Below are positions 1 through 64,000 of a stretch of DNA of 64,000 bases, one piece after another. Location of the stretch: the NCBI GenBank assembly GCA_030430575.1, contig JAUIKF010000018.1, positions 1 to 64,000 on the forward strand. Direction: 5' to 3'. The number at the start of each line of letters is the position of its first letter. The stretch's first letter is position 1. This stretch comes from Bacteroidia bacterium. Its GTDB lineage: Bacteria > Bacteroidota > Bacteroidia > J057. The notes under the pieces were generated by a model. It had not been told where the DNA came from. It worked only from the letters and a program-made list of their open reading frames with translations, and did not search any database. The translations under genes and the position numbers were made by a program.

Positions 1-63
1 ATGTCATTAAGTTAAACCCAGAAAATCATAAAAATAAGGACATAGGTAGCCCTTGTAAAAGGT

Positions 64-387
64 TTAACTTAGGGTTGGCGGATGCCATACTCCATCAGGG
101 TACTCAAATGAATAGAGTGAGGGATAACGAAACCTAGAAAATGAGACAGTTTCTGGTGTTTCATTGAAGCTGAAAAATAAGGGGATTGTTATTGATGTTC
201 CACAACATTGGCATATACAGAAAGGAGTACAACCATCTTCCTCATGGTCATGGGAGTTATGGGGAGACTGATCTTCAGGATGGGCTCCTGAGACATGCTC
301 AGAATTAAACTCATCAATACCATGCCCACAAGGCATCACTGCCATGCCAAAAATATAGAGTGCAAATATGAGCGTAATTATCCTCAT
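64..387 (-). CDS. Small secreted Cys/His protein, DUF6660-like
   Basis: A 107-residue protein with an N-terminal hydrophobic signal segment (about residues 1-18). It then has a His/Asp/Glu-rich stretch (NSHDHEEDG) and a Cys cluster, CTPFCICQCC, at about residues 53-62. It ends in HPPTLS. Cys- and His-rich exported proteins of this size sit beside metal transporters in Bacteroidota and resemble DUF6660; the metal role is inferred. The small protein at 6185-6484 has a similar tail (FHPPKLA) and is probably a diverged paralogue. The ATG at 387 is the only good start. It is the last gene of the leftward arm of the metal island, about 50 bp after the methyltransferase gene. Confidence 0.7.
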   Translation of the reverse strand: MRIITLIFALYIFGMAVMPCGHGIDEFNSEHVSGAHPEDQSPHNSHDHEEDGCTPFCICQCCGTSITIPLFFSFNETPETVSFSRFRYPSLYSFEYPDGVWHPPTLS

Positions 388-435
388 CTAGGTTGGTAAA
401 TATAGAAAAGTTTTCACTAGTGTTGCGTTAAGTTT

Positions 436-1122
436 TTAGATTTTTTGTAAAATATTATTCATCAATAAGTTAGTCGTTGTTTTTGATTTTACGCCTGTTG
501 CTACAAATACTCCCCCTCGATTAAAACTATGTTCCAGTTGAAAATCCTTCACTCTTGGCTTCAAGTATTGCCAAATCGGCCTAGTAACCTCTCCCTTCCC
601 AATCCACTCAACGAAAGCACCCCTAAGTGTTCGTTTTTCCATATACCAATCCATGATCACAATTTTTCCTCCAGGCTTTAATAATGAAAGCAGCTGGTCA
701 ATGATTTTTTGCCAATCAGGAAAGCCAGATAACCCCAAGTCACAAAGAATTGCATCTACCATTGGCGTATTTTCACTTTCCAACAGTTCCTTCAACCACT
801 GTTGATTAAGCATCCTTACATCTTGCTTAATCAATTGAATATTTTTCCAATTATGCTTTTGAACTTTTGTTTGTGCCTTTTCCAGCATTCCTGATGAGAG
901 ATCGACACCAATAATCAAGCCTGTACCTTGGTGGTATGTCTGAAAATATTCAAAATTTTGCCCCGTCCCACAGGGGACATTTAAGAGGGTTTGATCCTGC
1001 TGAAGTTTCAATTCTTTGATGGCATAACTTCGGGCTTTATGATAATAGGCTTTGGGCGAGAAAAGATCATATACCCGAGAAAATTTATCATAATAGGTAA
1101 TGAATTTATCTATATTTTTCAT
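436..1122 (-). CDS. Class I SAM-dependent methyltransferase
   Basis: A 228-residue cytosolic methyltransferase. Motif I is LLNVPCGTGQNFEYF, followed by an acidic residue in IGVDLSSGMLEKA that would hold the SAM ribose. A later strand DAILCDLGLSG and the segment LLKPGGKIVIMDW complete a Rossmann core of the UbiE/Methyltransf_11-25 type. I chose the ATG at 1122 (MKNIDKF); a TTG at 1131 lies inside the preceding gene. It starts 2 nt after the stop of the cation transporter at 1125-2057, so the two are very likely co-transcribed. The substrate cannot be told from sequence. Position in a metal island suggests detoxification chemistry or a hitchhiking gene, but that is inference. Confidence 0.85.
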   Translation of the reverse strand: MKNIDKFITYYDKFSRVYDLFSPKAYYHKARSYAIKELKLQQDQTLLNVPCGTGQNFEYFQTYHQGTGLIIGVDLSSGMLEKAQTKVQKHNWKNIQLIKQDVRMLNQQWLKELLESENTPMVDAILCDLGLSGFPDWQKIIDQLLSLLKPGGKIVIMDWYMEKRTLRGAFVEWIGKGEVTRPIWQYLKPRVKDFQLEHSFNRGGVFVATGVKSKTTTNLLMNNILQKI

Positions 1123-1124
1123 GG

Positions 1125-2057
1125 CTAACAATCAGGTTGCTCGCAGTCTTCCTCACGGGATTCTACCTCAATAGTCACATGTTTAATCCCCTGAAGAGCA
1201 AGTATTTGGCGGATTTTAGTTTTTACGGCAGCTTGTTGAGAAAAATCCTCAAGCTTGTCTACTTTGATATGTACGGTAAAAATATCCTTCTCCCCGTCCA
1301 GTGTCCAAAGATGTATGTCATGAACATTTGATACTTCAGGTAGGTCTTGAATTTGTTGTTTTAGGGCTGTAATATCTTTGTCTCCTGGTACAGCCTGGAG
1401 CAATATTTTGAAGCTTTTTCGCAGGTTGCGATATACATTCCATAGCACCCAGGTTGTGATCAGAATGGAAAGCAAGGGGTCTAGTATAGGAACATCGACA
1501 AACTGCATAACAATAGCAGCAATCAAAACCGCTACCCACCCCAGTACATCTTCCAACAAATGAAGAGAAACGACTTCTTCATTGATGGACGAACCTTTTC
1601 TAAGCTTTATAACGGCAGCTCCATTCACGAGAATACCTAGTATGGCTAGGTAAATCATACCTTCAGCATCTGGTTGGGGAGGTTCCCACAAGCGGGGGAT
1701 AGCCTCTTGCAGGACAAATATCCCGCCTACCACCAAGACCATAGAATTTATTACAGCTCCTAGTAAGGAAAACCTTTGATACCCAAAAGAAAATTGCTTA
1801 TCGCTCTTCCTCTGGGATAGGGTTTGAAAATACCAGGAAAGCCCTAAAGAGAGGGAGTCTCCCAAGTCGTGGATTGCATCAGAAATAATGGCAACACTAT
1901 TGGTTAGGATTCCTCCAACAATTTCTATCAGGGTAAACCCTAAATTGAGGAAGAAAGCAACTTTGATATTGCTTGTACTATGATGGTGGTGAGCAGGGTC
2001 ATGGTGATGACTCATTATTTCGTTTTCAGTGGTTATTCTCTGTTTCTTTATATCCAT
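1125..2057 (-). CDS. Cation diffusion facilitator (CzcD/ZitB-like)
   Basis: A 310-residue inner-membrane antiporter of the CDF family, which exports Zn(II) and related divalent ions against protons. The N-terminus has a His-rich stretch (SHHHDPAHHHH). TM2 carries DAIHDLGD, the HxxxD-type metal site (about D60, H63-D64, D67), and TM5 carries HLLED. The cytoplasmic C-terminal domain contains VHDIHLWTLDGEKD, the usual dimerising domain, and ends in CEQPDC. ATG 2057 overlaps the previous gene by 10 nt; an internal ATG at 2015 (MSHHHDP) is an equally possible start. The downstream methyltransferase is coupled. Family assignment is firm; metal specificity is inferred. Confidence 0.92.
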   Translation of the reverse strand: MDIKKQRITTENEIMSHHHDPAHHHHSTSNIKVAFFLNLGFTLIEIVGGILTNSVAIISDAIHDLGDSLSLGLSWYFQTLSQRKSDKQFSFGYQRFSLLGAVINSMVLVVGGIFVLQEAIPRLWEPPQPDAEGMIYLAILGILVNGAAVIKLRKGSSINEEVVSLHLLEDVLGWVAVLIAAIVMQFVDVPILDPLLSILITTWVLWNVYRNLRKSFKILLQAVPGDKDITALKQQIQDLPEVSNVHDIHLWTLDGEKDIFTVHIKVDKLEDFSQQAAVKTKIRQILALQGIKHVTIEVESREEDCEQPDC

Positions 2058-2644
2058 CGCCTCACTTGGCTCAAATAATGTTTGTAGGTTTCATCATGAG
2101 TTTTGATCAGGTATGCTTCTTCCAATCGAACCTGAATCTGGATGGCATGAAATACCCAAACCAAAATCAGCAGGGTAAAGGCATTGGGGATCACCAAAAA
2201 CAAGCCTAAATCTGCAACCAGAAGCCCCAAGAAGATGGGATTTCGTGAAACTGAAAAAAGCCCTTTCGTAATCAACTGAGCTTCATTTTTCTCGTCAATA
2301 CCAATTCTCCAGGAATCACCCATTTGGAGCTGTGCAATAAAAATCCAAATAAGAGAACCGTGTAATAGTACCCAGCCTATGGCTCGAACAATAGTATCCT
2401 CCAAATACCAAAACGGGAGATAATAGGCGTACCAATCACTTTCTACAGCATAGATTGTCACAATCACAAATTGGATGACAGAAATAAGCTTAAATAGTTT
2501 CCCATTGTAGCTGTGAGCGTCGTCACCGCTGTCAAATGTGATGGGATTTACACCTGTATTTTTCCAAAGGAGATATGAACGAACAACAAATACCGTGAGG
2601 AAAAATAGGATGAAAAAGATAAATAGATATAGTGGAGTTGTCAT
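2048..2644 (-). CDS. Isoprenylcysteine/phospholipid methyltransferase-like membrane protein
   Basis: A 198-residue integral membrane protein with four to five hydrophobic segments. The C-terminal half carries the ICMT/PEMT signature: SRNPIFLG (about 133-140), then RLEEAYLIKTHDETYKHYLSQVRRW, which holds the paired Glu and the YxxY...RW elements that bind SAM in this superfamily. Such proteins are frequent beside czcD-like transporters in Bacteria; the acceptor is unknown. It ends 10 nt inside the start of the CDF gene, so translation is probably coupled. Its ATG at 2644 lies just after the hairpin 2664-2700, and may be read by transcripts passing through it or initiated there. Confidence 0.82.
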   Translation of the reverse strand: MTTPLYLFIFFILFFLTVFVVRSYLLWKNTGVNPITFDSGDDAHSYNGKLFKLISVIQFVIVTIYAVESDWYAYYLPFWYLEDTIVRAIGWVLLHGSLIWIFIAQLQMGDSWRIGIDEKNEAQLITKGLFSVSRNPIFLGLLVADLGLFLVIPNAFTLLILVWVFHAIQIQVRLEEAYLIKTHDETYKHYLSQVRRWI

Positions 2645-2663
2645 AAGTTTTTTTGCAAAAATA

Positions 2664-2700
2664 GGCTAACAATTCATGCAATGGTATTGCATTGTTAGCC
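2664..2700 (-). terminator. Nested hairpin after the Fur-like gene: terminator or operator
   Basis: Outer 10-bp arms (2664-2673 and 2691-2700) enclose a perfect inner 7-3-7 palindrome, ATGCAAT-ggt-ATTGCAT (2676-2692). On the minus strand a T-rich run (TATTTTTG) follows, as in an intrinsic terminator. It overlaps the last codons of the Fur-like gene and lies 20 nt before the next ATG. The inner palindrome could also be a binding site for the adjacent Fur-family regulator; that reading is inference. Confidence 0.5.
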
Positions 2701-3108
2701 CTGACACTTTTTGCATCTTCCCTTTATGTTCATTTTTATTTCACTTGCAGAATATCCTTGAGGTAAGATGGTTGGTGGTAGGAGAACAGATTCCAGACAC
2801 TCAATCGATCCGCAAACCAAACAATGAAAATGAGGATGGCGATCAATATGATGTTGTTCCTCACAATGCTCTTTGCATAGGGCATATTTTACTTCTGAGA
2901 CTCCATTTTGAATGCTGTGGATAATACCTTTTTCTTCAAAGGTTTTCAAAGTCCTATATATGGTGATCCTGTCAGATTTTTGAAACGTTTCTTCTAATTC
3001 GTTCAATCCCAAAACAGCATCCTCCTGTAAAAAATGCTTCAGTACGAGCTGCCTCATTGGGGTAATTCGGACAGATTTTTGTTGCAAGATAGCATCAATC
3101 CTATTCAT
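2695..3108 (-). CDS. Fur-family metal-responsive transcriptional regulator
   Basis: A 137-residue cytosolic winged-helix repressor. The DNA-recognition part is SVRITPMRQLVLKHF...DRITIYRTLKTFEEKGIIHSI. The C-terminal dimerisation domain has the Fur/Zur structural-zinc pattern: HFHCLVCGSIECLES with CxxC, and a second C-K-K-C pair right at the end (CKKCQG). A His-rich HIDRHPHFH segment supplies regulatory metal ligands. Placement between two cation-efflux genes and the Cys4 site fit a Zur-like role, but Fur cannot be excluded. ATG 3108 is preferred; a TTG at 3141 overlapping the preceding stop would add 11 residues. Confidence 0.87.
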   Translation of the reverse strand: MNRIDAILQQKSVRITPMRQLVLKHFLQEDAVLGLNELEETFQKSDRITIYRTLKTFEEKGIIHSIQNGVSEVKYALCKEHCEEQHHIDRHPHFHCLVCGSIECLESVLLPPTILPQGYSASEIKMNIKGRCKKCQG

Positions 3109-3137
3109 AACTTTTGACTTTTTGAGATGAGAGGAAG

Positions 3138-3932
3138 TCAAGATTTAGAGAGTTTCAAAATGCGGATCGCACCCCTGATTACCACCAAGAATACAATGGT
3201 TCCAATGACCAAGTCAGGAAAGCGGGAGTTGGTAGCATAGACCAGCACCCCGGCTATGATTACCCCCAAATTGACGATGATATCGTTGGAAGTAAAAATC
3301 CAACTCGCTTTCATGTGAGCGTCCTCGCTTTTTACCTTATAAATCAGGTATAAGGAAATACCATTGCCCACTAAGGCCAAGGCAGAAACAATGATCATGG
3401 TTTGAAATACTGGAACTTCCCCATAGCCTACAAAACGACGTATTACTTCAGCAAAGCCCATGACAGCCAAAGCCATTTGAAAATATCCGCTGATACCCGC
3501 TATTTTCTTTTTTCGGGAAACGGCTGCTCCTACTGCCAATAAACTCATGCCATACACAATGGCATCGGCCAGCATATCCAAAGAATCGGCAATCAATCCC
3601 ATGGAATTTGCCAGCCAACCATATGTCATTTCAAGAATGAAGAATCCGAAGTTGATGCCCAGAACCCACCATAGAATGGTACGTTCATGGGTCTCTTGTT
3701 TGGGTAGCTCTTCCTCTGTCTCGATGGTTTCCACTAACCGATCATTGAGATTCAATTGCCGAATGGCCAGATGAATGGGTTGAATTTCTCCCTCATGATA
3801 AACAATCAGTTTTCGGTTTGGCAAATCAAAATCAAGCTGTTTGATTTCTGAAAACACTTCCAATTTCATCCGAATCATCTGCTCTTCTGAGGCACAATCC
3901 ATTTGGGCGATTTGGAAAATAGATTTATTCAT
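3138..3932 (-). CDS. Cation transporter: HMA-like domain fused to CDF membrane domain
   Basis: A 264-residue protein. The N-terminal about 70 residues look like a heavy-metal-associated fold with MDCASEEQMIRMKL, where the usual CxxC is reduced to one Cys. The rest is a CDF-type membrane domain with GLIADSLDMLADAIVYGMSLL in TM2 (DxxxD metal site) and SNDIIVNLGVIIAG in TM5. It lacks the C-terminal cytoplasmic CDF domain, so it is a short variant. ATG 3932 (MNKSIF) overlaps the TonB receptor gene by 8 nt; ATG 3941 adds three residues. Probable role is efflux of a divalent cation across the inner membrane; the metal is unknown. Confidence 0.87.
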   Translation of the reverse strand: MNKSIFQIAQMDCASEEQMIRMKLEVFSEIKQLDFDLPNRKLIVYHEGEIQPIHLAIRQLNLNDRLVETIETEEELPKQETHERTILWWVLGINFGFFILEMTYGWLANSMGLIADSLDMLADAIVYGMSLLAVGAAVSRKKKIAGISGYFQMALAVMGFAEVIRRFVGYGEVPVFQTMIIVSALALVGNGISLYLIYKVKSEDAHMKASWIFTSNDIIVNLGVIIAGVLVYATNSRFPDLVIGTIVFLVVIRGAIRILKLSKS

Positions 3933-6120
3933 CTTCTGCATAGAACTTAATGATCAATCCTATATTAGCTACAAAGCCATCTGTTGGTGCCCATACCTCA
4001 GTAAATGAGGGATTGGTGTTAGGAGGAGTAATCATACTCTGATAACGGCTTTGGCGCGTGTCTGTAAAATTCTCAAAATTTATGAACAGACTTATATGCT
4101 CAAATTCACGCATTGCCATAAGACCCATCACCCAATAATCCTGCGTTTCTGAATAATCGCTCCGAAATTGCTTGCCAGTATAGTAAACTTCGTACCCAAT
4201 ACGCCATTTTTCATCCTGTTCGAACATAAATACAGCTCCAGCATTGTGTTTTGGTGTAAGCGGTTTCTGGTTATTGATATTTTGGTAGCGTAGCTGTACG
4301 TCAACAAAGGCATATTGAAGATATAGTTTGAAATCACTCAGAGTAAACTTGATGTTTGTTTCAAAACCCTTGCTTTCAACTGGACCGTCTGCATTTGAGA
4401 AGGCGAAAGTCGTACTTGTTGGACGAGGTTCCAGCACAAGCGAATTCTTAAGCTGAGTATAGAAGAACAGTTGGTTAAAAGAAAAGGTGAACTTGTTTGC
4501 AATGATTGTTTTGTAGTTCAAATCAAGGTTTGCACCAATAGAGGTTTCAGGTTTGATAGCATCTATTTCTAGTGGAGCCACCCCTTGAAAAGAAAGCACC
4601 TCTGATTCCTCATTGAAAACAGTGGGAAGTTTGTACCCCATGCCGCCGCCAATGCGTGTAGTGAGTTTTTCTGAAGGCTTAATAAGCAGGGATATTTTCG
4701 GTAAAGGAAAGACCCCAAAATCAGTGTTATAGTCCGTTCGGAATCCGCTTTCAAGGATAAGGTGATCATTTATATTCCAATTATTCTGAGCGAATACACC
4801 CAGGGTAAGATAATTGTAGTCCCTCGGCCTTATAGGCGATAAGCTAGTGTCCTCCAAAAAATTGTCAGTAAACAAATTGGCTCCTACAATCCAATCCGTT
4901 TTATCAGATTCTTTTGCCCAGGATGCTTCTGAAAAACTAGCTATTTGGCGACCCTGAAAGGTATAATCTGGAAGGCTTATGCTTCGATCAAAATAATTTA
5001 TGCTATTGCGAAACGTAAGCAATCCTCCATTAGGGGAATGATGCTCAAAATGAAACTGAGATGAAGCCCTTTTGGAAAGATTTTGTTCACTAAATGCGTT
5101 AAGTGAATCAGCTTCCCCTTTTATGGCTTGAAGGTTTCCGCCTATCCTATCGGCAAAGGCTGTATTGATGCCTAACCACAATTTGGTATTATCTGAGGGG
5201 TACCAAAAGAATTTAGGATTTATGCTGATGCTCCTGACTTTTGGAATGTCCGAAAAATCATCCTCGTTTGGATCATAAGGATTCTGAGTGTTTCCTGAAG
5301 CATACATGGTGAACCCAGTTTTCTCAAAGCGATGTGCCCAAAAGGCATTTGCTGTTGTTCCTAAAGCAGATGTTTGGTTGAGCATAATATTTAGTTCTGG
5401 CTCATCATCAACGGGCTGTTTGCTTACCAAGTTTACCAATCCTGCAATAGCACCCCCGCCATAGAGGGTTGATGCGCTTCCCTTTATGACTTCAACTTGA
5501 CGAAGATCAAGCGGGGGAATTTGCATGATGCTCAGCCCACTTGCAAAGCCACCAAATAGAGGAAAGCCATCTTTAAGAATTTGAGTATAACGGCCATCTA
5601 AACCTTGTATGCGAATGCTCTGATTGGCTGAATTTGCAGAAGTTTGTTGCATTTGTATGCCTGTACTCTCTCTCAATAGCATCGCTATGTTGGTAGAATT
5701 CATAGCAGATTTTTCCCCTAATTCTTCAGCGGTGATTGCTTCTATACGGGTTGGAATGTCTTCAATGGTTCTACTACTCCGAGTAGCAGTAATCCTTACA
5801 ACTTTCAACTCTTCTTCCTTGCTTTCTAACTGAAGTAAATAAGGTTGAGGAATGGTAAGAGGAAATTCAAATGTTTCTTCATGTGTTGAATAACCAATAT
5901 AGGAAAAGATGATCGTATGCTTTCCGTCTGGAATCCCCGTAATGGTTAGTTTCCCATCAGAATCAGCAATGGCACCTTTGTTTGTGTTCTCTAGCAGGGC
6001 TGTTGCTCCTACAAGGGCTTCTTTTGTGTCATTATCTGTTAAAAAAGCTGTAAAGCTGTTCTGTCCGAAAGACAGGTTTAGGTATAATAATATGCTAAAG
6101 CATAGCAATAGTTTTCTCAT
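3925..6120 (-). CDS. TonB-dependent outer-membrane receptor with carboxypeptidase-like N-terminal domain
   Basis: A 731-residue outer-membrane beta-barrel. Residues 1-19 are a signal peptide ending near SFGQ. A carboxypeptidase-regulatory-like domain follows (about 22-105: ALLENTNKGAIADSDGKL...). The plug domain has RSSRTIEDIPTRIEAITAEEL and VEVIKGSASTLYGGGAIAGLVN. The barrel runs to the C-terminus (VANIGLIIKFY). TonB receptors transport chelated metals or other ligands. Its location among merTP, arsR and cation-efflux genes suggests a metal-related ligand (inferred). The 3' end overlaps the next gene, so the leftward genes form one transcription unit. Confidence 0.9.
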   Translation of the reverse strand: MRKLLLCFSILLYLNLSFGQNSFTAFLTDNDTKEALVGATALLENTNKGAIADSDGKLTITGIPDGKHTIIFSYIGYSTHEETFEFPLTIPQPYLLQLESKEEELKVVRITATRSSRTIEDIPTRIEAITAEELGEKSAMNSTNIAMLLRESTGIQMQQTSANSANQSIRIQGLDGRYTQILKDGFPLFGGFASGLSIMQIPPLDLRQVEVIKGSASTLYGGGAIAGLVNLVSKQPVDDEPELNIMLNQTSALGTTANAFWAHRFEKTGFTMYASGNTQNPYDPNEDDFSDIPKVRSISINPKFFWYPSDNTKLWLGINTAFADRIGGNLQAIKGEADSLNAFSEQNLSKRASSQFHFEHHSPNGGLLTFRNSINYFDRSISLPDYTFQGRQIASFSEASWAKESDKTDWIVGANLFTDNFLEDTSLSPIRPRDYNYLTLGVFAQNNWNINDHLILESGFRTDYNTDFGVFPLPKISLLIKPSEKLTTRIGGGMGYKLPTVFNEESEVLSFQGVAPLEIDAIKPETSIGANLDLNYKTIIANKFTFSFNQLFFYTQLKNSLVLEPRPTSTTFAFSNADGPVESKGFETNIKFTLSDFKLYLQYAFVDVQLRYQNINNQKPLTPKHNAGAVFMFEQDEKWRIGYEVYYTGKQFRSDYSETQDYWVMGLMAMREFEHISLFINFENFTDTRQSRYQSMITPPNTNPSFTEVWAPTDGFVANIGLIIKFYAEDE

Positions 6121-6184
6121 TGCTTGAAATATTAGTGATAAAAAAAATGAAAAATGACAACCAGGAACGGTTGCAGAGAAAAGA

Positions 6185-6484
6185 CTATGCTAGCTTGGGA
6201 GGATGGAAAATGTCGAATATTTGTTGCTGAGACAAATAATGAAAATGACTTGCTTGTGGGATTGGTATAAACAAAACCTCTAGTGCAGGAGCAATGATTG
6301 AAGGCATAAAACCTAAGCAAGTCTCGCAGGAAAGGAAGGGATTGCAGACGTCATTACACTCACCACCGTTATCATCAAAGTCCCCAACTTGCTCTATGCA
6401 GATTGATGCATTGAATATGGACAAAGATGGTTCAATGATTAAAAAACCAATGAATACAGTAAAGATGATGGTGAATACTTTCAT
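6185..6484 (-). CDS. Small secreted Cys-rich protein, possible DUF6660-like paralogue
   Basis: A 99-residue protein starting at ATG 6484 with a clear signal segment (MKVFTIIFTVFIGFLI). The mature part has CIEQVG, then DDNGGECNDVCNPFLSCETC, with five Cys in about 25 residues. The end is FDIFHPPKLA, like the tail of the protein at 64-387. An in-frame ATG at 6544 would add 20 residues but bury the signal peptide. It is directly upstream of the TonB receptor gene in the same operon. A periplasmic or surface metal-binding function is inferred from the Cys content and neighbours. Confidence 0.65.
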   Translation of the reverse strand: MKVFTIIFTVFIGFLIIEPSLSIFNASICIEQVGDFDDNGGECNDVCNPFLSCETCLGFMPSIIAPALEVLFIPIPQASHFHYLSQQQIFDIFHPPKLA

Positions 6485-6603
6485 CAAGACAAAAGTAACG
6501 ATTTTTGCCAAAAGTCCTTTAAGTGAAGGTGAGTACTTCCACATAGGGGATAAATCCTGAAATTTAGATTTTGGCGGATTTTACACGTTTAGTTGCCATA
6601 CCT

Positions 6604-6831
6604 TTAACAACAACATCCTCCCCCTTCACCATGCTTCCCATCTTGTTGGATGGGGGGGCAAGCAACTGTTCCAAAGGAACAGTAAACACAGCAATCGCCT
6701 GTATTTGGACTTAACACCTTCTCACAATTTTCGCATGTATAAAAAAACTGACAGGCATCTGTAGGCATCGTTTCTTCCTTCTGATTCTGGCAATGAGGAC
6801 AAGTAATAACTGACTGGAGTGTAATAACCAT
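6604..6831 (-). CDS. GDCCVxC domain protein
   Basis: A 75-residue Cys-rich protein (13 Cys). It has two zinc-ribbon-like CxxC knuckles (ITCPHC at about 10-13 and YTCENC at about 32-35), the signature GDCCVYCSFGTVACPPIQ at about 46-63, and a GGGCCC tail. The family signature GDCCVxC is found beside mercury-resistance genes, and some members carry selenocysteine in the Cys-Cys position; here both codons are ordinary Cys. It lies 46 bp downstream of merTP on the same strand, consistent with a role in mercury or soft-metal handling. The molecular function is not established. Confidence 0.85.
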   Translation of the reverse strand: MVITLQSVITCPHCQNQKEETMPTDACQFFYTCENCEKVLSPNTGDCCVYCSFGTVACPPIQQDGKHGEGGGCCC

Positions 6832-6877
6832 GTTTTAAAGGATTGATTTATTTACTTTAGCTTACAGCAACAGTTAA

Positions 6878-7480
6878 TTAAGGAATTAGCGTATGATTTT
6901 TCACTTGATAATTAGTGGTCTTTATAGCTGCTGTAATCTGATTTAGGGTGGTTTGAGAAGTGTCAAATTTCACAATTGTATTTTCATTTTTATAAGATGC
7001 TTTTACGGCTACTATCCCTGACAATCCCTTCACAGCATGTTCTACATGGCCTTCACATCCATCACAAGTCATTCCCGAAACAGCAAATTCAATGGTTTGT
7101 ACCTGATCTTGATCCACAATAGCAACTGCCGATACCTCTTGGGCAGGAAATAAGGCTTTCGCATAAAGGGGAAATGCCAGCATCAAAACAGCAAAAACGG
7201 TGATGATACTTAGAAACCCTTTTCCCTGAAAAAATGAAGACTTTGGTACCTCGCAGCCACAATTATCCATAGCCACAGGCTTTAATTGCTGATACCAAGC
7301 AAATCCAAGTGCAAGGACACTTAGCCCTATCAAATAGGGTTGAATCGGCTCAATCCATTGAAAATTACTTGCTAGACCTGCCGTTCCTGCAAGCACAGCC
7401 AGTAAAGGCGCAATGCAGCAAAGTGAAGATGCAATTGCTGTCAAAAGCCCAATTCCAAGGGCAGAGTTGTTTGTATTCAT
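6878..7480 (-). CDS. merTP: Mercuric transport protein MerTP (fused MerT-MerP)
   Basis: A 200-residue fusion. The MerT part has TM1 with the vicinal pair SSLCCIAPLL (C21-C22) and a cytoplasmic pair NCGC (C74, C76) that pass Hg(II) across the inner membrane. A third TM (about 89-110) leads to a periplasmic HMA domain, GMTCDGCEGHV (C139, C142), equivalent to MerP. The ATG at 7480 is chosen over a TTG at 7486. It follows arsR by 10 nt. No mercuric reductase (MerA) is seen in the window, so either Hg(II) is reduced by a gene elsewhere or this transporter serves another soft metal. Confidence 0.92.
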   Translation of the reverse strand: MNTNNSALGIGLLTAIASSLCCIAPLLAVLAGTAGLASNFQWIEPIQPYLIGLSVLALGFAWYQQLKPVAMDNCGCEVPKSSFFQGKGFLSIITVFAVLMLAFPLYAKALFPAQEVSAVAIVDQDQVQTIEFAVSGMTCDGCEGHVEHAVKGLSGIVAVKASYKNENTIVKFDTSQTTLNQITAAIKTTNYQVKNHTLIP

Positions 7481-7490
7481 AGCCAAAAAA

Positions 7491-7868
7491 TTAAACGAGT
7501 ACCGGTTCCTCGATCAGATGGAGAATCGTATCTAAAGTCGACTTTAATTGTGAGCTAATTTGATAGTAAATCACAGTGCCATTTCTTTCAGAAAAAACCA
7601 ATCCAGCATCTTTTAATTTCCTTAGATGTTGAGAAACTGCGGGAATTTTCATTTCCAAAATTTCACTCAAATCGCATACACAAAGTTTGGTTTCGGATTG
7701 TAACAGGTACACGATTTTTAACCTGACAGGATTTCCTGTTAAAGCAAGAACTTGGGCCATCAAAGAAAGGGATTGATCTATCCGTCCAATTTGTTCCTTG
7801 CACCTAAGAATCTGTTCCCCATCTCGATCTACCCTGACGCATGTATTAGTTGATATTCGCTTCTTCAT
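7491..7868 (-). CDS. ArsR/SmtB-family metal-sensing repressor
   Basis: A 125-residue winged-helix repressor. The alpha3 motif LCVCDLSE (C63, C65, D66) is the ArsR/CadC-type soft-metal site, and N-terminal C10 and C23 could complete it as in CadC. Recognition helix: IPAVSQHLRKLKDAGLV. It is the first gene of the merTP leftward operon and sits directly behind its own promoter and a 34-bp palindrome (7888-7921), so autorepression is very likely. Start ATG 7868 is only a few nt after the -7 box, which suggests a near-leaderless mRNA. The inducing metal, Hg(II), Cd(II) or other, is not determinable here. Confidence 0.9.
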   Translation of the reverse strand: MKKRISTNTCVRVDRDGEQILRCKEQIGRIDQSLSLMAQVLALTGNPVRLKIVYLLQSETKLCVCDLSEILEMKIPAVSQHLRKLKDAGLVFSERNGTVIYYQISSQLKSTLDTILHLIEEPVLV

Positions 7869-7873
7869 ATTAA

Positions 7874-7905
7874 CAAAGTTAAAACTCAATAACTATTTAA
7901 GCAAA
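7874..7905 (-). promoter_or_regulatory. Bacteroidota-type promoter of arsR-merTP
   Basis: On the minus strand, TTTG (7902-7905) is followed by 20 nt and then TAACTTTG (7874-7881), a full match to the Bacteroidota consensus TTTG-N19-21-TAnnTTTG. The -33 element is embedded in the ArsR palindrome. Transcription would begin within a few nt of the arsR ATG. Confidence 0.7.
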
Positions 7906-7921
7906 TGCTTAAATAGTTATT
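7888..7921. promoter_or_regulatory. ArsR operator palindrome
   Basis: A perfect inverted repeat with 16-nt arms (7888-7903 and 7906-7921) around a central AA. The core TTTAAGCA-aa-TGCTTAAA resembles the 12-2-12 operators of ArsR/SmtB repressors. It covers the -33 element of the arsR promoter and could also influence the divergent rightward genes. Confidence 0.8.
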
Positions 7922-8216
7922 CAAATTTCTATATGAAAGATTGCGAATCTACTATGGGGCCGTACTGAAGGGTATTTCGTTGAAAAAACAGGCCTTTAGA
8001 GCCAAATTAGAGGAGTGAAATATTAGAAAACGACTTTTTTACAAAATCCCACGGTTCACCTCTTGCCAGGGAATTCCCTGGACCCCTAGGAACTATATGT
8101 GAAGACCAACAAAGAACCCTAGCCAACATTTTGTAATACTTACACAAGATTATGTAATAAGCATCTCTGCTAAATTTTGTACCTTTGCTGAAAATAGGTA
8201 ACAAAAGTTTCTTCTC
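7922..8216. other. Intergenic region between divergent arms of the metal island
   Basis: About 295 bp without a credible gene. It holds a perfect 16-bp palindrome CCAGGGAATTCCCTGG (8066-8081) of unknown role. A plus-strand TACCTTTG (8180-8187) matches the Bacteroidota -7 box and lies 30 nt before the next start; no clear -33 TTTG partner is visible. Confidence 0.5.
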
Positions 8217-8645
8217 TTGATAAGAAAAATTGTACATATTTCCCTGGCATTTTTGATCATTACCAGCTCTTGGGGCTTGGTTGTGAATCAACATTTCTGC
8301 TTTGATGATCTAGTAAGTGTTTCTTACTTTTTGCCAGCTAATAGCTGTTCTACAGGAAAAACCCAAGCAGCCTCATGGCTTGAAGAACAAGACTCTCAGT
8401 CGGACAAAATAAGCCACAAGAGCTGTTGTTCTGAACATACACATCTCCTAAAAATCTCTCAAGAACAACAAGGTCAATCGTTTGAACTTCAGCTTCAAGA
8501 AGATAATGTTGTTAAGGGGTTGATGGCAGGGACTTCAGTAACAAAGTTTGCTTCGGTTAGTTCTGGTTGGACATTTCACCTAAGTTACAGACCACCTCTT
8601 CTGGTTTGGGACATCCCTGTTTTTTTACAGACCTTCCTTTGTTGA
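8217..8645 (+). CDS. HYC_CC_PP family small exported protein
   Basis: A 142-residue protein beginning at a TTG start (MIRKIVHISLAFLII), since no ATG precedes the signal peptide. It has the three family marks in order: HFC right after the signal segment (about 27-29), a CC pair in KSCCSEHTH (about 65-66), and a Pro pair in SYRPPLL near the C-terminus. The paralogue at 23495 has the same order with an ATG start, which supports the assignment. Members lie beside copper efflux genes in Bacteroidota; a periplasmic or surface copper-binding role is inferred. It precedes cusA by about 100 bp. Confidence 0.75.
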   Translation: MIRKIVHISLAFLIITSSWGLVVNQHFCFDDLVSVSYFLPANSCSTGKTQAASWLEEQDSQSDKISHKSCCSEHTHLLKISQEQQGQSFELQLQEDNVVKGLMAGTSVTKFASVSSGWTFHLSYRPPLLVWDIPVFLQTFLC

Positions 8646-8749
8646 AATCCTTTTCAGTTTATCCATGCTAAATAGGCATGTATCACGCTTCTCCCATACG
8701 AGAAGTGAACTTCATTTTTGCTTAAAAAAACTGAACTGAAAAGGGCTTT

Positions 8750-11700
8750 ATGCTAGCAAAATACATTCGATTTTTTCTTGAGAACAAGCTGGTCGCTTGG
8801 TTACTACTGCTCCTCTTCGTGGGTTGGGGGCTGGTAACTGCCCCATTTGACTTTGGACTAGAGTGGCTACCCCGTGATCCCGTAGCTGTGGATGCCATCC
8901 CAGATATTGGAGAAAACCAGCAAATTGTTTTTACCAAGTGGATGGGTCAATCTCCTCAAGACGTAGAGGATCAAGTTTCCTATCCCTTAACAACCGCCTT
9001 GCTGGGAATACCTGGAGTGAAAAGCATTCGCTCCAATTCGATGTTTGGTTTTTCTAGCATTTATGTCATTTTTAACGATGACATAGACTTCTACTGGAGT
9101 AGAAGCCGTATTCTGGAAAAACTTAACTCCCTCCCGCCAAACATTCTGCCTCAAGGTGTTCAGCCTACCCTTGGCCCCGATGCGACTGCCTTGGGACAGA
9201 TTTTCTGGTATACCCTGGAAGGGAGAGACCCAGAAGGAAATCCAACTGGCGGCTGGAACCTACAAGAGCTGAGGAGCATCCAAGATTTCTATGTGCGATA
9301 CGGACTGGGATCTGCTGAGGGCGTATCTGAGGTGGCTTCTATTGGTGGATTTGTAAAAGAGTACCAAGTGGACGTTGACCCCGAAGCGATGAAAGCCTAT
9401 GGCATTACGCTCCAGCAGGTGATGAAATCACTGAAAGAAAGCAATATCGATGTAGGTGCACAGACCATAGAGATCAATCTTGCGGAGTATTTTGTGCGGG
9501 GATTGGGGTATGTAGAAAAAATTGAAGACATCGAAAAAAGCGTCATTAAGGTCTCTCAAAATGTGCCCATCCGAATAGGTGATATCGCCCATGTACACCT
9601 TGGGCCAGCTACCCGTCGAGGCGTCCTAGACAAGTCTGGAACCGAAGCCGTAGGCGGCGTCGTAGTGGCTAGGTATGGGGCCAATCCGCTTGAGGTGATT
9701 CAGCATGTCAAGGAAAAGATTGCAGAGATAGAACCTGGCTTGCCCGTCAAGACACTAGCAGATGGAACAGAGTCCCAAGTTCGCATTGTCCCCTTTTATG
9801 ACCGCACCCAGCTGATCTATGAGACCATAGGGACGCTTCAAGAAGCATTAAGCCTTGAAATCCTCATCACGGTTATTGTCGTGATGTTGATGCTCTTTAA
9901 CCTAAAATCGTCTTTTCTGGTCAGTAGCTCCCTGCCCATCGCAGTGCTCATGTGCTTTATTGCGATGAAGTACTTTGGCGTGGATGCCAATATCGTTGCC
10001 CTATCAGGAATTGCCATTGCCATTGGAACGATGGTAGATATGGGTATTGTATTGACCGAAAGCATGGTCAAGCAAATGGACGAAGCACCTCCTGGCCAAA
10101 GTCTTTTGACCACCATCTATGAAGCCACGATGGACGTGGCCTCAGCGGTGATCACAGCAGTAGCTACTACGGTTATCAGCTTTTTGCCTGTCTTCACGAT
10201 GGAGGCGGCAGAGGGCAAACTGTTTAAGCCCTTGGCTTATACCAAAACCTTTGCACTGGTGGCTTCTATCATTGTGGCCATCACCATCATACCGCCGTTG
10301 GCGCACAGTCTTTTTTCGATTAAAGTCGGCAGGAATTCGTTTCGAATTGTCGGAAATATGTTATTGCTTTTAGGTGGAGTGGTTGCTCTTTTCTTTCTTC
10401 CAGCCACCCTGGGAATAATTCTGATTACTATAGGGCTAGCAGGATTACTGGCGGGATGGATTGGGCAAAAATGGCCAAGCAAAACAAAGCTTGTGTTGTG
10501 GCTAAAAAACATTCTCTATGCAGGCATAGTGGCCTTTTTACTGACCCGAATTTGGATGCCTTTAGGAGTAAATAAAGCCCTCCTTGTCAACTTTCTGTTT
10601 GTTGGCGTTTCAATAGGGCTACTCATAGGCTTCTTCTTCTTAGTTATCCATTTTTATGAAAATATCCTTCGCTTTTTGCTCCGATTTAAGCTCGTATTTC
10701 TATTAGTTGTGGGGCTGGTGGTATATCAGGGGCTATTGGTGTTTCAGCAAACGGGGCGCGAGTTTATGCCTGCCCTCGATGAAGGTTCTTTTCTTTTGAT
10801 GCCTACTGCGATGCCACATGCAGGCATGCAAGAGAATATCAAAAACCTGCGGTTGTTGGATATGGCAGTCACGGCTATTCCTGAAGTAGAGACTGTAGTG
10901 GGAAAAGCTGGTCGAGTGGAAAGTGCCCTCGACCCTGCTCCTATGTCTATGTATGAGAATGTCATTCTCTACAAATCAGAATATAAGACAGATGAAAACG
11001 GACATCGCATTCGGTTCCGTGTAAATGGTATGGGAGAATATGTTCGAGACCCCAAGGGAGAGCTTATACCTGATCCCAGTGGCCAATACTTCCGACAATG
11101 GCGTGATCATATCCACAGCGCAGATGATATTTGGAACGAAATTGTTCAAGCGACTCGGATACCAGGGATTACCTCAGCCCCCAAACTCCAGCCCATTGAG
11201 ACCCGATTGGTCATGCTGCAAACAGGTATGCGCGCGCCAATGGGTATAAAAGTAAGCGGTTCTGACCTCCCCCAAATCGAAGCATTTGGACTCAAACTTG
11301 AGCAGCAGCTAAAGGAAGTTGAAGGAGTCAAAGACGTAGCTGTCTTTGCCGATCGAATTGTAGGAAAACCTTACCTCTTATTAGATATTGACCGAGACGC
11401 GATTGGTCGGCATGGGTTGACCGTGGAAAAGGTGCAACAGTCCATCCAAGCTGCCATTGGTGGCATGGTGATGACTACCACAGTAGAAGGAAGAGAGCGT
11501 TACGCGATTCGGGTTCGCTATCCACGCGAATTGAGAGACGACCCCGAATCACTGAAACGGATGTACCTCTCCACTTCCAATGGCAGCCAAATCCCTTTGG
11601 AAGAGTTGGTCCATATTTCCTATGAGCAAGGCCCACAATCCATCAAAAGCGAGGACGGCTTCCTTCTTGGTTACGTCCTCTTTGATCGAGAAAAGGGCTA

Positions 11701-12424
11701 TTCAGAAGTGGAGGTGGTGAATAATGCCCAGGATTTTCTGGAATCCCAAATCGCCAATGGCGACTTAGTACTTCCTGCAGGAATCAGTTTCCGATTTGCG
11801 GGAAACTATGAGCAACAAGTACGCGCTAGCAAGCGCTTATCAATTGTCCTACCAATAGCGTTGGGGATTATATTCCTGATTTTATACTTCCAATTTGGTT
11901 CATCAACCATTTCCGCAATGGTTTTTACGGGCGTTTTTATCGCTTTTGCTGGTGGTTTTCTGATGATTGGATTATATGGCCAGCCTTGGTTTCTGGATGT
12001 GGAGGTGTTGGGAACAAATATGCGAGATCTTTTCCAGATCCGCCAGGTTGACCTGAGTATAGCTGTTTGGGTTGGATTTTTGGCTCTATTTGGCATCGCC
12101 ACAGACGATGGGGTTTTGGTGGCTACATTTCTACAAAAAAGCTTCGCTGTTTCAAATCCTCAAACCATTCCCGAAATCAGAGATGCTGTAGTGGTCGGTG
12201 GCCTAAGGCGAGTACGCCCAGCCATGATGACCACAGCAACGACCATTTTGGCCTTACTTCCTATTCTGACATCTACTGGTCGGGGGGCTGACATCATGCT
12301 GCCCATGGCAATTCCTTCTTTAGGAGGAATGATGCTTCAAGTCGTGACAATGTTCACGGTGCCAGTTCTATATGCTTTGCGAGAGGAATTGAAAATTAGG
12401 TTTACAACAAAAATTGATCATTAA
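8750..12424 (+). CDS. cusA: CusA/CzcA-family heavy-metal RND efflux pump
   Basis: A 1224-residue inner-membrane RND pump that exports Cu(I)/Ag(I) with CusB and CusC. Recognisable parts are ENKLVAWLLLLLFVGWG (TM1), the TM4 proton-relay segment GIAIAIGTMVDMGIVLTESM, the central segment EFMPALDEGSFLLMP, LQTGMRAPMGIKVSG, and TM11-12 RPAMMTTATTILALLPILTSTGRG. The Met-rich context and similarity to CusA rather than CzcA favour monovalent copper or silver. It is longer than E. coli CusA (about 1050) because of an extra hydrophobic segment (about 520-640) and a periplasmic insert (about 740-795); that size is usual in Bacteroidota. cusC and cusB follow within about 12 nt each. Confidence 0.93.
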   Translation: MLAKYIRFFLENKLVAWLLLLLFVGWGLVTAPFDFGLEWLPRDPVAVDAIPDIGENQQIVFTKWMGQSPQDVEDQVSYPLTTALLGIPGVKSIRSNSMFGFSSIYVIFNDDIDFYWSRSRILEKLNSLPPNILPQGVQPTLGPDATALGQIFWYTLEGRDPEGNPTGGWNLQELRSIQDFYVRYGLGSAEGVSEVASIGGFVKEYQVDVDPEAMKAYGITLQQVMKSLKESNIDVGAQTIEINLAEYFVRGLGYVEKIEDIEKSVIKVSQNVPIRIGDIAHVHLGPATRRGVLDKSGTEAVGGVVVARYGANPLEVIQHVKEKIAEIEPGLPVKTLADGTESQVRIVPFYDRTQLIYETIGTLQEALSLEILITVIVVMLMLFNLKSSFLVSSSLPIAVLMCFIAMKYFGVDANIVALSGIAIAIGTMVDMGIVLTESMVKQMDEAPPGQSLLTTIYEATMDVASAVITAVATTVISFLPVFTMEAAEGKLFKPLAYTKTFALVASIIVAITIIPPLAHSLFSIKVGRNSFRIVGNMLLLLGGVVALFFLPATLGIILITIGLAGLLAGWIGQKWPSKTKLVLWLKNILYAGIVAFLLTRIWMPLGVNKALLVNFLFVGVSIGLLIGFFFLVIHFYENILRFLLRFKLVFLLVVGLVVYQGLLVFQQTGREFMPALDEGSFLLMPTAMPHAGMQENIKNLRLLDMAVTAIPEVETVVGKAGRVESALDPAPMSMYENVILYKSEYKTDENGHRIRFRVNGMGEYVRDPKGELIPDPSGQYFRQWRDHIHSADDIWNEIVQATRIPGITSAPKLQPIETRLVMLQTGMRAPMGIKVSGSDLPQIEAFGLKLEQQLKEVEGVKDVAVFADRIVGKPYLLLDIDRDAIGRHGLTVEKVQQSIQAAIGGMVMTTTVEGRERYAIRVRYPRELRDDPESLKRMYLSTSNGSQIPLEELVHISYEQGPQSIKSEDGFLLGYVLFDREKGYSEVEVVNNAQDFLESQIANGDLVLPAGISFRFAGNYEQQVRASKRLSIVLPIALGIIFLILYFQFGSSTISAMVFTGVFIAFAGGFLMIGLYGQPWFLDVEVLGTNMRDLFQIRQVDLSIAVWVGFLALFGIATDDGVLVATFLQKSFAVSNPQTIPEIRDAVVVGGLRRVRPAMMTTATTILALLPILTSTGRGADIMLPMAIPSLGGMMLQVVTMFTVPVLYALREELKIRFTTKIDH

Positions 12425-12435
12425 GGAATAGGATT

Positions 12436-13671
12436 ATGCTAATTAAGAACATCATGATTTCTGCTTTCCTTTTCTGTATCCCTATGGCTATAGAAGCGCA
12501 AGCACCTGATGTATTATTCAGCCTTGCTTTGGAAGCCAATCCCGAACTCCGAGCCTTAGAACTTGAATATCAAGCAGACTTGCAAAAAGCACCACAAGTC
12601 AGTCAACTCCCCAATCCGCAAATCGGTATAGGTGGATTTGTCCTTCCTGTCGAGACCCGATTAGGGCCACAAAGAGCAAGACTCAGCGCATCTCAAGGCT
12701 TCCCTTGGTTCGGCACCTTGCGTGCGCGAGAAGACCTGATGACCAAGCAAGCCCAGGCGCGTTTTGAACAAATTGCAAGTCGTCAGTTGGAGGTGTATTA
12801 CCAGATAAAGGCCGCTTATTTTACCCTTTATCAAATAGAAAAAACGCAAGCTATTATCCAGCGAAATATGCCCCTGCTTCAATCCCTAAAGCAGTTGGCA
12901 GAGGCGAAAGTGAAGGTAGGAGCTACAACGTTAGCAGATGTCTTGCGGGTTGATCTGAAGATTCAAGCTCTTACCCAGGAACTCTTAATCCTCGAAACCC
13001 AAAAGCGAAAACCTTTGGCAACATTGAATCAGTTGCTCTATCGCCCTTTGGATACTTCTGTGAGAATAGCAGACAGTTTAGGGTTTGCGGAATTGCTGTT
13101 CAAAAAAGACACCCTTTTGACACATATCCATGCCAATCACCCCATGATCAGGATGTTTTCCATTCAGCAAGCAGCAGCTCACCAAGCGATTGCTGTGAAT
13201 AAACTGGAGGGGAAACCTTCATTTGGCTTGGGTGTGGATTATTTGATGGTTGAAAGGAGAATAGATGCTGATCCCGTGCATAATGGAAGAGATATTATTC
13301 AATTAAATGCGACGCTCTCGATTCCCCTTTATCGCGAAAAATTTACCGCAAAAACAAGAGAGGAGACCTTTAGAATAGCGGCATTGGAGAACCGAAAAAA
13401 TGAAGTGGAATCGCTTTTTCTATCAATGATCGAAAAGGCATATGCTGATAGTGAAAGCGCCGCTCTTACAAAAGATTTATACACCCAGCAGATTCAAACG
13501 ACAAAAGCTGCAATTCACATGTTGGAAACCAATTACAGCACCCAGCATAGTGGGTTTGATGAGTTGCTTCAATTGGAAGGTGACCTGATAAGTTATGACC
13601 TCAAAATTCTGCGAGCTATTGTTCAAAGCCAATTGGCACGAGCAAGTATTGAGCGCTATTTATTGTATTAA
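12436..13671 (+). CDS. cusC: TolC-family outer-membrane channel (CusC-like)
   Basis: A 411-residue outer-membrane factor with a signal peptide (residues 1-21, ending IEAQA) and two long coiled-coil halves of the OEP repeat: LALEANPELRALELEYQADL at the start of the first, and a second helical hairpin around 300-400. It carries ISASQGFPWFG-like text (RLSASQGFPWFG) typical of heavy-metal TolC proteins. It forms the exit duct for the CusA pump. It starts 11 nt after cusA and ends 11 nt before cusB, so the three are one operon. Confidence 0.9.
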   Translation: MLIKNIMISAFLFCIPMAIEAQAPDVLFSLALEANPELRALELEYQADLQKAPQVSQLPNPQIGIGGFVLPVETRLGPQRARLSASQGFPWFGTLRAREDLMTKQAQARFEQIASRQLEVYYQIKAAYFTLYQIEKTQAIIQRNMPLLQSLKQLAEAKVKVGATTLADVLRVDLKIQALTQELLILETQKRKPLATLNQLLYRPLDTSVRIADSLGFAELLFKKDTLLTHIHANHPMIRMFSIQQAAAHQAIAVNKLEGKPSFGLGVDYLMVERRIDADPVHNGRDIIQLNATLSIPLYREKFTAKTREETFRIAALENRKNEVESLFLSMIEKAYADSESAALTKDLYTQQIQTTKAAIHMLETNYSTQHSGFDELLQLEGDLISYDLKILRAIVQSQLARASIERYLLY

Positions 13672-13682
13672 AAAACATTGTC

Positions 13683-15476
13683 ATGAAGAACATATCGATA
13701 ACTGGGCAAAATCAAAACAAACTGATCCTGATAGGACTATTAGGTGCGATACTAATCGGAGTCGGGATTGGCTACATGTTGTTCCATTCATCCCCCCAAA
13801 ACACAACTCCTACCCTCGAAGCGTCCCACATACATCCAGCTGGCAGCGGGGCGACGGAGTCAATTTGGACTTGCTCCATGCATCCACAGATTCGCCAACC
13901 TGAACCAGGTGATTGTCCTATTTGTGGGATGGATTTGATCCCAGCCAATGAAAATACTTCTTCTAACCCAGCAGTACTTGAAATGACACCAAGCGCAGCG
14001 AAACTGGCACAAATCGAAACAACAGTTATTGGTGCCTCTTCAGTTACAGGAAAAAAGCTTTCACTTTCGGGCAAAATCCAGGTGGACGAACGCCTCGCGG
14101 CTAGTCAAGTAGTTCATATTCCTGGACGTATAGAAAAGCTTTATGTGACCTTCACAGGTGAAGCTATTCAGAGAGGTCAAAAATTAGCGACTCTGTATTC
14201 ACCAGAACTGGTGACCGCTCAGCGCGAATTGCTGGAAGCGTTGAAGCTAAAAGCTACAAATCCTAATTTGGTAGAGGCAGCCAAAAAGAAGCTTGAATTT
14301 TGGAAAATATCCCCTGGGCAGATTAGCGAGATTGAAAAAAGCGGGAAAATTCAAGAAACTTTCGTCATTGTGGCCGATGCATCAGGGATTGTAACAAAAA
14401 GGCGCGTTGCGGTTGGAGATTATATGAAGCAAGGTGATGTGATGTTTGAGATTATGAACCTCAATCGTGTATGGGTGCTTTTTGATGCCTATGAAGAAGA
14501 TTTGGCCTATATAAAAATAGGAGACAAAATCCATTTTACGACCCCTGCAATTCCCAACCAGGAATTTGAAACGAAGATTACCTTTATCGATCCTGTGATA
14601 AATCCTGCTACGCGAGTGGCCTCCCTTCGAGGCGAAGTCTCGAATGGCAAAATGCTCCTAAAGCCCGAAATGTTTGTCCGTGGCATGCTTCATTCTCGTG
14701 TAGAGGCCTCAACAGAACTACGTGTTCCTGCATCAGCTGTATTATGGACTGGAAAGCGGTCTGTCATCTATGTGAAAGTGCCTGAGATGGCGATTCCATC
14801 TTATCGGTACCAAGAAGTTACCTTGGGTGAACGAGAGGGTGACAGCTATATAGTAGAAAAGGGACTGACAGATGGGGATGAGGTGGTAACCCAAGGAAGC
14901 TTCACGATCGACGCCGCTGCCCAGTTGAACAATCAACAAAGCATGATGAATCGTCAGGTTACTATCAAAGGAACTTCTTCGCCAGAAGTACCTGACTATT
15001 TGGATGCGACCCCGTCAGCCTTTAAAGTCCAGTTACAGTCATTGGTAGAAGCATATCTTCCCCTTAAAGATGCTTTGGTGGGAACTGATGCCGTGACTGC
15101 AGCCCAGACAGTGAACACCTTTCTCCAGAAACTATCTGAAGTGGACATGAGCCTTTTGAAAGGAGATGTTCATGTCTATTGGATGGAACAGCATCAAGCC
15201 CTTTCTGCCCATGGTAGTAGTATAAGTAGCGCCTCAGAGGTTGTAGACCAGCGGGAGCAGTTCCGTTTTTTGACCATTGCTTTGATTCAGAGCATTCAGG
15301 CATTAGGGATCAGTAGCGATACACTCTACATCCAACATTGCCCCATGGCCAATGAAAATAAGGGAGCTGACTGGATCAGCACCGAATCGGCCATCCTCAA
15401 CCCCTACTTTGGCGATGAAATGCTGACTTGCGGAAAGGTAACAGATACTTTATTCGGAATACCAAAACAAAAATAA
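13683..15476 (+). CDS. cusB: CusB-like RND periplasmic adaptor with metal-binding and DUF3347 domains
   Basis: A 597-residue membrane-fusion protein. Order: membrane anchor (about 14-33); heavy-metal-binding domain IWTCSMHPQI...GDCPICGMDL with C64, H67, C78 and C81; then lipoyl/beta-barrel MFP core (SGKIQVDERLAASQVVHIPGRIEKL; FVIVADASGIVTKRRVAVGDY; VRVPASAVLWTGKRSVIYVK). The last 150 residues form a DUF3347-type copper-binding domain (VEAYLPLKDALVGTD...YIQHCPMANENKGADW...MLTCGKV). The two extra domains suggest that metal is collected by the adaptor itself and passed to CusA. Confidence 0.92.
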   Translation: MKNISITGQNQNKLILIGLLGAILIGVGIGYMLFHSSPQNTTPTLEASHIHPAGSGATESIWTCSMHPQIRQPEPGDCPICGMDLIPANENTSSNPAVLEMTPSAAKLAQIETTVIGASSVTGKKLSLSGKIQVDERLAASQVVHIPGRIEKLYVTFTGEAIQRGQKLATLYSPELVTAQRELLEALKLKATNPNLVEAAKKKLEFWKISPGQISEIEKSGKIQETFVIVADASGIVTKRRVAVGDYMKQGDVMFEIMNLNRVWVLFDAYEEDLAYIKIGDKIHFTTPAIPNQEFETKITFIDPVINPATRVASLRGEVSNGKMLLKPEMFVRGMLHSRVEASTELRVPASAVLWTGKRSVIYVKVPEMAIPSYRYQEVTLGEREGDSYIVEKGLTDGDEVVTQGSFTIDAAAQLNNQQSMMNRQVTIKGTSSPEVPDYLDATPSAFKVQLQSLVEAYLPLKDALVGTDAVTAAQTVNTFLQKLSEVDMSLLKGDVHVYWMEQHQALSAHGSSISSASEVVDQREQFRFLTIALIQSIQALGISSDTLYIQHCPMANENKGADWISTESAILNPYFGDEMLTCGKVTDTLFGIPKQK

Positions 15477-15510
15477 ATTTTCAAATCATCACTTTTAACT
15501 CATTTCAACA

Positions 15511-15786
15511 ATGAAAACTATCAAATCAATCAGCCTACTAGCAGTCGTATTTTCTTTCACCCTTTTCATGGCTTCCTGTGGAGGTCACGACCATGAGGGC
15601 CATGATCATGACAGTAATGCTACCCATACGCAAACTGCGCATGGAGAAACGGCAGCCTACACCTCAGCCTATGTATGCCCTATGCATTGCGAAAACAGTG
15701 GTGCCGAAAAAGCGGGAAACTGCCCTGTTTGTGGAATGGACTATGTAGCCTTGGAAGATCACACCAAGAACGGACATAAGCACTAA
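15511..15786 (+). CDS. Lipoprotein with heavy-metal-binding domain
   Basis: A 91-residue lipoprotein: signal peptide with lipobox FMASC (Cys about 23), then a His/Asp-rich stretch (GGHDHEGHDHD), then YVCPMHCENSGAEKAGNCPVCGMDY, the same Cys/Met/His metal-binding module found at the N-terminus of CusB, and a GHKH end. It is probably a periplasmic copper or silver buffer passing metal to the pump, comparable in role to CusF (inferred). It follows cusB by 34 nt and belongs to the same operon. Confidence 0.88.
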   Translation: MKTIKSISLLAVVFSFTLFMASCGGHDHEGHDHDSNATHTQTAHGETAAYTSAYVCPMHCENSGAEKAGNCPVCGMDYVALEDHTKNGHKH

Positions 15787-15970
15787 AAGCGTTTTCTAAA
15801 GGCCGAAGCTCGCTCTGAAAAGTCTAGGCTAGGACATCAAGCCCTACATTTTGTCACTTTTCTAGACTTATAGGATTGGTTTGTGGGTAATCCGAAACCA
15901 ACAGGGTTCATCGGCACCTAAACCCTGGGACCCTGTTATAGATATGGCAATCTACTTATGGATATATATC

Positions 15971-18031
15971 ATGAAAAAAAATTTCTGTCTTTTACTCGCC
16001 TTTCTCCTGGTAAGCCACAGTTTGTTATCCCAGAATGACATTCCCTGTTATTTTGATCAACATACCAATAAACGATCGCTTGTTGAGGTAGAACGGCAGT
16101 TACAAATTGCGATTCAGAATAACCTTAGAAAAATGGCAGCCAGGACTTCTGGGGATAGTGTCCGTACGATTCCTGTCGTGGTGCATATTATTCATGATGG
16201 AGGCTCTGAGAATATTTCAGATGCCCAAGTTGAAAGCCAAATCAGGGTATTGAATGAAGATTTTAGAAAAAAAGCAGGCACAAATGGGGATGGCAATGGG
16301 GTAGATACAGATGTCAAGTTTTGCCTAGCCAACCTGTCGCCTGATGGAAATTGTACCAATGGAATTGTAAGAATTCAGTCCCCCTTGACTGATCACCAAA
16401 GCTATCAGCGATCACTTCTAAAGGAGCTAAGTTTTTGGGACAATGCCCGCTACCTGAATATTTATGTGGTCAAAGATATAAATGGGAATGTGGGAGGGTA
16501 TTCATCCTTTCCTGGAGGCCCACCTGATGAAGACGGTGTAGTTGTAAGGCACAATCTCTTTGGGACGATGGGAACCGCATCTGGCCTAGGAAGAACCTCA
16601 ACACATGAGCTTGGACACTGGATGGGGTTGTACCACACATTTAATAATGGTTGCGGAAATGACCTCTGTACGGATGGCGACTACGTTTGTGATACACCAC
16701 CGGTACGGGAACCCAATAGAAGTTGCCCTATAAATGCCAATTCGTGCACAAATGATCAGCCTGATATGAATGATCAAGTACGAAACTATATGGACTATAC
16801 CAGTGATGCATGTCAAAACATGTTGACCTACGGACAGTATTTGCGGATTCAGGCTTCACTTGACACATTTAGGACAGAAATATGGACATCTGCCAACTTG
16901 ATCGCAACAGGCTGTGACAGCAATTATGTGCCTCCCGTCACTTGTCCAGTGGTGGCTGATTTTGTAACACTCAACCGAGAGATATGCACAGAAAATAGTG
17001 CCTATTTCATAGATAAATCACTGAATGATGCAATTGCTTGGCAATGGACTTTTGATGGCGGAATGCCAGCAAAATCGTTTGATCAAAACCCAACTGTGAC
17101 TTATGATACCCCAGGAACCTACGATGTCCTTTTGGTGGTTTCAGATGGGGTAATAATTGACTCCCTACTCTTCGAGGATTACATCACTGTCTCTCCTCCG
17201 AAAATAGGAGACCCACTTTCGTTCCAAGAAAATCTTGATTCAGGACTTTATCCGCCTTCGACCTTAACCATTAACAATTTTGACCAAGGCGTCACTTGGG
17301 AATTAGACACCCTTGCATCTGTTTCTGGGAAATATTCTATCAAAATAAATAACCTCATCAATACCAATTACGGCTCTTCTGATGAATTGGTATTACCTTA
17401 CTTTGACCTTACTACTGGCCATCCTGATTCTAATGTATTCCTGAATTTCACATGGGCCTATGCAAAGTCAGACCCAACTTTTTCAGACGAACTATTGGTA
17501 TTACTCTCTACAGATTGTGGTGCGAGTTTTTCGCGTGTATTTTATGGTACCCAAAACACCCTTGCCACGGGGCCTACTCAGGCTACGCCTTTTATTCCTG
17601 ACGCTACTCAGTGGCGGGATGCTAATATTTCTCTTGATGCGTATCGAGATGAAGCTTATGTACAATTAAAATTTGTCAATGTTACCGATGGAGGCAATAA
17701 TCTGTATCTAGATAATATCTATGTGGGAGACGGTAGTTTTGCTACTACCGCCATCAGTGGAAGCAGCAGCCTTCTAAATGGATTGACACTTTTTCCCAAT
17801 CCTTCACAAGAAAGTAGCACTTTGGAATATACCCTTGAGAGGTCAAGTGTATTAGAACTCGAAATTTATAACCTACAGGGACAGCTGATTAAATCTTATC
17901 CCATGGGCATTCAACAACAGGGGACTAGCCGCTTTCCTATAAGCACGATGGACATGGGGGCTGGGGTCTATTTTGTAAAAATGAAAACTACTGGTATGGA
18001 CAAAATGGTCAAAATGACCGTGATAAAATGA
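15971..18031 (+). CDS. Secreted M43 (pappalysin-type) metalloprotease with PKD and T9SS domains
   Basis: A 686-residue secreted zinc protease. Signal peptide 1-21; catalytic domain with STHELGHWMGLYHTF (HELGHxxG, first His about 212) and the Met-turn RNYMDYTSDACQNML. Then a PKD domain (about 325-410: WQWTFDGGMP...PTVTYDTPGTYDVLLVVSDG), a jelly-roll-like region, and a type A T9SS sorting domain (LTLFPNPSQESSTLEY ... GVYFVKMKT). ATG 15971 follows an upstream in-frame TTG that would wreck the signal peptide. It sits inside the copper island between the pump and CopB, but has no obvious metal-resistance role; it may be cargo. Confidence 0.88.
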   Translation: MKKNFCLLLAFLLVSHSLLSQNDIPCYFDQHTNKRSLVEVERQLQIAIQNNLRKMAARTSGDSVRTIPVVVHIIHDGGSENISDAQVESQIRVLNEDFRKKAGTNGDGNGVDTDVKFCLANLSPDGNCTNGIVRIQSPLTDHQSYQRSLLKELSFWDNARYLNIYVVKDINGNVGGYSSFPGGPPDEDGVVVRHNLFGTMGTASGLGRTSTHELGHWMGLYHTFNNGCGNDLCTDGDYVCDTPPVREPNRSCPINANSCTNDQPDMNDQVRNYMDYTSDACQNMLTYGQYLRIQASLDTFRTEIWTSANLIATGCDSNYVPPVTCPVVADFVTLNREICTENSAYFIDKSLNDAIAWQWTFDGGMPAKSFDQNPTVTYDTPGTYDVLLVVSDGVIIDSLLFEDYITVSPPKIGDPLSFQENLDSGLYPPSTLTINNFDQGVTWELDTLASVSGKYSIKINNLINTNYGSSDELVLPYFDLTTGHPDSNVFLNFTWAYAKSDPTFSDELLVLLSTDCGASFSRVFYGTQNTLATGPTQATPFIPDATQWRDANISLDAYRDEAYVQLKFVNVTDGGNNLYLDNIYVGDGSFATTAISGSSSLLNGLTLFPNPSQESSTLEYTLERSSVLELEIYNLQGQLIKSYPMGIQQQGTSRFPISTMDMGAGVYFVKMKTTGMDKMVKMTVIK

Positions 18032-18078
18032 AATAGGTGTATACCATTTTCCGTCCTCATTTTCTATAAAACTTTATC

Positions 18079-20079
18079 ATGAATCATTCACACCATCGCC
18101 AAGCGGCCTCCATGCAAGACCAGGCAGGGCATCATGATCACCATAAAATGATGATTGATGATTTTAAGAAGCGGTTTTGGGTTTCTCTGGGACTCACGTT
18201 GCCTATTCTCTTATTATCTCCGCTTATACAACAGTGGCTAGGGTTTTCTTGGCAATTCCCAGGAGATAAATTCGTGCTGTTTGCTTTGTCCAGCACCCTC
18301 TTTTTTTACGGTGGATTTCCTTTTCTAAAAGGCTTGGTCACAGAGCTGAGACAAAAGAATCCAGGGATGATGACCCTAATCGCTGTAGCCATTATTACTG
18401 CTTACACTTACAGCTCATCAGTTGTTTTTGGGTTGGAAGGAAAGACTTTTTTTTGGGAATTGGCGACCCTTATAGATGTGATGCTTTTGGGGCATTGGAT
18501 TGAAATGCGCTCAGTCCTAGGGGCTTCGCGTGCATTGGAAAAATTAGTAGATATGATGCCCAAGGAGGCACATTTGGTTCATGACGACCACATCATGGAA
18601 GTCTTGGTAAGTGAACTTAAGCGTGAAGATATTATTCTCATAAAACCAGGCGAGAAGATTCCTGCCGATGGCGAGATCATCGAGGGAAAAAGTTCACTTA
18701 ATGAACAAATGCTAACGGGAGAAAGCAAACCTGTCAGTAAGGATGTTGGTGACACTGTGATCGGAGGGGCCATCAATGGGACTGGCTCCTTAAAAGTACA
18801 GGTCAAGGGTATTGGCGAAGACAGTTATTTGGCCAAAGTGATCACAATGGTCCAAGAAGCCCAAGCACGAAAATCTCGCACCCAAAAGTTGGCAGATAAA
18901 GCGGCCTTTTGGCTGACAATTATTGCCCTTTCAGTAGGCGTCGGGACGCTTACGATCTGGTTGGCATTAGGCAAAGAATTTGCCTTTGCGCTCGAACGGA
19001 TGGTAACTGTTATGGTCATTTCCTGTCCTCATGCGCTAGGATTGGCTATCCCTCTTGTTACGGCGATTTCTACAGCAGTGTCAGCTCAAAATGGCATTTT
19101 GATCCGCAACCGAACAGCCTTTGAAAATTCTCGAAAAATAAATACCTTCGTTTTTGATAAAACTGGCACCCTTACAACAGGAGAATTCCGGGTAAATCGA
19201 TTTGCCAGCCTTGATGAGAAAGTTGACGAACTGGCACTCCTTGGTTTAGCGGCTGCCCTAGAAGCACATTCAGAGCATCCCATAGCTGAAGGTATTTTAA
19301 CTGAAGCCAAGGATTTGGGGGTAATAATTCCTAAGGCTACCCAATTTCAGGCACTTACAGGAAAAGGAATCGAAGCGCAGGTGGAGGGCAAATTAATACA
19401 GGTAGTTAGCCCTGGCTACCTACGAGATTTAGGCATTTCTATCTCTGAAGTTAATCAAAATGACGACGCTGAAACGATTGTCTTTGTCTTAGTTGAAAAT
19501 AACCTAGCTGGCTATATTTCATTAGCTGACCAGGTGAGGCCAGAAAGTGCAGAAGCGATACACACCCTGCAGAAAAATGGGATTCGGACGGTCATGCTGA
19601 CTGGAGATAATCAAGCCGTCGCCTTTTCAGTAAATAAAGGGCTGAATATGGATGAAGTTATTGCTGAAGTTCTTCCCCATGAGAAACTAGAAAAAATCAA
19701 GGCATTCCAAGCTCGTGGCGAATATGTGGCTATGACAGGAGATGGGGTAAATGATGCTCCAGCCCTTGCTCAAGCTGACGTCGGAATCGCAATTGGCAGT
19801 GGAACAGATGTCGCTGCTGAAATGGCTGATATTATTCTGGTGAATAGCAACCCAAAGGACATCACAAACTTGATCTTATTTGGAAAAGCTACTTACAATA
19901 AAATGATTCAAAACTTGGTCTGGGCTACTGCCTACAATGTGGTTGCGATCCCATTGGCAGCAGGCGTCCTGTATTCATGGAACATTATGATTTCTCCTGC
20001 TATTGGTGCTGCCTTGATGAGCCTTAGCACTGTGATTGTCGCGATTAATGCGCAGTTGTTAAAAAAAGAACTCCTATAA
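18079..20079 (+). CDS. copB: CopB-type copper/silver-translocating P-type ATPase
   Basis: A 666-residue P1B ATPase. A short His-rich N-terminus (NHSHHRQ, HHDHHK) replaces HMA domains. The TM6 motif is CPH (316-318, in ISCPHALGLAIPL), characteristic of the CopB subclass rather than CPC of CopA. Further motifs are the TGES loop, the phosphorylation site DKTGTLTTG (D360), HSEHPIAEGI, MLTGDN and GDGVNDAPAL. It exports copper ions from the cytoplasm to the periplasm, where the oxidase encoded 12 nt downstream and the Cus pump could take over. Confidence 0.93.
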   Translation: MNHSHHRQAASMQDQAGHHDHHKMMIDDFKKRFWVSLGLTLPILLLSPLIQQWLGFSWQFPGDKFVLFALSSTLFFYGGFPFLKGLVTELRQKNPGMMTLIAVAIITAYTYSSSVVFGLEGKTFFWELATLIDVMLLGHWIEMRSVLGASRALEKLVDMMPKEAHLVHDDHIMEVLVSELKREDIILIKPGEKIPADGEIIEGKSSLNEQMLTGESKPVSKDVGDTVIGGAINGTGSLKVQVKGIGEDSYLAKVITMVQEAQARKSRTQKLADKAAFWLTIIALSVGVGTLTIWLALGKEFAFALERMVTVMVISCPHALGLAIPLVTAISTAVSAQNGILIRNRTAFENSRKINTFVFDKTGTLTTGEFRVNRFASLDEKVDELALLGLAAALEAHSEHPIAEGILTEAKDLGVIIPKATQFQALTGKGIEAQVEGKLIQVVSPGYLRDLGISISEVNQNDDAETIVFVLVENNLAGYISLADQVRPESAEAIHTLQKNGIRTVMLTGDNQAVAFSVNKGLNMDEVIAEVLPHEKLEKIKAFQARGEYVAMTGDGVNDAPALAQADVGIAIGSGTDVAAEMADIILVNSNPKDITNLILFGKATYNKMIQNLVWATAYNVVAIPLAAGVLYSWNIMISPAIGAALMSLSTVIVAINAQLLKKELL

Positions 20080-20091
20080 AAATGGATTACA

Positions 20092-21792
20092 ATGAGAAAA
20101 TTGATGCTTTTTACCTTGGCTATAATTCCTTTAATGAGTATAGCGCAAAACCCACTCTTGATTCCCGATACATTATCTGGGAGGGCCATCAACCTCACAC
20201 TTCAAAATGGCCAAGTTCCATTTTACGGAGGAATAAATACACAGACCATTGGGTATAATCAAGCCATTTTGGGCCCAACTTTAATGCTCAATAAGGGAGA
20301 TAGTGTCACCATAAATGTCTCCAATATATTGGCTGAACCTACTACGCTCCATTGGCATGGACTCCATGTATCGTCTGACAATGACGGTGGGCCCCATACG
20401 GTCATTGATACAGGAAAAACGTGGTCCCCGTCATTCGGTGTTTTGGATAATGCGGCTACCTACTGGTACCATCCCCATTTACATGAACATACCGAAGAGC
20501 AAGTTACCAAAGGAGGGGCAGGCTTTATTATTGTCAGGGATAATGATGAAAAGAAAATCATCTTGCCAAGGACTTACGGTATAGATGATTTTCCAATTGC
20601 TGTTCAGTCAAGAGGTTTTGATGGAAGTGGTCAGTTTCTGATCAATACAGCTTTGGACACAGCTATACTGTGTAACGGCACTGTGAATGCTTTCCTTGAC
20701 CTGCCAGCTCAGGTAGTGCGTTTGCGGCTGCTTAATGGCGCTACTGAACGGGTCTTAAATTTAGGTTTTCAAGGAAATTTGGGATTTCATCAAATTGCTA
20801 CTGATGGAGGTCTATTAGATGCTCCTGTTCCCCTTACCCGTCTTAGGTTGGTTCCTGGAGAGCGGGCTGAGATTTTGGTGGATTTATCTACCCACCTAGG
20901 AAGTACGATCAATTTGATGAGTTTTTCATCTGAATTACCCAGAGGTACTTATGGCGCTGCCAACCCAAGCGTTATGCCCGTAGGTTCTATTCCTGGATAT
21001 ACCATGAACCCTTTGAATGGGAGTGATTTTAAGGTATTACAATTGCAAGTTATCTCATCTACCCCGAATCCTGTCACGTCTATTCCAGCTACTCTTATCG
21101 TAAATGCTCCTTGGTCCACTTTAAATGTAGATACCACTCGGAACATCACTTTTCAACCTGCTCAAATGGGACCCACGGGGATGGTCAACGGTCCATTTGT
21201 GCTTAATGGACGAGGCTTTGATATGGGTTTTATTAACCAAAAAATACCGCTCAATAACACTGAAATTTGGGAATTGACCAATAGTACTGCCATCGCTCAT
21301 CCCTTTCATATACACGATGTCCAGTTTTATATTTTGGAAATAAATGGGGCTGCTCCTCCCACTAATATGTTAGGAAAAAAAGATGTTGTTCTAGTGCCGC
21401 CAATGGGAGGTACGGTACGATTCATAACTAAATTTGAAGATTTTGCCAATAGCAATACACCCTATATGTACCATTGTCATATGCTTAGTCATGAAGATGA
21501 AGGGATGATGGGGCAGTTCATTGTATTTGACAACACTACAAGTGTAGATGCACCAAACGTAACCCTGGTCTCTCTATTTCCTAATCCGACATCTGGCAAA
21601 ATCACCCTTAAGGGCCTCGACCAGTCGACGATTAAATTATTCAATGCGCAAGGGAAGCTATTAAGGATGCGATTAGCCACTAATGCGGAGGAGGAAATTA
21701 ACCTAAATGACTATCCTGATGGCGTCTACTTTTTGCATGTGTCGACCGCCAAGGCCAGGTGGAGCTATAAGGTAATAAAGATCGCTAAATGA
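20092..21792 (+). CDS. Multicopper oxidase with T9SS sorting domain
   Basis: A 566-residue three-cupredoxin oxidase of the CueO/CotA type. All copper ligands are visible: HWHG (H87), WYHPHLH (H127, H129), HPFHIHD (403-408) and HCHMLSHEDEGM (H461, type-1 Cys C462, H463). Signal peptide 1-19. Instead of ending after the third domain it carries a type A T9SS sorting domain (VSLFPNPTSGKITL ... GVYFLHVSTA), so it is exported to the cell surface or medium. Probable role: oxidation of toxic Cu(I) to Cu(II) using oxygen, outside the outer membrane. Co-transcribed with copB. Confidence 0.92.
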   Translation: MRKLMLFTLAIIPLMSIAQNPLLIPDTLSGRAINLTLQNGQVPFYGGINTQTIGYNQAILGPTLMLNKGDSVTINVSNILAEPTTLHWHGLHVSSDNDGGPHTVIDTGKTWSPSFGVLDNAATYWYHPHLHEHTEEQVTKGGAGFIIVRDNDEKKIILPRTYGIDDFPIAVQSRGFDGSGQFLINTALDTAILCNGTVNAFLDLPAQVVRLRLLNGATERVLNLGFQGNLGFHQIATDGGLLDAPVPLTRLRLVPGERAEILVDLSTHLGSTINLMSFSSELPRGTYGAANPSVMPVGSIPGYTMNPLNGSDFKVLQLQVISSTPNPVTSIPATLIVNAPWSTLNVDTTRNITFQPAQMGPTGMVNGPFVLNGRGFDMGFINQKIPLNNTEIWELTNSTAIAHPFHIHDVQFYILEINGAAPPTNMLGKKDVVLVPPMGGTVRFITKFEDFANSNTPYMYHCHMLSHEDEGMMGQFIVFDNTTSVDAPNVTLVSLFPNPTSGKITLKGLDQSTIKLFNAQGKLLRMRLATNAEEEINLNDYPDGVYFLHVSTAKARWSYKVIKIAK

Positions 21793-21972
21793 TCCTTTTG
21801 GTTTTTCAATAGCGTTCTTCATGGATTAGATGTATCCACAGTTAGCCAGATGAGTGTGCCCTTGGGACAAACCATTACAGGCGTTGTTCTAACGTTCGCC
21901 TTAGGAGGGATAAGCGGGTTTCTTATTGGAACGATATACAATATGGGAAAAAGACCTCTTGAACATTTCTGA
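21793..21972 (+). pseudogene. Remnant of a small membrane protein (DUF5676-like)
   Basis: Reading on in the same frame after the oxidase stop gives 59 codons to a TGA at 21970-21972. They encode a hydrophobic C-terminal fragment (FFNSVLHGLDVS ... TITGVVLTFALGGISGFLIG ... IYNM). It has the composition and spacing of DUF5676-type small membrane proteins, but there is no start codon at its natural N-terminus, only an internal ATG (21850). It looks like the tail of a gene whose front was lost where the oxidase gene now ends. Assignment to that family is from memory and not certain. Confidence 0.4.
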
Positions 21973-22023
21973 GTTTTTTCATTATCGTTTTTGCTTTGGC
22001 AAATATCAAAAAGGTCCATATAC

Positions 22024-22614
22024 ATGAATAAAGCAGACACAACACAAATAGCCGTCAAAAACATGGTTTGCAGCCGGTGCATACGGGTGGTGAAAGAAGA
22101 TTTGGAAAAACACGGATTTGTGATTGAATCCATATCATTGGGGCAAGTTATCCTATCTGGAACCCCTTCTGAAGAAGCCGTGGCAACGATAAAAAAAACG
22201 TTAGAAGCTAGCGGATTTGAAATGATTGAGGGAAGTCAACAAAAACTGATTGAGTTGGTCAAAACAAGCATCATCCAGCATATTTATATGAAAAAAGAGA
22301 AGCCTGACCATCTAAACTTTTCAGATTTTTTGGCTTTAGAGACTGGAACAAGTTATTCCAATTTGAGTAGGCTATTCTCTACAACAGAAGGACTGACTAT
22401 CGAGAAATACATTATCCTTCAAAAGATAGAGCGTGTTAAAGAACTCTTAGTGTATGGAGAACAAAACCTGAGTGAAATTGCCTTTGATCTTGGCTATAGT
22501 AGTGTGGCCCATCTTTCAGGCCAATTCAAAAAAGTAACTGGTCTTTCGCCTACTGGATTTAAACAATTGATAGCGCCACGTCGCCAACCCTTAGACAAAT
22601 TGACTGAGGAGTAA
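22024..22614 (+). CDS. AraC-family regulator with N-terminal HMA-like metal sensor
   Basis: A 196-residue protein. Residues about 5-70 look like an HMA fold with the motif NMVCSRCIRVV (CxxC), the rest is an AraC-type double helix-turn-helix (FSDFLALETGTSYSNLSRLF ... LSEIAFDLGYSSVAHLSGQFKKVTGLSPTGFKQ). Fusing a soft-metal-binding CxxC domain to AraC suggests direct Cu(I) or Hg(II) sensing. ATG 22024 is chosen; an upstream in-frame alternative start at 21991 lacks support. It stands alone before the HMA-MauE gene and is the likely activator of part of the rightward arm (inferred). Confidence 0.87.
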   Translation: MNKADTTQIAVKNMVCSRCIRVVKEDLEKHGFVIESISLGQVILSGTPSEEAVATIKKTLEASGFEMIEGSQQKLIELVKTSIIQHIYMKKEKPDHLNFSDFLALETGTSYSNLSRLFSTTEGLTIEKYIILQKIERVKELLVYGEQNLSEIAFDLGYSSVAHLSGQFKKVTGLSPTGFKQLIAPRRQPLDKLTEE

Positions 22615-22686
22615 CATACAAAATAATAGAAATTATCATCAAAAAGGGATAACACAACATTGAAGATTTAACATGATTTTTGAAGT

Positions 22687-23433
22687 ATGAACGATAAAAT
22701 CACGAAAGAGACCTTCACAATCACTGGAATGACCTGCGATGGCTGTGTAAATCGTGTTAAACAGGCTCTTTCCCAAATTGCCGAAATCATTACGATAGAT
22801 ATAAGCCTTGCAAATGGTGAGCTTGTCTTAGAATCTAAGAATGAAATACCCTTTGATACGCTCAAACAAGCGGTGAGTAATGCTGGTAACTATACGCTTT
22901 CCAAAAGCCACAAAGTAGACGTTCTTCCTTCGGCAATTAAAGAAGTACCTCCGATCTACAAACGGCTTTTCCCGTTATTTTTAGTTTTTAGCTATCTAAT
23001 TGGGTTTGTGGTTTTGAGACAGACAATCAATGGAGAATGGGATACCCCAGATGCTATGCGATCCTTTATGGGAAGCTTCTTTATTGTATTCTCTTTCTTC
23101 AAATTTCTGGACATTCGAGGGTTTGCCTATTCCTTTTCATCCTATGACCCCATTGCAAAACGTTGGTTAGGCTACGGTTATCTGTATCCTTTTATAGAGC
23201 TAATATTAGGCATATCCTATATCTCAGAAGTGAATCCGCTAATAACCAATGTAGCGACTTTGTTGATTTTGTCTTTGGGAACCATAGGGGTAGTAGATAC
23301 CCTGCGAAAGAGAGAGAATATCAAATGTGCCTGCTTGGGAACCATTTTCAACCTTCCGATGACAAAAGTCACTCTAATAGAAAATGGACTTATGATCATG
23401 ATGGCCTTATTGGCGATATTATACATGGTATAA
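22687..23433 (+). CDS. HMA domain fused to MauE-like membrane protein
   Basis: A 248-residue membrane protein. An N-terminal HMA domain (GMTCDGCVNRV) is followed by four or five TM segments of the MauE/DoxX superfamily (RLFPLFLVFSYLIGFVV ... YGYLYPFIELILGISYI). The C-terminus has CACLGTIFNLPMTKVTLIENGLM. The protein at 36272-36997 in the mobile element has the same architecture and the same C-terminal motif, CACLG.xF.LPMT.VTL. MauE-type proteins assist disulfide formation; here the CxxC-like CACLG may link metal and thiol chemistry (inferred). Confidence 0.85.
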   Translation: MNDKITKETFTITGMTCDGCVNRVKQALSQIAEIITIDISLANGELVLESKNEIPFDTLKQAVSNAGNYTLSKSHKVDVLPSAIKEVPPIYKRLFPLFLVFSYLIGFVVLRQTINGEWDTPDAMRSFMGSFFIVFSFFKFLDIRGFAYSFSSYDPIAKRWLGYGYLYPFIELILGISYISEVNPLITNVATLLILSLGTIGVVDTLRKRENIKCACLGTIFNLPMTKVTLIENGLMIMMALLAILYMV

Positions 23434-23494
23434 CCCGTTATTTTGCCTGAAACGGGTTGGACAATTGCGACAGAATGCGTATTTTTGAGTACTT

Positions 23495-23878
23495 ATGCTC
23501 AGGCAACTGCTTCATATTTCTCTTTCTGCTTTATTGCTGTTTTCAACAACAGGAATTAGCATAAAACAGCATTACTGTATGGGGGAGCTACAGTATGCCA
23601 GCCTCAATATCTGGGCTCCACCCTGCTGTGGCGATGATTCTGAGATGAAGCCTAATTGCTGCAAAGATGTTTTTACTCATCATCAATTAGAGGATGAATA
23701 TCAAGGGCTAGACATTATTCAGATTGTCTCTCCTGAGCAGCAAACATACCTCCCTTTTTTGTTCCCAATTAAAATAGTGGAACCCTATCCTGTATTGGTC
23801 ACTCCCCATTACTGTCAGTACAAACCTCCCCTTATTTTCGATGATGTGCGCATCCGCGTACAGTCTTTATTAATTTGA
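23495..23878 (+). CDS. HYC_CC_PP family small exported protein (second copy)
   Basis: A 127-residue protein with ATG start and signal segment (LLHISLSALLLFSTTGISI). Family marks in order are HYC (about 26-28), CC pairs (PPCCGDD and PNCCKD) and YKPPLIF near the C-terminus. It shares the pattern with the protein at 8217-8645, so the island has two. It follows the HMA-MauE gene by about 60 bp and is followed by about 145 bp of non-coding DNA. Copper binding is inferred from context. Confidence 0.82.
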   Translation: MLRQLLHISLSALLLFSTTGISIKQHYCMGELQYASLNIWAPPCCGDDSEMKPNCCKDVFTHHQLEDEYQGLDIIQIVSPEQQTYLPFLFPIKIVEPYPVLVTPHYCQYKPPLIFDDVRIRVQSLLI

Positions 23879-24023
23879 TTTCAAACTGACTAAACGAGCA
23901 CATGTTACTTTTCGGTAATATGTGCTCGTCGCTATATTCCTAATGGATTTATTCCTAACAGGAGGGACAAATGGTATTGTCTCAGTTTTCAAAGGCAAAT
24001 CAACAACACTAATCTAATTTAAA

Positions 24024-26354
24024 ATGAAAAAAGTACTTTTACTCTTAACTGCTATTGTGCTGCTAAGTGGGCAAACAGTCTTTTCCCAGTATTATTATTT
24101 GACGAAAAGCAATCCTGGAGAGAATCCTGGCGGGCTGAATACAGATGGTGCATTGCCTGTCGGTGGGGGTCTTCCTGGCGGATGGGCTACGATTCTGTCA
24201 GGTGCCAATCCAATAGGAACATATTCTGCGAATCGAGTTGTCCCGTTTGCATTCAATTTCATCGGCGTCACTCTAAATCAGTACAAAGTGTCCAATACAG
24301 GGGTATTGACCTTTGACGTAAATACTGCCGTAACGCCCAATGCCACTAATACGGCATTACCTTCTGTTTCTATCCCAAGCCTTGCGATCTGTATTTGGGG
24401 CATAGAAGGTTCTGGCAATGATGACAATATTGTTACCAAGACCTTTGGAGATGCCCCCAATCGGCAACATTGGATCATGTTTTCTTCCTATACGCTCAAT
24501 GGGTTCTGGACTTATTGGGCTATCGTATTGGAAGAAACTACTAATAAAATCTATTTGGTGGATCAGCGGCACCAATCTGGAATTACAGGGGGACTCACTT
24601 TAGGCATACAGATTGATCCAACAACCGCCTATCAGGTAAAGGAATCTCCTAATGTACAACCAATGGCAGGCACTAATGCTAGTGCGAGTGACAATATCTA
24701 TTATGAATTCCTTCAAGGTACTCAAGCAGACTATGATTTTAGAGCCGTCCACCTTGAAATGCCTCAATTTGCGAGTATTACTGCGGCACCTTTTGATATT
24801 AGTGGTGCGCTCACCAATCGTGGCGCGACCACTATTACATCTCTTGACTTGAATTATCTAGTCAACGGGGGAAATATTGTGACAGAGTCAATCACTGGAC
24901 TCAACTTGATTTCTGGAAATGACTACCATTTTGCGCACAGCACTGCTTGGAATCCTGCCAGTCCAGGCAACTATTCTATTGAAGTATGGGCAACTAACCT
25001 CAATGGACAAGCAGATGAAAACCCTGGAGATGACACCCTCAGACAAACAATAGAGATTTCAGATGTGATTCCCAACCTGATTGATCAGTATATAAATGGT
25101 TATAAGGATACCATCCTAGGAACAGCAGCTGATGGATTAGATGATCCTAAAGACCTAGATTTTCATCCTGCACTCAACAGGTCTGAACTTTGGGTGGTCA
25201 ATCACAAGACAGAAAACTCAGGAGGGACAACTGTCACCTACTCGAAAGCAGGTCAGCCTGGTCAGAAATCTCTTTTAAGACAAGATGGAAATGCCTGGCA
25301 TTTTATGTCATTGCCTACAGGAATTGCTTTTAGTAATAATGGAAATTTTGCCACTTCTCCTGGAGTATTCGATGCCAATCACAATGGCGGAGCACCCTTC
25401 ACGGGCCCCTCTTTATGGTCAAGCGATCCTAATATCTATGCGCGTCCGTCAGGCGGAAATGGAAGCCATTTGGATATGCTTCACCAAAGTCCTTTATGTA
25501 TGGGGATAGCGCATGAAATTGACAACGCCTTCTGGGTGTTTGATGCCAACCAGAACGACATTGTTAGATATGACTTTGTCGATGATCACGGACCCGGTAA
25601 TGATGACCATTCCGATGCTAGAGTTCGTCGGTTTCCGATACCTGTAAGGCGCATCAATGGAGAGATCCCCTGCCATCTTGAGTTAGATAAATCAAGTGGT
25701 TGGCTTTATATAGCAGATAATGGTAACAGGCGAATCGTGAGACTGGATATCAATTCTGGGACCGCAGGTAGTACTCCTTCCTTTGGCCCTTATGAACCAT
25801 TAGCAGAATATGTAAACATGACAGGAATTACCTGGGAAAACTACATTGATTCAGGGTTGGTACAGCCTTCAGGGATTGATGTGATTGAAGATCGCCTACT
25901 TGTCTCAGACCACAGCAACGGAGACATCATTATCTATAACATATCTGGAGCAAGTCCTGTTGAGTTAGGTCGAATCCAAACGGGCGCGCCAGGTATCATG
26001 GGCATAACGGTAGGGCCTGAAGGAAATATTTGGTATGTCAATGGCCTCAAGCATGAGCTACACAAAGTAACGCCTGTATTAAATACAGCGATTGACAAAT
26101 CGCTCCTTGCGCAAAGCTTTAGTATCTATCCTAATCCTTCTGATGGAAAGTTTACGATTGAAAGCCCCCATTTGCCTAATCCTTCTTACCACCTGACAAT
26201 CACCAATCTGCTGGGTCAAACTATTCTAGAAGATGAGGTGAAAAACAATCCTAAAAAGACCTATGAGCTAGCCTCACTTGATGTAGGGGTCTATTTTGTG
26301 ATTATTTCTGTAAATGACAGAAGGATTGTTAAGCGGATGGTCATTGATAAATAA
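24024..26354 (+). CDS. Secreted beta-propeller protein with T9SS sorting domain
   Basis: A 776-residue exported protein: signal peptide 1-22 (ends TVFSQ), a beta-rich region with a CARDB-like segment (about 245-345, SPGNYSIEVWATNLNGQADENPGDD), then an NHL/SMP-30-like propeller region (GWLYIADNGNRRIVRLDINSG; VQPSGIDVIEDRLLVSDHSNGDI), and a type A T9SS sorting domain (FSIYPNPSDGKFTIES ... GVYFVIISVNDRR). Function unknown; it may bind or process a ligand at the cell surface. It leads a group of secreted genes ending in the MbnP/peroxidase set. Confidence 0.8.
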   Translation: MKKVLLLLTAIVLLSGQTVFSQYYYLTKSNPGENPGGLNTDGALPVGGGLPGGWATILSGANPIGTYSANRVVPFAFNFIGVTLNQYKVSNTGVLTFDVNTAVTPNATNTALPSVSIPSLAICIWGIEGSGNDDNIVTKTFGDAPNRQHWIMFSSYTLNGFWTYWAIVLEETTNKIYLVDQRHQSGITGGLTLGIQIDPTTAYQVKESPNVQPMAGTNASASDNIYYEFLQGTQADYDFRAVHLEMPQFASITAAPFDISGALTNRGATTITSLDLNYLVNGGNIVTESITGLNLISGNDYHFAHSTAWNPASPGNYSIEVWATNLNGQADENPGDDTLRQTIEISDVIPNLIDQYINGYKDTILGTAADGLDDPKDLDFHPALNRSELWVVNHKTENSGGTTVTYSKAGQPGQKSLLRQDGNAWHFMSLPTGIAFSNNGNFATSPGVFDANHNGGAPFTGPSLWSSDPNIYARPSGGNGSHLDMLHQSPLCMGIAHEIDNAFWVFDANQNDIVRYDFVDDHGPGNDDHSDARVRRFPIPVRRINGEIPCHLELDKSSGWLYIADNGNRRIVRLDINSGTAGSTPSFGPYEPLAEYVNMTGITWENYIDSGLVQPSGIDVIEDRLLVSDHSNGDIIIYNISGASPVELGRIQTGAPGIMGITVGPEGNIWYVNGLKHELHKVTPVLNTAIDKSLLAQSFSIYPNPSDGKFTIESPHLPNPSYHLTITNLLGQTILEDEVKNNPKKTYELASLDVGVYFVIISVNDRRIVKRMVIDK

Positions 26355-26365
26355 TTGAATTTAAA

Positions 26366-27583
26366 ATGTTTAAACCAGTTATTTCTTTTTGGCTCTTAAC
26401 CGTAAGCCTGTGTACTTTTTGGGGCTGTGATCAGGAACGAAATACCTCAAGGTTCACACTTCAAGAACTCAATAGCCCCGCAGCTGCTATGAGCGAAGAA
26501 CCCAACCTCTTTGTAGGAGGTGATGGGCGCATGTACCTGAACTGGGTTGAAATAGACACTACAGGACATGCGGAGCTGAAGTTTTCGGTATATGAAAAAG
26601 GTGTTTGGCAGGCACCCCGTCAGATAGCCGAAGGAAATGACTGGTTTGTCAATTGGGCGGATTATCCGGCGATGGCAGTGGATGCCAAGGGCAATATGGT
26701 GGCCTCGTACTTGGCCAAAAGCAGCCCTGCGACCTACGCGTATGGGGTATGGGTCACTGCTTCACACGATGGCGGAAAGACCTGGTCTGACGCTATAAAA
26801 TTGCATGACGATACCACTCATACTGAGCATGGGTTTGTCTCGATGATCGCTCAGCCAGATTCAGGGTTTTTGGCGATTTGGCTGGATGGCCGCCAGACAG
26901 CTGCCAAGGGTCCCATGAATGTCAGGGCTGCCTTTCTTTCGCCAAACCTCACAAAAACGGGCGAAACAGTCTTGGACGACCGTGTCTGCGACTGTTGCCA
27001 GACGACTGTTGCTTGGACTAAAGCAGGGCCTGTGGCCTTGTTTCGAGACCGAAGCGAAACAGAGCTGCGCGACATGGCGATTGCCAGATTTGAGCAAGGG
27101 CGATGGAGCAGTTCTCGCATCATTCATAATGACAATTGGACCATCAACGGATGCCCCGTGAATGGTCCACGCTCAGATGCCTTGGACAGCTTGCTAGCGG
27201 TGGCTTGGTTCACCATGGCTGACGGCAAGGCAGCCGTGAAGTGCATCGCTTCGCGTGATGCTGGGAAGACTTTTGGAGCGCCTATTCTCTTGGCCGAAGG
27301 CCAAATCATGGGCCGCGTGGACATCGTCCTATTAGATGCTGACCATGCAGTGGGCAGTTGGATGGAAATGGCAGAAGAAAAAGCCTTGATCAAGGCTGCA
27401 AAAATAGACCTTAACACATTCTCAGTTGACGAAATGGCCATTTCGTCAACCAGTTCTTTACGAGACAGTGGCTTCCCGCAAATCTGCCTTTGGCAAAGCG
27501 AACTCTATTTCGCCTGGACGGATGTTAGTGAAGGCTTACAAGTCCGATTTGCTACATTAAAAAACTTCTCTACACAATTTTGA
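26366..27583 (+). CDS. Sialidase-like six-bladed propeller lipoprotein
   Basis: A 405-residue lipoprotein (signal peptide with lipobox TFWGC, Cys about 20). It shows BNR/Asp-box motifs: SHDGGKTWSDAI (about 131) and SRDAGKTFGAPI (about 293), the mark of sialidase-fold propellers. A DDRVCDCCQTTVAW segment (about 196-210) adds three close Cys, unusual for a sialidase and a possible metal or heme contact. It begins 11 nt after the T9SS propeller gene and precedes mbnP, so it is probably part of the same unit. Enzymatic sialidase activity should not be assumed. Confidence 0.72.
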   Translation: MFKPVISFWLLTVSLCTFWGCDQERNTSRFTLQELNSPAAAMSEEPNLFVGGDGRMYLNWVEIDTTGHAELKFSVYEKGVWQAPRQIAEGNDWFVNWADYPAMAVDAKGNMVASYLAKSSPATYAYGVWVTASHDGGKTWSDAIKLHDDTTHTEHGFVSMIAQPDSGFLAIWLDGRQTAAKGPMNVRAAFLSPNLTKTGETVLDDRVCDCCQTTVAWTKAGPVALFRDRSETELRDMAIARFEQGRWSSSRIIHNDNWTINGCPVNGPRSDALDSLLAVAWFTMADGKAAVKCIASRDAGKTFGAPILLAEGQIMGRVDIVLLDADHAVGSWMEMAEEKALIKAAKIDLNTFSVDEMAISSTSSLRDSGFPQICLWQSELYFAWTDVSEGLQVRFATLKNFSTQF

Positions 27584-27625
27584 AGCACTCTTTTTACAAA
27601 TTTCATTACTAACCCTTTTTTAATC

Positions 27626-28597
27626 ATGAAAAAGACTAACCTTTTTTTTACAATCATTTTGACTTTGATGATGTCTCAAGCACTCCTTGCACAGACCAAT
27701 GTCAAGTTCGAGATTAAGCACTTGTTGGGCGAAAAACCTTGCGTTTTTGACTCAGTTGCACAAAACAACTTCGCTCAAGACTTTACGGTAACCCGTCTTC
27801 AGTATTACATTTCTAATATCGCTATTACTCATGACACAGGAAAAGTAACCAACGTCACTGATTACTGGATGCTAGTAGATGCTAGTGAGCAAACGCTAGT
27901 TGATCTGGGAAGCTTTGATATCCAACAAGTGGAGGCTATCTCCTTTTATGTAGGGGTAGGACAAGACAAAAATCACGCAGACCCAGCCCTTTATCCTACA
28001 TCTCACCCTTTGGGCCCTAAAGCACCAGCGATGCATTGGGGCTGGTCTGCAGGCTATCGGTTTATTGCTATGGAAGGTCATTCAGGCGCGAATATGAGCG
28101 TGTATCAATTACATGGCCTGGGAGATGTTAATTATTTTAAAACGGAGGTTATTTCACCGATGACCACTCCGTTTACTAATGGCGTGGTTATCAGCCTGGA
28201 TGCTGATTATACCAGGGCTTTGGAGAACATTGACATGAGTTCAGGGGTCTTTGTACACGGAGATTACGGAGCGGCTAAACAAGCCTTGCTCAATTTCCAA
28301 GGCTTCGTTTTCTCTTCTGGTGTTACCAATACCGCTATTGACGACAAACTGGATGCTCCCGTTTTCCAGCTTTTCCCAAACCCTACAACTATTGGACAGG
28401 TTTCTCTGAGAATACAAGACGCGCTGGCATCTTATGAAGTACAGGTAAGCGACCTACTAGGAAGAAAAGTGTATCAGGCAAAAGTTGCCCTCAGTCAAAC
28501 AAATGTGAGCCTTCCTATTGAGGATAGCGGTATCTATTTGGTTTCACTCATCAAGGATGGCAAGTCTATGGCTACACAGAAATTGGTGGTGAAGTAA
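27626..28597 (+). CDS. MbnP-family protein with T9SS sorting domain
   Basis: A 323-residue exported protein. Signal peptide 1-22; MbnP-like fold with VKFEIKHLLGEKPC, VTRLQYYISNIAI, and AMHWGWSAGYRFIAMEG holding the conserved Trp pair (W138, W140). In characterised pairs, the diheme enzyme MbnH oxidises a Trp of MbnP to kynurenine, creating a copper-binding protein. Two MbnH-like genes follow at 28636 and 29657. A type A T9SS sorting domain (FQLFPNPTTIGQVSL ... GIYLVSLIKDGK) sends this MbnP to the surface, unlike periplasmic MbnP proteins. Confidence 0.87.
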   Translation: MKKTNLFFTIILTLMMSQALLAQTNVKFEIKHLLGEKPCVFDSVAQNNFAQDFTVTRLQYYISNIAITHDTGKVTNVTDYWMLVDASEQTLVDLGSFDIQQVEAISFYVGVGQDKNHADPALYPTSHPLGPKAPAMHWGWSAGYRFIAMEGHSGANMSVYQLHGLGDVNYFKTEVISPMTTPFTNGVVISLDADYTRALENIDMSSGVFVHGDYGAAKQALLNFQGFVFSSGVTNTAIDDKLDAPVFQLFPNPTTIGQVSLRIQDALASYEVQVSDLLGRKVYQAKVALSQTNVSLPIEDSGIYLVSLIKDGKSMATQKLVVK

Positions 28598-28635
28598 AGG
28601 AATAATTTGAGTTTAATAGCTCGTTTAAAACGCTT

Positions 28636-29652
28636 ATGCGCCAGTTCATTTTCCTTATAACCCTCGGAATCACCTGCCAGCTATTTTGGGCATGTGAGGA
28701 GTCAGAACCGCTGACTCCTCCAGCGCTCATGGAAATACCTGTGGGATTCCCAGGAATGGAATTCCCAGAAGGGAATAAATTTACGATGGCTCGCTGGGAG
28801 CTGGGCAAAAAGCTTTTTTATGACCCTGTGCTTTCCGTGGATAGCAGTTTGAGTTGTGCCAGTTGCCATAAGCAGGCACTCGCTTTTGCAGATGACGTGG
28901 CGTTTAGCGATGGGGTAATGGGACGTGCTGGAACAAGAAATTCCCCTTCACTCGCCAATATCGGCTATCATCCGTATTTCACCCGTGAAGGGGGCGTCCA
29001 GACTTTGGAGATGCAAATATTGGTGCCAATCCAGGAGCATAATGAATTTGCTTTCAACATCGTCTACATCGCTGAGCGTCTCAATCGAGATTCGGTGTAT
29101 GTGCAGATTAGCCGAGAAGCCTATGGACGTGTGCCTGATCCTTTTGTGATTACGCGATCGATTTCGTGCTTTGAGCGGAGCTTGATCAGTGGAAATAGTG
29201 CCTATGATCGCTTTGAGTTTCAGGGAGAGGATAAAGCGTTGGATAAGGAGGAAAAAGCGGGGATGGACTTGTTTTTTAGCGAAAAAACGGCCTGTGGGAG
29301 TTGTCATGGTGGATTCAACTTTACCAATTATGCGTTTGAGAATAATGGCTTGTACCAAAGTTATCCTGATCCTGGCAGGTTTCGCCTAACGGGAGACCCC
29401 GCAGATTCCGCACGCTTCAAAGTACCCAGCTTGCGCAATGTGGCCCTCACTGCGCCATATATGCATGATGGCTCTTTAGAAGACCTCGAAGCGGTCATCG
29501 ACCATTACCAAGCTGGTGGAAAAGGCCATCCGAATCAGAGCAAAGAGGTTCGCCCTTTTTCCCTTACAGAAAAGGAAAAAAGGCAACTGATTGCCTTTTT
29601 ATCCAGCTTGACAGATGTTGGATTTATTACCAATGAACACTTTCAAAAATGA
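28636..29652 (+). CDS. MbnH/MauG-like diheme cytochrome c peroxidase, lipoprotein
   Basis: A 338-residue lipoprotein (lipobox LFWAC) of the bacterial cytochrome c peroxidase family. Two c-type heme motifs are present: CASCHK (C74, C77, H78) and CGSCHG (C220, C223, H224). Typical family segments are GTRNSPSLANIGYHPYFTREGG and FKVPSLRNVALTAPYMHDGS, with the second-heme Met/His region near the end. It follows mbnP by 38 nt and overlaps nothing; the next homologue starts 4 nt after its stop. Likely role: oxidative modification of the MbnP protein or peroxide removal. Confidence 0.9.
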   Translation: MRQFIFLITLGITCQLFWACEESEPLTPPALMEIPVGFPGMEFPEGNKFTMARWELGKKLFYDPVLSVDSSLSCASCHKQALAFADDVAFSDGVMGRAGTRNSPSLANIGYHPYFTREGGVQTLEMQILVPIQEHNEFAFNIVYIAERLNRDSVYVQISREAYGRVPDPFVITRSISCFERSLISGNSAYDRFEFQGEDKALDKEEKAGMDLFFSEKTACGSCHGGFNFTNYAFENNGLYQSYPDPGRFRLTGDPADSARFKVPSLRNVALTAPYMHDGSLEDLEAVIDHYQAGGKGHPNQSKEVRPFSLTEKEKRQLIAFLSSLTDVGFITNEHFQK

Positions 29653-29656
29653 TGTA

Positions 29657-30748
29657 ATGAAATATTTTCCTTATTTACTCTTCATCGCAGCCATGCTCAT
29701 TTATGCATGCAAAGATGATACAGACCCCGTCATTGATCCTCCTCCTCCAGTCTATGATGCTACCCCATACGACTTCAAATTTGGCAACTTAGCTGCCCCT
29801 ACCTTACCGAGCGACAATGCCCTTACGGTACAGGGCGTAAAACTGGGCCGCTCCCTTTTTTATGAGACCCAACTCTCCAAGGATGGTAGTCAGTCTTGTG
29901 CGAGTTGCCACCGCCAGCCAGATGGTTTTTCCGATAGCCTGCGGTTTTCGCTGGGCGTGGAAGGCCTAGAAGGCAAGCGACAAGCTATGCCTGTGTTTAA
30001 CATGGCCTGGCATACGAATGAATTTTTCTGGGATGGGCGTGCCCATTTGCTTAGAGATCAGGCACTATTGCCGATTCAAGATCCACTTGAGATGAATGAA
30101 ACCCTGGAGAATGTGGTCGCCAAGCTCAGCGCAGATACGGCCTACACCAACCAGTTTGTTCGTGCTTTTGGAGATATGACCATCAACCCTGAACGCATTT
30201 CCTTGGCCTTAGAGCAGTTTATGAATTCGATTGTTTCTTATAATTCTAAATACGACCAGTACCTAGCTGGAACGGCTCAGCTCACGGAAAGTGAGGAAAG
30301 AGGGCGTGAATTGTATTTTGCAGAATACAATCCCTTTTTTCCTGCGTTATCAGGCGCTGACTGCCAGCATTGTCACGGCGGAGATAATTTTGAGAATGAT
30401 CTATACATGAACAATGGCCTTGATCTGGAATCCAATATCTCAGATTTAGGAAGAGAAATGGCCACAATGGATGCAAGTGATCGTGGGAAATTTAAGGTGC
30501 CTTCTTTGCGGAATGTAGCTGTCACGGCACCCTATATGCACGATGGCAGGTTCAAAACGCTGGAAGAGGTCATCGACCATTATGATCATGGCTTGCAACC
30601 TTCCCCGACGCTTGATCCTGCTTTGGAAAACACGCGCGGAACGGGGCTGATGCTCTCAGACCAGGATAAGACAGACCTTGTAAACTTTTTAAAAACCCTT
30701 ACTGATCAGGATTTCCTGACTGAGGAAGCCTATAAAAGCCCATTTTAG
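29657..30748 (+). CDS. Second MbnH/MauG-like diheme cytochrome c peroxidase, lipoprotein
   Basis: A 363-residue lipoprotein (lipobox LIYAC, Cys about 17) with heme motifs CASCHR (C81, C84, H85) and CQHCHG (C236, C239, H240). The segments FKVPSLRNVAVTAPYMHDGRFKTLEE are shared with the upstream copy. ATG 29657 is 4 nt after the upstream stop; longer in-frame TTG/ATG starts at 29615 and 29633 would overlap that gene and break the lipoprotein signal. Why two diheme enzymes accompany one MbnP is unclear; one may act on a different substrate. The gene is followed by a strong terminator. Confidence 0.9.
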   Translation: MKYFPYLLFIAAMLIYACKDDTDPVIDPPPPVYDATPYDFKFGNLAAPTLPSDNALTVQGVKLGRSLFYETQLSKDGSQSCASCHRQPDGFSDSLRFSLGVEGLEGKRQAMPVFNMAWHTNEFFWDGRAHLLRDQALLPIQDPLEMNETLENVVAKLSADTAYTNQFVRAFGDMTINPERISLALEQFMNSIVSYNSKYDQYLAGTAQLTESEERGRELYFAEYNPFFPALSGADCQHCHGGDNFENDLYMNNGLDLESNISDLGREMATMDASDRGKFKVPSLRNVAVTAPYMHDGRFKTLEEVIDHYDHGLQPSPTLDPALENTRGTGLMLSDQDKTDLVNFLKTLTDQDFLTEEAYKSPF

Positions 30749-30768
30749 GTAAAGTAGTTTTCTTTGGG

Positions 30769-30842
30769 AGCCACAGGCTGCACTGACTGAGACGCGTTAA
30801 TGTAAAAACAGTCTAGGTCAGTGCAGAATCTGTGGCTTTTTT
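30769..30842 (+). terminator. Intrinsic terminator at the end of the metal island
   Basis: A two-part stem: AGCCACAG (30769-30776) pairs with CTGTGGCT (30830-30837), and TGCACTGAC (30779-30787) with GTCAGTGCA (30817-30825), followed by a T run to 30842. It ends the rightward mbnP/peroxidase operon, just before the oppositely oriented mobile-element operon. Confidence 0.85.
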
Positions 30843-30855
30843 ATTAGTACACAGC

Positions 30856-31452
30856 CTATATCTCACATGTTAGCGCGCAACTTTCAAATGGCGGGTCGCC
30901 ACGTTCAGGGCAATTCCCAGAATAGATACAGGCCTCATCAGTAATGCTTTCATTGAGTTTCTGTATTGCTTCAGAATTATTATCACCAAAGTAAAGTAGG
31001 ATTTGGGCTTCTTCTTGGGTGATGTACTGAGCAAGGGCATCGTTAATTTCTCCATTCACATATAGCCGCAATACTTTTTCATCACTCACACAGTATTCTT
31101 CTCCTAAATCAGTTGCTAAACAATCATCCATGAGCCTAAAGCCAAGTGAATCAAGAAATTCTCCTAGTGCTAATTCATCAGCATGTCGGTGCAGCATAGT
31201 ATCGACTCCGTCATGCAGGTGAAAACTTAGATGTTTGGGATCATATGTTGTTGACTGATATTTGTCAGCAGTAAGATCAACTTTTGAACCGTTAATGTAC
31301 ATTACAAAATCACTATGCACATGAACCGTATCGCCATGTGACTGGGTAGTAGATTGATTATTCATATCAAGAATACCTGTATGCCAAACCGCCCATCCTC
31401 CCACTATAAGCAGGATTGCCCCCATAAGGAGGTATTGATGTTTCTTTGTCAT
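30856..31452 (-). CDS. Small membrane-anchored Cys/His protein (unknown family, CPR-like)
   Basis: A 198-residue protein with one N-terminal TM (about 7-27). It has a VHVHSDFVMYINGSKVDL strand-rich core, then HLSFHLHDGVDTMLHRHADE with paired His, and several Cys (DDCLA, EYCVSD). A C-terminal knuckle reads CIYSGNCPERGDPPFESCALTCEI-like, with five Cys in 24 residues. I recognise the ...YSGxCPERG... ending from uncharacterised proteins of Patescibacteria and some Archaea, but know no function. Last gene of the CsoR-led operon. Extracytoplasmic metal or disulfide chemistry is the best guess. Confidence 0.65.
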   Translation of the reverse strand: MTKKHQYLLMGAILLIVGGWAVWHTGILDMNNQSTTQSHGDTVHVHSDFVMYINGSKVDLTADKYQSTTYDPKHLSFHLHDGVDTMLHRHADELALGEFLDSLGFRLMDDCLATDLGEEYCVSDEKVLRLYVNGEINDALAQYITQEEAQILLYFGDNNSEAIQKLNESITDEACIYSGNCPERGDPPFESCALTCEI

Positions 31453-31457
31453 AAGAG

Positions 31458-32510
31458 TTAATTTGAAGTACTTAGACCAGACGTATTCCAGGCGTTTATT
31501 CCGCCATCAAGGTGAAGTACGCTGCTAAATCCGAGCTCTTCCATTAACTGTAAAGTCTTTCCTGAACGACTACCACTGCTACAGTATAAAAGATACTTGT
31601 CGTCAGGTTTCAGCGCGGCAATTTGTTCTGCAAAGTCACTTTCATAAAAATCAATTTCTAGGGCACTATCAATGATTTTTCCGCCAGCAATTTCTTGCGG
31701 TGTTCTGACATCAATCACAGTATAGTCGCCTGAAAGGGCTAATTTCTTAAAATCAGTTGTGTTAATGGAGTGATGATCATCGCCACTATTGTGCCCCGTA
31801 GGCGCATCGTTATCATGATGACCGTCACTGTTGTCGTGACCTTCAGGAACCTTTACGGCACTCTTCATACCCATTAATGGGTCACCATCATGGTGGCCGT
31901 CACTATTATTATGACCAGCCTCCATGTCGTTATCATGATGACCATCGCTATTATCGTGCATAGCTTCTGAAGTTGGAGCTTGGAACATTGATTTAAGTTC
32001 GTGCCCATGTTTTTCAGTAGATATTGGAATGCTGCGGAATATATTTTCCGAACTCTTGGCTCCAGCATAGTTTAGCCCTCCTAGAATAACTGACAAAACA
32101 ATGATTCCAGCGATAATCTTCTTGGCTACAGCTAATTTTGAGAGAATGCGTGCACCCACGATTACAGCCACTAATTCTAGAAGTGCAACAATAGCATCAA
32201 ATTGCCCAAAGGCTTCTGGGTAGGCTGCGAATGGTGCATTCATGATTCGCGTAAAGAGCCATAACGTAAGTAGTGCCCCATGAACAACCATGAGGATTTT
32301 GGTGGTTCTAATTCTCTTTTCAGGGTGCAGAAGCGCATACAGTCCCAATGCAAATTGCACAGTACCCATAAAGGTGAAGTACCAAAGCTCGATGAAGTTC
32401 TCTCGGTGCATGAGAGAAACAATAACGAGGTGAATAAGTCCGCTGGCAATGGTTAGACCAGCAAACCAATAATCTATTTTTTTATTTGGCGTAGCCGATA
32501 TTGTTTTCAT
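31458..32510 (-). CDS. Membrane rhodanese with His/Asp-rich repeats
   Basis: A 350-residue protein. The first about 155 residues make four to five TM helices (DYWFAGLTIASGLIHLVIV ... KIIAGIIVLSVILGGLNYAG). Residues about 175-255 are extracytoplasmic with four repeats of the form H-D/N-N-S-D-G-H-H-D-N-D, a strong metal-binding pattern. Residues about 260-345 form a rhodanese domain: DYTVIDVRTPQEIAGGK, active-site loop YCSSGSRSGKT with catalytic Cys, and GFSSVLHLDGGINAWN. It could pass sulfane sulfur to, or store, copper outside the membrane. Six nt separate it from the next gene. No known family has this whole architecture as far as I recall. Confidence 0.78.
   Translation of the reverse strand: MKTISATPNKKIDYWFAGLTIASGLIHLVIVSLMHRENFIELWYFTFMGTVQFALGLYALLHPEKRIRTTKILMVVHGALLTLWLFTRIMNAPFAAYPEAFGQFDAIVALLELVAVIVGARILSKLAVAKKIIAGIIVLSVILGGLNYAGAKSSENIFRSIPISTEKHGHELKSMFQAPTSEAMHDNSDGHHDNDMEAGHNNSDGHHDGDPLMGMKSAVKVPEGHDNSDGHHDNDAPTGHNSGDDHHSINTTDFKKLALSGDYTVIDVRTPQEIAGGKIIDSALEIDFYESDFAEQIAALKPDDKYLLYCSSGSRSGKTLQLMEELGFSSVLHLDGGINAWNTSGLSTSN
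31772..31975 (-). repeat. Coding tandem repeats (His/Asp-rich) in the membrane rhodanese
   Basis: Imperfect about 33-nt units encoding H-D/N-N-S-D-G-H-H-D-N-D occur four times, at spacing 15-35 codons apart. Variation between units shows they are not a recent slip. See the rhodanese gene for the protein view. Confidence 0.6.
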
Positions 32511-32523
32511 GGTTAATATTGTG

Positions 32524-33063
32524 TTAAGTAATAATTTCTTCGGCAGGGTTAGTGATACAGACCGCCCCTTCGTTCATTTTCTTGAGTAAAGACCTAATTG
32601 AGAACCCAAGAACGACAGTGCCGATATACAAGAACTCCTCCCCTCCCAACGGAAGAGTCGCCAATAGTGACGTCGCTCCAATTACAGTCAGTAGCGGAGT
32701 CAGTATTAGTGATCCACAAGCAGCACATCCAATTCCAAAGATCCCGAGAACACTGCCACCAACTCCTTTGAGGCTTGCTCTGGTAAGCTTAAACCTTTGA
32801 ACATATGCAATCAATGCTACGACGTACATACCCATGACCAATCCTAACAACGCTATCGAGACAAGTGACAAAACAGTATTGTTGCTGGTTATTACTCCTA
32901 GAAATGACCACGAGATGCTTGCATCAATCCCGGCTCGACGTAGTGCAGAAAATGTTCCCAAATGAGGCAAAAGAGTCACGCTAAAGAAAAGCAAGAGGGC
33001 GATTCCAATGGTCACAAGCCAGGGCCACAGAGGTTTGTACAGATTTCGTAATAGCAGCAGCAT
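32524..33063 (-). CDS. Integral membrane protein with CAACG motif (unknown)
   Basis: A 179-residue protein with four predicted TM helices (PWLVTIGIALLLFFSVTLL; VLSLVSIALLGLVMGMYVV; around GIGCAACGSLILTPLLTVIGATS; and FLYIGTVVLGFSIRSLL). The notable feature is CAACG in the third membrane segment, a possible membrane-embedded metal or redox site. It starts 2 nt after dsbA, so a partner role in thiol oxidation is plausible (inferred). I know similar uncharacterised proteins in Patescibacteria and Archaea only by pattern; no function is established. Confidence 0.62.
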   Translation of the reverse strand: MLLLLRNLYKPLWPWLVTIGIALLLFFSVTLLPHLGTFSALRRAGIDASISWSFLGVITSNNTVLSLVSIALLGLVMGMYVVALIAYVQRFKLTRASLKGVGGSVLGIFGIGCAACGSLILTPLLTVIGATSLLATLPLGGEEFLYIGTVVLGFSIRSLLKKMNEGAVCITNPAEEIIT

Positions 33064-33065
33064 AC

Positions 33066-33788
33066 TTAGCTAGCAAGTACCATTTCAATTAACCGGGAGA
33101 CTGCTTCGATCGGTTGTGCTCCATTAAGAGGAATTTTATTGCCGTCAGGTAGCATAATTATGCTCCAAGGGGTGCCTTGTCCGCCAGTATCGACTGCGTT
33201 TTGCAGGTTACGCTCTACTTTGCCAGCAAATTTTTCACTGTCGATACAGTCATAAAATTCACTAAGATCGAAGCTCATCTCTCCAGCAATTTGTGGCAGA
33301 ACCTCTTCCAAGTTGGTTCGATTATTCGATGGTGTAAGCTCAAGGAAACGATCACTAAACTGCCAAAATCCGTCAGATCCTTGCTGGTCAGCCGCACATT
33401 CAGCTGCAAGGGCTTCGCGCCTAGCTTTCACGGGGTGTAGTGACTCGATGGGCCAATGACGGTATATCCAGGCGACATCATCACCATATTCATCAACAAC
33501 CTCCTTCATGGTGTCATGGAATCGCTTACAGAATGGACACTCATAATCTGAGTATTCGATGATAGTGATTTTAGGGGTTTTGCTACCTCGTACATGGTCA
33601 GTTTTGTCTACAGGGAGCACATTCTCAAGAGGATTTTTTTGTGGTGCAGTAGGCTGTGTTTCTGTGCCATTAGAATTTACCTGGGCAATCTGACTGGGTG
33701 ACGAAGATTGTTCTGTATTGGTAAAGGCTATTGTTCCTGCGATAAGTACGCCAGTGATAATAATGGCAATTGGTGTGGTTAGCTTCAT
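33066..33788 (-). CDS. dsbA: DsbA-family thiol-disulfide oxidoreductase, membrane-anchored
   Basis: A 240-residue protein: N-terminal anchor (about 4-22), a Ser/Gln/Pro-rich linker, and a thioredoxin/DsbA domain with EYSDYECPFCKRFHD (active-site CPFC), an inserted helical domain (about 110-190), and the cis-Pro loop GGQGTPWSIIM. It would oxidise protein thiols outside the membrane. A second Cys pair lies at AECAAD and YDCIDS. In this operon it probably acts with the CAACG membrane protein and DUF1573 proteins. The family is common in Patescibacteria, where it is often the sole Dsb-like enzyme. Confidence 0.88.
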   Translation of the reverse strand: MKLTTPIAIIITGVLIAGTIAFTNTEQSSSPSQIAQVNSNGTETQPTAPQKNPLENVLPVDKTDHVRGSKTPKITIIEYSDYECPFCKRFHDTMKEVVDEYGDDVAWIYRHWPIESLHPVKARREALAAECAADQQGSDGFWQFSDRFLELTPSNNRTNLEEVLPQIAGEMSFDLSEFYDCIDSEKFAGKVERNLQNAVDTGGQGTPWSIIMLPDGNKIPLNGAQPIEAVSRLIEMVLAS

Positions 33789-33809
33789 GATAGTTAAGGG
33801 TTAATCTTG

Positions 33810-34358
33810 TTAGTACTTCACTTGTGCTGCTTTCACCGCAACAATGGTTTCGAAAAGGTATCCCACAGCGAAAATCACTATGATCCATGATCTCCATGCG
33901 ACTGACGGAATCCAGAGTGGAGCCACAGAGTTTAGAACTTCCCCCCATACAAATGCGATTGCAGCTGTGAATAGTATTGCCGTTGTGAGTGAAAAGTTCT
34001 TTGTCAAATAGTCCACTGATTCTTTGAGGTACAAGAACATGGCTGGATATCCAATTAAAAGTATGAGGGCTAGAAAATAGATCTCTTCATACACCCCAAC
34101 ATATTCCCAAGATTTGGTGAGAAGTCGAAATGCTTCCACTATGAGACCACTAAAGATGTATAGCACATACTGCCATAACACCTTATTTGTAATGTGCAGC
34201 CTGAAGCTTTTTTGGTTCAGTGCTCTTAACACTAAAAATAGTCCCACGATTACTAGTAGATACCACAATGGTTCTTTCCATACGAATGCAGACAAGATAC
34301 CCGTTGACACAACGAAACAGCCAATCATTATGGGTATTTTTGAGTTTACCTGTCTCAT
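33810..34358 (-). CDS. Multi-pass membrane protein of unknown function
   Basis: A 182-residue very hydrophobic protein with about six TM segments (IMIGCFVVSTGILSAFVW; LLVIVGLFLVL; VLYIFSGLIVEAF; LALILLIGYPAMFLYL; TTAILFTAAIAFVWGE; IIVIFAVGYLFETIV). One Cys in TM1, and E/W residues in the membrane. I do not recognise a family. It sits between the two DUF1573 genes and dsbA, with 3 and 21 nt gaps, so it belongs to the operon. A transporter or a partner of the thiol system are possible. Confidence 0.6.
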   Translation of the reverse strand: MRQVNSKIPIMIGCFVVSTGILSAFVWKEPLWYLLVIVGLFLVLRALNQKSFRLHITNKVLWQYVLYIFSGLIVEAFRLLTKSWEYVGVYEEIYFLALILLIGYPAMFLYLKESVDYLTKNFSLTTAILFTAAIAFVWGEVLNSVAPLWIPSVAWRSWIIVIFAVGYLFETIVAVKAAQVKY

Positions 34359-34361
34359 ACA

Positions 34362-34847
34362 CTACTCATTTTTGTATACATCCGCCGAAACACGCACCTC
34401 AATCTCTGGTGTTGTGATTGAATTTGTTTTAAGGAAGAGTTGCCTGGTGATCTGACCAGTACCATTAGGGCCGTGAGCCAGGGGGTCGTATATAGCAGTC
34501 AGCGGTACACTTTGACCAGCAGGGATATTGACAGACTTCCTCATGCTTTGGTGCATGCCAAAATCAACTCCACCGACTGAGCCAGTGGTGCAGCCACAAC
34601 TGGTTGAAGCTTGCTCGACGGTGACATCTTCTGTGCCATTATTCGTAAGGGTAAATTCTGTTTCTACATTGCCTGCAAATATATCGATCGAACCAAAGTC
34701 ATGCTCAGAGCGATCGACGGTGATTTCAGCTGCAATGGCTTGAGGAGTACTCATAATACTTTGAGAGGTATCTTTTGAAGAAGAAAGAAAGAAGGCTCCG
34801 ATAATCAACGCTCCTCCAATCAGGATTGTAATAATAGTTTTGTTCAT
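34362..34847 (-). CDS. DUF1573 domain protein, membrane-anchored
   Basis: A 161-residue protein: N-terminal TM (about 7-22), then an Ig-like DUF1573 domain with ITVDRSEHDFGSIDIFAGN, FTLTNNGTEDVTVEQASTSCGCTTG (the family's SCGCT Cys pair at about 80-83) and ITRQLFLKTNSITTPEIEVRV. Such domains are exported and their function is unknown. It lies 20 nt downstream of a gene with the same domain plus rhodanese, so the pair probably acts together in the periplasm. Confidence 0.82.
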   Translation of the reverse strand: MNKTIITILIGGALIIGAFFLSSSKDTSQSIMSTPQAIAAEITVDRSEHDFGSIDIFAGNVETEFTLTNNGTEDVTVEQASTSCGCTTGSVGGVDFGMHQSMRKSVNIPAGQSVPLTAIYDPLAHGPNGTGQITRQLFLKTNSITTPEIEVRVSADVYKNE

Positions 34848-34867
34848 GATGGTGTAATTAATAGTGA

Positions 34868-35794
34868 CTAATTGCCTTCATCGATGTCGACCTGGATGAC
34901 TACTTCAGCTTCGGGGGTATTGGGGTCATTGGTCGGAATAAATACCGTGCGCTTGAATTGCCCCAGAGGTTCCTCATGGAAGTCTGGGTCAAAAATGACC
35001 GTAAGTGTGGCAGACTCGCCAGGCCTAATGATGTTTTGGTCAATGCTTGCTGTAGTGCAACTACAACTGGTGGTGAGCGATCCGACCTCTAGGTTTTCTG
35101 AACCAGGGTTAGAGATGATAAATTCGTGCAATACAGTCCCGCCTGATCTTGGGATAACTCCGAAATCATAAAAGTCATTAGGGATGCTAATTTCTGCACC
35201 TGATGTTGTTACAGGGCTTTTATCTACATTAGCGTTCGTGTTCCAGGCGGGCCCAGAGTAAACCCCAGACGCTGTATACGGATAACCATCTTCCTGCCAG
35301 TGAATCATGCCGCCTTGGATACTCTTGAGATTAGTGTACCCAAGTGAAGTCATGATATTGTAAGCAACTTGGCTGCGAGCGCCACTGCGACAGTAGAGAA
35401 TAATTTCCTTGTCCTTCATGTCAGCTCCTAATCCAATGGTTTCGAGGGTTTGCACCGACAACTCCTCGACAGGAAGTAGTCTTGCGTCTTCTAGGTGGAC
35501 CGTTTCGTATTCATCAGGACGCCTGACGTCCAACAGAATAATATCTTCGTTATTTTTGATTTTGTTTACTACATCGCCAGGGTAAATTTCAAAGCCTGGG
35601 TTGTTGCCATCATGGTGTCCGCTTGTTGCTATTTCAGTTGCTTGATTTTCAGGTTTGTCGGCAATGTGCCTAGAAACGTTTTCTGTGCCTGTGGCTTGCG
35701 TATTGGGAGTGTCATTGTTCTTGAGAAGAAGGAACAGCGCGGCTACGATGATAGCAACCACGACTAGTCCAATGACTGCTTTGGTTGTGTTCAT
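34868..35794 (-). CDS. Rhodanese-DUF1573 fusion protein, membrane-anchored
   Basis: A 308-residue protein: TM anchor (about 6-24), linker with TSGHHDGNNPG (echo of the repeats in the membrane rhodanese), rhodanese domain (about 70-165: IILLDVRRPDEYETVHLED; loop LYCRSGARSQVAY with catalytic Cys; IQGGMIHWQEDGYP), then a DUF1573 domain (about 205-305: FYDFGVIPRSGGTV, LTTSCSCTTASID, FIPTNDPNTPEAEVVIQV). The C-S-C-T pair matches the SCGCT of the neighbouring protein. Fusion of sulfur transfer to a Cys-pair domain suggests extracytoplasmic persulfide or copper-thiol chemistry (inferred). Confidence 0.82.
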   Translation of the reverse strand: MNTTKAVIGLVVVAIIVAALFLLLKNNDTPNTQATGTENVSRHIADKPENQATEIATSGHHDGNNPGFEIYPGDVVNKIKNNEDIILLDVRRPDEYETVHLEDARLLPVEELSVQTLETIGLGADMKDKEIILYCRSGARSQVAYNIMTSLGYTNLKSIQGGMIHWQEDGYPYTASGVYSGPAWNTNANVDKSPVTTSGAEISIPNDFYDFGVIPRSGGTVLHEFIISNPGSENLEVGSLTTSCSCTTASIDQNIIRPGESATLTVIFDPDFHEEPLGQFKRTVFIPTNDPNTPEAEVVIQVDIDEGN

Positions 35795-35830
35795 GTTGTG
35801 TGGTTAGATTAACTAATAAAGTATTCTAAC

Positions 35831-36253
35831 CTAGCTCAGATGTGAGCGTGGAAGTTGTTGGATAAGGGGCTTGTTTTTGGTGTGAGATATATCCCCAAAA
35901 ATTGGGGTTGGTTTCCAGGCCTTGGAGATCGTTTTATCAGATTGCCATAGCTGAGTAATCAGAAAAGCAGGTGTCGGACTGGTATCTTCTGGTGCAGTTA
36001 ATTGCTCTGGATTAGTACCTGTACGAATTAAGGCGATGTATTGCTGTGCTTGTGGACTACTACATTGATTTGACCCTAGACCCGAACAGTCAACGGTGAT
36101 TACCGTAGGCGAATCATGGTGACTCATCATGTGATTAGCGTGATCTTGCCCCCAGACACAACAAGCACCCAAAAAGGTGAGCACTCCAATAAGTATAATT
36201 AATACTTTTGTCTGCGCAATATATCTCCAGTTGAATATCGGATGAGGATTCAT
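35831..36253 (-). CDS. Small secreted His/Cys protein of unknown family
   Basis: A 140-residue protein with an N-terminal hydrophobic segment (VLIILIGVLTFLGACCVWG; the GAC could be a lipobox). The mature part has DHANHMMSHHDS (His/Met-rich, likely Cu-binding), VDCSGLGSNQCSSPQAQQYIALIRTG, and no recognisable domain further on. It is 18 nt after the HMA-MauE gene. A copper-buffering or chaperone role is suggested by the His/Met stretch and operon position; it could also be a truncated protein. Confidence 0.55.
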   Translation of the reverse strand: MNPHPIFNWRYIAQTKVLIILIGVLTFLGACCVWGQDHANHMMSHHDSPTVITVDCSGLGSNQCSSPQAQQYIALIRTGTNPEQLTAPEDTSPTPAFLITQLWQSDKTISKAWKPTPIFGDISHTKNKPLIQQLPRSHLS

Positions 36254-36271
36254 ACAGCAAGTATAGCACTC

Positions 36272-36997
36272 TTAAAGTGCAATTAGGATCATAATTAGAG
36301 CTTCTGCTGCCATTAACACGTCTTCTACCAAGGTCACCCAAGTCATAGGGAGCTTAAACACCATCCCGAGACATGCACATGGAATTTCTTCACGCTGGCA
36401 AAGTTTTTGGACAACACCAATAGTGCTGACAGACATAAGGATAAGGGTAAATATGTCTCGATAGATGCCGCCAATATCAGCAAAGTAGAGGAATGCTAGG
36501 GCAATTTCTAAAAATGGATATAGGTATGCATAGAACCGAAACCGTTTAGCAACAACATCATACGTCTGATAGGCATCGGCAAACTTGCGTAAGTTAAACA
36601 TCTTGAAGGCTCCGAAAATGGCAAAGAACCCTCCCATGAACATACGCATACCAAATTCAAAACCTTGGTCTACAAATAGCACCATCAACGTGGTGAACAC
36701 AATGATCACAGCTGTGATAACGATAATTGGCAGGAAGTCTTTGAGTGGTCGTTTTGGCCTTGCCATGGAGCGACCATCCATGACCATCATTTCGTTACTT
36801 AGGTAATATGGGCCCACTTTTGACAAGGCCTTGTTGAAGACTGACTGAGAAATATGAATACTCATTTCGGCTGAAGCTTGCTTTGCTTCTCGGTCTACAG
36901 ACACACTAGAAACACCCTCTACTGACTGGAGTGCTTTAGTGACTTTTTCTTGACATGATTCACAGGTCATACCACTGAGTGTGTAGGTATGCTTCAT
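36272..36997 (-). CDS. HMA domain fused to MauE-like membrane protein (mobile-element copy)
   Basis: A 241-residue membrane protein starting at ATG 36997 (MKHTYTLSGMTCESCQEKV). The HMA domain CxxC is GMTCESC. Four to five TMs follow (FLPIIVITAVIIVFTTLMVLF ... YAYLYPFLEIALAFLYF), then CACLGMVFKLPMTWVTLVEDVLM. The chromosomal protein at 22687-23433 has the same layout and ending, though the sequences differ widely. It starts 1 nt after the csoR stop, so the two are translationally linked. Probable role: Cu(I) binding and handling at the inner membrane, with a thiol partner (inferred). Confidence 0.85.
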   Translation of the reverse strand: MKHTYTLSGMTCESCQEKVTKALQSVEGVSSVSVDREAKQASAEMSIHISQSVFNKALSKVGPYYLSNEMMVMDGRSMARPKRPLKDFLPIIVITAVIIVFTTLMVLFVDQGFEFGMRMFMGGFFAIFGAFKMFNLRKFADAYQTYDVVAKRFRFYAYLYPFLEIALAFLYFADIGGIYRDIFTLILMSVSTIGVVQKLCQREEIPCACLGMVFKLPMTWVTLVEDVLMAAEALIMILIAL

Positions 36998-36998
36998 A

Positions 36999-37259
36999 TT
37001 ATTTTCGTTTGAGCTTATAGACTTGGAGTATTTCGTCTTTCGCTTTTTCTCCTTGCCCAGATTCAAACTGCTTAACAACACAGGTAGAAAGATGTCGTTC
37101 GAGTAGTTTGTCTTCTAGTGAAGCCAAGGCATTACGAATAGCAGAGGTCTGCGTAATAACATCAATACAGTAGCGATTTTCTTCAAGCATTTTTTGCACA
37201 CCGCGAACTTGCCCTTCGATGAGCTGGAGTCTTTTGACGAGTGCCTTGATGTCATTCAT
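36999..37259 (-). CDS. csoR: CsoR-family copper-sensing repressor
   Basis: An 86-residue all-helical repressor with RLQLIEGQVRGVQKMLEENRYCIDVITQ and the complete Cu(I) site C31, H56, C60 (YC ... RHLSTC). Copper binding releases it from DNA. ATG 37259 is chosen; an upstream in-frame extension runs through the operator into the relaxase frame and is not real. It lies right behind its own operator/promoter (37267-37295) and leads ten genes with gaps of 1 to 36 nt, so the operon should be copper-inducible. The small distance from the -10 box to ATG suggests a nearly leaderless transcript. Confidence 0.9.
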   Translation of the reverse strand: MNDIKALVKRLQLIEGQVRGVQKMLEENRYCIDVITQTSAIRNALASLEDKLLERHLSTCVVKQFESGQGEKAKDEILQVYKLKRK

Positions 37260-37266
37260 TGCTAGT

Positions 37267-37295
37267 ATTTTATACCCTATAGGGGTATCAAGCAA
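37267..37295 (-). promoter_or_regulatory. csoR operon promoter, sigma70-like, with CsoR operator in the spacer
   Basis: On the minus strand: -35 TTGCTT (37290-37295), 17-nt spacer, -10 TAAAAT (37267-37272). The spacer contains ATACCC/GGGTAT (37272-37277 and 37283-37288), a G/C-block palindrome of the kind bound by CsoR. Placement between -35 and -10 fits repression and copper induction. This is a sigma70-form promoter, unlike the TAnnTTTG form at 7874. Confidence 0.75.
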
Positions 37296-37333
37296 GCCAT
37301 CTATAAATTGAGCATGAAGAATTTTCACCCACC

Positions 37334-38125
37334 TTACCGTCCTTGAATTAACCCCTTTCTTCTTAATTGATGAACCTTTCCCTGGTTTACCCCCACCGTC
37401 CGAAACCGATACTTCCTTCCATTCCACCAAACGCCCATCGGAACACCTTTCCGATAATAAGGCTCCAAGCCACTCGAACTCACTTTCCCTAGAAATTCAT
37501 CCAAAGAATCAGACTGATCAAGGGCCAAGCCAATTATTAAGTGTAGTCTTTCTTTCGTGGTGAGTTGATCAGAATTCTGTTTGTACCAGTACTCCTGTTG
37601 GGTGAGTTGTGGCTGTTGAGCATTGCCATGAGCAGGAAGTGAGTGAGTGATTTCAGGAAAATGTTCTTGCTGATAATGCTGAACAGAACGCTTGAGGTCA
37701 GCCATCTGCTTCTTCGTCATCCGAAGACTCCGCCCAGTACCATATTCAACCGCCGATACAGCAAAATGGATATGGATGTTGCCACCCTTAGATTCTTGGT
37801 GAATACCTCCAAGAAAAAGTCCATTGGGGTTTCGATGCTCGATATATTCACGAGCGATTTGCTCTAGTTTAGGGATGGATAAATGAGGGGTATCCTCAGG
37901 GTGAAAACTAATGATTTCATGGGTTAGCAAGATATTGTTCTTGCGACGATGAAGCCTACCAGCTTCATTCTGCTCAAACTCTTGCACCAATTCATCAATG
38001 GTGCTTCCATTTAAGTTATGGCGAATAATATGACTCTCGGGAAGTTTTTCCTCAGACATGAGGATATAGGTAAGTAAATTGCGGAATGCCTTTTTTCCGC
38101 GAAGGGATTTGATTTTGATGATCAT
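37334..38125 (-). CDS. Relaxase/mobilization nuclease (MobP-like)
   Basis: A 263-residue relaxase. Motif I tyrosine is Y20 (LLTYILMSEE); motif II/III His are H69 (LLTHEIISFHP) and the metal triad H109, H118, H120 (GIHQESKGGNIHIHFAVSAVEYG). It nicks and pilots DNA at oriT for conjugal mobilization. It is short, without a primase or helicase domain, so it depends on a helper system. The csoR promoter lies just after its stop, marking the border between the mobilization genes and the copper operon. No separate terminator is seen between, so the operon may also be read from upstream. Confidence 0.85.
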   Translation of the reverse strand: MIIKIKSLRGKKAFRNLLTYILMSEEKLPESHIIRHNLNGSTIDELVQEFEQNEAGRLHRRKNNILLTHEIISFHPEDTPHLSIPKLEQIAREYIEHRNPNGLFLGGIHQESKGGNIHIHFAVSAVEYGTGRSLRMTKKQMADLKRSVQHYQQEHFPEITHSLPAHGNAQQPQLTQQEYWYKQNSDQLTTKERLHLIIGLALDQSDSLDEFLGKVSSSGLEPYYRKGVPMGVWWNGRKYRFRTVGVNQGKVHQLRRKGLIQGR

Positions 38126-38163
38126 GGGTTGATGTGCCTAGCATCAAATCAGGGTATTGAAAT

Positions 38164-38649
38164 CTAATCTCGTGGTTTTTGGGGAACCTTTAGGGGAGAG
38201 TTGATCTGCTTTTCTAAGCTTTCGTAGCGTTTGGCCAAGGCTGTGATAACTTCTGCCAATTCTTGCTGGCCCATTCTCTGGATGTGCTTGCTGAGCATCC
38301 TAAGATCACTTTGAGTAATGCGTAGCATTTGCTCGATATGACCGTACTGTTTGGGTTTTGGGAGATGCGATGAGCCTTGTCGAAAAGCTTGGTAGCAAGC
38401 TTTAATAGTGGTCGCTAGCGGTTTTTGATATTGTCCTGCAAAAACCCTTAAAGACTGGTATTCATCTTGACTAAAACGAACCGTTACTTCTGGGTTTTCA
38501 CTTCGGTGTTGGCGCGCATGGTTTCGCTTGTACTGTTTGCGATAAGCTTTTTTGGCCTGTGATAATGCTTCTTCATTGGACAGGTCAATCCCACTTTCAT
38601 ACAGCCACTCCCACATCTTGCTTCCATAGCGTGGCGGGCGTTTTTTCAT
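38164..38649 (-). CDS. MobC-like mobilization protein
   Basis: A 161-residue protein with a basic N-terminus (KKRPPRYGSKMWEW), a stretch of Lys/Arg/His (KAYRKQYKRNHARQHRSENPEV), a possible ribbon-helix-helix (VTVRFSQDEYQSLRVFAGQYQKPLATTIKAC) and a coiled-coil C-terminal half. It fits the relaxosome accessory proteins that bind oriT. It overlaps the coupling-protein gene by 4 nt (ATGA) and precedes the relaxase by 38 nt. Precise family unknown. Confidence 0.7.
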   Translation of the reverse strand: MKKRPPRYGSKMWEWLYESGIDLSNEEALSQAKKAYRKQYKRNHARQHRSENPEVTVRFSQDEYQSLRVFAGQYQKPLATTIKACYQAFRQGSSHLPKPKQYGHIEQMLRITQSDLRMLSKHIQRMGQQELAEVITALAKRYESLEKQINSPLKVPQKPRD

Positions 38650-40073
38650 GATTGGTGGGGATTAGTTGGTGCTGAATGGAGCGGAAGGGACGCAAAAATC
38701 TTGAAAGGCTTGTATTGGTAGAAAGGGGTAACCTTGGTGAGGATTGGCGGATGATGACCTGCCAGAAGCAAAACAAGGTTTTTGGGGAGCGTTCGGATTT
38801 GGTCTAGGGTCATAAGGGGTCGGATCATCTTCCTCCCATCTTCATCTACAAATTCGACTTTCCCCAAAGTTTCTTCCAAGTTTCTGGCTGTCTCCAAGCC
38901 TTGGCCTGTGAAGTAGACTTGGGTATAGCAATTGGTAAGAATGGTCTGCTGAAGGCCACGCCCAAAGCGCGCCAATTGTCCTATATCTTGAACTCCTAGA
39001 GCAACGCCTGCTCGGTATTTTCGGATGTTGGTCAAGGTGTTCACCAGAGTGGTGCCAGGGATTTGCAGGATGCCTGCTTCATCAATCAAGCAGAAAACAT
39101 CTAAATGATCGAGACGTGGTGTCTTGAGCAATTTGCCAAATAACTGTTCAAAGAAGATGCTGGTTAGTGGTGCTAAGTAATTTTGGTCTGCAACGGGGTT
39201 TGTAATGAAGAGAGCTACTTTTTTGATGCGAAACAGGTCCAATGACAAAGAATCGTAGGCTGTGACTTTAGCTACTTGCTCGTCGGTAAAAATCTGCAAG
39301 GCACTTAAAGCCGTTGCGATGATGCCTACCCGCAGCTTTTCGTCAAAACTCTGAAAGGATTTATACTCATTGGTAATAGATTTGTCTGCGACCTTGTCCA
39401 TCAGATGGTCTAAGGCTTTTACATCACTGCTAAAGGAAATGAGCAGGCTTCGGACTTGACTGAAGGTTTGTTGGGTTAGGGTGGTTTGTTTGACGAATCG
39501 AATAAATAGCCCAATCAGGTTGACTGCTTGCAGATTCCAGAACTTATCAGAAGAACTGCTCAGGCTATTTTGCACCAACATGGCAGCGATACGATTGATT
39601 TGTGCAAGCGAATTGGCCCTGGCTATAGGGTTATAGCCAATTGACCTTTTTGCATCTCCGAAATTAAGGATTCTGACATCGTAGCCTGTCCTTGCCAGAT
39701 AACCTGCACTGGCTTCATATAATGAGCCACTGGGGTCATGAATGATTAGGCTGCCGGCACCTTTTACGCCTGCCATGCGGTAGATAGAAGGCTGGAAAAT
39801 ATTGGCAGATTTACCTGCGCCAGTCTGTCCAACCACCAGCATATTTCGATAGGACAATTCACGGCTAATGCTCTTTTTTGACCCAATGGCAAAACCATTA
39901 TTTCGGGAAGAGAGCATGGCTTTTTCCTTGCCAAAATTGGCTGTAAATCCACGTGTATTCGGTTTGGGAAAAGCCTTTTCTACGGCTTTTTCAACTAATT
40001 TCGTGAGTATCTCCTCAATGATGTGAAGAAGTGCCGCCAGCACCTCCTCGATGATCTGAAGAAAATGATTCAT
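38646..40073 (-). CDS. TraG/VirD4-type coupling ATPase
   Basis: A 475-residue coupling protein. Walker A is VVGQTGAGKSANIF (G82-S89), Walker B LDVFCLIDEAGIL, followed by FYQYKPF-type end. Residues 1-35 form an amphipathic helix instead of the usual TM pair, so membrane anchoring is reduced. It links the relaxosome to a type IV secretion channel. No T4SS genes lie in the window, so the element is mobilizable rather than self-transmissible on this evidence. ATG 40073 is chosen over an in-frame start at 40097. Confidence 0.85.
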   Translation of the reverse strand: MNHFLQIIEEVLAALLHIIEEILTKLVEKAVEKAFPKPNTRGFTANFGKEKAMLSSRNNGFAIGSKKSISRELSYRNMLVVGQTGAGKSANIFQPSIYRMAGVKGAGSLIIHDPSGSLYEASAGYLARTGYDVRILNFGDAKRSIGYNPIARANSLAQINRIAAMLVQNSLSSSSDKFWNLQAVNLIGLFIRFVKQTTLTQQTFSQVRSLLISFSSDVKALDHLMDKVADKSITNEYKSFQSFDEKLRVGIIATALSALQIFTDEQVAKVTAYDSLSLDLFRIKKVALFITNPVADQNYLAPLTSIFFEQLFGKLLKTPRLDHLDVFCLIDEAGILQIPGTTLVNTLTNIRKYRAGVALGVQDIGQLARFGRGLQQTILTNCYTQVYFTGQGLETARNLEETLGKVEFVDEDGRKMIRPLMTLDQIRTLPKNLVLLLAGHHPPILTKVTPFYQYKPFKIFASLPLHSAPTNPHQS

Positions 40074-40105
40074 GTTTTGACTCGCCTTACACAACAAGTC
40101 AGGGG

Positions 40106-41860
40106 TTAGGAAGCTTGATTGTCTTTGTTCTGAGTCAATATCTGGGTTCGGACGTTGTCCAATCCCCGCAGCAAAATAGGACGGACAGCATCAAAAACGC
40201 TGTTCTGACTAGTAGTATCAACGATTTTTTCGGGTTCGAACAGTGGATTTTTGCGTTTGGCTGTGGTGAGGGCATTTACGAGTGCTTGTACGGGTTTGGC
40301 GTTGATAATACTGAGTTTTTCCTCATCCCAGAGCAGGTTCGAACGAAGTTTGCTTAAAACGATTTGCTTTTCTTTAAATGCCCCATTTTGGATCACATTG
40401 GTAAATTCTTCATCCAGAGAGACAATCTCCTCCGCACGCTTCAGCCAATCTTCTTCCTCGGGTTGCTGGGCATATGTCCACTGAAGATTGAGTTCTTTTA
40501 GGTCTGATTCATATTCGTCTTGAGTTATTAACTCCTTGCGGTACATTTCCCTTAACTTTTTCTTTTCTGCCTCAATCTGCTCATTTGTTTTCGCTCGTGA
40601 CTCTTTAATCAGTTTCTCTTCCTTGATTTCTTGCTCTTTTATAGTCCTTAGATGATGAAAAATCCATGATTTAAGGGCTGGGGAAAACGTGAGGTTATTA
40701 TCTACAAAGTCGATAAGGAATGCCTCTATTTTCTTCTCTCTCACGGTCCTTGCAATTGCGTTTTTGTCCCTCCTTCGCTTCACATTGTAATAATGTACAT
40801 AAGCGTAATATCGGGGTAGTTTCATAGTACTAATTCGTGTTCCACATTTCGGACAGGCTTCCTTATTCTTGGGGCAGAACTTATGCTTACAATCACAGAT
40901 CAAGTTGAGCGTATGGTCTACTCCCATTGAACCATCGTAAGTAGACTTGAGGATGTGTACATACGGGGAATAATGTCGCTTTCTCTTTGAAATATTTTGC
41001 CTTCCCAAAAAGCTTAGGATTTTGTGATGATCGTCCTCGGTGATTAGTCGTGGCATTTGGGGATCAAGCTCATAGCGTTTTCTTGGACCCTTTTCATCAG
41101 CAGCTAAGAAATACCCAGCATAAATTGGATTCCGAAGTATCTGCTGATGGACATAAGACCGAGATACCAGTTTCCCACCTGATCCTTTTCTGATTGGAGT
41201 GGTGAGTTTAAGGGTATTTTGGGCATAGTTAGCAATTGAAGTGACTGAGTGCCGGCCTGTCAAAAACTCGACTAAAACCTGTTGTACAAGGCTCAGTTTA
41301 TGTTCATCCATTAGCCATTTCCGATTGCCTTTTTCTTGACTCAAATCATTAATAAATCCTAGCGGGGCAATTCCAGTTGGTAGCCCCTTTTTATAGCGTT
41401 TCTTGAGTCCACTTTTGACAAATACACTTTTGTCATCCGAGTCCTTTTTTGACATCGTGAATTCAAATTGGAGCATCATCTTGTCAGTTGGCGTATTGTG
41501 ATAAATCCTCGTAGGAGTTTTGATACATATCAATTTGCCTATATCCATGAGATAGATAATCTGTCCTGCATCAATTGGGTTTCTTGCTAAGCGATTGGGG
41601 TGCCAAGTCCACCAAGCATTTACCTTATCTTCAAAGGTCAATTTCACAAGGTGAGCAAAACCTTCTCTACCTGGGGAAAAGGCTGATTTGGATTCCTCAA
41701 TGGGCTTATCGTGAAATTGAAAACTCTCCTTTTCATGGCACTCCCAAAAATCATCTACTTGTCGATCGATGGATTGCACTTGCTTATCTTCTGATTCAGA
41801 AGATTTCCTCGCATACCCCTGATAGACAAGGGGTATGTCACTATAGGTATCTATTTGCAT
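40106..41860 (-). CDS. Large serine recombinase (RKSSE type)
   Basis: A 584-residue large serine recombinase: N-terminal resolvase domain with YARKSSESEDKQVQSIDRQ (catalytic S20) and WTWHPNRLARNP, recombinase domain, zinc-ribbon (LICDCKHKFCPKNKEACPKCGTR), and a long coiled coil (about 415-475). The RKSSExEDxQ signature is one I associate with recombinases of Patescibacteria and their plasmids; Bacteroidota ones differ. It integrates or excises an element. It lies 33 nt upstream of the coupling-protein gene and 13 nt downstream of a terminator/attenuator candidate. Confidence 0.88.
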   Translation of the reverse strand: MQIDTYSDIPLVYQGYARKSSESEDKQVQSIDRQVDDFWECHEKESFQFHDKPIEESKSAFSPGREGFAHLVKLTFEDKVNAWWTWHPNRLARNPIDAGQIIYLMDIGKLICIKTPTRIYHNTPTDKMMLQFEFTMSKKDSDDKSVFVKSGLKKRYKKGLPTGIAPLGFINDLSQEKGNRKWLMDEHKLSLVQQVLVEFLTGRHSVTSIANYAQNTLKLTTPIRKGSGGKLVSRSYVHQQILRNPIYAGYFLAADEKGPRKRYELDPQMPRLITEDDHHKILSFLGRQNISKRKRHYSPYVHILKSTYDGSMGVDHTLNLICDCKHKFCPKNKEACPKCGTRISTMKLPRYYAYVHYYNVKRRRDKNAIARTVREKKIEAFLIDFVDNNLTFSPALKSWIFHHLRTIKEQEIKEEKLIKESRAKTNEQIEAEKKKLREMYRKELITQDEYESDLKELNLQWTYAQQPEEEDWLKRAEEIVSLDEEFTNVIQNGAFKEKQIVLSKLRSNLLWDEEKLSIINAKPVQALVNALTTAKRKNPLFEPEKIVDTTSQNSVFDAVRPILLRGLDNVRTQILTQNKDNQAS

Positions 41861-41872
41861 AGGTGTTCAAAC

Positions 41873-41975
41873 AAAAAAGGAGTAACAACAGTCGTTTTTA
41901 ATCGCCAGATTAAGTCGTTGTTACCCCATCTTTGGGCATGGAGGGTCAGGCTTATTGATAATTACTTAATCTGGC
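41873..41975 (-). promoter_or_regulatory. Terminator with competing upstream stem, before the recombinase gene
   Basis: On the minus strand an intrinsic terminator has 11-bp arms (41917-41927 and 41879-41889, one G:U) and a six-T tract (41873-41878). Its loop (41904-41915) is exactly complementary to a 12-nt segment upstream (41964-41975, ACTTAATCTGGC and its complement). The two structures cannot easily coexist, so this may be a switch of the antiterminator type. It begins 12 nt after the stop of the gene at 41988 and ends 13 nt before the recombinase ATG. Confidence 0.55.
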
Positions 41976-41987
41976 ATATTCATACTA

Positions 41988-42245
41988 CTATGCACTGTTT
42001 TGTTGGGCAATAGCGTTTAGTTGCTTCTTTTGGTTTAATCTCATCCGAATCTTAAGGCTTTGTGCCACAGTGGTCAGGAAAAATTGACCAAGCTCTTGAG
42101 CATCAGCCTCACTAAAAATAACTCCTGTTTCTTGATATAGCACCTCAATGAGTTCTTTCACGGTTTGAGCGGGAAGGTGATCTATTCGATCAAATTGCTT
42201 GGGAACAGCGCTAGTACCTAGAAAGCATTTGGGTTGATTTATCAC
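41988..42245 (-). CDS. Small hypothetical protein of the mobile element
   Basis: A roughly 85-residue protein from a GTG start at 42245 (an in-frame GTG at 42341 is upstream of a terminator and unlikely). The conserved-looking core is LPAQTVKELIEVLYQETGVIFSEADAQELGQFFLTTVAQSLKIRMRLN, two amphipathic helices with a DNA-binding or dimerisation feel, and a basic/Gln-rich end. It precedes the recombinase on the same strand. A regulatory or excision-accessory role is possible; no family is recognised. Confidence 0.5.
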   Translation of the reverse strand: MINQPKCFLGTSAVPKQFDRIDHLPAQTVKELIEVLYQETGVIFSEADAQELGQFFLTTVAQSLKIRMRLNQKKQLNAIAQQNSA

Positions 42246-42265
42246 TGTCGATGACAGCCTTACAC

Positions 42266-42299
42266 AAAAAAACGAGACCCTGGACCGCCTCCGGAGTCT
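42266..42299 (-). terminator. Intrinsic terminator, minus strand
   Basis: Arms 42275-42284 and 42290-42299 (10 nt, one mismatch and one G:U) around loop CCGCC, followed on the minus strand by seven T (42266-42272). It sits only about 25 nt downstream of the start expected for the promoter at 42332-42361. Confidence 0.75.
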
Positions 42300-42331
42300 T
42301 GTTTTAGGTCTTTGAAATCTCTTACTTGAAG

Positions 42332-42361
42332 AGTATATCACATCCTATACACCTTAACCAA
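42332..42361 (-). promoter_or_regulatory. Sigma70-like promoter, minus strand
   Basis: TTGGTT (42356-42361), 18-nt spacer ending in TGA, TATACT (42332-42337), i.e. -35, extended -10 and -10 of sigma70 form. Transcription would start near 42325 and meet the terminator at 42299-42266, giving a short RNA of about 55-60 nt or an attenuated leader for the gene at 41988. Confidence 0.5.
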
Positions 42362-42623
42362 GATTAGAGCAGGTCAACTTCTCTATTGTGTCTTTCAGAC
42401 GGCTCCCTTTTTCAAAACCGAACATCTTCTTGAAAGATGCCAGCCGCACAGGCAGTAAAGGCCAAGCCTTCGGTGTGGGACAAAATAATCTTCCTCCTTC
42501 AGAGCGTATTTTTTTGCCCCACAGCCTTAGACTTCCTTTTCCCCGTTATCACTCCTATTTCATTGGATGAATGTTCGGTCTCGGAAAAATGCTTTTTCAT
42601 TCAGAAACATTTAAGAAGAAACC

Positions 42624-42938
42624 ATGAGCACCAAGCATCTATTCACACTTTCTTGGAATAGCATTGATATTTCGATTTCGTTATGCCCTGACTACAGCAC
42701 TTCATTTAAGGCCAATACAGGGAAAGCTTTAGCGCACATCGAAGTAAAAGCAAATGAACCATTGTCCATCTCAAAAACGGGCTATAGAAGCTTATTTCTA
42801 CCTTATTCAGAAGTTGAGCAAGAAGGTGGGACACTAAGGCTGATAAAGAAATGGCTGGATGAGGCTGCCAATTCAAGGGAATGGAAGACGTATATTGCTC
42901 AAAAGGTGCAATACAGTTTGTTCTCAAAGAATACCTAG
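42624..42938 (+). CDS. Small mobile-element protein with GYRS...GG...WLDEAA pattern
   Basis: A 104-residue protein with ATG 42624. The centre reads SKTGYRSLFLPYSEVEQEGGTLRLIKKWLDEAANSREWKTYI, a pattern I know from small proteins of integrative elements in Proteobacteria (PI.ETGYRSHF ... GG ... WLDEEA); role unknown. It precedes the recombinase gene by about 70 bp on the same strand. Probably an element-maintenance gene. Confidence 0.6.
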   Translation: MSTKHLFTLSWNSIDISISLCPDYSTSFKANTGKALAHIEVKANEPLSISKTGYRSLFLPYSEVEQEGGTLRLIKKWLDEAANSREWKTYIAQKVQYSLFSKNT

Positions 42939-43010
42939 CTCTCAAATATTCAAGATCAGATTTTCCTTTTTACCCTCAGTATTTTGTATCTTGAAGGAAA
43001 AACACAAGCT

Positions 43011-44666
43011 ATGGAAAACTCTAAAAAGCCCATTGGGATTTGGGTGCGTGTCTCGACCGAAGATCAAGCCAAAGGCGAAAGTCTAGAACACCATGAACAT
43101 CGAGCCAAGATGTATGCCGAGGTCAAAGGTTGGGAGGTAAAAGAGGTGTACCGCCTTGGGGGAGTAAGCGGCAAGGCTGTCATTGATCATCCTGAGGCCA
43201 GACGTATGATGAGGGATGTCAAATCAGGCCATATCTCAGGGCTGATTTTTTCCAAACTCGCGCGTCTGGCTCGTTCTACCAAACAACTCCTAGAATTTGC
43301 TGACTTTTTCCAAGCCTATGATGCCGACTTAATATCTCTCCAAGAGTCCATTGATACCTCGACCCCAGCGGGTCGTCTTTTTTATACGATCATTGCGGCG
43401 ATGGCTCAGTGGGAGCGTGAGGAGATTGCTAATCGAGTGAAGGCATCCATTCCTGTTCGTGCTAAGTTAGGAAAGCACCTAGGAGGCCAAACTCCCTATG
43501 GCTATCAGTGGACTAACGACAAGTTGGAGATAAATCCGCAAGAAGCTCCCGTAAGGAAATTGATGTTCGAGTTATACCTTGAGCATAAGCGATACAAGCA
43601 GGTCATTCGAATATTGAATGAGCGTGGGTACCGCACAAGGAAAGGACGGAAGTTTGCCATTAATACAATCAAGCGATTACTTACTGACCCTGTCGCCAAA
43701 GGGCTAAGAAGAACTAACTATACAGATAGCCAAGGGCCCGGAAAATTTTGGAAACTAAAGCCAGAAGAAGACTGGGTATTTCAAAAAGTACCCGCCATTG
43801 TTTCGGAGGAGCTATGGGATAAAGTCAATGCAATCATTGAAGCTCAAACCTTCAAGCGAACTAATCCTTCCCGTGGCGTGGTGCACTTATTTGCAGGCTA
43901 TACCTATTGCACATGTGGCACCAAAATGTATGCTCGTTCTCGTTCACCCAAGTATGTCTGCACCAAGTGTAAGATAAAAATAGAGATACAAGACCTTGAA
44001 GATATTTTCAGGGAGCAACTGCGTACCTTTATCATTGATAGTGATCAAGTAGCCGCTCACCTCAACACAACCCATGAGGCCATTGCTAGCAAAGAAGTTC
44101 TACTAGACAACCTAGAACAAGAAGTCATTGCACTCAATGAAAAGCTTAGTGGCTTGATAGAGTTATTCCAAAAAGGGCAACTCCCCCAAGAAGGATTTGG
44201 CAAGCACTATCAACCTATCTTTGATCAACTCAAACAAACCGAACAGCGAATCCCAGAGCTAAAAGGAGAAATAGATTTCCTGAAAATCCAACTCCTCTCT
44301 AGTGATCAAATCCTCAGTGAAGCACATAGCCTTTACGAAAGATGGCCTGAAATGCCTTTCAAATCCAAGCGATCTATTATCGAAGCTATCTTGCAAAAGA
44401 TCATCATTGGAGAGGATGAAATAGAGATTTTCCTTCATCACTTACCCACCATAAAGGATATAGATTCCACAACCTCCCCGACCACCCTCCCAGAGACGAA
44501 TGTTGATTTCACATCACATTCGTCAGAATTGATACCAAAAGGGTTCCGCAACCTCTTCAAAGAGGTTTTCGCGCACCAGAGGGGATGTGGGAAGTCCTCT
44601 TTGAAGAGGACGGGGCATGCGGGGTTCAGGAGATGTGAAAGCCAGAAGCAACAAGCTTTCCATTAA
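43011..44666 (+). CDS. Large serine recombinase
   Basis: A 551-residue large serine recombinase: WVRVSTEDQAKGES (catalytic S15), FSKLARLARST, EREEIANRV, recombinase domain around QTPYGYQW, zinc ribbon YCTCGTKMYA...YVCTKCK, and a coiled coil (about 365-420). It differs in signature from the RKSSE recombinase, so two unrelated integrases bound the unit. ATG 43011 is chosen over an in-frame start at 42984. The last about 45 residues (GFRNLFKEVFAHQRGC onward) are basic and encoded over two palindromes, so the end may be read-through of attachment-site DNA. Confidence 0.9.
   Translation: MENSKKPIGIWVRVSTEDQAKGESLEHHEHRAKMYAEVKGWEVKEVYRLGGVSGKAVIDHPEARRMMRDVKSGHISGLIFSKLARLARSTKQLLEFADFFQAYDADLISLQESIDTSTPAGRLFYTIIAAMAQWEREEIANRVKASIPVRAKLGKHLGGQTPYGYQWTNDKLEINPQEAPVRKLMFELYLEHKRYKQVIRILNERGYRTRKGRKFAINTIKRLLTDPVAKGLRRTNYTDSQGPGKFWKLKPEEDWVFQKVPAIVSEELWDKVNAIIEAQTFKRTNPSRGVVHLFAGYTYCTCGTKMYARSRSPKYVCTKCKIKIEIQDLEDIFREQLRTFIIDSDQVAAHLNTTHEAIASKEVLLDNLEQEVIALNEKLSGLIELFQKGQLPQEGFGKHYQPIFDQLKQTEQRIPELKGEIDFLKIQLLSSDQILSEAHSLYERWPEMPFKSKRSIIEAILQKIIIGEDEIEIFLHHLPTIKDIDSTTSPTTLPETNVDFTSHSSELIPKGFRNLFKEVFAHQRGCGKSSLKRTGHAGFRRCESQKQQAFH
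44550..44611. repeat. Paired 18-bp palindromes at the recombinase 3' end
   Basis: Two palindromes: AACCTCTT-CA-AAGAGGTT (44550-44567) and GTCCTCTT-TG-AAGAGGAC (44594-44611). They share a core (CCTCTT..AAGAGG), are mutually inverted in the central dinucleotide (CA/TG) and are 44 bp apart. This is the size and symmetry expected of a serine-recombinase crossover region; candidate att site at the right border of the element. Confidence 0.5.
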
Positions 44667-44724
44667 GATTGTCTGAGGACTAGAATTATTAATTCCCTAG
44701 AGAAAACCTATTCAAAATTAATCC

Positions 44725-45363
44725 CTAAGCAGGTTCGTAATTGAATAGCGTTAATAGTTCGTCAGGTGTTTCCAGGATACACAAGGGATTTTCTTTTTCC
44801 AAGAGCGAAATGCTATTGAAGCCCCAGCTAACGCCGATCGCATCGACGCCCATCTTATGAGCCGCCTTCAAGTCTCTGACTTCATCCCCGATCATGACCA
44901 CATCCTCTGGCTTAAGCTTTTGCCGCTTAAGGATGTCCTTTATGGCACCTGCTTTCCCAAAGATAGACCTAGGCGCGATAACAAATTCAAAAAAGGGCAG
45001 ATCGAACTTTTCTAGAAAAAAGAGGACATTTTCTCGCGAATTAGATGTGAGAATTCCCATCTTATAACCTGTCTTGGCAAGACCTCTGATAGATTCCTGC
45101 ATGCCCGCGATCGGGTTCACCTCATCTATGCGCTTACGAAAGGCATCTCGCAAACGATGAATAAAAAGAGGAAGCTGATACCAGGAAATGCCTGCCATTT
45201 CCATCAGTTCAGAGATGTGTTTTTGCTTTAGGGAAGAAACTTCAGTAGCAGTCAAAGTCGGAATGTCATAGCCACTTCCTACATCATTGATGATCTCCAA
45301 CGCCACCGCTAATGTATCAGCGATGGTTCCATCAAAATCAAAGATGAGGAGCTTCTTTTGCAT
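44725..45363 (-). CDS. HAD-family hydrolase (phosphoglycolate-phosphatase-like)
   Basis: A 212-residue cytosolic phosphatase. The HAD motifs are all present: DFDGTIADT (nucleophile D9, acid D11), ILTSNSRENV, K in RSIFGKAGAI, and VVMIGDEVRDLKAA. The cap is helical (subfamily IA). Substrate not determined. The gene borders the mobile element on the right side, so it is probably the first chromosomal gene after the insertion. Confidence 0.87.
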   Translation of the reverse strand: MQKKLLIFDFDGTIADTLAVALEIINDVGSGYDIPTLTATEVSSLKQKHISELMEMAGISWYQLPLFIHRLRDAFRKRIDEVNPIAGMQESIRGLAKTGYKMGILTSNSRENVLFFLEKFDLPFFEFVIAPRSIFGKAGAIKDILKRQKLKPEDVVMIGDEVRDLKAAHKMGVDAIGVSWGFNSISLLEKENPLCILETPDELLTLFNYEPA

Positions 45364-45529
45364 TTATTAAAAATAGGTACTCTTCTAAACGTTTTTGCCA
45401 AATAAAGGATTGCTTATTAGAAAATTATTACGCCTAAATTAAATTAGCAAAGATTGCGCTACAATTATGCCATCATTCCTGTATATTTACCCTTTTTAAC
45501 CATCAATTTCTCACCCAAAGAACTACATC

Positions 45530-48500
45530 ATGAGAAAGTATATCTACTTATTTTTATGCCTCACAATGCTATTTGCTGTTGATGCAAATGCACAAAAGAA
45601 GAAGAAAAAACAACAAGATGCCGCGCCTCAGGCGGAGACAGAAAAAGAAAAAGACCGCTTCAATTCAGGCACTTTTAGTGGGCTAAAATGGCGCGCTATC
45701 GGCCCCGCCACTACTTCTGGCCGTGTGGCAGACTTTGCCGTCAACCCTGAAAAGCATTCAGAATACTACGTAGCCGTAGCATCTGGCGGCGTCTGGAAGA
45801 CCACCAATGCAGGCACGACATACGAGCCTATCTTTGACCGCCAAGGCTCTTACTCTATCGGTTGCATCACGCTTGACCCTAATAACCCCAATGTCGTATG
45901 GGTGGGAACAGGTGAGAACAATGGGCAGCGTTCTATCGCCTATGGCGATGGGGTGTACAAATCTACCGACGGTGGAAAAAGCTGGAAAAACATGGGGTTG
46001 AAGGATTCTGAGCACATAGGTAATATTGTAGTACATCCACACAATTCTGATGTGGTATTTGTAGCAGCGCATGGGCCGCTTTGGAGTGCTGGTGGAGACC
46101 GTGGTTTATATAAATCTACTAATGGTGGGAAAGATTGGAAAAATGTGTTGGAGGTAGATGAGCATACAGGGGTCAATGAGGTTCACCTAGACCCTCGTAA
46201 TCCAGATGTGATGTACGCTTCTACCTGGCAGCGTCGCCGTCATGTATGGACATTCCTAGGTGGAGGCCCTGGTTCTGCCCTATACAAATCTACTGACGGA
46301 GGTGAGACGTGGTTTAAGTCTGAGAAAGGCCTTCCAGGCGGAGATAAAGGCCGTATTGCCTTGGCCATTTCGCCTGTAAATCCAGACATTGTTTATGCAA
46401 TTGTAGAGGCTTCTGGTGAAAGCAGCGGTTTTTTCCGCTCTACTGATCGCGGCGCGAGCTGGCATAAGCGTAATAGGTATGTCACGAGTGGCAATTATTA
46501 CCAAGAACTGATTCCTCATCCAACAGATGCTGACATCGTGTTCTTCATGGACACCTGGGCACATGTGACCTATGATGGGGGTAAAACCGTCAAGCGCCTC
46601 GGCAACGAGCGCTATAAGCACGTGGACAATCACTGCATGTGGATCAATCCTGATGATACTGACCATTGGCTCATGGGCTGCGATGGTGGAATCTATGAGA
46701 CATGGAATGCAGGAGAACACTGGCAGTACAAGGCCAATTTGTCTATCACCCAATTCTATAAAGTGGCCACTGACAATGCTGAGCCTTTCTACTTTGTCTA
46801 TGGTGGTACACAAGATAATAATACCCTCGGTGGCCCTTCTCGCACGACCAACCGTGCAGGCATCACCAATAATGACTGGTTCATCACTAATGGAGGGGAC
46901 GGCTTTGAAGCACAGATAGATCCGACTGACCCCAACGTGGTCTATGCCCAATCGCAGTACGGCTTCCTATGGCGCTTTGACAAGCGCAGTGGCGAGCGCA
47001 TCTCCATCAAGCCGATCGAAGATCCAGGAGAGCCTGCGCTGCGCTGGAACTGGGACGCGCCGCTCTTGATCAGCCGCCACAAAAATACGCGCTTATATTT
47101 TGCTGCCAATAAGCTTTTCAAAAGTGAGGACAGAGGCAATTCTTGGACCCCCATCAGTGGAGATTTGAGCCGTCAGATAGACCGTAATAAGTTGAAAGTA
47201 ATGGGCAAAACGTGGGGAATGGACGCCATTAACTATCACCGCTCTACCACAGACTATGGCAATATCGTGGCGCTGGACGAGTCGCCTGTCAAAGAAGGGT
47301 TGCTTTATGTAGGAACAGATGACGGCCTCATCCATGTTTCTGATGATATGGGAGCGAATTGGCGCAAGATCGCGACCTTCCCTTCTGTACCAGAGACGAC
47401 TTATGTGAACATGGTCCTCGCTTCTGTTCATGAAGAAGGAACCGTCTACGCTGCTTTTAACAACCACAAAAACGGCGACTTTAAGCCTTATATCCTCAAG
47501 TCAACCGACAAAGGACAAACTTGGACATCCATTTCTGGCAACCTGCCTGAACGCGGTTCGATCTATAGCATTGCCGAAGATCACGTCGATCCCAACCTGA
47601 TTTTTGTGGGCACTGAGTTTGGCGTGTTCTTTACGACCAATGGAGGCGAAAAGTGGGTGCAAATCAAAGCGGGCCTACCTACCATTGCGGTTCGCGATAT
47701 GGAGATTCAGCGGAGAGAAAACGACCTGGTCATTGCAACATTTGGTCGTGGATTCTATGTTCTTGACGACTATACGCCATTGCGTAATCTCTCCAAAGAG
47801 GACCTCGAAAAGGAAGCACATATCTTCCCCATCAAAGATGCCTTGCTCTTCATCGAATCTAGTCCCTTGGGCTATAGGGGCAAAGGCTTCCAGGGAGAAT
47901 CCTTTTTTACGACGCCCAATCCTGATGTAGGCGCTGTATTTACCTACTATATCAAAGAATCCCCAAAGACGCTCAAACAGCAACGCAAAGAGCGAGAAAA
48001 AGAAATGGCTAAAGAAGGCAAAGACGTCACCTGGCCATCATGGGAGGATATCAGGGCTGAAAAAGAGGAAGAAAAAGCTTCTTTGCTCTTCATCGTAACC
48101 GACGAAGCGGGCAATGTCGTACGTCGAATCAAACGACCTGTCTCAGCTGGTATGCATAGAATGGTGTGGGATGGCCATTATCCATCTTCTCAGCCTGTCT
48201 CTCTCAGAAGCCGTGGCGGCAATTACAGCCCTTATTCTAGTACCCCTCGGGGCCACCGCGCTGCCCCCGGCAAATACTTCGTTTCGATGGCTATCAGCGA
48301 TGGCGAAGGCATCCGGGAACTCGTCGCTAAGCAGCCTTTCAATGTGGAATTGCTAGATAATAGTACCCTACCTGCCAAAGACCCCAAAGCTGTGGAAGCT
48401 TTTTCTGCCAAAGTCAGCGACCTCGGTCGCGCCATGAGCGGAGCTAATCGTATCCGCACTGAGATGAACAATAAACTTCGCCATATAGCAGAAGCCATCC

Positions 48501-48853
48501 GCCTCACGCCTAGCGCAGACATGGCCTTGCTTCAAGAAGTAAAAAAGCTGGAAGCTGAGCTGCGCGATATCAACCTCAAACTTAATGGCGACAACGTCAA
48601 GGCAAGGTTGCAATATTCTACTGCACCGTCTATTTCTGATCGTCTAGGCATCGTAGGGTATGGCATGAATAGCTCTACTTCCGACCCTACAGAGACGATG
48701 AAGAAGCAGTATGAATACGCTTCCAAGGAGTTCGAACCGATCATGAAGTCGCTCAAAGAAGTGATCCGTGGGGTGGAAGGATTGGAGAAAAAATTAGAAG
48801 ACTTAGGCGCGCCGTATACACCTGGGCGTATGCCTGAGTGGGAACGGGAATAG
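45530..48853 (+). CDS. Large exported BNR/VPS10-type beta-propeller protein
   Basis: A 1107-residue exported protein: signal peptide 1-22, Lys-rich linker (AQKKKKKQQD), then many propeller blades with Asp-box motifs (KSTDGGKSWKNM, KSTNGGKDWKNV, KSTDGGETWFK, STDRGASWHK, KSTDKGQTWTS, TTNGGEKWVQ), a FnIII/Ig-like stretch (about 840-940), and a helical C-terminal region (about 965-1100). This layout belongs to WD40/YVTN/BNR-repeat glycosyl-hydrolase-like proteins of Bacteroidota, whose substrate is unknown. No T9SS tail is seen. It stands alone, preceded by about 165 bp of AT-rich DNA. Confidence 0.85.
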   Translation: MRKYIYLFLCLTMLFAVDANAQKKKKKQQDAAPQAETEKEKDRFNSGTFSGLKWRAIGPATTSGRVADFAVNPEKHSEYYVAVASGGVWKTTNAGTTYEPIFDRQGSYSIGCITLDPNNPNVVWVGTGENNGQRSIAYGDGVYKSTDGGKSWKNMGLKDSEHIGNIVVHPHNSDVVFVAAHGPLWSAGGDRGLYKSTNGGKDWKNVLEVDEHTGVNEVHLDPRNPDVMYASTWQRRRHVWTFLGGGPGSALYKSTDGGETWFKSEKGLPGGDKGRIALAISPVNPDIVYAIVEASGESSGFFRSTDRGASWHKRNRYVTSGNYYQELIPHPTDADIVFFMDTWAHVTYDGGKTVKRLGNERYKHVDNHCMWINPDDTDHWLMGCDGGIYETWNAGEHWQYKANLSITQFYKVATDNAEPFYFVYGGTQDNNTLGGPSRTTNRAGITNNDWFITNGGDGFEAQIDPTDPNVVYAQSQYGFLWRFDKRSGERISIKPIEDPGEPALRWNWDAPLLISRHKNTRLYFAANKLFKSEDRGNSWTPISGDLSRQIDRNKLKVMGKTWGMDAINYHRSTTDYGNIVALDESPVKEGLLYVGTDDGLIHVSDDMGANWRKIATFPSVPETTYVNMVLASVHEEGTVYAAFNNHKNGDFKPYILKSTDKGQTWTSISGNLPERGSIYSIAEDHVDPNLIFVGTEFGVFFTTNGGEKWVQIKAGLPTIAVRDMEIQRRENDLVIATFGRGFYVLDDYTPLRNLSKEDLEKEAHIFPIKDALLFIESSPLGYRGKGFQGESFFTTPNPDVGAVFTYYIKESPKTLKQQRKEREKEMAKEGKDVTWPSWEDIRAEKEEEKASLLFIVTDEAGNVVRRIKRPVSAGMHRMVWDGHYPSSQPVSLRSRGGNYSPYSSTPRGHRAAPGKYFVSMAISDGEGIRELVAKQPFNVELLDNSTLPAKDPKAVEAFSAKVSDLGRAMSGANRIRTEMNNKLRHIAEAIRLTPSADMALLQEVKKLEAELRDINLKLNGDNVKARLQYSTAPSISDRLGIVGYGMNSSTSDPTETMKKQYEYASKEFEPIMKSLKEVIRGVEGLEKKLEDLGAPYTPGRMPEWERE

Positions 48854-48937
48854 TTTTATGCGCTTGTGAAGAAAAATTTCTTCACCTTGATTACTCATCG
48901 ATATAATCGATTGATACTTGAATAAGTAAAAATAACT

Positions 48938-48998
48938 AACAAGGAAGTCCAAAGTGAAAAGTAGGCTAAAGCCAATCTTTCCTTTTTACTTCCTTGTT
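48938..48998. terminator. Bidirectional hairpin between convergent genes
   Basis: Arms AACAAGGAAGT (48938-48948) and ACTTCCTTGTT (48988-48998) with further complementarity inside (AAAGTGAAAAGTA / CTTTTTACTT). It separates the convergent genes ending at 48853 and 49019. Confidence 0.55.
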
Positions 48999-49018
48999 TC
49001 TTGTTTATTATTTGTACT

Positions 49019-50293
49019 TTATTCCTCCGGCAAATAACTGATCATCGCCAAGCTATCAGGCATCAGCAGCTCGTTGCTTACTTCCAATAAGTCCTGTGCC
49101 GTCACATTCTCCAAGCCTGCGATGTAGGCAGAGAAGGGAAGGATTTCGTCAAAATCCAATACATCCTTTGCAAGGCCCAGCATCTGACTCAGCAGGCTTT
49201 CATAGCTCAGAATGATCTGGCCGATGAGCTGCTTTTTCATCTGATGAAGCCGCAGGCTTCCAACAGGAGATTGGCAGAGACTTTTGAGCTCTCTATGAAC
49301 CAATTGACGCACCCGCGCCAATTTCCCCGCCTCACAGGCATAATAAATGCCCCAGAATCCACTGTCAGAGAAAGGTCCATAAAAGGTATTGATGCTATAG
49401 GCAAGGCCGTGTTTCTCACGGATATTCAGATTCAGGCGAGAATTCATCGCAGGCCCCCCGAGCATATTCGTGAGTAGGCTAAAGCTGTAATACTGCGGAT
49501 GCCGAATGGGATACGCACGTCCACCGATGATCTCATGGGCCTGGTTGGTAGGAATATGCACCTGGTGATGAGTGGGAGAAAAGCCTCCTGGCTCCTCGCG
49601 ATTGACATTTCCCGTGGGCAATACCAAATGCGCTAGATATTTGTCAATCAATCGATTGACCATGCGTGGAGGGACATTCCCTACAATGGAATAAGTAATA
49701 TTCCCTTGAGTATAAAACTGGTCTACAAAACCTCGAAGCGCCTGCTTATCTATCGTCTGAATGCTTTCTTTATACCCCAAAATCGGAACGCCCAATGGAT
49801 GACCGGGGTACAACATTTGGTCAAAATCCTCAAAAATAGCCTCATCAGGCGCATTTCGATACATATCTATTTCCTCCGCAATGACCTCTCGTTCCTTGAC
49901 AATCTCACGATCAGGGAAGATGGCATTGAAGGTAATGTCTGTGAGCAACTCTGTTGCCCGATCTACATAATCAGCTGAAAGCGAGGCGTATATACAGGTT
50001 TTTTCTTTGGTGGTATAGGCATTTAACTCCCCACCGACGGACTCCAAATAGTTGAGGACATGATATGTCTTCCGCTTTGGCGTACCTTTGAAGATCATGT
50101 GCTCGATGAAATGCGCCAGCCCTGGCTGCTCCTGGTTGTCGTCACGGCTTCCCACATTGATTACAAATCCACAATGCACAGTGCGGGTATAGGGCACATA
50201 TTTGTGGATAATCCTGATGCCATTGGGGAGGGAAATAATGTTGGCTTCGAGGTTGGCCTGAGGGGGAATTTGGACTTTGCGTTTGTACGGCAT
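49019..50293 (-). CDS. M16-family zinc peptidase
   Basis: A 424-residue protein of the pitrilysin family, single M16 unit. The active-site motif HFIEH (H61-H65) with M-I-F-K-G-T follows; the third Zn ligand Glu is in EREVIAEEIDMYRN (about 140). The C-terminal inactive half has GGPAMNSRLNLNIREKHGLAY. ATG 50293 is chosen over a TTG at 50320. Bacterial single-unit M16 proteins of this kind are intracellular or periplasmic peptide hydrolases; no signal peptide here. The convergent neighbour upstream is the BNR gene. Confidence 0.9.
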   Translation of the reverse strand: MPYKRKVQIPPQANLEANIISLPNGIRIIHKYVPYTRTVHCGFVINVGSRDDNQEQPGLAHFIEHMIFKGTPKRKTYHVLNYLESVGGELNAYTTKEKTCIYASLSADYVDRATELLTDITFNAIFPDREIVKEREVIAEEIDMYRNAPDEAIFEDFDQMLYPGHPLGVPILGYKESIQTIDKQALRGFVDQFYTQGNITYSIVGNVPPRMVNRLIDKYLAHLVLPTGNVNREEPGGFSPTHHQVHIPTNQAHEIIGGRAYPIRHPQYYSFSLLTNMLGGPAMNSRLNLNIREKHGLAYSINTFYGPFSDSGFWGIYYACEAGKLARVRQLVHRELKSLCQSPVGSLRLHQMKKQLIGQIILSYESLLSQMLGLAKDVLDFDEILPFSAYIAGLENVTAQDLLEVSNELLMPDSLAMISYLPEE

Positions 50294-50404
50294 GTTGATA
50301 GAAAAAATTGGATAGGGCAATTGGATACAAAATTGGCAAATTTCCCGTTTTATTTCTCAGGAAAATAGTGTTTATCTTTATCCGATCTAATCTTAATTAT
50401 AGAA

Positions 50405-50926
50405 ATGAAACAACTTAAGCTTTGGTTTTTAGTTTTGGCGGGGGCAATGGTCCTCCTTTCTCAAGGATGTGATGAGTGTACAAAACTTCCCGACCCTCCC
50501 ATAGGTAATCAAACCTTCACGGTAGAGTATGTCACCAGTAGTGGGACCAATTACCTCAATTCCATTTACAATAAGAATAATATCTCCGTTTATGCTGACT
50601 ATGACGGAGGGACTCGTCCGAATCCCGACTTCACCCAGATCATCCCTGGCTACGCCGAGGGTAAGTTTGGGCCTTTTGGCTACACCGAACGGTACATCAT
50701 TCCCGAGACTGGCCAAGCAAATACAGTTCTGCTCCTGGGCAATACCATTCGCCAGGATTACTATATGGACAAGGATACATTTGGTACAGATAAATTTACC
50801 GTAGAATTCCTCCTTGCAGCAGATGAGTGCAACACCTTCTGGTCGCTGATCAAATACTATCACAACGATGTGCACTTGCCCGAATATGACGGCCAGGAGC
50901 AACCCAATATTAAGATTGTGGAGTAA
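50405..50926 (+). CDS. Lipoprotein of unknown function
   Basis: A 173-residue lipoprotein with signal peptide and lipobox LLSQGC (Cys about 22). The mature protein begins DECTKLPDPP, is beta-rich (YVTSSGTNYLNSIYNKNNISVYADYDGG) and has a further Cys in ADECNTFW. No recognised domain. It is divergent from the M16 peptidase and convergent with the next gene. Confidence 0.65.
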   Translation: MKQLKLWFLVLAGAMVLLSQGCDECTKLPDPPIGNQTFTVEYVTSSGTNYLNSIYNKNNISVYADYDGGTRPNPDFTQIIPGYAEGKFGPFGYTERYIIPETGQANTVLLLGNTIRQDYYMDKDTFGTDKFTVEFLLAADECNTFWSLIKYYHNDVHLPEYDGQEQPNIKIVE

Positions 50927-50940
50927 GGGGAAAGTTTTAG

Positions 50941-50995
50941 GTTCTAGGTTTTAAGTTCTAGGTCAAGACACCACATAAAACATAGAACCTAGAAC
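50941..50995. repeat. Inverted repeat between convergent genes
   Basis: GTTCTAGGT occurs twice (50941-50949 and 50955-50963) and its complement ACCTAGAAC at 50987-50995, forming a hairpin between the convergent genes. A related A-rich string (AGAACCTAAAACATAAAAC) lies at about 58460-58478, suggesting a dispersed intergenic repeat. Confidence 0.4.
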
Positions 50996-52653
50996 ATTCT
51001 TATCTTCTCTTGAACCACGCCCCGTTCCGTTGCGATGGAGAGGACGTAAAGCCCTTCTGCCAAAGGTGGTAGCGTCATTTGCCGAACGGATATGCCCACT
51101 TTCAGGTCCCACTGTTCCTGAATGATTTGACGTCCCTGGAGGTCAAAGAGGCTGACGACGGTGTACATTTCCGCGGGGCTATTCATCCGCAATTGGAGCG
51201 ACTCACCTTTTCCCAATGGATTGGGAAATACCTCCACCAACTCAGGACCTGGCACAGTCGTGACTTTTACGAGGGCTGAATAGCGCGTAGCGCCATTCAG
51301 GTCTGTGACTTTCACGCGGTAGAAAGCAGCCCCCATGACGGGATGCTCATCCCAAGCGATGTAATCGCCCTGTCCAGCAATTGCTTCTTTTTCGCCTATT
51401 ACTTCATACGTCCGCCCATCTTCGGTCCGAGTGATTTCGAACGAAGAGAGGGTATGGTCCGTTAGGACTTTCCATTCCAACCGGCTGCCACGAGCCGTGG
51501 CTGAAGCTTGCAAGGTCAATTGATCAATCGCCAATACAGGCAGTTGCGGCTCTAACACAAATAACCCATGTCGGATATCCGATCCCAGCACACGCCCCGA
51601 AGGTAAGAAGGGATATACCCCCCATGCACCTCCCGAACCTCCATAAGTCGTGTTATTGGGTTCGGTGTCATAATAACTGACTCGCTGGGGCCTTAAAGGA
51701 TTTGAAATATCATAGATTTGAATGCCTTCATGATAATAGGAAATGTAGACCGAATCACCTTTGATAATGGGATTGTGGGCAATGCTATTGGTATAATTAG
51801 GGGCCAATAAGGTAGACTTGATGCTACTCACGATCGTGAGGTTACTGAAATCTTGCACATCCAGGACCTTGACGTAGCGATTGTTGTTTTCATCTGCAAA
51901 TATCAGGTAATTCCCATCATCTGTCAGCCAACTGCTATGGTTGTAGCCTTGATTGGGGTAGGTAGTTAGCGGGGTCCCCAAAGTGACAGGCGTTCCAGGA
52001 TTGGTCATGTCATAAATATACAGGCCATTATTTCCATGATTGCAATAAGCCGTGTCATTGCGGACATAGAGGTCATGTACATATCCGCCTGGCAGACTGA
52101 CACTCGCTAATGAATCGGGATTGGCAGGGTCAGCATTGAGGTCAAAAATAATCACCCCATCATTTCGTGTATCTGTTCCCACTGCATATAAGCGGCCATT
52201 GGGTTCATCGATGAAGATGTTGTGGGCGCGCTGGAAAAAGCGGCTGCTTTCGTAGACTTTATAGGCGGTGATCGGCAAATCCGCCAATTCTATGATCTGC
52301 AACCCAGACTGGTTCTGAGAACTCGTCTCGTCTGCAACAGTATAGGCATAATTTTGAAAGGTCTTGATGTCACGCCACAAGCTACTGGTATAGCCTCCAT
52401 CGATGCGAATGACCTCTTGTGGAAGGGTGGGATTGGTGATGTCAATGATCACCATTCCCCTCATCGTACCGATTAATCCATATTCAAATCCATTCGCCGA
52501 ATATCCCCACACATCATTATAGGAAAATGTGCCATACTTGACGGGAAGTGCATTGTCATCCCACACCCCTCTGAGGAGCATGTTGTCGTATTGTTGGGCA
52601 AAAAGGAAGCTAGTGGTGAGGAGGAGGAAGGTAAGCGTAGAAAAATGTTTCAT
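50989..52653 (-). CDS. Choice-of-anchor B family protein with T9SS sorting domain
   Basis: A 554-residue exported protein with signal peptide 1-19 (ends FLFAQ). It contains six or so LVIVD-type blades (GTMRGMVIIDITNPTLPQEV, LQIIELADLPITAYKVYE, GVIIFDLNADPANP, LYIYDMTNPGTPVTLG, VKVLDVQDFSNLTIVS, IQIYDISNPLRPQRVS), then an FnIII-like domain (about 380-465), and a C-terminal type A T9SS domain (VEVFPNPLGKGESLQLRM ... GLYVLSIATE). Choice-of-anchor B proteins carry alternative C-terminal anchors. Function unknown. Confidence 0.88.
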   Translation of the reverse strand: MKHFSTLTFLLLTTSFLFAQQYDNMLLRGVWDDNALPVKYGTFSYNDVWGYSANGFEYGLIGTMRGMVIIDITNPTLPQEVIRIDGGYTSSLWRDIKTFQNYAYTVADETSSQNQSGLQIIELADLPITAYKVYESSRFFQRAHNIFIDEPNGRLYAVGTDTRNDGVIIFDLNADPANPDSLASVSLPGGYVHDLYVRNDTAYCNHGNNGLYIYDMTNPGTPVTLGTPLTTYPNQGYNHSSWLTDDGNYLIFADENNNRYVKVLDVQDFSNLTIVSSIKSTLLAPNYTNSIAHNPIIKGDSVYISYYHEGIQIYDISNPLRPQRVSYYDTEPNNTTYGGSGGAWGVYPFLPSGRVLGSDIRHGLFVLEPQLPVLAIDQLTLQASATARGSRLEWKVLTDHTLSSFEITRTEDGRTYEVIGEKEAIAGQGDYIAWDEHPVMGAAFYRVKVTDLNGATRYSALVKVTTVPGPELVEVFPNPLGKGESLQLRMNSPAEMYTVVSLFDLQGRQIIQEQWDLKVGISVRQMTLPPLAEGLYVLSIATERGVVQEKIRMF

Positions 52654-52855
52654 AAGCGCAAGGGTGATAAATCAGTCATTCTTATCGTGAGATACAAATT
52701 ACTGTTTTTTTTCAAATGAACCCCAGACTCATAATCATTTATCATAACAACCTGCTCATTCACCTTCCCCAACGGTCCCGTGATTTGCCCTAATGGAGTA
52801 GTAGGGGTTGAAAAAAAATGGTCAGGCAATATCTTGGGTGAAAATATTTATCCTT

Positions 52856-54958
52856 ATGAAAACTTCACCTATCCTTTTACTTCTCCTTATTTCTAGTGGA
52901 ATATGGACAACCCTTTCAGCACAATTGGTCCTTTTTACGCCTACCGACACCGCGATATGTGCAGAAGATCCTACCACCTTCACCAATCATTATCCCAACC
53001 TCGCAGGATATACCTACAACTGGGACTTTGGAGATTCGACCTACAGTCAGGCGAGTGGTAACGCCATACATTCCTATAGCCAGCTAGGGACAGCGGTTCC
53101 TTCCCTTACAATTACCGGAGATTCCTTCCTATATTTCTTAAAAAGCGTTAAGATCCTCGCTATTCCCAATGATTTTATTGGAGGATTCGATTTTCGTCCT
53201 GATCTATACATTCGTGTAAAAGATGCATCCGGGAGTACTATTATCAGCACGCCTAAAGGCACACACAATCACTCCCTCCCCAAAACCTTTGGAGGATATA
53301 ATAAGGTATTGGGGCTACAAAATTATGTGATCCATGTCTATGAATATGACAGAGCTACCTCAGATGAGCATTCGAGCGTCAGTTTCAGCATGCCCATAGG
53401 GAATGGCACTGCCACGAGCTCTGACGGCCTCACCGTCAGTTGGGTCATCGATTCGATTCCCCTGACGCCCTATGCCAAAACCATCCAGGTTTTACCTCCA
53501 CTCGCCAAGCCTCAGCTCATCGCAGGGAGCACCACGACTTTCTGTGGCAGCCCCACTGTTCCCCTTCGATCCACTGTCCCACAGGGCCTACAGATTTTTT
53601 GGCGTCGCAATGGCGTCGATATTCCAGGGGCTACAGACAGCACTTATCTGCCTACCCAGACGGGGTACTACCAATCCGTTGCGACAAACGGCTCCTGTAA
53701 AAGGGCTTCGGATAGCGTATTAATCACGATTAATCCACTTCCTGCCCCCCAGATCACTGCTTCTGGCCCACTCACCTTATGTGATTCAGGCACAGTCGCG
53801 CTAGCTGTAGATTCTGTGGCAGGGTTTGTGTATCAATGGTATCAGGGCAATCAATTGATCCCTGGTGCTTCCCAGCACAAGTACACGGCCCAAAATAGTG
53901 GCGACTACCATATCGCCGTGACTGACACCAACGGCTGCATGGGGACTTCAACAGCAACTGCTTTTCGCATATATGCTTCTTCCCTTCAAGCGACGATCTC
54001 TTCTGCTACAGGACGAGCGGCTGTCTGCCAGGGAGACACCTTACAACTGGAAGCCACGAGGGGCTTAGGGCTGACTTACCAGTGGTTTTACGCGGGAACG
54101 ACAGTTTCCAATGCCACACACGTACATCTTTCTGCGACAGATTCTGGCGCTTACCAAGTCATCGTCACAGACCCTTCGGGATGTGGTCTGGACACATCAG
54201 ATGTCTTTCGGGTAAGCTTATTGCCAGCTCCTCCTACCCCTTTGATCTCAGCCTTAGATCCTACTGACTTGTGTGAAGGGGAAGCTGTATTGTTAACAGG
54301 GCAAGCGGCTACAGGGATGAAGTATCAGTGGGCAAAGGATCAAGTAAATCTGGCAGGAGAAAAGGATACTACCTATTTAGCTTCAACTGCTGGGGCATAT
54401 TCCCTGACCATTACAGACACTGCTGGCTGTATGGCCACTTCTCTCCCCCTTATCGTGACGGAAATTCCTTCTCCGATGACACCAACGATCATCCGTCAGA
54501 ACGATACCTTAATAGCTACTCCGGTAGATTTGAACTTGACGTACCAATGGTTTTTAGATGGAACCCTTATTCCTAACGATACCAACCACTATCACCTTCC
54601 TTCAACTACTGGTGCTTTTACCGTAACAGCCATTTCTCCAGAAGGGTGTGAAAGCGATATTTCTACTGCATTTTCTACGGTGAGTATTTCGGATAAAAAA
54701 GTAAAAAAGGCTTTTACCCTGTACCCAAATCCTACCACTGGTACCAGCTGGTTGCAAGTCCCTGCATCTATATCTGGAAAACTTGAAGTAACGGTCTATG
54801 ACCTCCAAGGTCGATTGATGACCCAACAGTCTCTTGAGTCAATGACTGGCAATACGTATCGATTGGAACTTGACGCACTCCGCCAAGGGCATTATATCAT
54901 CGTCCTTTCTCAGGAAAATCAGCACCTTGGGTCGACGAAGGTGTGGAAGAAAGACTAG
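52856..54958 (+). CDS. Secreted PKD/Ig-like repeat protein with T9SS sorting domain
   Basis: A 700-residue surface protein. ATG 52856 gives a clean signal peptide (MKTSPILLLLLISSG); an upstream in-frame TTG at 52808 is less likely. Residues about 30-100 are a PKD domain (YTYNWDFGDSTYSQASG). Then come about five Ig-like repeats of the type ...GLTYQWFYAGTTVSNAT..., each with C-x-G-x-x-x-x-L and Y-Q-W, then a type A T9SS tail (FTLYPNPTTGTSWLQV ... GHYIIVLSQENQ). An adhesin or matrix protein role is likely (inferred). Confidence 0.85.
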   Translation: MKTSPILLLLLISSGIWTTLSAQLVLFTPTDTAICAEDPTTFTNHYPNLAGYTYNWDFGDSTYSQASGNAIHSYSQLGTAVPSLTITGDSFLYFLKSVKILAIPNDFIGGFDFRPDLYIRVKDASGSTIISTPKGTHNHSLPKTFGGYNKVLGLQNYVIHVYEYDRATSDEHSSVSFSMPIGNGTATSSDGLTVSWVIDSIPLTPYAKTIQVLPPLAKPQLIAGSTTTFCGSPTVPLRSTVPQGLQIFWRRNGVDIPGATDSTYLPTQTGYYQSVATNGSCKRASDSVLITINPLPAPQITASGPLTLCDSGTVALAVDSVAGFVYQWYQGNQLIPGASQHKYTAQNSGDYHIAVTDTNGCMGTSTATAFRIYASSLQATISSATGRAAVCQGDTLQLEATRGLGLTYQWFYAGTTVSNATHVHLSATDSGAYQVIVTDPSGCGLDTSDVFRVSLLPAPPTPLISALDPTDLCEGEAVLLTGQAATGMKYQWAKDQVNLAGEKDTTYLASTAGAYSLTITDTAGCMATSLPLIVTEIPSPMTPTIIRQNDTLIATPVDLNLTYQWFLDGTLIPNDTNHYHLPSTTGAFTVTAISPEGCESDISTAFSTVSISDKKVKKAFTLYPNPTTGTSWLQVPASISGKLEVTVYDLQGRLMTQQSLESMTGNTYRLELDALRQGHYIIVLSQENQHLGSTKVWKKD

Positions 54959-54965
54959 GAAAAGA

Positions 54966-55068
54966 GATTGCAGAATATCGAACAAGGAATGTAGATTTAA
55001 GAAAGGAAAGAAACCTCTTCACTTCGACATTCCTTGTTCATCAATCATCAATCTGCAATCTGCAATCT
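54966..55068. repeat. Nested inverted repeats between convergent genes
   Basis: Inner arms GAACAAGGAATGT (54981-54993) and ACATTCCTTGTTC (55027-55039); outer arms AGATTGCAGA (54966-54975) and TCTGCAATCT, which occurs twice (55052-55061 and 55059-55068). Probable bidirectional terminator with a duplicated arm. Confidence 0.55.
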
Positions 55069-55071
55069 TTC

Positions 55072-57168
55072 CTACCGTAACAGCGTCACCGTCCCCGCAT
55101 GTTGCTCCACCTCAGTCGTGACTTGCGGATCGCCTACAAATTCGATTTGGTAATAGTACACGCCAGCGGCGCAATTGGCGCCGCCACAAGTCCCGTCCCA
55201 TGCCTGATCCATGGCCTCAGACATAAAGACTTGATGGCCCCAGCGGTCATAGACGCGCATCTGGAAGCGCGTTGGGCGGCAAGTATAGGAGATATCCCAT
55301 TGGTCATTGCTCCCGTCTTGGTTGGGGGTGAAAACATTGGAAATGGAGAGGATGCAATCGCAATTGGCCTCGGTGACGACCAGGTCATCTGAGAAGACGC
55401 CGCAGGCATTGGTGGCGGTGAGGGTATAGGTCCCTGGCTCGGTCAACAACCATTGTGCTCCAGGCGTGCCATCTTGCCATTTATAGCTGGTAAGCCGCTG
55501 TTCAGAGACCGCAATCTGGCGAGTCGAGTCAGGGCATAAGCCTTGCACAGGTCCCAAGTCAAATGCCGCAGGCGTAGCATAAGCGACGATCTTCTTAGCC
55601 GTGCTAGTTCCGCATTCGTTTGTAACAAATACCTCATATATGCCCTCCTCCTTCACGGTGTAAGTAGGAGCAGTCGTACTGTCTTGCCAAAGATAACTCA
55701 CTCCTTTGCCCAAAGTAGTCACATCCAGAATCAGTTCTGTGCCCTCACAGACAATTGTATCTGGGCCGATATTGAGTTGCGGCTTACCGTTTACAGTGAC
55801 CGCCTGCGTAGTAGTATCTACCGTTCCATTTTTGTATTGACGAATCAACTGTACCGAATAGGTACCCGGTTCAGAAAAAATATGCCGAGGGGTAAAGGAT
55901 TGAGATACATTGGAAGGACCTCCTGAAGGATCGGCAAAGTCCCATTTCACTTGATCTACTATCCCCGCATCATCAAAATTGAAAAATAAAGCCCCTTCTG
56001 CACATTCATTGTACACGTTAAATGCAGGCACCGTCAAATAGCCTCCATACATGACAGGAAGGCCCAACCCACAAATCTTGCGCTTAAGATAAATACCATC
56101 TAACACAAAGTCGCAGGCTGCTCCCAGGCGATTGGGATGATTGATGACGGCAAGGTGATCCTGACGCCAGCGAGCGATATAGAGCTTGCCGTCAGGCCCT
56201 AGTTGAATGGCCCCTGGGCCGTCAGTAGGAACCGTACCAAGCTCCACAGTAGAAGCGAGGATATCAGCAGCACTGCCTGCTTCCAAATCCAATTGGTATA
56301 CTTTTCCAAAATACTCACGGGTACTGGCGTAGAGCTTGGTACCATCTGGCGAGAAGGCCAATCCATAGACATGGTATTTGAAGTCCAGGCTGAGAGGATT
56401 GGAAATCACCCCTGTATTGGCATCAAAGTCAAACAGCTCGATGATGCCATCTTCGAAAATCGTAACGGCGAGTTTGCGGCCATTTAAGGTGTGTGCCATC
56501 TGGCCCTGGGCATTTTTCTCATGCATAGCATTCATCGCTGCAGGAAATACGCCCGCATGAACTGACCCCACCTTGCTGCTGACAGGCGTATCGGCGACAC
56601 CGTCTTGGTTGACAAGGTAAGCGTGAAATACATCCGATTCATATTCATGACCGATCACCCATATATCACAGCCATTGGCGTGGGGAATGGCTGCCATTTT
56701 TTCGCAAGAAGGTCGGAAGAGTGGAATATTTCGAGCAATTACGTCCCCTTTTCCCCCATCTAGCGACATATCCACTACAGAGTAGCTAAAAGCTCCAAAA
56801 TTTTCCCCCACGCCTCCAGCAGTGAAGACAAAATAAAAATCAGGAGATTCTGGGACAGGTACGATAAGCCCTGACTGCGTAGTAGTGGAATGCCCTGACA
56901 AGCCACGGCCATTGGGCATGACTTCGTGGTCGCGGTTGTAAACGACGCTACCTCCTGTATAAAATAGCAAGTTGCCTTGCCCATCACATACCGCGGAGCT
57001 AGACTCTTGGGAAGAAAGCTGGCCTCGCTTGGTAGAATAGGCCGTCCCACTGACAAAGTCAATCCCCGCCCTCACCCCAAAATACCATTGAGTGCCTTCT
57101 TTTTGGGCGTGGAGCATGAAACAGGGCAAGATCACAAGGCAGGAAAGGAGCCAAATACGCATGTTCAT
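55072..57168 (-). CDS. Surface protein with PKD domain and gliding-motility-type C-terminal domain (T9SS type B)
   Basis: A 698-residue exported protein: signal peptide 1-21, beta-propeller-like N-terminal part (about 22-380: LYASTREYFGKVYQLDLEAGS), a PKD domain (about 395-470: VKWDFADPSGGPSN...HIFSEPGTYSVQLI), Ig-like segments, and a C-terminal gliding-motility-associated domain (ISNVFTPNQDGSNDQWDI ... FQMRVYDRWGHQVFMS...WDGTCGGANCAAGVYYYQI). This domain is the T9SS type B signal. It has a Bacteroidota promoter box at 57195. Function unknown. Confidence 0.87.
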   Translation of the reverse strand: MNMRIWLLSCLVILPCFMLHAQKEGTQWYFGVRAGIDFVSGTAYSTKRGQLSSQESSSAVCDGQGNLLFYTGGSVVYNRDHEVMPNGRGLSGHSTTTQSGLIVPVPESPDFYFVFTAGGVGENFGAFSYSVVDMSLDGGKGDVIARNIPLFRPSCEKMAAIPHANGCDIWVIGHEYESDVFHAYLVNQDGVADTPVSSKVGSVHAGVFPAAMNAMHEKNAQGQMAHTLNGRKLAVTIFEDGIIELFDFDANTGVISNPLSLDFKYHVYGLAFSPDGTKLYASTREYFGKVYQLDLEAGSAADILASTVELGTVPTDGPGAIQLGPDGKLYIARWRQDHLAVINHPNRLGAACDFVLDGIYLKRKICGLGLPVMYGGYLTVPAFNVYNECAEGALFFNFDDAGIVDQVKWDFADPSGGPSNVSQSFTPRHIFSEPGTYSVQLIRQYKNGTVDTTTQAVTVNGKPQLNIGPDTIVCEGTELILDVTTLGKGVSYLWQDSTTAPTYTVKEEGIYEVFVTNECGTSTAKKIVAYATPAAFDLGPVQGLCPDSTRQIAVSEQRLTSYKWQDGTPGAQWLLTEPGTYTLTATNACGVFSDDLVVTEANCDCILSISNVFTPNQDGSNDQWDISYTCRPTRFQMRVYDRWGHQVFMSEAMDQAWDGTCGGANCAAGVYYYQIEFVGDPQVTTEVEQHAGTVTLLR

Positions 57169-57194
57169 AAGTCTATTCAGGATAAAATAAGCCG

Positions 57195-57202
57195 CAAAGA
57201 TA
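57195..57202 (-). promoter_or_regulatory. -7 promoter box TATCTTTG
   Basis: On the minus strand, TATCTTTG matches the Bacteroidota -7 consensus TAnnTTTG, 27 nt upstream of the ATG at 57168. A TTTG partner at the ideal spacing is not clear. Confidence 0.5.
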
Positions 57203-57302
57203 ACTTTTTTCTACCAGTTTTTTGTCGGGCAAAAATCATTCTGCGAAACACATCCCATCCCTACCTCCTTTCACGTGATTTTGTGAGGCTTTGCGAGCAA
57301 AA

Positions 57303-58322
57303 TCACCCCCACACCTTGGTACCTTCGGTACAGTTCTGACAGATGTCAATCGCCTCCCGCGATTGTAAGAGCAGGTCGCGGAACGCGTCATAGGCTTCAC
57401 TCCGCCAGATTGTTGAAAAATCTGTCTCCATCAGGCTGCCCATCTCATATTGGGCATCCTTGTCAAAGCAGCAAGGCAAGACCTTGCCGTCCCACGTGAT
57501 CTCCGCCCCTTGCCAAAGCTTCCAGCACTGGTTGAGGAGCTTGTTTTTGAGGCGATACGTGCCATCTGCTTGACGGGCATAACGACTGTACTTGTCCTGA
57601 TCAGGAATCAGGGAACTGCCCTGCTCATAATCGTAGATTTGAGCCGTTTTGAGGGCAACTTTGTCCACCCCCAACTCTTTTCCCCACGCCTGTATTTCTG
57701 GAATTTGATGCTCATTGGGTTTCACGACCAGAAACTGGATTACGATAAATGGCGTCAATGACTTCAGCTCTTCTCGTGCAGCGACGAGTCGTTTTACCCC
57801 TTCACGCACGCGCTCCAATCTGCCCCCTACACGATAGGATTCGTACGTCTCCTGGGTAGTCCCATCGATAGAGATGATGACTTCTGAGAGACCACTTTCG
57901 ACTGTCTGGCGGGCTTTCGCCTCGGTGAGGTAATGCCCATTGGTGCTGGTAGCGGTATAGATGCCGTGCTGACTGGCATAGGCTGCCATATCGAGAAACT
58001 GCTTGTGTAGATAGGGTTCTCCTTGGAAGTACAGGAGAAGGTAGACAAGGTCGTGGTGGAGCTGATCCACCACAGATTGGAAGAGGGCGAGGTCCGCCAT
58101 GCCCGTAGGGCGTGTGAAGCTGCGAAGGCCCGAAGGGCATTCGGGGCAGCGCAGATTGCACGAGGTCGTCGGTTCAAAACCGATTTTGAAGGGCATACCG
58201 CGATGATGGGAGCGCCCTTTCCACCGGGAATAATGATACGAAGTATATATCTGAAGAAAGTTCCAGACTTTCCTGAAACTGAGGCTGCGCGCCATCAGGC
58301 GTACTTTGCGGAGGTGTAACAT
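57303..58322 (-). CDS. Radical SAM/SPASM domain protein
   Basis: A 339-residue iron-sulfur enzyme. The radical SAM cluster motif is CNLRCPEC (C55, C59, C62), followed by TSTNGHYLT and IISIDGTTQETYE. A C-terminal SPASM domain has NQCWKLW, LPCCFD and CQNC, binding auxiliary clusters. Typical roles are peptide or small-molecule modification; no precursor peptide was noticed beside it. The ATG at 58322 lies only 9 nt after a -7 box, so ATG 58295 (MARSLSF) is a reasonable alternative. Confidence 0.88.
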   Translation of the reverse strand: MLHLRKVRLMARSLSFRKVWNFLQIYTSYHYSRWKGRSHHRGMPFKIGFEPTTSCNLRCPECPSGLRSFTRPTGMADLALFQSVVDQLHHDLVYLLLYFQGEPYLHKQFLDMAAYASQHGIYTATSTNGHYLTEAKARQTVESGLSEVIISIDGTTQETYESYRVGGRLERVREGVKRLVAAREELKSLTPFIVIQFLVVKPNEHQIPEIQAWGKELGVDKVALKTAQIYDYEQGSSLIPDQDKYSRYARQADGTYRLKNKLLNQCWKLWQGAEITWDGKVLPCCFDKDAQYEMGSLMETDFSTIWRSEAYDAFRDLLLQSREAIDICQNCTEGTKVWG

Positions 58323-58330
58323 AGCTGCGC

Positions 58331-58338
58331 CAAAGGTA
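58331..58338 (-). promoter_or_regulatory. -7 promoter box TACCTTTG
   Basis: Exact Bacteroidota -7 box on the minus strand, 9 nt from the annotated ATG at 58322 and 36 nt from ATG 58295. It either implies leaderless translation or supports the downstream start. Confidence 0.5.
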
Positions 58339-58366
58339 CAGGCTTTGCAGCAATTTTTTAAATGTG

Positions 58367-58421
58367 TAATTTTCGGGCTATTGCGACGGACTAAAGCCCT
58401 GTCGCAATAGCCCGAAAATTA
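58367..58421. repeat. 21-bp-arm inverted repeat in a divergent promoter region (REP-like)
   Basis: Arms of 21 nt (58367-58387 and 58401-58421) are perfectly complementary around a 13-nt loop, containing GGGCTATTGCGAC and GTCGCAATAGCCC. It lies between the divergent genes starting at 58322 and 58503, where no terminator is needed. The form resembles REP/MITE-type repeats built on the GCGAC...GTCGC core common in Bacteroidota. Confidence 0.6.
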
Positions 58422-58502
58422 ATAAATTGCGCTTTCCCCTATACTTACACACAACACCAGAACCTAAAACATAAAACCCAGAACATAAAACATCTTCCCC
58501 CT

Positions 58503-60410
58503 ATGCGTTCCCCTAGCTTTTTGTGCCTTTTACCCTTATTGTTCCTTCCCTTTCCCGCCCTCGACGCACAGACACCGATCTCCGGCACGATCAATACCTA
58601 TGTCAGCGTCACAGCTACCAACCTCCCCAATAATGCGATGACGGTCTCCTCCGTTGCGGGATTTTCCCTCGGAGATCTGGTCCTTGTGATCCAGATGCAA
58701 GGCGCGTCCATCACCTCATCCCCAGCCAATTCAAGTGCCTACGGAACGATCACTAGCTACGCAGGGGCAGGCTCCTACGACCTGGTCAATATTTGTAGCA
58801 TCAACGGCAATGAATTGACATTTGAGCAAACGCTGGTCAATAACGACTATCACGTCGCAGGCCACATTCAGATCATCAAGGTTCCCCAATACACCCAAGT
58901 AGAAGTTACGGGCACCCTGACAGGCCAAGCCTGGGATGGTAGTACAGGCGGCATCGTGGTACTGATCGCTCATGAGAAACTCACCCTCAGCGCTGACATC
59001 GATATGGATGCCAAAGGCTTTCGGGGTGGGGTGTACCAAAATGACAATACAACTAGCTGCTTCGGAAGAGAATCAGATTATTATTATTCAACAGAGGTCG
59101 AAGGCGGCAAGAAAGGAGAAGGAATCGCAAATTATATCACTGCTAAAGAATACGGTCGTGGTGCCCAAGCCAATGGAGGTGGAGGGGGAAATGATCACAA
59201 TAGCGGCGGCGGAGGGGGAGGCAATGGCGGCGCTGGCGGAATTGGGGGAAAAAATGATGAGCCCAAATTTTGGCTCTGTGACGGGCGAGACCCTGGGGTA
59301 GGGGGCAAATCGCTCACTACAGCCAACCGCCTCTTTATGGGCGGTGGCGGCGGAGCTGGTCATGGAAACAATTTCAACGCCAGCAATGGCGATGGCGGCA
59401 CGAGCGGTGGCAATGGGGGCGGCCTTGTCTTACTGATCGCAGATACCCTGGCCGTAAATGGTAGCGTCACGATCACTGCTGATGGCGTCAGTGCCGCTCA
59501 TAGCAGATATGACGGTGCCGGTGGAGGAGGCGCTGGAGGCAGTATTTTCTTGGCTGTCAATACCTATAGCGGCAGCAATCTCAGTCTTTCCTTGACGGGC
59601 GGAAATGGCGGAAATGCCAGCAATGACAACGATAACAGGTGTTATGGTCCTGGCGGTGGCGGTGCAGGAGGTATGGTCAAAAGTACCAGCAGTTTGCCCG
59701 GGTTTATCTCTCGGAACCTTTCAGGAGGCACGACAGGCGCGACTATTTTTTCGTCTGCCAATAATTGTGATACAGGCGGTTCCAATGGGGGGACGGGGGT
59801 GACAGCAGTAGAAGCTTTGGTGAAAAGTACCACCAATTATCCTTTCTGTAACCTCCTGCCTGTCAGTTGGGGCGAGGTAGGGATAGAACCTGAAGGAATG
59901 AAAGCGAGGCTTCATTGGTCAATTGAAAATGCTTACCAGCATGCCTACTTCACTGTGGAGCGAAGCGCCGATTTCGTCAACTTCGAGGCCATTGCCACGA
60001 TTTCAGCAGCACTTCCTAGGCCAAATGCAGGTGCATTTTCTTGGGTAGATGCGCAGCCTATTACGGGGCAAACAAGCTATTATCGAATTCGACAAGTAGA
60101 TATGAATGGGGCTTTCAGCTTTTCGCCTGTCCTTTCCCTCACCTTAGAAAGCCCATTTACCGCGACCATTTCTCCGAATCCACTGCTTCCCAATCGTCCT
60201 CTGTACTTGACTTATACATTACCAGAAAGTGGGGAATTGGGAATTATGCTAATGGATGGGGTGGGGAGGAAGATTTATGCGAATAGATTTAAACTGATGG
60301 CAGGAAATGGGACCTTGGAATTGCCCTTAAAACTGCCGAAAGGCATGTATTCCCTTCAAGTGTATGCGGGAGAAGCGAAGGTCACGAAGCGATTGGTGGT
60401 AGTGGAATAA
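58503..60410 (+). CDS. Secreted Gly-rich surface protein with T9SS sorting domain
   Basis: A 635-residue exported protein: signal peptide 1-22 (ends LDAQ), a beta-helical-like N-terminal region (about 25-190), then a region rich in Gly runs (GGGGGNDHNSGGGGGGNGG at about 224-242, and FMGGGGGAGHGN, GGGGAGGSI, GGGGAGGM), an FnIII-like domain (about 455-550) and a type A T9SS tail (ISPNPLLPNRPLYL ... GMYSLQVYAGEAK). Gly-rich repeats suggest a structural or adhesive protein; no enzyme motif is seen. Confidence 0.8.
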   Translation: MRSPSFLCLLPLLFLPFPALDAQTPISGTINTYVSVTATNLPNNAMTVSSVAGFSLGDLVLVIQMQGASITSSPANSSAYGTITSYAGAGSYDLVNICSINGNELTFEQTLVNNDYHVAGHIQIIKVPQYTQVEVTGTLTGQAWDGSTGGIVVLIAHEKLTLSADIDMDAKGFRGGVYQNDNTTSCFGRESDYYYSTEVEGGKKGEGIANYITAKEYGRGAQANGGGGGNDHNSGGGGGGNGGAGGIGGKNDEPKFWLCDGRDPGVGGKSLTTANRLFMGGGGGAGHGNNFNASNGDGGTSGGNGGGLVLLIADTLAVNGSVTITADGVSAAHSRYDGAGGGGAGGSIFLAVNTYSGSNLSLSLTGGNGGNASNDNDNRCYGPGGGGAGGMVKSTSSLPGFISRNLSGGTTGATIFSSANNCDTGGSNGGTGVTAVEALVKSTTNYPFCNLLPVSWGEVGIEPEGMKARLHWSIENAYQHAYFTVERSADFVNFEAIATISAALPRPNAGAFSWVDAQPITGQTSYYRIRQVDMNGAFSFSPVLSLTLESPFTATISPNPLLPNRPLYLTYTLPESGELGIMLMDGVGRKIYANRFKLMAGNGTLELPLKLPKGMYSLQVYAGEAKVTKRLVVVE

Positions 60411-60428
60411 GCTAAATGGTATACAGAA

Positions 60429-60461
60429 AGACCCCTGAGGTTTCAAAAACCTCAGGGGTCT
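60429..60461. terminator. Bidirectional intrinsic terminator
   Basis: A perfect 15-bp stem (60429-60443 and 60447-60461) with a 3-nt loop, core ACCCCTGAGG/CCTCAGGGGT. It separates the convergent genes ending at 60410 and 60550. A second short repeat-like string (CCTTCGATAAACTCAGGG) at about 60497-60514 resembles a dispersed genomic repeat. Confidence 0.8.
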
Positions 60462-60549
60462 CTATTATTAGACCAACGCTGGCCAAACGCTCAGACCCTT
60501 CGATAAACTCAGGGCAAGTAATCAGCCATTCAGACTTTCAGACATTGCC

Positions 60550-62121
60550 TTATCTCCGCCTGCGTCTTCGACGCGTAGAACTCACGCCTAGTGCGCCCAG
60601 CAAGCCCCTCGTCAACTCACGCGCGAGCGTACGGCCTACCTGACGGACCATGGTGTTTTTGCTGAGGGTTTCGAGCAAAGAAGGCTCCGCCTTCTGGCCC
60701 GCACGACGAGTTCTTACCTGAGCGGCCGCTTCTTGTTGTTCTCGCAATTCCGCTTGACGCGCCTCTTCTTGGGCGGCCTCTATTTTTTCCACCAAAATCT
60801 CATAAGCACTCTCTGGGTCAATCTCCTTATTATATTTTTGAATCAAATTGGAAGCTGCGATGACATCATCAATTTCATCTTCGGTGAGGATGTCCATGCG
60901 CGACTGGGGCGCACGAAGCATGGTATGTACGAGCGGTGAAGGAATGCCTTTTTCATTCAACACGGTCACGAGTGCCTCTCCAATCCCCATAGAGGTAATC
61001 TGCTCCTCGACATCGTAGTAGTCGGATTCGGGAAAGTTTTGGACTGCCAGTTTGATCGCTTTGCGATCTTTGGCGGTGAAAGCGCGCAAGGCGTGCTGGA
61101 CTTTCATGCCAAGCTGCCCCAGCACATCATTGGGAATATCAGCGGGATTTTGGGTAACAAAAAAGATGCCCACGCCTTTGGAACGGATCAGCTTGATAAT
61201 GGCCTCTAGCTGATCCAATAAGGCATCAGATGCACTTTCGAAGATGAGGTGAGCCTCATCGATAAAGATGACCAGCTTGGGGGCTTCCAGATCCCCTTCT
61301 TCAGGAAAATTTGCATAGATCTCCGCCAATAAGCTCAGCATAAAGGTGGAAAAGAGCTTAGGACGGTCCTGAATATCAGTCAAGCGGAGAATAGAAACGA
61401 TGCCTTTGCCCACCTCATCTATCCGCAACAAATCATCCACATCAAAGGACGTTTCTCCAAAAAACTGCCCTGCTCCTTGCTGCTCTAGTTCGATAATCTT
61501 GCGAATAATCGCGCCCGTAGAAGCCGTCGAGATGCGGCCGTATTCTGCTTCTACTTCCTTTTTGCCTTCATTGGTAAAAAACTGAAGCGTCTTTTTGAAG
61601 TCTTTGAGGTCGATGAGCGGCAATTTGTTGTCGTCACAATATTTGAAAACGACGGAGACGACGCCCGACTGGGTTTCGTTGAGGCTGAGGATTTTGGAAA
61701 AAAGCACAGGGCCAAATTCCGTCACCGTCGCGCGCAAGCGCACGCCAGGCTCATCTGAGAGACTCAGCAACTCCACCGTAGACTCTGACGGTGTAAAGGG
61801 AAAGCCAATGGCTGCATGGCGCTCATCAATCTTCCGATGCCCATCACTGGCTTGGGCGATACCACTCAAGTCCCCTTTGATGTCCATCAATAGCACCGGC
61901 ACGCCTTGCGCCGCCAACTGCTCGGCGATCACCTGCAAGGTCTTGGTTTTACCTGTTCCTGTCGCACCCGCAATCAGTCCATGGCGGTTAAAAGTCTTCA
62001 GCGGGGCTTGTACCAGCGTACCTGTCTGGCATTCGCCACCATACATGGCGCCACCCAGAATCATCGATTGCCCTTCAAAAACGTAGCCCTTGGAAATGGC
62101 TTGTATAAATTTCTCTTTCAT
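60550..62121 (-). CDS. HerA-like (DUF853) ATPase
   Basis: A 523-residue ATPase of the HerA/FtsK superfamily, DUF853 family. Walker A is AGATGTGKTKT (G52-T59), Walker B LVIFIDEAHLIF, with a sensor segment FFVTQNPADIPNDVLGQLG and HALRAFTAKDRKAIK. The C-terminus is a Glu/Arg-rich coiled coil (AQEEARQAELREQQEAAAQ) ending in a run of Arg. DUF853 proteins are widespread and of unclear function, perhaps DNA or protein remodelling. It overlaps the upstream membrane-protein gene by 4 nt. Confidence 0.88.
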   Translation of the reverse strand: MKEKFIQAISKGYVFEGQSMILGGAMYGGECQTGTLVQAPLKTFNRHGLIAGATGTGKTKTLQVIAEQLAAQGVPVLLMDIKGDLSGIAQASDGHRKIDERHAAIGFPFTPSESTVELLSLSDEPGVRLRATVTEFGPVLFSKILSLNETQSGVVSVVFKYCDDNKLPLIDLKDFKKTLQFFTNEGKKEVEAEYGRISTASTGAIIRKIIELEQQGAGQFFGETSFDVDDLLRIDEVGKGIVSILRLTDIQDRPKLFSTFMLSLLAEIYANFPEEGDLEAPKLVIFIDEAHLIFESASDALLDQLEAIIKLIRSKGVGIFFVTQNPADIPNDVLGQLGMKVQHALRAFTAKDRKAIKLAVQNFPESDYYDVEEQITSMGIGEALVTVLNEKGIPSPLVHTMLRAPQSRMDILTEDEIDDVIAASNLIQKYNKEIDPESAYEILVEKIEAAQEEARQAELREQQEAAAQVRTRRAGQKAEPSLLETLSKNTMVRQVGRTLARELTRGLLGALGVSSTRRRRRRR

Positions 62122-62582
62122 ATCAGATATCCTCTTATCTTATTCTCTAATGTTTCAAATGCGACTGGATCTGTCTGTGAATGCCTCGTCAGAGGAATCC
62201 ACTTGCCTGGTTCTACTTCCAGTTCGAGGTGAAAACGGACCTTCTCGCCTTCGGCGGACTCTGTGACGGTGCGTACTTCGCGGACCTGAGACAAGTCATA
62301 CTTCTCAAATCGGACCTTGCCGAGCAAGGGTTCACGATAGATCGATACTTCGCCGCTTTCGCGGTCGAAGGTGCAAAAAGTCTTTTCATTGGCGCGCATC
62401 AGGATCAGGATGCCCCAGCCCATCAGCGCCGCTGCGAAGAAGTAAAAGCGCGTCGCCAGCACAAAGGGCGTCATCCCCCCCAAAATCACCGCTGCTCCCA
62501 CCAAACTGAAACCCAATATGGTGGACATCATCTGCTTCTCGACGAGGACAAGGCGCTTGGCCGTATTTTCTGCTATATCCAT
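62118..62582 (-). CDS. Small membrane protein coupled to the HerA-like ATPase
   Basis: A 154-residue protein with two TM helices near the N-terminus (MMSTILGFSLVGAAVILGG; FYFFAAALMGWGILILM) and a PH-like beta domain (TFCTFDRESGEVSIYRE ... LSQVREVRTVTES ... FHLELEVEPGKWIPL). It is not in a known family I recognise. Its stop overlaps the ATG of the HerA-like gene (ATGA), so the two are cotranslated; it may anchor the ATPase to the membrane. Confidence 0.7.
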   Translation of the reverse strand: MDIAENTAKRLVLVEKQMMSTILGFSLVGAAVILGGMTPFVLATRFYFFAAALMGWGILILMRANEKTFCTFDRESGEVSIYREPLLGKVRFEKYDLSQVREVRTVTESAEGEKVRFHLELEVEPGKWIPLTRHSQTDPVAFETLENKIRGYLI

Positions 62583-62666
62583 GGGGTAAAGATAGGAAGA
62601 ATCTGGGAAGTGATTATTGGCTTTTCCTATTTTGGGGAGGATATAGATGGATTTACTGATCCTTTT

Positions 62667-62921
62667 TCATGCAAATATCAATTTGCCCTGAAGAACAGCA
62701 CTTCCAACCTTCAAATGCCTCAGAAACTTGCCATAAATGGCCGATAATACTATTTGCATAGCTAAAAGCCTTGCTTGAATCCAAAGAAAAATGGAACTTG
62801 CAATTCCTATAAGTCGCTTTCGGTTGCGCCGACTGCTGAGGTAATGTAGAATTTCTAATAAGAGCTTAAGGAGGGCTAAAAGCTCTTTCAAATGTGTGAT
62901 AGGAGTTGAAATGATAGTCAT
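62667..62921 (-). CDS. Possible small hydrophobic protein
   Basis: An 84-residue frame from ATG 62921 (MTIIST) with two hydrophobic stretches (LKELLALLKLLLEILHYL; GIASSIFLWIQARLLAMQIVL) and basic linkers. It could be a real small membrane protein or chance; no homologue is recalled and no clear promoter box is seen. Confidence 0.3.
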   Translation of the reverse strand: MTIISTPITHLKELLALLKLLLEILHYLSSRRNRKRLIGIASSIFLWIQARLLAMQIVLSAIYGKFLRHLKVGSAVLQGKLIFA

Positions 62922-62964
62922 AATTTCATGTTTTGAGATTTCGCGATTGAGGAGCATGAATGTT

Positions 62965-62988
62965 AAAGGGACGTTGCCGCGTCCCTTT
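62965..62988. terminator. Hairpin downstream of the response regulator gene
   Basis: AAAGGGACG (62965-62973) pairs with CGTCCCTTT (62980-62988), loop TTGCCG, with T-rich flanks on both strands. It would terminate the response-regulator transcript (minus strand), about 200 bp after its stop. The stretch 62989-63187 holds nothing recognisable. Confidence 0.7.
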
Positions 62989-63187
62989 TATATTTAGGAG
63001 TCTAATTAAGGTTGCATTTTTCAATCAATAATCACTCATTATCCTTTTCTATTTAGGTTTCTTTTGTGAGACTCCACAGTTGAAGGTGCAATAGATAGCT
63101 CTTTTGCCTATCTCCTTTGAAGTCAATCCTTTTTCCAAGAAAGTAGATATTTATATTTCTCGGTTAGTCTTATTATTTATGTTTACA

Positions 63188-63898
63188 TTAGACATTATCA
63201 CGATTATTCGCTTTTTCGACAGGGAAATCAGGGGCATACCCATGTTCAATAGAGAATCGAACCAATTCAAGGACATTTCTGGAATTAGTTTTTTGCATCA
63301 CAGATCGGCGGTGTGTTTCGATAGTTGGAGCAGCAATACTTAATTTTTCCGAAATTTCTTTTGTTGTATTCCCTTGTCCAATTAACTTCAAAACTTCCTT
63401 CTCCCGCTTGGTAAGAATATAACTTCCTTTTTTGCCCGATTTATTTAACCTCCTAATTATCCGCATAATAACTTCTGTTACCTCTGGACTAAAAAAGTCG
63501 TCTCCCTTTTGGACACTTAATATAGCTTCTATAAGTTCTTCCCCTCCACGACTTTTTAGAATATACCCTGAAATACCCAATTGTAGTAACTCCTCTATGT
63601 AGAGTTCTTCTGTATGCATAGAAAGAACTATTATTTTCAGGTCTGGATATTTTTTCGTTACAATTCTTGCAACTTCAAGTCCTGATATCTCAGGCATATT
63701 CAAATCTGATATCAGAATATCAAACTCCCCTCCTCTCTCTTCAAGAATTTGAAGAACTTCCTTTCCATTTACAGCAGTCCCTTCCACCTCAATATTGTCT
63801 TCTTTACTCAATAAGACTTTGAGACTTTCCATAAAAATCCTATGATCATCAGCTAAAAGCAAATTGGTTTTTTTCATACTTATTATGGTTTTTTTCAT
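63188..63898 (-). CDS. NarL/LuxR-type response regulator
   Basis: A 236-residue response regulator: receiver domain with ADDH acidic pocket, phospho-acceptor D65 (ILISDLNMPE), T/S and K residues (IIVLSMH, ILKSRGG), and a LuxR-type helix-turn-helix (LTKREKEVLKLIGQGNTTKEISEKLSIAAPTIETHRRSVMQKT). It controls transcription after phosphorylation by a histidine kinase. The start codon overlaps the stop of the upstream kinase gene by 1 nt (TAATG). ATG 63877 is an internal alternative. Confidence 0.93.
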   Translation of the reverse strand: MKKTIISMKKTNLLLADDHRIFMESLKVLLSKEDNIEVEGTAVNGKEVLQILEERGGEFDILISDLNMPEISGLEVARIVTKKYPDLKIIVLSMHTEELYIEELLQLGISGYILKSRGGEELIEAILSVQKGDDFFSPEVTEVIMRIIRRLNKSGKKGSYILTKREKEVLKLIGQGNTTKEISEKLSIAAPTIETHRRSVMQKTNSRNVLELVRFSIEHGYAPDFPVEKANNRDNV

Positions 63899-64000
63899 TA
63901 GACAGGAATATCAACCATAACAGTTGTACCTCGTCCTTTTTGGGAATCAATTTTCAGATCGCCTCGAAGCATTTTTACATGATCCGCTATTCCTGATAAG
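63898..64000 (-). CDS. Sensor histidine kinase, 3' end only (runs off the window)
   Basis: The last 33 codons of a gene entering from the right edge. They read LSGIADHVKMLRGDLKID then SQKGRGTTVMVDIPV and stop TAA (63898-63900). GxxGIxxHVxxLRGxxxIxS..GxGTxVxVxIP is the final part of the ATP-binding domain of NarX/DesK-type kinases. It is the cognate kinase for the response regulator whose ATG overlaps its stop. Confidence 0.85.
   Translation of the reverse strand, partial: LSGIADHVKMLRGDLKIDSQKGRGTTVMVDIPV

Follow-up and report, generated by a model that had tools for sequence, protein, structure and literature searches.

Copper-responsive operons of the csoR-copA and copZ-csoR-copA type have a CsoR repressor, a G/C-rich pseudo-palindromic operator in the promoter and copper genes downstream; the operon described here lies in a 64,000-nucleotide stretch of Bacteroidia DNA (hereafter, the window) and follows the same plan, but it has no ATPase, and its cargo consists of rhodanese, DUF1573 and DsbA proteins with unannotated membrane and secreted proteins. 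A second comparison is with the Scs system (ScsA-ScsD), in which a thioredoxin-fold protein outside the cytoplasm and its redox partner in the membrane likewise serve copper tolerance; Cu(I) binding is reported for ScsB and ScsC (PMC8900818). In the window, the thioredoxin-fold CxxC protein is DsbA (CPFC); unlike Scs, the locus adds rhodaneses and DUF1573 proteins. Family searches showed no likeness of its CAACG membrane protein, the putative partner, to DsbD/ScsB, a fold search with the CAACG model gave no match, and Pfam found no DsbD-like family in any of the ten proteins.

As for the CstR-controlled sulfur-transferase operons, they share a CsoR-family repressor with rhodaneses downstream; CstR has two Cys and lacks the Cu-ligand His, whereas the present operon has a copper-type triad, no sulfide-oxidising enzymes, and copper partners in its relatives. 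The nearest likeness is with Patescibacterial loci of the order csoR, rhodanese-DUF1573, DUF1573 (then, in part, dsbA, CAACG and multicopper oxidase), which match the operon in order, operator and proteins; they differ in carrying a P-type ATPase and, in some cases, a multicopper oxidase, in having no orf6, and in a CsoR that is mostly of the C-H-H type. No paper describing a Patescibacterial copper system of this kind was found by title or abstract in a literature search that covered few subscription journals.

Operon layout and predicted copper control

The ten leftward ORFs at 30856-37259, with csoR first, were verified from the sequence, as were the gaps between them (1, 18, 36, 20, 3, 21, 2, 13 and 5 nt), in agreement with the sequence-only reading of a ten-gene unit with gaps of 1 to 36 nt. 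The features are, in order of transcription:

37272-37288, no strand: CsoR operator ATACCCCTATAGGGTAT, a G/C-rich pseudo-palindrome of pattern ATACCC-N5-GGGTAT
36999-37259, minus: csoR, Cu(I)-type repressor (Pfam PF02583, 1e-25)
36272-36997, minus: HMA-MauE membrane protein (Pfam HMA 1.9e-11, MauE 1.6e-16)
35831-36253, minus: His/Met-rich protein of 140 aa, probably secreted (no Pfam family)
34868-35794, minus: membrane-anchored rhodanese-DUF1573 fusion (Pfam rhodanese 1.3e-14, DUF1573 1e-16)
34362-34847, minus: DUF1573 protein (Pfam DUF1573 2.1e-12)
33810-34358, minus: orf6, membrane protein (no Pfam family)
33066-33788, minus: dsbA, DsbA-like thiol oxidoreductase with CPFC active site (Pfam DSBA/Thioredoxin_4 1.9e-17)
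32524-33063, minus: CAACG multi-helix membrane protein, putative DsbA partner (no Pfam family)
31458-32510, minus: membrane protein with His-rich repeats and C-terminal rhodanese (Pfam rhodanese 1.9e-14)
30856-31452, minus: secreted or anchored HxHxD..HxH..HxH and Cys protein, here the His/Cys protein (no Pfam family)
30778-30826, no strand: hairpin 3' of the last gene, possible terminator (16-nt arms, 88% complementary)

The cargo claimed earlier was borne out by Pfam and sequence: two rhodanese proteins, two DUF1573 proteins with a Cys pair, DsbA, HMA-MauE and the CAACG protein; the four proteins listed without a Pfam family have none above the cut-off. No P-type copper ATPase occurs among the ten genes by Pfam, and the nearest P-type ATPase (18079-20079) is outside the operon.

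CsoR scores 90.4 bits against a Pfam cut-off of 22.8, matches the CsoR structure 4m1p in the PDB (3.6e-22), and is 60-62% identical to the CsoR of Patescibacterial copA operons; its Cu(I) triad, Cys31-His56-Cys60, aligns with that of the solved structure and of Patescibacterial CsoR, even if the Patescibacterial csoR adjoining the fusion is mostly C-H-H, and not C-H-C as in the window. It is the only CsoR-family gene of the host genome, and all CsoR matches in the plasmid search were below 60% identity. The operator ATACCCCTATAGGGTAT sits 12 nt ahead of the csoR ATG and is the single site of its pattern in the whole 8.16-Mb host genome; in Patescibacteria, the same operator stands just ahead of csoR in 15 of 16 loci. 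The proposal of a csoR with its own operator holds. In the window, the operator falls within the 17-nt spacer of a possible promoter with -35 TTGCTT (37295-37290) and -10 TAAAAT (37272-37267), hexamers that were read by eye, sigma-70-like sites in the region being no commoner than in shuffled sequence. Triad, operator and comparison with Patescibacterial copper loci, which have the same operator, together support the predicted copper control of this presumably extracytoplasmic thiol, sulfur and copper gene set.

Cargo proteins and conserved families

The HMA-MauE protein is 36% identical to a paralogue in the window (22687-23433), and a plasmid search with it returned only MauE fragments. For the His/Met-rich protein no relatives were detectable in genome searches; its slot matches that of a Met-rich small protein of Patescibacterial operons, without detectable similarity. 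Likewise, family and genome searches gave no relatives of orf6. The fusion has the catalytic loop CRSGARS and the Cys pair SCSCT, and in the DUF1573 protein the motif T-S-C-x-C-T is invariant, with Cys84 and Cys86 conserved in all of 15 sequences; plasmid searches found generic rhodaneses only.

The CAACG family counts 22 sequences from Patescibacteria and haloarchaea, with Cys113, Cys116 and Cys169 invariant; in haloarchaea, too, CAACG genes are found near thioredoxin-domain genes. The window protein has no Pfam match, no PDB sequence match, no fold match of its model and no relative in an IMG/VR scan; the family is absent from 59 relatives of the host, and the plasmid search gave only distant haloarchaeal matches. 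A MerT/MerC-like origin was considered and discarded; the comparison with the MerT-like/HMA protein of the window (6878-7486) gave nothing. Its adjacency to dsbA and its three invariant Cys make CAACG a putative redox partner of DsbA.

In the His/Cys protein, the His and Cys residues are invariant in 12 sequences, and in three Patescibacteria the protein is fused to DsbA. Its model (pLDDT 82) has no fold match at E ≤ 0.001; cobalamin-carrier and ubiquitin-like folds were matched weakly, at an E of 0.066 for the best. Neither this HxHxD/Cys family nor CAACG gave anything convincing in Pfam, NCBIfam or PDB, and no description of these two conserved families was found.

Patescibacterial counterparts and probable origin

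The fullest counterpart is the Patescibacterial locus G1084, which has the order csoR, P-type ATPase, small Met-rich protein, rhodanese-DUF1573, DUF1573, dsbA, CAACG and multicopper oxidase; the operon is colinear with it for csoR, fusion, DUF1573, dsbA and CAACG, while G1084 adds a copB-type ATPase and the multicopper oxidase. The order csoR, rhodanese-DUF1573, DUF1573 is kept in seven further loci, and in the window, too, the gene after the fusion is DUF1573, in the same orientation; CAACG comes next after dsbA in ten Patescibacterial loci. Within one Patescibacterial order, 10 of 397 genomes carry the full-length fusion, 51-64% identical. Relatives of the His-repeat rhodanese and of the His/Cys protein form smaller, separate clusters in Patescibacteria, and in locus G1243 a protein 42% identical to the N-terminal part of the former comes immediately behind dsbA and ahead of a multicopper oxidase. 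The ten genes together occur in no Patescibacterial locus found. The recurrence of gene subsets elsewhere, proposed beforehand as a test, was therefore observed in Patescibacteria, where the related pieces had been expected; because these subsets recur in the same order, the co-occurrence is not due to chance.

With regard to single-gene kinship, the expectation of common ancestry stood for csoR, the fusion, DUF1573, dsbA and CAACG, all with Patescibacterial relatives, and DsbA branches inside a Patescibacterial clade (support 97/94); for HMA-MauE the tree gave no clear placement, this protein falling nearest to Bacteroidota, on a long branch and weakly supported. The kinship of the unit as a whole is similarly partial, extending to the His-rhodanese and His/Cys proteins through their smaller clusters and not to orf6 and the His/Met-rich protein. 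The closest Patescibacterial genes are about 45-64% identical, too distant to single out a donor. The 395 Bacteroidota genomes searched gave nothing beyond generic single-domain matches (up to 45% identity); the large genome searches scored two candidates per genome and may miss weaker relatives. In codon usage, the operon correlates at 0.57-0.72 with three Patescibacterial loci, but at no more than 0.2, down to near zero, with a further four; a host locus (0.72) and the left flank (0.57) correlate with it just as well, so that codon usage is weakly informative on origin. Because of the operator, the gene order, the DsbA clade and the merely generic Bacteroidota matches, most of the unit looks Patescibacterial, as if transferred into a Bacteroidota chromosome. 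Host-like DNA flanks the segment on both sides; a same-genus genome matches it at 74-75% identity, with the two flanks on different contigs and the operon at neither.

Upstream of csoR there are the following genes:

37334-38125, minus: mobA, MobA/VirD2-like relaxase (PF03432, 2.1e-13)
38164-38649, minus: MobC-like small gene, 161 aa (no family match; named by position only)
38646-40097, minus: VirD4/TraG coupling protein (PF02534, 1.1e-35)
40106-41860, minus: large serine recombinase of a type common in Patescibacteria
42984-44666, plus: second serine recombinase (PF00239, 9.2e-31), by tree only distantly related to the first

The earlier placement of the operon on a mobilizable element stands as far as relaxase, coupling protein and recombinase adjoin the operon. 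It amounts to adjacency, because the mob module is host-resident and exists also in the same genome without the cargo (G000:C19, 85% identical at nucleotide level, including mobA and the MobC-like gene) and no convincing terminal repeats, element ends or att sites enclosing the operon were found. The coupling protein has a second copy in the host genome, 90% identical, and plasmid searches returned generic coupling proteins and weak recombinase matches only. Relatives of the first recombinase were found in 60 of 145 Patescibacteria (E ≤ 1e-20) and in 6 of 100 host relatives, host included (E ≤ 1e-15); its tree gave no clear placement in or outside Patescibacteria. Three Patescibacterial CAACG/copper loci (L009, L016 and L217) have related recombinases nearby.

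Other origins fit these data less well. If a native HMA-MauE gene had gathered foreign genes stepwise within Bacteroidota, the ten genes would not be one functional unit, and the Bacteroidota affinity of HMA-MauE, the two proteins without relatives and the separate clusters of the last two genes would be accounted for; the shared order with G1084, the tight gaps and the single operator of the same design make such a local assembly unlikely. An origin in another phylum, with both Patescibacteria and this Bacteroidota as recipients, would suit the patchy distribution of the fusion and the haloarchaeal CAACG genes, but several branches of a Patescibacterial clade surround the DsbA of the window, and Patescibacteria have diverse forms of each of three modules (csoR-MauE, dsbA-CAACG and fusion), so we regard it as very improbable. 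Least probable of all is a misjoining of DNA from a Patescibacterial epibiont to a host contig: the assembly has 127 contigs and 2.21% estimated contamination, and the repeated mob module could mislead an assembler; against this, the contig is 129 kb long with host-syntenic DNA on both sides, the mob repeat is only 85% identical, the operon has the G+C of its neighbourhood, and the left junction showed no repeat.

Proposed function

The reading we favour, with a probability of roughly 0.6, is that the operon responds to copper, came for the most part from Patescibacteria and reached the Bacteroidota chromosome by transfer, and that its products would act outside the cytoplasmic membrane. CsoR would repress the operon from the operator inside the promoter, and it would be released when cytosolic Cu(I) binds Cys31-His56-Cys60. 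Of the products, the DUF1573 Cys-x-Cys domains, the His/Met-rich protein and the HxHxD/HxH/HxH protein may bind copper; DsbA, with CAACG as redox partner, may re-form copper-disturbed disulfides; and the two membrane rhodaneses may move sulfane sulfur or mend copper-damaged thiols. In Patescibacteria, a copper P-type ATPase and a multicopper oxidase would work alongside the same set; in this bacterium, the host copper island just to the left (18079-21792) could take these two roles. The likely function is extracytoplasmic Cu(I) handling with thiol/disulfide repair, a role similar to that of Scs with an unrelated membrane partner.

A different function would follow if the repressor sensed persulfides, as in CstR-like reactive-sulfur operons, with rhodaneses and DUF1573 proteins detoxifying sulfide; the two rhodanese proteins, the resemblance of the DUF1573 domain to NCBIfam OS_HP2 and that of the rhodanese to sulfurtransferase models point that way. 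Instead, the triad is complete, His56 included, neither a sulfide:quinone oxidoreductase nor a persulfide dioxygenase is among the ten genes, and the Patescibacterial counterparts hold copper ATPases and multicopper oxidases, so that a reactive-sulfur operon seems improbable and copper-thiol handling is preferred.

A bolder form of the copper-thiol reading, which we advance only tentatively, is an undescribed extracytoplasmic copper-thiol defence in which CAACG is a new DsbA partner common to bacteria and archaea and HxHxD/Cys a novel family of copper-binding proteins; its donor would be a Patescibacterium, possibly epibiotic, and the Bacteroidota recipient possibly the host of that epibiont. 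Gene flow into Patescibacteria has been studied, with Bacteroidota among the donors (PMC12455944); a regulated multigene Patescibacterial operon in a large Bacteroidota of free-living type would, if true, represent the reverse flow, and could indicate physical partners. A recurrent Patescibacterial copper operon also emerges from the comparison, one for which neither name nor description was found, with two unannotated conserved families, of which CAACG is shared with haloarchaea and stands repeatedly beside DsbA-like proteins.

Setting and relatives of the operon

The ten genes, their families and the gaps between them match the description of the sequence-only reading. They lie in a segment between the second cytochrome-c-peroxidase-like gene (ends at 30748) and a HAD-phosphatase gene (starts at 44725), on a 129 kb contig whose bases 1-64000 form the window and which belongs to an 8.16 Mb genome (127 contigs, 99% complete). 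With them in this segment are genes for a relaxase and a coupling protein, one small gene, and genes for two serine recombinases that are only distant relatives of each other. Genes on both flanks are of Bacteroidota type by reading of their proteins, and the flank DNA is about 71-76% identical to a same-genus genome (blocks 8912-30666 on the left, 45640-47977 on the right), in which the 30748-44725 segment is absent beside either flank. The host also has a copper/metal island, mostly conserved within the genus.

Features in the window
30856-37259, minus strand: ten-gene operon, within the segment
8750-23433: host metal island, containing RND efflux genes
18079-20079: copB-type ATPase, host metal island
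20092-21792: multicopper oxidase, host metal island
22687-23433: HMA-MauE paralogue, host metal island

Regarding its origin, the best non-self matches in 395 Bacteroidota genomes were ordinary DsbA, rhodanese and DUF1573 proteins, with at most 45% identity over single domains, and CAACG (the multi-helix membrane protein encoded at 32524-33063) occurred in none of the 59 host relatives searched; a scan of GTDB genome contigs for its family gave Patescibacteria as top matches, followed by haloarchaea. The suspected Patescibacterial relationship was borne out by the tree of DsbA, which grouped with 19 Patescibacterial homologues (97/94), near the CAACG-adjacent ones, and not by that of HMA-MauE, placed with weak support on the Bacteroidota side, alongside a long-branched Patescibacterial row. 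Codon usage and G+C did not decide the origin of the operon.

As for gene order, subsets of the operon repeatedly recur beside copper genes in Patescibacteria; all ten genes together were in no sampled genome. Among 397 genomes from a single Patescibacterial order, ten carry the full rhodanese-DUF1573 fusion at 51-64% identity, with the second DUF1573 gene behind it in most fetched loci of these carriers. The nearest arrangement (locus L217, genome G1084) reads csoR, copB-type ATPase, small Met-rich protein, fusion, DUF1573, dsbA, CAACG, multicopper oxidase; csoR, fusion and DUF1573 keep this order in L218-L223 and L226, with an ATPase nearby in most, and L119 has csoR, copA, HMA-DsbD-like, cupredoxin-like and fusion (middle names by reading). 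Immediately before CAACG lies dsbA in L006, L007, L009, L010, L011, L014, L016, L123, L217 and L227; csoR is paired with MauE in L088/L124, L090/L125 and L091/L126; in L225, the N-terminal part of the His-rhodanese has dsbA on one side and a multicopper oxidase on the other; and the last operon protein (His/Cys) is fused to DsbA in L084, L087 and L085/L123, the fusion in L123 lying behind dsbA-CAACG. Three points are new: a recurrent Patescibacterial copper operon, for which no name was found; the presence of an operon of this type in the chromosome of a Bacteroidota bacterium; and two protein families that are conserved but unannotated. The initial observation is confirmed, and its interpretation largely, not wholly, supported.

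Further proteins were seen in the Patescibacterial loci: a membrane protein behind DUF1573 in several copper loci; a small Met-rich membrane protein conserved immediately ahead of the fusion, missing or unrecognisable in the window; and a single frame with an apparent P-type ATPase end, multicopper-oxidase domains and an HxHxD/Cys domain.

Additional proteins of Patescibacterial loci
L117:6539-7555, L121:883-1920, L218:5911-6801: protein with the CCxNSTYFPDCNHGMAMLGLLELLAAND motif
L117:4592-5059, L122:751-1263, L217:8015-8437: small Met-rich membrane protein, C-terminal end LQELFSSGILHPKLF
L101:1468-3453: single frame, apparent ATPase end to oxidase to HxHxD/Cys domain

CsoR and its operator

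The window CsoR has Cys31-His56-Cys60, the ligand set of Cu(I)-sensing CsoR proteins; the host genome encodes no other protein of the CsoR family. Its own operator, claimed earlier, was verified as ATACCCCTATAGGGTAT at 37272-37288, shortly ahead of the csoR start codon; the ATACCC-N5-GGGTAT pattern occurs nowhere else in the host genome. The same design stands about 11-23 nt from the csoR start in 15 of 16 Patescibacterial loci examined (L014, L123, L217-L224, L226, L120, L124, L125, L126), the exception being L119, with the operator 268 nt off; in L227 and L224 an operator also lies ahead of the fusion gene. In several of these loci the operator occupies the spacer behind a TTGACA-like hexamer; the window has TTGCTT and TAAAAT at the corresponding positions, and promoter scanning alone was uninformative at the csoR region. 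The CsoR proteins adjoining the fusion (L217-L226) are mostly Cys-His-His, whereas those of the window and of copA-linked loci are Cys-His-Cys.

Proposed roles of the products

By direct reading, most products have signal-like N-termini and membrane segments, and would work in or outside the membrane. The Cys-x-Cys invariant in the DUF1573 alignment and, in the His/Cys protein, the invariant HxHxD, HxH, HxH and three Cys are candidate copper ligands; the rhodaneses may serve in sulfur repair or loading. DsbA and CAACG are proposed to form a redox pair because of their adjacency across Patescibacteria, the overlap of the CAACG gene by a thioredoxin-domain gene in Halorussus (L005), and the three Cys invariant across 22 CAACG sequences. 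A precedent for such a copper role is the Scs system, where a thioredoxin-fold protein and a membrane partner aid copper tolerance through redox activity and by binding Cu(I) (PMC8900818). In haloarchaea, CAACG proteins have a wide distribution (L003, L004, L005, L012-L059), and Haladaptatus has thioredoxin-domain genes near CAACG.

Mob module and recombinases

The operon was described earlier as lying on a mobilizable element: relaxase, coupling protein and recombinases do adjoin it, and since segment ends and att sites were looked for and none found, this remains plausible only. The tree of the recombinase at 40106 gave no resolution; its type is common in Patescibacteria, where 60 of 145 carry it (E<=1e-20), and less so in relatives of the host, with 6 carriers among 100, the host itself included (E<=1e-15). 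A second mob module on another contig of the genome (C19:4212-9540, locus L116) is 85% identical over window 37389-40114, with a different serine recombinase and without copper cargo. Identity ends 55 bp short of the mobA end, window 37334-37389 differing from the second copy, so that the cargo joins the module there, at a recombination joint beside the csoR promoter. The C19 module adjoins a cas1-like gene (by reading) and a repeat array resembling CRISPR.
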